DNA from: a virus | Length of the DNA stretch: 22,956 nt | Direction: 5' to 3' (one strand) | Virus record (IMG/VR): IMGVR_UViG_3300021962_000689 | Location: 1 to 22,956 of that record | Part shown: positions 1 through 22,956 of the stretch, piece by piece | Position numbering within the stretch: the first letter of the stretch is position 1 | Layout: the number at the start of each line of letters is the position of its first letter | Program-made: the position numbers and the translations under genes | Notes under the pieces: generated by a model | Seen by the model: only the letters and a program-made list of their open reading frames with translations | Told to the model about the DNA's origin: nothing | Database searches by the model: none

Positions 1-304
1 TGACGCTACGTATCTTGGCGGCACGGCAACTGTCGACTTCTCTGTGCCGATCGCACAGGTCAACAACGCCCAGGGCACTTCTTGGCTTGGCGACAACTTT
101 GACACTGTGCTGCTGTACGGATGTCTGGTTGAGGCGTACACCTTCATGAAGGGTGAGGCTGACATCATTGCCCTGTACGACGGCAAGTACAAGGAAGCCA
201 TGGCACTGGCCCAGCGTCTGGGCGATGGTCTGGAGCGTAGCGACGCATACCGCAGTGGCCAGGCGCGTGTTGCGCCGTTACCGCAGAATAACGGGGTGCG
301 TTGA
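1..304 (+). CDS. Head-tail adaptor protein, C-terminal fragment (5' partial)
   Basis: The reading frame is open from base 2, so the N-terminus lies outside the window and the in-frame GTG at 44 need not be a real start. About 100 residues are visible. The segment with LLYGCLVEAYTFMKGEAD followed by a Tyr/Lys-rich helix (LYDGKYKEAMALAQRL) matches my memory of the SU10-type phage adaptor family, whose C-terminal helices carry an LLYxxLxEAxxFxK pattern. In that family the protein docks under the portal and joins head to tail. The stop TGA (302-304) overlaps the ATG of the next gene by one base, so the two are probably translationally coupled. The assignment rests on this one motif. A different neck protein is possible. 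Confidence 0.7.
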   Translation, partial: DATYLGGTATVDFSVPIAQVNNAQGTSWLGDNFDTVLLYGCLVEAYTFMKGEADIIALYDGKYKEAMALAQRLGDGLERSDAYRSGQARVAPLPQNNGVR

Positions 305-738
305 TGGCCTTCACGGGGAATTACACCTGCAACACCTTCAAGATTGGCTTGATGAACGGCACGTTCGACTTTACGACGGACACGTTCAAGATTGCACTGT
401 ATACAAACACAGCTACGCTCAATGCCGACACTACCGCGTACACGTCAACCGGTGAGTCCTCGGGAGGCAACTATGCTGCTGGCGGTTTGGCTTTGACAGT
501 GACGCAGGTGCCGACGATTGGTAACCAGACCGGGCAAAACGCTGTGGTCTACATCTCGTTTGCCGACGCCTCTTGGACTGGCGCCATCACGGCTCGTGGT
601 GCGTTGATCTACAAAAACGGCGGTGGCAACCCGGCAGTTTGCGTGTTGGACTTTGGCTCGACCAAGACTTCGGCCAACACGTTTGAGGTGCAGTTCCCAA
701 CGCCGGGTAGCACGACTTCAATTATTCGCCTGGTATAA
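304..738 (+). CDS. Small phage structural protein, paralogue 1
   Basis: This 144-residue protein is rich in Thr, Gly and Ala and has no signal peptide or membrane segment. It shares a layout with the protein at 956-1411: a Cys-x-x-Phe-Lys start, an ALY-T-x-TATL block, TTAYT, a GYxAGG-like turn, and a C-terminus ending in TTxxxRL plus one residue. I infer a beta-rich virion protein of the tail or capsid surface. Similar small proteins are common in uncultured aquatic phages, but I know of no assigned role. The ATG at 304 is preferred over the TTG at 301 because GGGG at 293-296 sits 7 bases upstream of it. The start overlaps the adaptor stop. Confidence 0.75.
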   Translation: MAFTGNYTCNTFKIGLMNGTFDFTTDTFKIALYTNTATLNADTTAYTSTGESSGGNYAAGGLALTVTQVPTIGNQTGQNAVVYISFADASWTGAITARGALIYKNGGGNPAVCVLDFGSTKTSANTFEVQFPTPGSTTSIIRLV

Positions 739-748
739 AGGAGAAGAC

Positions 749-943
749 ATGGCTCTAGTAACTACGACCAAAGGTTTGATGGAAGAAAACTTGCTTGAAA
801 AGCGTGAGGGTTCCATCGATAATGACAACGAGTACACACGCTGGATTGAGTTCTGGTTAGACGGTGAGTTGGTGCATCGCTCGGTGCATGTCGAATTGAA
901 GAAAAACGTGCTGGCCGACGGAATGGCCGCAATGCTCGGTTGA
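749..943 (+). CDS. Conserved small phage protein of unknown function (64 aa)
   Basis: The start is the ATG at 749, preceded by a strong AAAGGAG ribosome site just after the previous stop. An upstream in-frame GTG/ATG region overlaps the preceding gene and is not needed. The product is 64 residues and strongly charged, with LLEKREGSIDNDNEYTRW and then a strand-like run (IEFWLDGELVHRSVHVEL). There is no membrane segment and no recognised domain. It lies between two paralogous structural genes, so a virion accessory or assembly role is plausible. No function can be read from the sequence. Confidence 0.75.
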   Translation: MALVTTTKGLMEENLLEKREGSIDNDNEYTRWIEFWLDGELVHRSVHVELKKNVLADGMAAMLG

Positions 944-955
944 AAGGACTGAAAA

Positions 956-1411
956 ATGGCAAACACCCAGGCAATGTGCACTTCGTTCAAAACGGAGTTG
1001 ATGACCGCAACGCACAATTTTGGCACCGCTCCTACTCGCGGTACCGGTACGGCTGACACTTTCTACGCTGCTCTTTACGAGGCCACGGCTACGTTGGGCG
1101 CGGGCACCACGGCTTATACCACTTCCGGTGAAGTTACTGGCGCAGGCTACTCGGCTGGCGGCATCGCTGTTACCAACGCTACGGCCCCAACATCCACCGG
1201 CACCACGGCTTACTGGACGCCTTCGAGCAGCTTGATGTACACCGGCGTAACGTTGACCACACCTTTTGACACTGTTCTGATCTACAACCAGACCCAGAGC
1301 AACAAGGCTGTGAGCGTTCATACCTTCGGCTCGCAGACGATTACGGCTGGCACGTTTATTTTGACGATGCCCGCCAATACGAATACGACCGCCCTGCTGC
1401 GCCTGGCGTAA
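956..1411 (+). CDS. Small phage structural protein, paralogue 2
   Basis: This 151-residue Thr/Ala/Gly-rich protein is a clear paralogue of the product of 304-738. Both have an N-terminal Cys-x-x-Phe-Lys helix and an ALYxxTATL strand followed by TTAYTTSGE, a Gly-rich turn, and a C-terminal TTALLRLA (TTSIIRLV in the other). The main difference is an extra insertion of about 10 residues after residue 20. The ribosome site AAGGA at 944-948 is 7 bases from the ATG. A beta-sandwich virion protein is inferred. It could be a decoration, tail or fibre-base subunit. Confidence 0.75.
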   Translation: MANTQAMCTSFKTELMTATHNFGTAPTRGTGTADTFYAALYEATATLGAGTTAYTTSGEVTGAGYSAGGIAVTNATAPTSTGTTAYWTPSSSLMYTGVTLTTPFDTVLIYNQTQSNKAVSVHTFGSQTITAGTFILTMPANTNTTALLRLA

Positions 1412-1415
1412 GCCG

Positions 1416-1431
1416 TCCCCGGTTTAGGGGA
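1416..1431 (+). promoter_or_regulatory. Possible hairpin over the ribosome binding site of the repeat protein
   Basis: TCCCC (1416-1420) can pair with GGGGA (1427-1431) around a six-base loop. The 3' arm is part of the GGGGAGGG ribosome site of the gene starting at 1437. Such a stem would mask the site and lower translation unless ribosomes from upstream open it. The stem is only five base pairs, so this may be coincidence. Confidence 0.25.
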
Positions 1432-1436
1432 GGGTC

Positions 1437-2567
1437 ATGCTTGGTATAGCCCCATTTGCAGCAGCGCCGTTTGCATCTCTTGCAGGCGAAACTGTCTCTG
1501 TTGCAATCACCGGAGTTACAGCTACTGGGGCTGTAGGTTCTGTTGCGTTCTCGGCGTCTGCTGAGCTAACTGGGGTTTCTTCCACAACGGCGGTTGGCAC
1601 TGCCGTATACACAATATCTTGGCCAATTACTGGGGTTGAGGCTACAGGCGCGGTTGGCGACATTGCTCCTGCCCGAGAGCTTACAGGTGTTGCGGCTACC
1701 GGTGCAACAGGCACTATTGCTATTGGGCAGCGCACCTTTGCGCTAACAGGCGTTTTGGGTACAGGCAACGTCACCCAAACTTTCCCCGAGTTTTCAATTG
1801 CGATTCAAGGTGTTGAGGCAACCGGCCAGGTTGGGGATGTATCTCACACAAAGTCTGTCGCCCTAACGGGTGTTGTTTCAAGCGGATCAGCGGGCACTGT
1901 AGCGCCTGAGCGCCAGACTGCACTTTCTGGGAATGCAGCGTCCGGTTTGGTGTCTGGCGCAACGCCTAGCACTACGGTTGCTTTGACTGGTATGTCGGCC
2001 ACGGGCAGTGTCGGGACGGTTACGTACATCGTCCCTGTTGTTGTTCAGCTTAATACCGAAGACTGTCTTGGCTGGGGTCTGGGTCCGTGGGGCGGCGACA
2101 CCTCCAGCGGTGGCTACTACGACATTGCATGGGGCGGCTGTCAAAACCATAACCCGTCGGTTGCATACGGTGAGGTTGGGAATGTTGTTGGGATTAAGTC
2201 GTTCCCGCTTACCGGGGTTTTTGCTACCGGTTCTGTTGGGGATGTCGCTCCCACCACGACAAACGCACTAACCGGTGTTGAGTCCACGGGGCAGGTGGGT
2301 ACGCTTGCCCCAGTCATAACAATTCCCATTACTGGCGTGCAGGCGACCGGGTCTGTCGGTACGATGGGTGTCATCCACATCAACGCCTTGACCGGGGTGC
2401 AGGCGGTGGGTATAGTGGGTGATGTTTGCCCCCGTAACTGGACGATAATTGACACCACCCAGAATGCAAGCTGGGCAGTGATTCAGTCCGCACAAGCGTC
2501 CAGTTGGCAGGCTATCCAAAACAGCCAAGATGCCGAGTGGGATCTTGTTGTGACAGAGAAGTGTTGA
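1437..2567 (+). CDS. Repeat-rich phage structural protein (13 x 20-residue repeats)
   Basis: The product is 376 residues. After a short Ala-rich start it has nine copies of a roughly 20-residue unit with core (L/I)TGVxATGxVGxV at residues 24-195. A Gly/Trp-rich insert follows (residues 196-257, containing LGWGLGPWGG and two Cys). Four more units lie at residues 258-330. The tail (residues 340-372) has three 11-residue units with Trp at 346, 357 and 368. The regular period and alternating small/hydrophobic residues suggest an elongated beta-solenoid or fibre. Repeats of this style occur in aquatic phage tail genes, but no role is established. The start has a GGGGAGGG ribosome site. Confidence 0.75.
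   Translation: MLGIAPFAAAPFASLAGETVSVAITGVTATGAVGSVAFSASAELTGVSSTTAVGTAVYTISWPITGVEATGAVGDIAPARELTGVAATGATGTIAIGQRTFALTGVLGTGNVTQTFPEFSIAIQGVEATGQVGDVSHTKSVALTGVVSSGSAGTVAPERQTALSGNAASGLVSGATPSTTVALTGMSATGSVGTVTYIVPVVVQLNTEDCLGWGLGPWGGDTSSGGYYDIAWGGCQNHNPSVAYGEVGNVVGIKSFPLTGVFATGSVGDVAPTTTNALTGVESTGQVGTLAPVITIPITGVQATGSVGTMGVIHINALTGVQAVGIVGDVCPRNWTIIDTTQNASWAVIQSAQASSWQAIQNSQDAEWDLVVTEKC
1506..2426 (+). repeat. Thirteen 20-residue coding repeats, (L/I)TGVxATGxVGxV
   Basis: Units begin at residues 24, 44, 64, 82, 103, 123, 143, 163, 183, 258, 278, 298 and 318 of the encoded protein. Spacing is 18-21 residues and mostly exactly 20. Units 5 and 8 are the most degenerate. The DNA copies differ at many third positions, so the repeats are old or selected at protein level and not a recent expansion. 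Confidence 0.85.
2454..2552 (+). repeat. Three 11-residue Trp repeats at the C-terminus
   Basis: Three units (TQNASWAVIQ, SAQASSWQAIQ, NSQDAEWDLVV) place Trp at residues 346, 357 and 368, an exact 11-residue spacing. The pattern Q-x-x-x-W-x-x-(I/V) recalls short Trp repeats I associate with phage tail proteins. It is separate from the 20-residue repeats upstream. Confidence 0.7.
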
Positions 2568-2576
2568 GGATAAACG

Positions 2577-5150
2577 ATGGCTTTAGTTCTAAAAGACCGG
2601 GTCCAAGAAACGACCACGACAACGGGTACAAGCGACTTTACCCTTGGCGGAGCTGTCCTCTCCTACCAGGCTTTTTCTGCCATCGGCAACACTAACACCA
2701 CCTACTACACTGCGTTTGACTCCACCACTGGGGACTGGGAAGTAGGTATTGGTACTTACTCGACGACAGGCCCAACGCTTACCCGCGACACGATTCTGGC
2801 TTCCAGCGCTGGGGGAGCAAAAATATCTTTCTCTTCTGGGGTAAAGAACGTATTCTCCACGTACCCGGCTGAGCGTTCGGTTAATCTGAACTCTGCTGGC
2901 ACATACATCACCCCGTCTGCATTTGACACGGTGACGGCTAACACGGCCACATTGACTGCGGGCACGATCAGCACAACGCCGTCAAACAACACGGATATTG
3001 CAAACAAGCAATATGTGGACACGACGATTTCGTCCGGGATCACCTACCACGCGCCGGTTAAATACGAGGTTCCTAACACTACGGGAAACCTGAACGCTAC
3101 GTATAACCAGCCGGGTGGCCCAGGAGTTGGTGTTGGTGCTACGCTGACTAATGCAGGGACAAAAGCCGCGTTTGCTCCTGATGGCCCGACAGCCTCAATC
3201 GGGGATCGCATACTGGTTTATAGCCAAACAAACGGTTTTGAGAACGGTGTGTACACGGTTACCACCGTCGGAACTCCTGACCCCGGCGGCACAAACTGGG
3301 TGCTGACACGCGCCACTGATGCAGATACTTACGCCATCAAGAGCCCCAACGGTCTTGGCTTGGGCGATGCGTTCTTTGTTACATCAGGCAATACGGGTGC
3401 TGGTGAGACGTACGTCTGTAACACTGTTGGTGTGATTACGTTTGGAACCACGTCGATTGACTTTGTTCAAATCTCCAGCGCTCAGGTGTACAGCGCGGGC
3501 ACTGGACTGAGCCTCAGCCCGGCAACTACTTTCAATATTGCCAATACTGGTGTTACGGCTGCAACGTATGGCGCAGCGGGCACTGTCCCGGTGTTTGCCG
3601 TGAACGCGCAGGGCCAAATAACCAGCGTAACAGACACCGCAATTGCTATCTCCGCAGGGGCTGTTTCTGGTCTTGCAGCATCCGCCACAACGGATACTAC
3701 TAACGCGTCTAACATTTCTTCTGGTACTTTGCCAAGCGCTCGTATTTCTGGTTCGTATACCGGGATCACGGGTGTTGGAACACTTACGGCGGGATCTCTG
3801 GGTTCTGGATTTACCACGGTAGTTGCCGCACGCGGCGGCACAGGGCAGTCGTCCTACACTATTGGCGACATCCTATACGCCTCAACCACAACAGCTTTAT
3901 CTAAGCTGGCCGACGTAGCCACAGGTAATGCGTTAATTTCTGGTGGCGTGGGCGTTGCCCCGTCGTATGGCAAAATAGGTTTAACGACCCATGTTTCAGG
4001 TACCCTTCCCATTTCAAACGGCGGCACGGGGACAACGTCTACTCAGTTCGTAAACCTGACTACTAACGTTACCGGTAACTTGCCTGTTACCAATCTTGGT
4101 AGTGGCACCGGCGCTTCTGTGTCTACGTTCTGGCGCGGGGATGGCACTTGGGCTGCTGGTGTTTCTGGTCCTACTGGGCCTACAGGCCCGACAGGCCCTA
4201 CCGGACCCACAGGTTCTCCCGGGCCGACCGGCAGTCCTGGCCCCACGGGTTCTCCCGGTCCTACCGGCCCCACTGGCCCCACTGGCCCCACAGGGCTTGG
4301 CTACGCCGGATTGACTTCCACGTCTTCCGTTGCAATTGCTACGGGCTCCAAGACGTTTACTGTTAACCAAGCCCAAGGCACAAACGCTTTTGTTGTTGGT
4401 CAGTACATCCGTGTATTTAATACGGCCACACCTGCCAACTTTATGGCGGGCACAATCACGGCGTATTCCAGCACAACGCTCACTGTTAGCGTAGACTATA
4501 TTGGCGGTTCGGGCACTTTCTCCGCATGGACTATTACCGATACTGGATCCCAAGGCGCTACGGGCCCCACTGGCCCAACCGGACCTACAGGGGCCCCGGG
4601 CCCTACCGGGCCTACCGGCCCCACGGGTCCCACAGGCTCTCCTGGCCCCACAGGTGCTCCTGGCCCCACAGGTCCTACCGGCCCCACAGGTCCTACCGGC
4701 CCCACCGGTCCTTCTACGGCTATTAACGCAACGGCTAGTACGGGCGCCACAGTTCAATATGTAGTTGGTGTGGCGGCTGCTGGGTCTAACCAAACGCCTA
4801 TTGTCTCGACCACATCAGCGGTAACTTTTACCCCCAGTACCGGAGCGTTGACGGCAGTTTCCCATGTGTCCAGCTCCGATGAGCGGTTGAAAACCAACTG
4901 GCGCGCTCTGCCTCCTGACTTCTTGGCGCTGCTGGCTCAGGTAAAACACGGTGTTTTTGACCGTATTGATAGTGGAAATACGCAGGTTGGTGTTAGCGCA
5001 CAGTCCTTGCAGTCCGTGTTGGCGCAGTCGGTTGTTCCTGGAGACAAGGGCTATCTGACGGTAGACTACGGCCCAGCAGCGTTGGTCGCTTGTATTCAGC
5101 TGGCCCAGCGTGTTCTTGACCTTGAGAAAAAACTGGAAGAACGTAATTGA
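2577..5150 (+). CDS. Tail fibre with two collagen-like blocks and a C-terminal S74 chaperone domain
   Basis: The product is 857 residues. The N-terminus ([19 protein letters not shown]...) is the attachment region seen in many phage fibres. [13 protein letters not shown] and NGGTGTTS motifs, common in tail fibres, follow. A first Gly-x-y block covers residues 531-573 and a second covers 657-713, separated by a beta-rich domain of about 80 residues. The C-terminus has SSDERLKTN, the mark of the intramolecular chaperone (Peptidase_S74) domain. The likely Ser/Lys dyad is Ser767 and Lys772, five residues apart as in endosialidases. Self-cleavage before Ser767 would release about 91 residues ending in a coiled coil. 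The protein should trimerise and bind the host surface. Ribosome site GAGGA overlaps the previous stop. Confidence 0.9.
4167..4295 (+). repeat. Collagen-like Gly-x-y block 1
   Basis: There are 14 uninterrupted triplets, mostly Gly-Pro-Thr, with three Gly-Ser-Pro triplets that put Pro in the Y position. The block is expected to form a rigid trimeric triple helix in the fibre shaft. Confidence 0.9.
4545..4715 (+). repeat. Collagen-like Gly-x-y block 2
   Basis: There are 19 triplets starting GSQ, GAT and then mainly GPT, with GAP, GSP, GAP and a final GPS. Near-identical GGN-CCN-ACN units give local direct DNA repeats, which could allow length changes by slippage or recombination with block 1. 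Confidence 0.9.
4872..4892 (+). other. Predicted S74 self-cleavage site
   Basis: Codons for SSDERLK. By analogy with endosialidase chaperone domains, the second Ser (residue 767) is the cleavage-point residue and Lys772 completes the dyad. The spacing matches. Cleavage itself is inferred. Confidence 0.65.
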
Positions 5151-5692
5151 GTCACCTCCCAATCTGGTACATGGGCTCCGTGCCCGAGGACATCTGCGAC
5201 AAGGCGGTGGAGGACTTTTCCTCCTTGCCGAGCAAAGACGCCACCATGGGGGCTGACGGCGAGACTCGGGACAACGTCCACCGCAATACTACCGTTCGGT
5301 TTGCTGGCCCCAACCATTGGTTTGATAACTATCTAGTCCAGACAGCTTTTGCCGGTAATCAGGCTTGCCGGTGGGAATTCCACGTCACGGACAACGAGAA
5401 CATCCAGTTTGCCGAGTATGGGCCGGAGCAGCACTACCACTGGCATGTAGACGTTTTTCCCCTATCTGGTCTGCCCTTGGACCGGAAGATGACGGTGGTC
5501 TGTTTGCTGAACGATCCTGCCGAATTCACTGGCGGAGAGTTCCAGATTCGGCTATATTCCGAGTACACCGCACCGCTGGTCAAGGGGTCAGTGATTGCGT
5601 TTCCATCGTTTTTGGAGCATCGTGTGGTGCCGGTTACGTCAGGAGTGCGTAAGTCGGCAACAATGTGGCTGCGAGGCCCTCGTTTTCGATAA
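5147..5692 (+). CDS. 2-oxoglutarate/Fe(II)-dependent oxygenase (PKHD hydroxylase-like)
   Basis: The product is 181 residues. It carries the double-stranded beta-helix signature: iron ligands His100 and Asp102 (YHWHVD) and distal His158 (FPSFLEHRV), with Arg168 (SGVRKS) as the expected 2-oxoglutarate carboxylate binder. FTGGEF at 127-132 and [11 protein letters not shown] are typical of PKHD/PiuC-like hydroxylases. The family couples oxidative decarboxylation of 2-oxoglutarate to hydroxylation of a substrate. The start is TTG at 5147, overlapping the fibre stop TGA by three bases. It gives the natural N-terminus LPIWYMG; the alternative ATG at 5171 would remove it. Coupling to a collagen-like fibre hints at fibre hydroxylation. 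The substrate is not shown by sequence. Confidence 0.88.
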
Positions 5693-5701
5693 GGACACAA
5701 C

Positions 5702-6391
5702 ATGTCTACTTACTCTCCTGATCTACGGATCGAGCTTATACCCAACGGTGGTCAGCCCGGGCAGTGGGGCACCACCACCAACGATACCCTGGCTTATGTA
5801 ATTGACCCGGCAATCTCGGGGTTTCAAACGGTGTCCGTTACTTCAGCCAACCAAGCGCTTACCTACGTCAGTGGGTCTACATCCACGGCGTCAGCCAACC
5901 AGGCCATCTACGCTTCGCTGGCTTTCACGACCGGTCTTGGAACCTCGTTCAGCATTTACGCTCCGCCCAACCCCAAGCAGTACGTCATCTGGAACGACAG
6001 CTCCCAGAGCATGACAATTTACAACAGCTCGGTCATTGGCAACACCACCCCGGCAGGTACAGGCGTCACGATCCCGGCAGGCAAGAAGTATTACGTGTTC
6101 AGCAACGGCACTAACTTCTATACGTTGGAGACCGTACCTAGCTTTACTGGTATTGTGTATAGCAACGGTTCTGCATTATCTGCGGCTACAGGCTCAGAAA
6201 TGGTAACCGCCATCGGTTCAACAGCCGTGACTAATGCAACAAACGCAACAAAACTTGCCACAACCAACTTTAGCGTAGAAGAGTCTGGTGGTAACCTGGT
6301 ATTCAAGTACGGGGCAACAACTATTGCCTCAATTACTTCTGCTGGCGTATTCACAACCCTCAGTGATCAAGTCGCTGGTGGAACACCGTAA
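5702..6391 (+). CDS. Tail fibre/structural protein
   Basis: The product is 229 residues. The N-terminus, with TYSPDLRIELI and GQWGTTTNDTL, is a recurrent phage fibre-like start. The first ~135 residues are beta-rich with PAGTGVTIPAGKKYYVFSNG. The C-terminus has NFSVEESGGNLVFKYGATTIASI and a terminal GTP, a module I associate with phage fibre tips or attachment regions. It has no collagen block and no chaperone domain, so it may be a shorter fibre or a connector. Ribosome site AAGGA (5691-5695) starts within the previous stop codon, 6 bases from the ATG. Confidence 0.75.
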   Translation: MSTYSPDLRIELIPNGGQPGQWGTTTNDTLAYVIDPAISGFQTVSVTSANQALTYVSGSTSTASANQAIYASLAFTTGLGTSFSIYAPPNPKQYVIWNDSSQSMTIYNSSVIGNTTPAGTGVTIPAGKKYYVFSNGTNFYTLETVPSFTGIVYSNGSALSAATGSEMVTAIGSTAVTNATNATKLATTNFSVEESGGNLVFKYGATTIASITSAGVFTTLSDQVAGGTP

Positions 6392-6406
6392 TAAAGGAGC
6401 TATAAC

Positions 6407-7861
6407 ATGGCAATCACAGTAAGTGGAACGTCAATTACGTTCAACGACGCAACAGTTCAAACTACCGCAGCAACAGGCGGCTTTAGTGGTGCGACCGTTA
6501 CATCATCGGCTGTTGATATTACGCTGACTAGTTCGTCTACGCAGACCCAGGCAGTTTCAATGACTGCATCAGGCAAATTTGTTATCCTGCCCAACGCCAC
6601 AACGCTAAGCAACAAGGGTGGCCCGGTCTTTATTATTCAGAATAAAGGGCAGAATCCGTTTGGTATTAAAGATGCGGCGGGTAACGTAATTGCCGCCATG
6701 GTTTATTACGGTCAGTCAGTGTCGCTAGTTCTGTTGAGCAACGCAGCATCGGCAGGAACCTGGGGAACGCAAGTTACTGGCTCTGCTGGTGTTGCTGGTA
6801 TTGGGCCTATTAACGCATCTGCTATTTCTAGTTATCCAGGGTATGACGTTGTTGTTTGCGGTCTGTCAAGCACACAAGCACTCATTGCGTATACCAATTC
6901 TTCTGGTGCAAATATGCAGGTTGTGCTTGCCACAATTTCGGGTTCAACGGTAACGTATGGAACACCTACAACACTAACCACGCCAGCATCACTTATACGA
7001 TCAACTTGCGCGTTATCTTCTACGCTTGGCATATTTTTTGCTGGGGCTCAGTTATTTGCGGTTAGCGTGTCTGGGTCGACAATAACTGTTGGCGCGGGAA
7101 GTGGCTCACTTGGATCTCTTACTCAAAACCGGACTAACATTTTTCAGGAAAGCGCTACTGCTGGTGCTGTTGTATTCTCTACTGACAACGGCGCTACAGC
7201 AACAGTTAGCGCAAGGGGTTTTACGGTATCCGGCACAACCATCACGCTTGGAACAACGCAAAATTTATATAGCACTGCCGTTTCTTCAAACACCCCTCAA
7301 TGTTCTACAGCAAAACTAGCAACTGGATCGTATGTAAGTATTTATGCCGATCCAGCGGCCGCTGTTACAGTTTATGCACGACCTTGGACATCAAGCGCCG
7401 GAACGGTAACGCTTGGGACGCAAACAACGTATGCAAACACTACACGACAATTTATTTATATCCCTTATGCCAGCCAAACAGGCGGTGGTTTTGGTGCGTC
7501 ATCAACGTGCGGTGTGTTTTCGTACGCAGGATTTAACGTAATTGTTGTTATTTCAGGATCGACTATTTCTAGTACGTCTACAAGTTACGGGCCACCTACG
7601 ACATTTGGTGGAACAGTTGCATATGGTGCGGCTATTGGAACACCCCAACCGTTTGGCACAATTGGAATGATTGCCACACAAGGTACTGAACTCGGTGTAT
7701 ATACAGGAAGTTCAAATGGTTGGGGTGGTGGTGTATATCTTGGGTCTACGGGTCTAATTTCTGTTGGTGTTGTTTCATACAGTTATTGCGATGCAACAAC
7801 AAACCTGTACGCTGGTGAATACAACGGTCTGGTTGCAGCCGTAGTGGTTAAAGGAAACTAA
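6407..7861 (+). CDS. Fibre-like protein with propeller-type repeats
   Basis: The product is 484 residues. The N-terminus (TVSGTSITFNDATVQTTA) matches the ITFxDGTxQTTA start of many tail fibres. Residues ~35-125 form a beta domain with FVILPNATTLSNKGGPVFIIQNKG. After that, units of roughly 50 residues recur around strands such as SGSTVTYGTPTTL, SGSTITVGAG, SGTTITLGTTQNL, AGTVTLGTQTTY and SGSTISSTSTSYG, suggesting about five blades of a beta-propeller. This would suit receptor binding. Base composition is AT-richer than its neighbours (hand count 23 of 60 GC in 7261-7320), a sign of mosaic origin. Ribosome site AAAGGAG is 7 bases before the ATG. Confidence 0.75.
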   Translation: MAITVSGTSITFNDATVQTTAATGGFSGATVTSSAVDITLTSSSTQTQAVSMTASGKFVILPNATTLSNKGGPVFIIQNKGQNPFGIKDAAGNVIAAMVYYGQSVSLVLLSNAASAGTWGTQVTGSAGVAGIGPINASAISSYPGYDVVVCGLSSTQALIAYTNSSGANMQVVLATISGSTVTYGTPTTLTTPASLIRSTCALSSTLGIFFAGAQLFAVSVSGSTITVGAGSGSLGSLTQNRTNIFQESATAGAVVFSTDNGATATVSARGFTVSGTTITLGTTQNLYSTAVSSNTPQCSTAKLATGSYVSIYADPAAAVTVYARPWTSSAGTVTLGTQTTYANTTRQFIYIPYASQTGGGFGASSTCGVFSYAGFNVIVVISGSTISSTSTSYGPPTTFGGTVAYGAAIGTPQPFGTIGMIATQGTELGVYTGSSNGWGGGVYLGSTGLISVGVVSYSYCDATTNLYAGEYNGLVAAVVVKGN

Positions 7862-7862
7862 C

Positions 7863-8255
7863 ATGAAAATTCTTTTGAACTCCGACTCGGTTGCCATCTT
7901 TGTTGGCTTGTCGTTCACGCTGACCGCTGAAGGGCTATACCTGCCTGATGCGTTTAGCGCTCAATGCACGACTGCCAACTGCACCGTGATTGATGTTGAC
8001 CCACCGCCAAACTACGTCAGCAATGCGTACAAGTGGGAAAACAACGCATGGACTTGCATTAACCAGCCTGCTGTTGACGCTTACATAGCGGCGCAGACTG
8101 CTGAATACAACAAAGAACAGGGCAACAAACGCCTACTGGCCTACACCGCCGAAGCCGACGGTATTTACTTCAAGTGGCAGCGCCAAGAAGCTACCCAGCA
8201 AGAATGGCTAGACAAGGTAGCCGAAATCAAGGCTCGGTACCCATACATCACCTGA
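7863..8255 (+). CDS. Phage protein of unknown function, possible fibre accessory
   Basis: The product is 130 residues. The N-terminal half is beta-rich with GLYLPDAFSAQ and VDPPPNYVSNAYKWENNAW. The C-terminal half is helical and contains EADGIYFKWQRQEATQQEWLDKVAEI. This C-terminal module, of type EADxxxFKxQRxEATxxEWLxKVxEIxxRYP, is one I recognise from phage proteins next to fibre genes. Its position right after a fibre gene makes a fibre-assembly or accessory role plausible, but this is inference. Ribosome site AAGGA (7851-7855) lies in the end of the preceding gene, 7 bases from the ATG. Confidence 0.7.
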   Translation: MKILLNSDSVAIFVGLSFTLTAEGLYLPDAFSAQCTTANCTVIDVDPPPNYVSNAYKWENNAWTCINQPAVDAYIAAQTAEYNKEQGNKRLLAYTAEADGIYFKWQRQEATQQEWLDKVAEIKARYPYIT

Positions 8256-8256
8256 T

Positions 8257-8270
8257 GAGGCGCTGAAATT
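8257..8270 (+). promoter_or_regulatory. Ribosome site pointing to a possible ATT start
   Basis: GAGG at 8257-8260 is 7 bases before ATT (8268-8270), which is in frame with the gene called from 8292. Starting here adds an N-terminus reading I/M-DPVTAFT. The DPVTA start is what I recall for this family, and the ATG at 8292 has no visible ribosome site. Confidence 0.4.
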
Positions 8271-8291
8271 GATCCGGTCACTGCGTTCACG

Positions 8292-8822
8292 ATGGTCTCT
8301 GGCGCTATCTCTGGCGTCAGAAAGTTGTGCGCGCTGGTTAAGGAAGCTCAGGCAGCTGGTAAAGAAGTAGCAGATCTGACGAGCCAAGTCACCCGGCATG
8401 TTGGCAAGGTACTTGAGCACACGCAGACACTGAAGAAGGCGGAGCTAGAGGTCAAGAAGAACCCACCAAAGGACAAGTCCTTGCAGGTTCTGGCGTTTGA
8501 GGAGGTGGCTCGCAAGATGGAGCTGAAGCAGCAGTATGAGCAGCTTCGCAACATGATCATCTACGAGTTAGGTTTGCCTGGAGGGTTTTGGGCAGACTTT
8601 GAGCAGACGCTGTTCCGGTTGGAGCAGGAGCATGAAAGGGACTTAGAACTAGCGGAGCAGATGCAAAGGGAGCTGGAATGGCAACGCAGGGTCAAGCTAG
8701 ATCAAATGCAAGAGGTGGCCCTGGAGGTGGTAATCGTTCTGGTAATGCTGGCGTATCTGGTCGCGCTAATATGGTCGGTGATGCTGCACCAGAAGGGTCG
8801 ATTGGGTGTCTGGTTGGTCTGA
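8292..8822 (+). CDS. Coiled-coil membrane protein near the lysis genes
   Basis: The product is 176 residues from the ATG at 8292, or 184 if translation begins at the ATT at 8268. Residues 1-140 are predicted helical and highly charged, with Glu/Lys/Gln-rich heptad-like runs (KMELKQQYEQLRNMII, LFRLEQEHERDLELAEQMQREL). A membrane segment lies at about residues 142-165. The layout (DPVTA start, helical body, C-terminal anchor) matches a family I recall next to endolysin and holin genes in aquatic phages. No function is known to me. A spanin-like or virion role is possible. Confidence 0.75.
   Translation: MVSGAISGVRKLCALVKEAQAAGKEVADLTSQVTRHVGKVLEHTQTLKKAELEVKKNPPKDKSLQVLAFEEVARKMELKQQYEQLRNMIIYELGLPGGFWADFEQTLFRLEQEHERDLELAEQMQRELEWQRRVKLDQMQEVALEVVIVLVMLAYLVALIWSVMLHQKGRLGVWLV
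8665..8680 (+). promoter_or_regulatory. Ribosome site for the overlapping small membrane protein
   Basis: AAAGGGAG (8665-8672) lies 5 bases before the ATG at 8678, inside the preceding gene. It is the only good ribosome site among the three possible ATG starts of the next gene (8678, 8771, 8829). Confidence 0.45.
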
Positions 8823-8965
8823 CCATCATGGCATTTCTGTTTGCCATAATGTTGCCGGTGATGATGTTCATGTACATCGACATGCACAAACTCAGGCTGG
8901 AGAACGAGCGGATCACGCAAAAAATCGGCAAGTACCGACAACTGATTGAAAGGTGCGACAGGTGA
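8678..8965 (+). CDS. Small membrane protein, i-spanin-like (start uncertain)
   Basis: The product is 95 residues if it starts at 8678. That start has a good ribosome site but overlaps the previous gene by 145 bases in another frame. The ATG at 8771 (64 residues) or 8829 (45 residues) would shorten it. All versions keep one membrane segment (GCLVGLTIMAFLFAIMLPVM) followed by a short charged coiled coil (HKLRLENERITQKIGKYRQL). The longer form adds a Gly/Asn/Ser-rich N-terminus. An N-terminal anchor plus coiled coil, next to a holin and endolysin, resembles an inner-membrane spanin, but no lipoprotein partner is seen. The stop overlaps the next GTG start. Confidence 0.6.
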   Translation: MATQGQARSNARGGPGGGNRSGNAGVSGRANMVGDAAPEGSIGCLVGLTIMAFLFAIMLPVMMFMYIDMHKLRLENERITQKIGKYRQLIERCDR

Positions 8966-9576
8966 GCGAACAGGACAAAACGCTGGGGGTACTGGACAGG
9001 GTGCTGGCCTACGTGGACAGCCCGTTCAAACTCATCGCCTTGCTCATCATGTTCATCTTTGGGTTCTGTGCTTGGTTTGTTTACAGCAACCAAGAGCTGC
9101 TGGTTGGGGCCTACAAGGAAAGCCAGAAGCTACCCAGCATCAATGAGTCCCGGGCGGATGACGCAGCGGCGATTCTGTTCAAGTATGGTGGTGCACAGAC
9201 TGTGGCCATCTTCAAGGTAAACCCGTTATTTGGCACCCGGGTCTTGTACCGGGCGTATACGAAGGAAGGGCGCGACAAGCGCATGGAGGGTATTGATGTC
9301 GGACTATTTACCCAAAATCCAAACAACAACGCAGATGTTGTACGCCTTATGGCAGGAGAGACGCCATGCGGCGATTACCACAAGCCACAAAGCGAAATCG
9401 GCTTGTGGTACGTCGAGGTTGGTGTCACCTACGGTTGTCGAATCTCTGTACCACCGGACGCAACACGTTTCATCGGTCAAATTACCGTCGGGTACAAAGA
9501 TCGACCTGAGAGCATAGAGGACGCCCAGTCCATGCTGCTCATCGCTTCATCAATGCTAACTAAAAAGAGTTACTAA
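8962..9576 (+). CDS. Membrane-anchored phage protein of unknown function
   Basis: The product is 204 residues from GTG 8962, whose GTGA overlaps the previous stop, with AAAGG just upstream. An in-frame GTG at 8953 is possible but less well placed. There is a single membrane segment at about residues 22-43 (FKLIALLIMFIFGFCAWFVY). The rest, about 160 residues, is soluble and probably periplasmic, with a Cys pair (GETPCGDY and YGCRIS) that could form a disulfide and an IPP-like turn followed by RFIGQITVGY. I recall the same type of gene beside phage holins in aquatic phages. Its role is unknown. A lysis or envelope function is inferred from context only. Confidence 0.75.
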   Translation: MSEQDKTLGVLDRVLAYVDSPFKLIALLIMFIFGFCAWFVYSNQELLVGAYKESQKLPSINESRADDAAAILFKYGGAQTVAIFKVNPLFGTRVLYRAYTKEGRDKRMEGIDVGLFTQNPNNNADVVRLMAGETPCGDYHKPQSEIGLWYVEVGVTYGCRISVPPDATRFIGQITVGYKDRPESIEDAQSMLLIASSMLTKKSY

Positions 9577-10019
9577 TGGGACTACTAGACACGCTTACCG
9601 GTGCTGCCAGCACCACGCCCATGGGAGCACTGCTTAACGTGGGTAGCAAAATTCTTGACCGCGTTCTTCCCGACCCGGCGGCAAATGCTGCGGCCAAGGC
9701 GGAACTCCTGAAGATGGAGCAAGAAGGTGAGTTGGCCCGCCTGGCCAATGAAACCAAGCTGTACGAGACCGAGCAGAACAATTTGACCAAACGCTTGGAA
9801 GCTGACATGGCCAGCGACTCGTGGCTATCTAAGAACATCCGCCCCATGACGCTGATTTTCTTGCTGCTTGCTTACAGCGGATTTGCCGTGGCCTCCATAT
9901 TTAACTACGAAACTCGGGGTGCGTATGTTGAGTTGCTGGGGCAGTGGGGCATGCTGGTGATGTCCTTCTATTTCGGTGGCCGCACCCTGGAGAAAATTGC
10001 TGATCGGGTTAAAAAATGA
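9576..10019 (+). CDS. Holin of the 3TM / GTA-release family
   Basis: The product is 147 residues. The N-terminus (MGLLDTLTGA) is followed by a Glu/Ala-rich helix at residues 35-78. Then comes the family hallmark (DSWLSKNIRPMTLIFLLLAY) leading into a membrane segment at about 91-109, with a second at about 116-134 and a basic tail. This matches the holin family named for gene-transfer-agent release (HOL_3TM). Only two segments are obvious; the third would have to be an amphipathic N-terminal helix. Holins permeabilise the inner membrane and set the time of lysis. TAATG overlaps the previous stop by one base, and the gene directly precedes the endolysin. Confidence 0.85.
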   Translation: MGLLDTLTGAASTTPMGALLNVGSKILDRVLPDPAANAAAKAELLKMEQEGELARLANETKLYETEQNNLTKRLEADMASDSWLSKNIRPMTLIFLLLAYSGFAVASIFNYETRGAYVELLGQWGMLVMSFYFGGRTLEKIADRVKK

Positions 10020-10468
10020 ATCTCTCCGAACATTTCACCCTGGAAGAAGCCACGTATAGCGAGACGGCTATTCGCATGAACATCAACAACCAGCCGGACG
10101 AGCGCCAGCTGGAGAACATGAAGTCTGCTGCCGCCCAACTTGAGGCTGTGCGGGCGTTGTCTGGTCCCCTGCGCGTCAACTCTTGGCTGCGCCTGCCTGA
10201 TGTCAACGTGGCGGTGGGGGGCTCCAAGGTTTCCAGCCATATGGATGGTTGGGCGATTGACGTGTCTAGTTCCAAGCACACCCCGTTGGAACTCTGCCGC
10301 ATGGTTGAGGGCGCCGGGATAAAATTCGACCAGATGATCCACGAGTTCGGGCGTTGGATGCACATCAGTTTTGCCCCCGAGATGCGTCAGCAGAAGCTGA
10401 CCATCTTCAAGCCGGAGGGTAAGTACAAGGTTGGCATTTTGACCGAGGCGGACTATCATTCAGCCTGA
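10016..10468 (+). CDS. Endolysin, M15-type peptidase (zinc carboxy-/endopeptidase)
   Basis: The product is 150 residues. It shows the M15 zinc signature S-x-H-x-x-G-x-A-x-D: His75 (SSHMDGWAID) with Asp82 as second ligand, and the third ligand His116 (GRWMHISF). Glu110 (IHEFG) is the likely catalytic base. The N-terminal LSEHFTLEEAT and the NSWLRLPDVNVAVGGS segment fit the M15A/M15_3 family that cuts peptidoglycan peptides. There is no signal peptide, so access to the wall should depend on the holin. ATGA couples it to the holin gene. Confidence 0.9.
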   Translation: MNLSEHFTLEEATYSETAIRMNINNQPDERQLENMKSAAAQLEAVRALSGPLRVNSWLRLPDVNVAVGGSKVSSHMDGWAIDVSSSKHTPLELCRMVEGAGIKFDQMIHEFGRWMHISFAPEMRQQKLTIFKPEGKYKVGILTEADYHSA

Positions 10469-10480
10469 TAGGGGGTCCCC

Positions 10481-12655
10481 GTGCCATTACAGAAACTTCA
10501 GTTCCGACCGGGTGTCAACCGGGAATCGACCACGTTGGCCAACGAGGGTGGCTGGTTTGAGTCCGATAAGGTGCGGTTCCGTTCCGGCTACCCCGAGAAG
10601 ATCGGTGGTTGGGTTAAGGACTCCGGTACTGTTGTCGAGCCCGCTGTGCCGCCTACTGGGATGTTCTGGGGTATCTGCCGATCCATGTGGAACTGGGTAT
10701 CCCTGAACGGGTTCAACCTGCTGAGCCTTGGCACCAACCTGAAGTTTTATATCCAAAACGGTGTAGGCGGCTCCATCAACGACGTAACCCCACTTCGTAG
10801 CACTACGATTGCAGGGCAGGTAACTTTTGCCGCTACTTCTGGCTCGACCACCATTGTGGTCACCGACTCTGGCTGGGGCGGTCAGACCAACGACTTTGTT
10901 ACGTTCACCGGGGCGGTATCGCTAGGCGGCAACATCACGGCAGCCATTCTCAACAGCGAGTTTCAAGTTACCTATCTTTCTACTAGCACATACAGCATTA
11001 CAGCCAGCATAGCGGCCAACGCCAGCGATGTTGGTAATGGTGGCTCACTCACGGTAGCCGAGTATCAGATTGCCACAGGCGCGGACGTAGCTGGCTCTGT
11101 TAACGGTTGGGGTGCAGGTACTTGGGGCGGTGTTGTGGCGGCTCCCGGAACGAACACCGGCTGGGGTGTGGCAGCTGCAACGGGTATTAGTGTGCAGTTG
11201 CGCACATGGAGCCAGTCTAACTTTGGCCAGGATTTGATCTTCAATCCCCGTGGTGGCCCAATTTACTACTGGGCTTTTAACTCTATCGTACCCACGCAGT
11301 TTGACCGAGCTGTGCCGCTGACGCAACAGACGGTTACTTTTAACATTGCTACCTCCGAGGTCACGCTGGCCTCGTACTTAGATGAGGGCACGGGCGTCTC
11401 ATTCACTACCAACGGTGTACTGCCAATAGGTGTGCTGGCAAACGTAACCTACTACTTAGTGACCACAGCTACGCCTTTGGTTTATGCGCTGTCGTCTACG
11501 GTTGACCTACTTACGCCTGTTGTGATGTCGGGTTCTACGTCTGGCACAAACTACATGGTGGTGGCTGACGCGCCGTCAAAATGTAACCATGTCATGGTGT
11601 CCGACGCCTCGCGCTTTGTGCTGGCGTTTGGTGTGAACGACTACGGATCGACCACACAAGACCCGATGCTGGTTCGTTGGTCAGATCAGGAAAGCCCCAA
11701 TGTGTGGACGCCATCCATTACCAACCAAGCGGGTAGCTATCGACTGAGCCGGGGGTCGCAAATTGTCACCGCCATCCAGACACGACAAGAAATCTTGGTG
11801 CTTACCGACGCAGCCATTTATTCCATGCAATATCTTGGAGCGCCGTATGTCTGGGGATTCCAGATCATGGGCGACAACATTTCGATCCTTGGCCCCAACA
11901 CAGCTGCTACCGTCAACAACATTACCTATTGGATGGGTGTCGACAAGTTCTACATGTACTCCGGTCGAGTGGAAACCCTTCCGTGCACCCTCCGTCAGTA
12001 CATCTACGACGACATTAACGTCTCGCAGGGAGCCCAGGCATTTGCGGGAACCAATGAGGGTTACAACGAAATCTGGTGGTTCTATTGTTCTGCTACTTCT
12101 TCCACGATAAACAAATACGTCGTGTATAACTACTTAGAGCGCACTTGGTATTACGGCACGATGGCCCGTAGTTCTTGGCTGGATAGCCCGCTGCGCTCGC
12201 AGCCGATGGCGACCCCCTACGCCGGGACAAACGGCCAGCTGGTGTATCACGAGACGGGAAATGATGATGGTACGGTTGACCCCGCGCTACCTATCACCGC
12301 TTACGTGCAGTCCTCTGATTTTGATATTGGGGATGGCCACAACTTTGGTTTTGTATGGCGCCTGATCCCCGACATTACGTTTGACGGGTCGGATGTCAAC
12401 AAGCCCCAAGCTAATTTCACTGTGCGCCCACGCCAGTTCCCCGGCACCAACTACGGCACGGCAGACAATCCGGCGGTCAAGAGCACGCAGAACTACGCAG
12501 GCCAGCAGTCCTATAACGTGCAGCAGTTTACTGAGCAGGTCTACGTTCGTCTGCGTGGCCGTCAGATGGCGTTTCGTGTGGAGTCCACTGAGCTTGGTGT
12601 GGCCTGGCAGCTGGGAACCCCGCGTATGGATGTGCGCCCGGATGGTCGTCGATGA
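10481..12655 (+). CDS. Large conserved tail protein, nozzle/hub-like
   Basis: The product is 724 residues, starting at GTG with GGGGG just upstream. The N-terminus (LQFRPGVNRESTTLANEGGWFESDKVRFR) and C-terminus (WQLGTPRMDVRPDGRR) are hallmarks of a large structural family in uncultured aquatic podoviruses. The centre (SRGSQIVTAIQTRQEILVLTDAAIY, NITYWMGVDKFYMYSGRVE, EIWWFYCSA) has propeller-like strand repeats. Residues ~100-330 look like inserted Thr/Gly-rich beta domains. By size and by the lack of a tape-measure gene, I infer a tail nozzle or hub analogous to T7 gp12. That analogy is not demonstrated by sequence alone. Confidence 0.8.
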   Translation: MPLQKLQFRPGVNRESTTLANEGGWFESDKVRFRSGYPEKIGGWVKDSGTVVEPAVPPTGMFWGICRSMWNWVSLNGFNLLSLGTNLKFYIQNGVGGSINDVTPLRSTTIAGQVTFAATSGSTTIVVTDSGWGGQTNDFVTFTGAVSLGGNITAAILNSEFQVTYLSTSTYSITASIAANASDVGNGGSLTVAEYQIATGADVAGSVNGWGAGTWGGVVAAPGTNTGWGVAAATGISVQLRTWSQSNFGQDLIFNPRGGPIYYWAFNSIVPTQFDRAVPLTQQTVTFNIATSEVTLASYLDEGTGVSFTTNGVLPIGVLANVTYYLVTTATPLVYALSSTVDLLTPVVMSGSTSGTNYMVVADAPSKCNHVMVSDASRFVLAFGVNDYGSTTQDPMLVRWSDQESPNVWTPSITNQAGSYRLSRGSQIVTAIQTRQEILVLTDAAIYSMQYLGAPYVWGFQIMGDNISILGPNTAATVNNITYWMGVDKFYMYSGRVETLPCTLRQYIYDDINVSQGAQAFAGTNEGYNEIWWFYCSATSSTINKYVVYNYLERTWYYGTMARSSWLDSPLRSQPMATPYAGTNGQLVYHETGNDDGTVDPALPITAYVQSSDFDIGDGHNFGFVWRLIPDITFDGSDVNKPQANFTVRPRQFPGTNYGTADNPAVKSTQNYAGQQSYNVQQFTEQVYVRLRGRQMAFRVESTELGVAWQLGTPRMDVRPDGRR

Positions 12656-13326
12656 GCAACTTGTTTGTTTATACCGAGCAAGACCTCAACAGGTTCGTTG
12701 CTCCGCGTCTGGCAGCCGCCCCGGTCGAGTACGACCAGCGGTTTATGGATCAGTACACCAACATCCTGCGCCTGTACTTCAACCAACTGGACAGCTTTAA
12801 CAGCCAGCTACGAACAACAGCTTTGTCCCCCATCAATGATGGGTCGGCCATTTATTTCCCCAACGGGGCGTTTTCATCTTCGGCTTCACAAACGGCAGCC
12901 AGCACCACAGCGGCCTACGATATTACGTTTACTGACACCGATGCGTCTAACTACGTTTCGTTGGTAAGCGGGTATCAAGTAACTACTGCCAAAGCGGGGC
13001 GGTATAACTTTCAGTACAGTATTCAGTGCGCCAACCTGGCCAACTCCACGGAATCGATTGACGTTTGGTTTCTTTATAACGGCACCAACATACCGCGCTC
13101 CAACACCCGGATTGGTATGGCCGCCCGTAAGAACCCAGCAACGCCGTTCTATGCGGTAGGTACGGTGAACTTGCTTGTTGATATGGCCGCAGGGGACAAC
13201 GTCAGCTTACAGTGGCATACCACAAATACCAGCGCGTTTATCCAGTCAGAGCCCGTGGCGGCTACCCCAACACGCCCGGCAATACCGTCCGTTATCTTCA
13301 CGGCGACGTTTGTGTCAAAGATCTGA
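12652..13326 (+). CDS. Structural protein with C-terminal jelly-roll (C1q/TNF-like) domain
   Basis: The product is 224 residues, coupled by ATGA to the large tail gene. Residues 1-60 are helical and conserved in style (EQDLNRFVAPRLAAAPVEYDQRFMDQYTNIL), likely a docking region. Residues ~65-224 have the strand order of C1q/TNF-like jelly rolls in phages: FPNGAF, SQTAASTTAAYDITFTDTD, AGRYNFQYSIQ, IDVWFLYNGTNIPRS, and AGDNVSLQWHTTNTSAFI. Such domains form trimers and often bind host surfaces, so this may be a tail spike or capsid-surface subunit. Confidence 0.78.
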   Translation: MSNLFVYTEQDLNRFVAPRLAAAPVEYDQRFMDQYTNILRLYFNQLDSFNSQLRTTALSPINDGSAIYFPNGAFSSSASQTAASTTAAYDITFTDTDASNYVSLVSGYQVTTAKAGRYNFQYSIQCANLANSTESIDVWFLYNGTNIPRSNTRIGMAARKNPATPFYAVGTVNLLVDMAAGDNVSLQWHTTNTSAFIQSEPVAATPTRPAIPSVIFTATFVSKI

Positions 13327-13362
13327 AAATGTTACGATTCAACCAATTTACAGGAGAACACC

Positions 13363-14655
13363 ATGGGTACTGGTGTAGGTGAAGCCGCCCTGGCGGCAGA
13401 AGCGATTGGGGCAGCTGAAGCTGCTACTGCGGGTGCTGGCTTTCTCGAAGGCATGGCGGGTGTCTCTGCGCTTGAAGGTGCGGGTGTTGCCGGTCTTGGT
13501 CTTGGCACGGGCGCGGGTCTTGGTACCGCGCTGGCGGGGGCTGGTGCTGGCGGACTAGGCGCACTGAGCCCTGCTTTCCAAACCGCCCTTGGGCAAACCG
13601 CCGCTGTTATGCCGGAAGTTGCAGCCCAGACGGCTCAATTTGCCAATATGGGCGCTATGCCCGGCGTTGATGCCGCTTTGGGTGCGGGTCAGATTGGTGA
13701 TCCCGCTTTGTTGCAAACGTTAGGTCAGGGCGCGGGTGAAGCTGCAACGCAGACGTTAAACCCAATCAACTACCTGCAAGACGTCAACGCCACGATGGAG
13801 TTGAATATTCGTCCTGAAGATATTGTTGATGCCGAGACTTTAGCCCCCAAAGTTGCAACGCCCGCTACGCCGACCCCACCACGTGAGCCCGGAATGTATA
13901 CCGCCGAGCCTGGGTGGGCATCTAAAACAGCTCCTACTACAACGCAAAGAGCCGGAGGTATTGGCGACATCCTCAAGAACGCCACACAGCCCTTGCAAAA
14001 CTGGTGGGAAGACCAGAACACATTGACAAAATACGGCCTTGGCGCCACCGGCGCGTTGCAAGCCGCCAAATACCTGAACAAACAGCAAGGCGTTGCGCCT
14101 GCTGAGAAGTACAGCGGCCCGCTGTCCAAGTTTACATACAGCCCCGACACGTACCGTCCGTATACGTATAAACCCTATGCTGCTGGTGGTCCGGTGGAAG
14201 AGATGTCCAACCGCAACGCTATCGGGGCCAATACGGGTTATCCCCAATCTGACATCCAGCAAGGCGCCTACGCTACCCCCTGGCAAACCCCCGTGTCACG
14301 CAATGTCGTGGCAGGTGCAGGAGATGTCGGTGTTGACCAGATGACGGGTATGGAGCGCATGGCGGGTGGCGGTATTGCCAATCTGGGCGGCTACTCTGAT
14401 GGTGGGCGTCTGCTCAAAGGCCCAGGGGATGGCATGTCTGACAACATCCCCGCTACGATTGGGCGTAAGCAACCAGCCCGTCTGGCCGATGGTGAGTTTG
14501 TGGTTCCGGCAGATGTTGTGTCTGGTCTGGGCAACGGCTCCACGGACGCGGGCGCCAAGCAGCTGTACAAAATGCTCGATAAGGTCCGCTCCGCTCGTAC
14601 CGGCACCAAGAAGCAAGGCAAGCAGATCAAGCCTGAGAAATACACACCCGCATGA
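13363..14655 (+). CDS. Gly/Ala-rich internal virion (ejection-type) protein
   Basis: The product is 430 residues. Residues 1-75 are almost only Ala, Gly and Leu with a few Glu, a weakly hydrophobic region that could contact membranes. The middle has a Pro-rich stretch (TPATPTPPREPG) and Tyr/Pro repeats (YSPDTYRPYTYKPY). The C-terminus has MAGGGIANLGGYSDGG, GPGDGMSDNIPA and ARLADGEFVVPADVVS, motifs I associate with phage tape-measure and internal proteins. With the nearby muralytic gene, an ejected internal protein is inferred. Ribosome site AGGAG is 6 bases before the ATG. Confidence 0.75.
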   Translation: MGTGVGEAALAAEAIGAAEAATAGAGFLEGMAGVSALEGAGVAGLGLGTGAGLGTALAGAGAGGLGALSPAFQTALGQTAAVMPEVAAQTAQFANMGAMPGVDAALGAGQIGDPALLQTLGQGAGEAATQTLNPINYLQDVNATMELNIRPEDIVDAETLAPKVATPATPTPPREPGMYTAEPGWASKTAPTTTQRAGGIGDILKNATQPLQNWWEDQNTLTKYGLGATGALQAAKYLNKQQGVAPAEKYSGPLSKFTYSPDTYRPYTYKPYAAGGPVEEMSNRNAIGANTGYPQSDIQQGAYATPWQTPVSRNVVAGAGDVGVDQMTGMERMAGGGIANLGGYSDGGRLLKGPGDGMSDNIPATIGRKQPARLADGEFVVPADVVSGLGNGSTDAGAKQLYKMLDKVRSARTGTKKQGKQIKPEKYTPA

Positions 14656-15083
14656 AACTGACGGTTCAGCACGTCGATACAAACCACGTCCAGCAAGTCT
14701 GGCCGCTGGTGGAGCCTTTCCTGAACGACGCGCTGACTAAGGGTGTGGGCTTCCCCGACTGGGCGGCTTGCTACAACATCCACCACGTCCAGCAATTTGT
14801 GACAGGTGGGCAGTGGCTCCTCTTGGTGGCAACCGACGAAGAGAATAAAATCCAAGGGGCGGCCACCGTGTCGTTTATCAACTACCCCCTGCACCGTGTG
14901 GCGTTTGTCACCTGTATTGGGGGCAAACTTATTTCCAGTCAGAACACCTTTGAGCAGCTCAAGGCAATCTTGAAAAGCCGAGGCGCTACAAAAATCCAAG
15001 GGTCAGGACGAGACGCCATCGTCCGTTTGTGGAAACGCTACAACTTTGAACCCCGCAACACTCTGGTCGAGGCACTTCTGTGA
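14652..15083 (+). CDS. GNAT-like N-acetyltransferase, tandem copy 1
   Basis: The product is 143 residues, coupled by ATGA to the upstream virion gene. It follows GNAT strand order: an N-terminal helix pair (VWPLVEPFLNDAL), strands GQWLLLVATD and IQGAATVSFI, a strand then turn (VAFVTCIGGK), a helix (FEQLKAILKSRGA), and a final helix (VRLWKRYNF) leading to FEPRN. The usual acetyl-CoA loop (Q/R-x-x-G-x-G/A) is not clear; only CIGGK sits in the expected place. It may be an active enzyme of unknown target or a GNAT fold with another job. Confidence 0.7.
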   Translation: MKLTVQHVDTNHVQQVWPLVEPFLNDALTKGVGFPDWAACYNIHHVQQFVTGGQWLLLVATDEENKIQGAATVSFINYPLHRVAFVTCIGGKLISSQNTFEQLKAILKSRGATKIQGSGRDAIVRLWKRYNFEPRNTLVEALL

Positions 15084-15487
15084 GTCTGCACCATATCCTC
15101 CCGCACCAACTACCCCAGGTTTGGGCGAAAGCAGCACCGTTGCTGCAAAAGGCGATTGACCTTGAACCAGACTTAATCACGATCGAGCAGGTTGAATACT
15201 CTGTTCGTACAGGCCGTACGTTTCTTTTGGTGTGGGAAGAACCCGGGGAGGGGATTACTGGCGCGGTAACCGTGGAGTTCATTGACTACCCGCGAGAACG
15301 CGTGGCCCATGTGAATTTGATGGGCGGTAAAGGCGTTGTAAGAGATTACGTTTTTGACGAAGCCAAGGATTGGATGAAGTCTTTTGGCGCAACAAAAGCA
15401 CAATGTTGGGCCAAGGGGTCATTGGTTCAAATGTATGAAAAGATGGGCATGACCAACACCCATCAGGTTATGAGGATTAACCTATGA
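15080..15487 (+). CDS. GNAT-like N-acetyltransferase, tandem copy 2
   Basis: The product is 135 residues from GTG 15080, which overlaps the previous stop (GTGA). It is a divergent paralogue of its neighbour. Shared marks include TFLLVWEE (LLLVATDE in the other), GAVTVEFIDYPRERVAHV (GAATVSFINYPLHRVAFV), a GGK turn, a helix ending in FGATKAQ, and a last helix MYEKMGM. The acetyl-CoA loop is again atypical (MGGKGVVRD). Two coupled copies within a virion operon suggest a heteromer or a duplicated modifying enzyme. The substrate is unknown. Confidence 0.7.
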   Translation: MSLHHILPHQLPQVWAKAAPLLQKAIDLEPDLITIEQVEYSVRTGRTFLLVWEEPGEGITGAVTVEFIDYPRERVAHVNLMGGKGVVRDYVFDEAKDWMKSFGATKAQCWAKGSLVQMYEKMGMTNTHQVMRINL

Positions 15488-16620
15488 AGCTGCTGAATTT
15501 TCTCTTTAAGTTTTTAACGGGTCAGCAGTTTGCGCTGTACCTTGGTGGTGGCGGTGGTGGTTCTCCGGGCCCGACTACGAGCACAACGCAAACGTCAAAC
15601 ATCCCCGAGTACGCACGCCCGTACGTGGAGACCATGCTGGGCGCTACCCAGCAACAGCTGTTTAATACCGCCCCCGGTCCCGATGGCACTACGCAGATCA
15701 CAAGTGTTAAGCCTTATCAGGCGTTTGGTGCGCAAGTAGACGGCGGTCAAGCGGGTCTTGGCCCCGGTGAAATGGCTGCGGCGCGTTCTGCCTATGCTCA
15801 ATTTGACCCCCTGCAAAACCAGGCGTACCAGACGGCAAGCGGTTTGGAAACCGGCACCGCTATGCAAGCCGGTATGGGCGGAACGGCTGCTGGTACGGCA
15901 CAAGCTCTGGGTGCGGGACAGCAATATGCGCAACAAGCCACAAACCCCAACGCAATCTCTGCATACATGTCGCCGTACATGCAGAACGTGGTGGACGTGC
16001 AGCAGCGCGAAGCCCAGCGCATGTCGGATATTGCCGGGACGCAGCAGCGCGGTCAGGCAACACAAGCTGGGGCTTTTGGCGGCAGCCGTCAGGCCATTAT
16101 GGAGGCCGAACGTCAGCGCAATCTGGCCACGCAACAAGGCAACATCCAGGCTATGGGGCTACAGTCCGCGTTTGATCAAGCTCGGCAGGCCCAGCAGTTT
16201 GGCGCCAATCTAGGTCTTCAAGGCGCCCAGACAGGTATTGCTGGTGCAGGACAGATGTTTGGTCAAGGCGCGGGCAACCTGGCTCTGCAAAACCAATATG
16301 GCGGTCAGCGACAAGCGTACGACCAGAACGTCCTGAACCAGGCCATCCAGAACTACGCGATGCAGCAACAGTATCCGCAGCAACAGCTGTCGTTCATGAA
16401 CGCTCAGCTTCGCGGTCTGCCCATGCAAGCAAGCACGACGCAGTCGTATCAGGCCCCGCCAAGCTACTTGTCCCAGGCGGCAGGTTTGGGTATGTTGGGC
16501 TATGGCCTCAACAGAGCAGGCGCCTTTGGTAAGAAGGGTGGCATGCCCAAGGACTTCGAGAAGAAAAAGATGGACGACACCCCCGGCGGCTTGCAAGCCC
16601 TGGCCCTGTCGAAAATGTAA
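15484..16620 (+). CDS. Gln/Ala-rich internal virion protein
   Basis: The product is 378 residues, with ATGA coupling to the GNAT pair. The N-terminus is short and hydrophobic (MKLLNFLFKFLTGQQFALYL), followed by six Gly. Residues ~90-320 are a long Gln/Ala/Gly-rich helical region with ANAISAYMSP-like and QQREAQRMSDIAGTQQRGQATQAGAFGGSR-like segments (the latter matches virion proteins I recall from aquatic podoviruses). The C-terminus is Lys-rich. No enzymatic motif is seen. Low complexity and position next to a muralytic protein suggest an ejection or internal-core component. Confidence 0.7.
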   Translation: MKLLNFLFKFLTGQQFALYLGGGGGGSPGPTTSTTQTSNIPEYARPYVETMLGATQQQLFNTAPGPDGTTQITSVKPYQAFGAQVDGGQAGLGPGEMAAARSAYAQFDPLQNQAYQTASGLETGTAMQAGMGGTAAGTAQALGAGQQYAQQATNPNAISAYMSPYMQNVVDVQQREAQRMSDIAGTQQRGQATQAGAFGGSRQAIMEAERQRNLATQQGNIQAMGLQSAFDQARQAQQFGANLGLQGAQTGIAGAGQMFGQGAGNLALQNQYGGQRQAYDQNVLNQAIQNYAMQQQYPQQQLSFMNAQLRGLPMQASTTQSYQAPPSYLSQAAGLGMLGYGLNRAGAFGKKGGMPKDFEKKKMDDTPGGLQALALSKM

Positions 16621-16629
16621 GGAACTGTC

Positions 16630-18729
16630 ATGGCAATGAACCCCCAAAACGTGTTGTCACAGCTCCGCATGATGGACGACCAGCAGTTGCAGCAGTATGC
16701 TGCAATGCACAAAAACGACCCGTTCATCTTTCCCCTGGCGTTCCAAGAAAGCCAGACGCGCAAGCAGATGCGTGCCGAAAGCCAGGCGATGCAGCCCCCA
16801 CAACCGAAGGTAGCCGACCAGGCCCTGGCGCAGATGGCCCCGCAGCCCCAACAGCCGCTGCCTGAGAATGTGGGTATTGGCCAACTGCCTGCCGACAACC
16901 TCAAGGGTATGGCCACGGGCGGCATCGTGGCGTTTGATGACGGTGGTGAGGTGCCTGGTTACGCGGATGGTGTGGCTGTTAAAGACCCTGTCCAAAGATT
17001 TGCAAACCAGTACCGTGCAGTGGCTGAGCAGGTTGGCCAGCGTCTGGGTGTTGATCCCGGTGTTTTGATCGCTCAGTGGGGGCATGAGACTGACTGGGGT
17101 CGGAAAACAGTTGGTAAATACAACTTTGGCAACATCAAAGATGTGACCGGCAAAGGCCCAACCGCGTATGACAAAATGGAAAAGAGCAAGTCTTCTTACA
17201 AGTCTTACGACTCGCCGGAAGCATTTGCCAATGACTACGCCAGTTTGATTGAACGCAACTTTCCCAAGGCAATTGGGGCGGGCTCCGACGTCAAAGCGTT
17301 TTCTGCCGGGTTGCAAGAAGGCAAACGCGGGGCGTACGCAACGGACCCCAACTACGGCGCCAAGCTGGAAAAGACGTTTATGTCGATGATCCCTCCGGCG
17401 CAAGCTGCTGCGGTTTCTGTAGACAAAGCCAGCGCCATCCCTGGGCAGAGCGTAACCGCTCCTGCCAAACAACCCGAGGGCGGGTTTATGTCTGCGGACA
17501 GCTTTCAACGTGGCGCTGAGGCGCTTGGTCTTTCGCGTGATGTTGGGCGTAATGTTTTCAACACGATGATGGCCCCAACGCCGTTGGCCCCCGCTACTAC
17601 GGTACCCAAAGCAGGGCCTGGTCTGTATGGCCGCGCTGCGGCTATGGGCGAGCGTATCTACGACAAGCTGTTCCCCGGCGCTGGCCTGTCCAAAGAAGGT
17701 ATTGCAGCATTGCGTGCAGAGTCAGAACTGGCCCGCAAGACCACGCCTGAAGCACAGCTCCTACTGACCGGCCCCCAAGCCAAACTGCCTGGAACCACTA
17801 TCCCGGTCACGCAAGCCGGTGAGGGTATTACCAGCCTGGTTCAGCCTGCTCGCATGGTACCTCCCGGACCGGAAGCCACACGCCTGGAACAAATGGCCGC
17901 AGCCGCCAATACTCGCAAGGCGGCACAAGCCGCGCAAGGCGCTGAAACCGGCACGACAGCCACCAAAGCCGCTGGTCTGGCGCAAGATGTTGCCGCTGGT
18001 GAAAGCGCAGCTGAGAAGATTCAGAAGGCCTCGATGCTGCGTGAGGCAGAAGAAGCCGCGCAACTTACATCCGCAGCCCAACGCGCTCAAGCAGCCAAGA
18101 CAGGTGCCGCCTTGACTTCTGCTGCGGCAGGTGCTGCTGGAGCTCTTGGTGGGGGCAATGCTCCTGGTACCGGTGCAGGGCTTGACTACGAGACCGGGTT
18201 TGAGGATTACGTCAAGCAGATGCCCAAGGAAGATAAAACCGAGTTGAAAGACCTGGGTAGAGAAACCGCCAAAGATGCGGGTATTAAAACCAAGGGTTGG
18301 ACCGGGGACGACTTCATTGCCATGGGCTTGGGTATTTTGAGCGGGCAAAGCCCCAACGCCCTCACCAACATCGGTGAAGGCGGCCTGAAAGGCCTGGCCA
18401 TGCGTCAAGCACGTATCAAAGAAGAAGCCGACACCGCGTATAAAGAAGCCCTGGCTAGACATTACGGTGTGGACCCGTTTGTACAACGTCTGCAAGCACT
18501 CAAAGACCCCGAGAACGTCAAGATGTTCAAGACGATGAAAGACCTGGAACGCGAGCCCATGACCAGGGAGGCTGTGTTCAAGCAGTTCATGTCGTCGCCG
18601 CTAGCGTTGGGCGTAGATCCAAAAGATTTGCTCGCAGCATTCCAGAAATATGTACAATCGTACGAGTCCGTTCTAGGACCTATTGGTGGGTTGCCGCAGG
18701 GTGTAGTTGTTACCCCAAGGGCCCCATGA
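16630..18729 (+). CDS. Virion-associated muralytic protein, GH73 glucosaminidase-like
   Basis: The product is 699 residues. Residues 1-50 are a helical start with a Gln/Met-rich run (LSQLRMMDDQQLQQYAAMHK). A Gly-rich linker (MATGGIVAFDDGGE) lies near residues 94-107. Residues ~120-255 form a lysozyme-like domain of FlgJ/GH73 type: LGVDPGVLIAQWGHETDWG with likely catalytic Glu153, KYNFGNIK, SYDSPEAFANDYASLI, and YATDPNYGAKL near Tyr236. Residues ~255-500 are Ala/Pro-rich and low complexity. Residues ~510-699 are helical and include GDDFIAMGLGILSGQS. It probably cuts cell-wall glycan during DNA entry. Ribosome site AAGGA is 6 bases before the ATG. Confidence 0.85.
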   Translation: MAMNPQNVLSQLRMMDDQQLQQYAAMHKNDPFIFPLAFQESQTRKQMRAESQAMQPPQPKVADQALAQMAPQPQQPLPENVGIGQLPADNLKGMATGGIVAFDDGGEVPGYADGVAVKDPVQRFANQYRAVAEQVGQRLGVDPGVLIAQWGHETDWGRKTVGKYNFGNIKDVTGKGPTAYDKMEKSKSSYKSYDSPEAFANDYASLIERNFPKAIGAGSDVKAFSAGLQEGKRGAYATDPNYGAKLEKTFMSMIPPAQAAAVSVDKASAIPGQSVTAPAKQPEGGFMSADSFQRGAEALGLSRDVGRNVFNTMMAPTPLAPATTVPKAGPGLYGRAAAMGERIYDKLFPGAGLSKEGIAALRAESELARKTTPEAQLLLTGPQAKLPGTTIPVTQAGEGITSLVQPARMVPPGPEATRLEQMAAAANTRKAAQAAQGAETGTTATKAAGLAQDVAAGESAAEKIQKASMLREAEEAAQLTSAAQRAQAAKTGAALTSAAAGAAGALGGGNAPGTGAGLDYETGFEDYVKQMPKEDKTELKDLGRETAKDAGIKTKGWTGDDFIAMGLGILSGQSPNALTNIGEGGLKGLAMRQARIKEEADTAYKEALARHYGVDPFVQRLQALKDPENVKMFKTMKDLEREPMTREAVFKQFMSSPLALGVDPKDLLAAFQKYVQSYESVLGPIGGLPQGVVVTPRAP

Positions 18730-18753
18730 CCTGATTCACAATGAGAGGGCGGT

Positions 18754-21700
18754 ATGCCGCAATATACAGTTCAGATTCCTGGCAAGGGGACATTCGATGT
18801 CAACTCACCCACGGAACTTACAGATGAACAAGCGTATATGGCGGTGTTGCAGCAGTTGCAACCAGCTGCTCCTCCAGAAGATCAGGGTAAACCCGAAGGC
18901 GGTTTCATCCCGTCGCTCAAAGCAGGTGTTTCTGGCGTAAAGAGTGACATTGCCGCCCTGGCCGGGCGTGCTGGCCTGATGGATCTTGCCAAGGCTGAGC
19001 AGATCCTGGCCGAAGAAGAGAAGTACCGCCAACGCACGTTTGCGCCTACTACCGAGGGCTGGACCGAAGCCCCCTGGACCAAATTCAAAGAAACCCTGGG
19101 CGGCTCACTGCCGTACATGGCTGCACCTCTTGCAGCCGGTTTGCCTGGTGGGGCTGTAGGCCTGGGGCTAGCTGGGTTGACATCTGCCGCACAGTTCACT
19201 GGCTCCAACATTGGACGCCAGATGGAGACCGGTAAGACCCTGGGTCAGACGGAACTTGGAACCGCTGCGCTAACGGCTGTCCCTCAAGCCGCGCTGGACA
19301 TTGTGTCTATGCGCATGATTCCCGGTATCCGCAATATCTTTGGCGCCGCAGGCAAAAAGCTGACGGTAGAAGAAGCCGAGCAGGTTGCCAAGCAAGGGCT
19401 GGCCGGAACGCTCGGAGATTACGCCATGCGCACCGGCAAAGCTGCCGGTATGGAGGGTTTGACGGAAGCCAGCCAACAGGTACTGGAGCGCCTGCAAGCA
19501 GGCCTTAACATTGCTGACGCAGACGCCCGTTCCGAGTACTTCGACAACTTTGTAGCTGGCGCTATCCTGGGTGGTACGTTGGGTGTGCCGGGTGTTTACG
19601 GTGAGCGCGGGCGGGAACAACGCGAAGCCAAGGCTATTTTGGCAGCACAGCAGGCGCTTGCACAACGCGCCGCAGCGCCCGAGGCGCAGCCTACCGAAGA
19701 GGCTATCCCAGAACCCACACTGCGTCAGCCAACAGTTACGCCGGAAGAAGCGGCTGCTGGCGAGGTAGCTCCCCGCACACCCAAGGCAGCTAAAGGCGAG
19801 GCAGCTCGTGCCCGCAAGCTAGAGAAAGAGCAGCAGGAGTACCTCAAACGCTACGCTCTGATGCAGGCCCAGCGTGAGAAAGATACCGCTGAGTACGAGC
19901 GCATCAAGGCAATGACGCCGGAAGAGTATGCGCTGGAGCAAGCCCAAGAAGTACCGGCCACCCGCAAAGGACCGCGTGGTGCAATGCCTGAGCCTGTGGG
20001 TATTCAGCCGATCGCGCCGTACAGCGAGGCCCAGAAATTTGCCGCAACCCAGATTAAGCTAGCCCAGGACCGGGAGCCCTACGCCGACGTTGGCAGCTAC
20101 GTCGACTACATCCTGGCAAAGCCGGAGATGGCTCGTGCGTTGGTTGCCGCAGGCTTACCGATCCCCGGCTTGACCCCTGCCCAGAGCCAACGTGTGTTGA
20201 ATTCGTTGGAGTCCACGCTTACCCTCCAGGACAAGGCCGCCGCCAAAGAGGCAAAAATTGCCGGAAGCCAGGCTACGTTAGCGGCGCAGCAACGCCTGGG
20301 TCAGGTGGAAGGGGAAGAGCAAGCCGCCCTGGAAGCCCAACGTGCGGAAGCAGACAGACTTGCCCGGGAGGCAGAACAGGCCGACCAAGACGCACGCCGT
20401 GCACAACGCATCCAGCCCGAGGTTGAGGGCATTCGCCGTCTGGGACGTGTCCCGGAGGGCAGTTTCTCCGAAGCCAACCGCATCGCTGCCGAAGAACGTC
20501 TGGCCAAGCGTGACCATGAAGAAGCCGTGGTGGAGGCGCTTGTAGGCACGCTGCCGCGTGAGACAGGGAAGATCCTGCCCGGTACGTTGTACCGTGGGCT
20601 TGGCGGTAAGAAAGCCAGCATCGACGACTTGCGTGCGCAGCTCAAGATAGCCTTGGCTACCAAGGATAAGGCTACTGCTCAGAATCTGATCCGTGAGCTG
20701 CGCAGTAAAGAGGACCTCGGTACCGATCTCACAGCCGATGCTGGCCAGGCTACGGCTGAGCTACAAGGCTTGCTAGGCACAAAACCAGCAGATACCACCG
20801 CGCAAGAGAAAAAGGCGGTGTCCTATGCCGACACCCAGCGCATGCTCATGGTTGAGCTAGCCCGCGTTAAAGCCCTTGCCGGGCGTATTGGTCTGCCGGA
20901 AACCCAACGCGAACGCGTTAGCGCCATCAAAGAGCAGTTTGCCGAGGCGCATGCTAACGAGATCAATGCTCGCCGTGCTATGTTTGGTTTGCCTGAGATG
21001 GCGGACTGGGAGCGTGGCGAAGCGCGTGCCCGAGCCATGGAGGCACTGAATACGCTGGATAACAACTGGGGGCAGTTCAACAACCCGGTTACCAGCGTGC
21101 GTCAGCTTCAGCGCATCGTGCGCAAGGCCACATTTGACAACGTCCTTGATGCCGCGCAGCGCTTTAACTTGGCCGAAGCCGCCAAGACCGAGCAAAAGAA
21201 CGAGCCTCGCCGTGGCCAGCAGTTTTTCTTTGAAGACGAAGCAGGCGAGCGCATTGAGGGCAAGACGATGGAAACGCCCCGGGAGACCGGGCCGCGTATT
21301 GCTGCTCCTGCTGAACTGGCTTTGCGTGGTGCACCCCGCCGCGCTGCCGAGGACAAGCAAGATGCCCTGGACCTGATCGAGCAGGCGTTGTCTACGGCTG
21401 ATCGCCGCACCCGTGCAGCACCGGCAGTGGGAGAAAAAGCCCCCGCCAAAGTGGGGTCGTTGGCCGAGATGGCTCGTCTGTTTGAGCAGGACAAAACAAG
21501 TGGCAACGCTGCCAAGATGGACCAGGCGTCCATCGACTTGCTTGAGCGCCTGCGTGAGGCGCTGCCTGGTTCGACCGATCCCGAGTTTGCCAAGCTAGCC
21601 CGTGAGCAAGCGCAACAGGTGCTGGAAGGCAACCTGCCTAACCCGTTTGCCGTGCGTGATCTGGACGAGATGATGCGTGCGCAGGAGGCCGCAGGCCGTA

Positions 21701-22956
21701 GTGCAGCACCCGCCTTGAGCGCAGCAGAGACCGAACGTGTTGCTCGTGGTGAGGCTAAGTTTGAAGCGCAGCCCCAGCGGGAGTTGTTTGGCGACATGCC
21801 CCAGACGGTGCGTGACACCGTGCGTAACTTCCAGAAGTTGCTTGAGTCTGGTCAAGTCCAGAAGCTGCGGGAGGACATCGAGAAGCGTCGTCAGAACAAC
21901 ACCGACGCGTTGCAGCGTCTAAGCCGGGAGCTACCTACCGCAACCAACAAGTTGCGCAAAGCCAAGGCGCACTACACGTCAAAGCTCAAGACAGCGCAGA
22001 AGTCCGGTACTGTACTGCACAACTTTAAACAAGAGTTTGAAGAAGACCTGGGCGCTATTAGCCAGACGGTGCAAGCTCTTCAGGCTGCGCGTGATAGTGC
22101 CGCCATAGCAGTACAAGACATTGAGGCTATCAGGACGTTCCTGCTGTCTGAGCCAGCAGACATGAGGACTTTGATCAACGCAAGCAATGCGCTCAAGCAA
22201 GAGCCTGCTCTGCGGGCAAAGCTGAAGCAGGCGGAAAAAGAACTTGCTATTGGTAAAGAGCTTGAAGCTGCTATCCGCGCAACGATTGCTGCCGACGACA
22301 CGCTGGTCAAACCGCTGCAAAAGCGCATGGCGGCAGCCAACAAAGACCTGTTCTCTGCACAAGAAGACCTGGCCGAGGCAAACAGAGCCCTGCAAGCAGA
22401 GAAGCAACAAGCCGCCGCAGCTGAAGCCGCTGAAAAAGCACGTGCTGCCAAGGCAGAGGAAGAGGCCGCAGTTACCGACCAGACTAAACCCACGCCGGAA
22501 CCCGTGTGGCGTGGTGCGCTACAAGCTGGGCGTGAGGGCCTGAACCTGCCAGGTGTGCGTCTGGAGAAAGACACCTCCAACCTTAAGCAACAGATTGCGG
22601 AAATCCGCAGCGCCATGGGTAGCCTGGACGAACAGATTGACAACGAGACAGACGCTGACCGCAAGGCTGAGTTGCAGGCAAAGCTGGACGAGCAGAAGCA
22701 AAAGCTGGATACCGTCTATGCCAACGCTCCGGTTGTTAAGACCGAGTTGCTAACCCGCAAGGCTGAGAAAGAAGCCCGTGAGTTTGATGAGGCCCAGGCC
22801 GCTGCCTATGATGCGGCTTCAGCGCGGCGTCGCAAGCGCAAGGGTGAGAAGGCGCCCAAGCTACAACCTGTTAAGCGTATTGGTGCTTACCGTGATGTAA
22901 GAACGAACCAGATCGTGCAGCCGCTCAAACCCACGCCGATGGTGGAGCCCGCAGCG
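18754..22956 (+). CDS. Giant helical internal virion/ejection protein (3' partial)
   Basis: The frame runs from ATG 18754 (AGAGGG 4 bases upstream) to the window edge without a stop, at least 1401 residues. The first ~30 residues (YTVQIPGKGTFDV, ELTDEQAYMAVLQQLQ) form a small domain found at the start of many phage internal or tape-measure-like proteins. Residues ~110-190 are hydrophobic and Gly-rich, and GLTEASQQVLERLQAGLNIAD follows near 235. From ~290 onward the protein is Ala/Glu/Gln/Arg-rich helix with long coiled-coil stretches, especially 950-1250. No enzymatic domain is visible in this part; one could lie beyond the edge. It may be a polyvalent ejection protein. Confidence is high for coding and low for role. 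Confidence 0.85.
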   Translation, partial: MPQYTVQIPGKGTFDVNSPTELTDEQAYMAVLQQLQPAAPPEDQGKPEGGFIPSLKAGVSGVKSDIAALAGRAGLMDLAKAEQILAEEEKYRQRTFAPTTEGWTEAPWTKFKETLGGSLPYMAAPLAAGLPGGAVGLGLAGLTSAAQFTGSNIGRQMETGKTLGQTELGTAALTAVPQAALDIVSMRMIPGIRNIFGAAGKKLTVEEAEQVAKQGLAGTLGDYAMRTGKAAGMEGLTEASQQVLERLQAGLNIADADARSEYFDNFVAGAILGGTLGVPGVYGERGREQREAKAILAAQQALAQRAAAPEAQPTEEAIPEPTLRQPTVTPEEAAAGEVAPRTPKAAKGEAARARKLEKEQQEYLKRYALMQAQREKDTAEYERIKAMTPEEYALEQAQEVPATRKGPRGAMPEPVGIQPIAPYSEAQKFAATQIKLAQDREPYADVGSYVDYILAKPEMARALVAAGLPIPGLTPAQSQRVLNSLESTLTLQDKAAAKEAKIAGSQATLAAQQRLGQVEGEEQAALEAQRAEADRLAREAEQADQDARRAQRIQPEVEGIRRLGRVPEGSFSEANRIAAEERLAKRDHEEAVVEALVGTLPRETGKILPGTLYRGLGGKKASIDDLRAQLKIALATKDKATAQNLIRELRSKEDLGTDLTADAGQATAELQGLLGTKPADTTAQEKKAVSYADTQRMLMVELARVKALAGRIGLPETQRERVSAIKEQFAEAHANEINARRAMFGLPEMADWERGEARARAMEALNTLDNNWGQFNNPVTSVRQLQRIVRKATFDNVLDAAQRFNLAEAAKTEQKNEPRRGQQFFFEDEAGERIEGKTMETPRETGPRIAAPAELALRGAPRRAAEDKQDALDLIEQALSTADRRTRAAPAVGEKAPAKVGSLAEMARLFEQDKTSGNAAKMDQASIDLLERLREALPGSTDPEFAKLAREQAQQVLEGNLPNPFAVRDLDEMMRAQEAAGRSAAPALSAAETERVARGEAKFEAQPQRELFGDMPQTVRDTVRNFQKLLESGQVQKLREDIEKRRQNNTDALQRLSRELPTATNKLRKAKAHYTSKLKTAQKSGTVLHNFKQEFEEDLGAISQTVQALQAARDSAAIAVQDIEAIRTFLLSEPADMRTLINASNALKQEPALRAKLKQAEKELAIGKELEAAIRATIAADDTLVKPLQKRMAAANKDLFSAQEDLAEANRALQAEKQQAAAAEAAEKARAAKAEEEAAVTDQTKPTPEPVWRGALQAGREGLNLPGVRLEKDTSNLKQQIAEIRSAMGSLDEQIDNETDADRKAELQAKLDEQKQKLDTVYANAPVVKTELLTRKAEKEAREFDEAQAAAYDAASARRRKRKGEKAPKLQPVKRIGAYRDVRTNQIVQPLKPTPMVEPAA

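Follow-up and report, generated by a model that had tools for sequence, protein, structure and literature searches.

Two adjacent small genes, termed A and B here, occupy a slot among virion genes in a viral stretch of 22,956 nucleotides (IMG/VR record IMGVR_UViG_3300021962_000689, positions 1 to 22,956), the whole of which is called the window. The left edge of the slot is the conserved C-terminus of a 430-aa upstream protein. The features of the region were assigned as follows, with the basis of each in brackets.

10481..12655, + strand: virion protein of nozzle/stabilization type, 724 aa, anchoring the module on its upstream side (phrog_3287 virion structural protein, E 4.7e-57)
12652..13326, + strand: 224-aa protein, 4-base overlap with the nozzle-type gene (no convincing Pfam or PHROG match)
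13363..14655, + strand: Gly/Ala-rich protein of the virion module, upstream of the slot, 430 aa (no match in Pfam or PHROG)
14652..14655, + strand: ATGA overlap of the upstream gene's stop and the start of A (direct reading)
14652..15083, + strand: A, predicted GNAT-fold protein, 143 aa (ORF, AlphaFold, Foldseek, VIA-align, motif scan)
15080..15083, + strand: GTGA overlap of the start of B and the stop of A (direct reading)
15080..15487, + strand: B, predicted GNAT-fold protein, 135 aa, GTG start (ORF, AlphaFold, Foldseek, VIA-align, motif scan)
15484..15487, + strand: ATGA overlap of the downstream gene's start (ATG at 15484) and the stop of B (direct reading)
15484..16620, + strand: virion-module protein downstream of the slot and in translational coupling with it, 378 aa (no match in Pfam or PHROG)
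15484..15543, + strand: N-terminal leader of the downstream protein, 20 residues, WLTGxxF type (leader comparison across loci)
15544..15561, + strand: six-glycine run in the downstream protein (blastn similarity to A-only relatives restarts here)
16630..18729, + strand: glucosaminidase-like domain protein, 699 aa (PF01832, E 3.6e-18; phrog_3513 endolysin, E 2.2e-23)
18754..22956, + strand: large ORF of 1401 aa, open at the contig end (role from position)

The initial annotation had described 4-base overlaps between A and B and with both neighbours, and these were found at 14652 (ATGA), 15080 (GTGA) and 15484 (ATGA), the stop of A at 15081-15083 overlapping the GTG start of B at 15080. Its placement of the pair among virion genes also holds, the neighbours being putative ejection genes by synteny with phage LUZ24 and by the glucosaminidase domain in 16630-18729. 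The nozzle identity of the 724-aa protein is a homology-based assignment, with tblastn matches to phages annotated 'stabilization protein' (e.g. DSL-LC04, 37%). The 699-aa protein is probably an internal virion or ejection protein, and the 1401-aa ORF, judged from its position, probably encodes a large ejection or internal protein.

A and B were read at first as divergent paralogues, which is borne out by 33% identity over 127 residues (E 1e-20). In fact, a single gene of Methylophilales phage Venkman, gp47, was matched by both A (42.8%) and B (32.6%). Conservation supports both as genuine genes: relatives of A were encoded in 64 loci and relatives of B in 125 loci, of which 80 were kept. The dN/dS of A was 0.12-0.21 in three of four comparisons, the fourth being saturated, while for B the one of five comparisons that yielded a value gave 0.065 with dS near saturation. 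Neither protein matched Pfam or the curated GNAT sequence models of Pfam and NCBIfam, and an NCBIfam scan gave nothing useful for the family. Weak matches to acetyltransferases were obtained for B (phrog_1249 acetyltransferase, E 0.007), for the relative L183, which fell below the threshold of Acetyltransf_10 (E 4e-4; 20.8 bits, cut-off 23.6), and for the profile of A, B and their weaker relatives X (A6), whose top PDB sequence match was the acetyltransferase 1vkc (E 0.002). Outside phages, two weak relatives were found among 84,980 genomes, so that the family is regarded as phage-only; for the same reason, a host-derived origin of A/B was rejected.

Predicted fold and cofactor loop

A and B are predicted with confidence to be GNAT folds. 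AlphaFold models, computed from alignments of the window proteins with viral-contig proteins, reached a pLDDT of 88.6 and pTM of 0.82 for A and a pLDDT of 92.7 and pTM of 0.85 for B, and the order of strands and helices in both is that of GNAT. All 50 PDB matches listed by Foldseek for each model were GNAT acyltransferases, some by title and others which we take to be such from established knowledge. The top matches of Foldseek and VIA-align over the whole chain were GCN5, NatC/NatD, RimI, Ard1 and other acetyltransferases. In the structural comparison with GNATs proposed at the outset, the best VIA-align scores were to GCN5, with Z 13.5 for A (1qst; rmsd 2.6, 127 residues) and Z 14.1 for B (1q2d; rmsd 2.8, 127 residues); neither a non-GNAT fold nor a universal association with a different pathway was seen.

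The hallmark of the GNAT family is the [QR]xxGx[GA] acetyl-CoA pyrophosphate loop. This motif was present in 0 of 71 unique B proteins and in 2 of 39 unique A proteins, both times ahead of the loop (offsets 61 and 64), in agreement with the initial statement that a clear acetyl-CoA loop is lacking. Between strand 4 and helix 3, nearly all A proteins have the loop GGKLI(S) and most B proteins GGKG(I/V); the loop of B in the window is GGKG rather than the canonical motif. In helix 4, B retains a Tyr (xMYEKMG; MYEKMG in the window), a residue found there in many GNATs, whereas A has a Trp (xRLWKRYNF). Columns conserved across A and B are W17, G53, L57, G69, P79, G90, G91, G111, A112 and Q116 in the numbering of A. 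Since the hallmark is missing, A and B were classed as GNAT-fold proteins and not as GNAT enzymes, and acetyl-CoA binding and acyl transfer are putative for them either way. That A and B interchange in close relatives, though B is more enzyme-like in its residues, weakly hints that classic catalysis may not be essential.

Exchange of genes at the slot

The slot usually holds one gene. A set of 168 distinct loci with flanks was obtained from 246 loci with a match after removal of 33 truncated and 45 duplicate ones, and profiles assigned A to 83, B to 61, X to 20, BA to 2, AB to 1 (the window) and AX to 1; as the searches began from A, B or neighbour genes, these are counts of sampled loci and not natural frequencies. 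A single copy was thus present in 164 of the 168 and a pair in 4. An earlier tblastn of A and B on viral loci gave A alone in 66, B alone in 77 and both in 4. The coupling to the next gene was kept as well: the stop of the last slot gene lies in ATGA or GTGA in 153 of the 168 distinct loci (A 80/83, B 59/61, X 11/20, BA 2/2, AB 1/1, AX 0/1).

Anchoring on the neighbours revealed that genes are exchanged in the slot, which lies between the nozzle-side and the ejection-side genes of podovirus-type late operons: it is filled by A/B/X, by other GNAT families, by non-GNAT genes or by nothing. A/B/X was the next gene after the conserved upstream gene in 52 of 78 loci (A 23, B 3, X 24, BA 1, AX 1), leaving 26 without it. 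In the 25 of these 26 that were inspected, the slot held a GNAT of C type (12 loci) or D type (6 loci) or a sulfotransferase-like ORF (1 locus); a slot gene was missing from 4, and in 2 the position lay off the contig end. With the nozzle gene as anchor, A/B/X followed in 26 of 80 loci (A 15, B 5, X 5, A+X 1), and 29 were too short to see. The other 25 contained two further GNATs, in L281 (Acetyltransf_1 above cut-off) and L317 (phrog_1249). A phrog_21390-like ORF was present in five, three of which were scanned, and a sulfotransferase-like ORF together with a phrog_21390-like one in another; the next virion gene followed directly in 16, and one case was unclear. Among the 51 visible nozzle-anchored loci, the slot was therefore empty in about 16 and held non-GNAT genes in 6. 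Based on such empty or non-GNAT slots, the slot gene is dispensable in many relatives, and phages with an empty slot evidently do without it there. Dispensability is more in keeping with an accessory enzyme than with a core factor of assembly, and an accessory role is favoured because the slot is exchangeable and sometimes empty.

The C-type and D-type GNATs form one group (hhalign 98.2%), which includes BcepIL02 gp65, Pavtok gp23 and Mx8 p53 and matches phrog_4470, of the category 'moron, auxiliary metabolic gene and host takeover'. A and B had no phrog_4470 match, and the A/B/X profile (A6) compared with the phrog_4470 type (Bcep22) by hhalign gave 0.2% (A4) and 1.0% (A5). With the comparison of A/B/X to the C and D profiles negative, a single ancestor for all slot GNATs was rejected.

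A and B belong, together with LUZ24 gp54, HTVC023P gp80 and Venkman gp47, to a single phage-specific GNAT-fold family, within which they are interchangeable. Among 780 ORFs of 14 phage loci, the A/B/X profile matched Venkman gp47 (154 bits), TPMD04_33 of a Thiohalocapsa phage (124.5 bits), HTVC023P gp80 (52.0 bits), LUZ24 gp54 (24.1 bits, E 1.2e-6) and NV1 gp50 (18.6 bits, E 5.8e-5); no match was found in the T7, DSL-LC04, CRP-901, Caulobacter RW and CF418P1 loci, and the other-family GNATs CRP-901 gp34 and L281 scored about 0 bits. Venkman (EXVC282S) gp47 resembles A/B in sequence and is the second gene after a 'stabilization protein', but it is single-copy and annotated as hypothetical, and its host is a cultured bacterium. 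LUZ24 gp54 and NV1 gp50 (Bruynoghevirus, Vicosavirus) resemble A/B/X in profile, size and place between the nozzle-type gene and virion proteins; unlike A/B, they reach just 19-25 bits, are single-copy in NV1 and LUZ24, and sit on a long tree branch. Relatives of NV1 gp50 occur in 108 phage records (106 Pseudomonas, 2 Bruynoghevirus), of which 107 cover at least 80% of the query. The two proteins are annotated 'hypothetical protein', and 'N-acetyltransferase' in phage Ka1. The gene order in LUZ24 is gp56 (nozzle-type, phage particle protein), gp55, gp54 and gp53 (phage particle protein), with overlaps of 4 bases between gp55 and gp54 and 20 bases between gp54 and gp53. As LUZ24 is a well-studied laboratory phage, the function of the family is directly testable there.

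Role of the slot proteins

The place of A/B between the tail nozzle (in the window, assigned by homology) and the ejection genes is that of T7 gp13 (PF11090, 'probable scaffold protein Gp13'), which is also similar in size and lies between gene 12 and the ejection genes 14-16. Homology of A/B/X to T7 gp13 was rejected, with a negative profile comparison (hhalign probability 0.6%); PF11090 had no match for A/B. The 50 BFVD structure matches listed do not include T7 gp13, an absence compatible with either outcome. Lacking a profile match, the analogy is positional only.

A GNAT at this place is already known from published reports. The GNAT beside the internal virion proteins of Cobavirus 'could correspond to gp13 from T7' (PMC6775973), ORF39 of vB_PaeM-G11 is an acetyltransferase between the gp12 and gp14 homologues, ORF12 of ZP6 is an acetyltransferase after the tail tubular genes, and the GNAT of RCA phages was interpreted as a host-metabolism gene. 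Cobavirus/SIO1 pc40, ZP6 ORF12 and vB_PaeM-G11 ORF39 lie directly beside nozzle or ejection genes as A/B do, and so do JC1/BcepIL02 gp63/gp65, Pavtok gp23 and Mx8 p53. The GNATs of BcepIL02, Pavtok and Mx8, however, belong to another group (C; hhalign 0.2% to A/B/X), and several published GNATs of this place match standard GNAT models, which A/B do not. The place is not universal: pelagiphage Baldr, a counter-example, carries a C/D-group GNAT between the terminase and portal genes. Within the literature searched, which included few subscription papers and was partly seen in excerpt, no account was found of the A/B/LUZ24-gp54 family, the slot exchange or the leader association described below, and these appear new to that extent.

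Podovirus GNATs beside ejection genes are usually labelled metabolic or 'moron', yet one place recurs across distant phages. A model is tentatively preferred, at somewhat less than an even chance, in which A/B are a late, assembly-time, non-packaged GNAT-fold factor at the 'T7 gp13 position' that acts, catalytically or not, on the neighbouring virion proteins. Such a factor, made with its neighbours and acting on them, is favoured by the position, by the coupling and by the absence from virions of relatives. A/B would be produced late and in a fixed ratio to the neighbour proteins, would act in the infected cell during assembly on the neighbouring virion or ejection proteins, and would stay out of the finished virion. 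They might bind and fold these neighbours in a chaperone- or scaffold-like manner, in line with the Pfam name of T7 gp13, or they might acylate them through their unorthodox cofactor loop. Two of the roles offered at the outset, a structural derivative of the GNAT fold and a modifier of virion proteins, are both compatible with this model. If the GNAT fold does serve the assembly of ejection proteins, the fold would have a use not seen before, and a step so far missing from the building of the DNA-ejection machine would be supplied; if A/B are enzymatic, acylation of virion proteins would be indicated.

An unlikely but serious competitor is a late-made accessory acetyltransferase acting on host proteins, for a Rac-like takeover or counter-defence, and merely parked in the late operon. 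This agrees with a slot that need not be filled and in which unrelated GNATs, a sulfotransferase-like gene or phrog_21390 genes can stand instead, with the assignment of C/D-type occupants to the moron/host-takeover category of phrog_4470, and with the term moron gene given to gp63 by the JC1 authors (PMC9144972). The precedent is LUZ19 Rac (gp28), like A/B a small phage GNAT, whose acetyl-CoA pocket is required for cleavage of RNAP alpha (PMC7552054). As described there, however, Rac has a functional pocket where A/B have no canonical one, uses a host ClpX/HslU route and lies upstream of the first structural gene, not in this slot; a Rac-type place, next to the phage RNA polymerase gene and ahead of the structural genes, differs from that of A/B downstream of the nozzle-type gene. 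Furthermore, the place beside ejection genes recurs in distant phages, PADLOC found no defence or anti-defence match for nine slot proteins, and host homologues are limited to the two weak matches.

The initial annotation had also considered that A/B are packaged and act on the host at entry; they would then be injected along with the ejection proteins. The coupling of A/B to virion genes on both sides fits this, but the virion content of relatives renders it quite improbable. Mass spectrometry of the LUZ24 virion gave nine proteins, according to the phage tf paper (PMC3517423), and the LUZ24 record contains seven genes labelled 'phage particle protein' which, together with the portal and major head protein, also make nine; from this count, the label apparently denotes the proteins detected by mass spectrometry. 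LUZ24 gp54 is labelled 'hypothetical' and is outside the nine, while gp53 and gp56 around it are labelled particle proteins. LUZ24 gp55 is likewise without the particle-protein label. For JC1, Table 6 of PMC9144972 includes gp61 and gp64 but not the acetyltransferase gp63 between them; gp62, discussed by the authors, is also missing from that virion list. In the phiPsa17 virion 11 proteins were detected, including gp6.7, gp7.3, gp12 and gp14-16, and the gp13 homologue is not among them. Being unrelated to A/B by profile, JC1 gp63 and phiPsa17 gp13 count as positional counterparts only. Packaging is disfavoured by these three non-detections, and such absence from proteomes is compatible with a low-copy virion protein.

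Origin of the pair in the window

The 'tandem pair' of the initial annotation stands as far as adjacency and coupling are concerned, while a local duplication does not, since A and B fall in separate clades and nearly always occur one per phage. The nearest relatives (L003-L005), 85-94% identical to the window over aligned segments, carry A only, followed directly by the downstream gene. Four other loci (L120-L122, L124) carry B alone and are 77-92% identical to the window over most flanking segments, with about 70% identity across B and the start of the next gene. In the tree, A (99/95) and B (100/100) fall into distinct clades, L186 and L303 form one A+X lineage, and L072 and L204 join B to a third, A-like clade; pairs of B with an A-like gene occur in L068/L070/L072 and in L204. 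Three different two-copy combinations therefore exist, namely AB in the window, B with A-like, and A with X. A and B in the window look like two alternative slot genes joined by recombination.

An assembly chimera of A-type and B-type contigs would accord with the rarity of pairs (4/168); it is highly improbable, as frames and 4-base overlaps are intact across both joints and other two-copy loci (L068, L070, L072, L204) come from contigs of different samples. A true local tandem duplication with subfunctionalised copies, suggested by the adjacency and 33% identity of A and B, is scarcely credible given A-only nearest relatives, clustering of each gene with single-copy genes of other phages, and the three combinations.

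The recombination appears to have involved the start of the downstream protein, whose conserved core has its start near ...QTSNIPEYARPYVE. In 50 of 54 loci with a filled slot, this core is preceded by 20-40 residues that end in a glycine run; with an empty slot, the core starts almost at once, with a glycine run in 0 of 8 loci (Fisher p 1.5e-7, the loci being related and the association confounded by kinship). Of the 156 anchor loci, this count left out 94, namely 15 duplicates, 24 that were too short, 24 lacking the upstream-gene end and 31 in which no core was recognised. Within it, L180, the same contig as L006, was scored 'other' even though A is present there; the scoring of L275 and L294 is doubtful, and 11 of 17 'other' rows are near-identical C-type loci. 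A speculative and improbable extension is that slot protein and downstream leader are a cognate pair, in which the GNAT-fold protein would bind or N-terminally modify the leader emerging in the same ribosome run and the leader with its glycine linker would be confined to phages with a filled slot; slot gene and leader would then form one mobile cassette recombining at the glycine run.

YSRR leaders follow both types (30/83 A, 16/61 B), so that a general rule tying each allele, A or B, to a single leader type is unsupported. The WLTGxxF leader, the type of the window, was found in 8 of the 61 loci with B only and in 0 of the 83 with A only. Blastn similarity between the window and L003-L005 restarts exactly at 15544, where the glycine run begins, and this run (15544..15561) is probably a recombination junction. 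Based on a leader type seen with B but never with A alone, and on the restart at the glycine run, the N-terminal leader of the downstream protein probably came in along with B. Recombination would thus have put a B-type cassette, consisting of B and this leader, into an A-type phage, which would explain why the window carries both A and B; the downstream protein of L004, one of the A-only relatives, has a leader different from that of the window.

Sulfur-related genes and a helical-looking protein at or near the slot

Sulfur-related genes were recurrent near the slot, the exchangeable gene place between the nozzle-side gene and the ejection-side genes, taking the form of a PAPS reductase in Bcep22-like phages and of a sulfotransferase-like slot gene in other viral loci. 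The annotated PAPS reductase of BcepIL02 (gp67; L253 8332-9051) lies one gene past the GNAT, as it does in Bcep22-like phages. The sulfotransferase-like ORF, which matched Sulfotransfer_3 (E 0.0076) and phrog_10855, holds the slot in place of a GNAT in L190 (9296-9802) and L314 (from about 11961). A helical-looking protein of phrog_21390 (function unknown in PHROG), carrying a WDDLxDKD motif, occupies the slot in L288 (13298-13792), L292 and L304, and was also found there after the GNAT-fold protein A in several loci that carry A; one relative was found in Achromobacter phage CF418P1.

Leaders of the downstream virion protein

The N-terminal leaders of the virion protein encoded downstream of the slot (window 15484-15561, and the compared loci) are short and of many types unrelated to one another, including YSRR, WLTGxxF and KRKLLPxSGY among others, and most of them end at a glycine run.

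Tail-fibre-type genes and an oxygenase-like ORF

Features of this region of the window
1437-2567, encoded protein in which the unit LTGVxATGxVG recurs
2577-5150, 857-aa protein; long GPTGPTG repeats of collagen-like type, C-terminal part resembling a peptidase S74-type chaperone
5147-5692, 2OG-Fe(II) oxygenase-like ORF, flanked by tail-fibre-type genes

The 857-aa protein is probably a tail fibre. HTVC023P and DSL-LC04 have annotated oxygenases at places similar to that of the oxygenase-like ORF.
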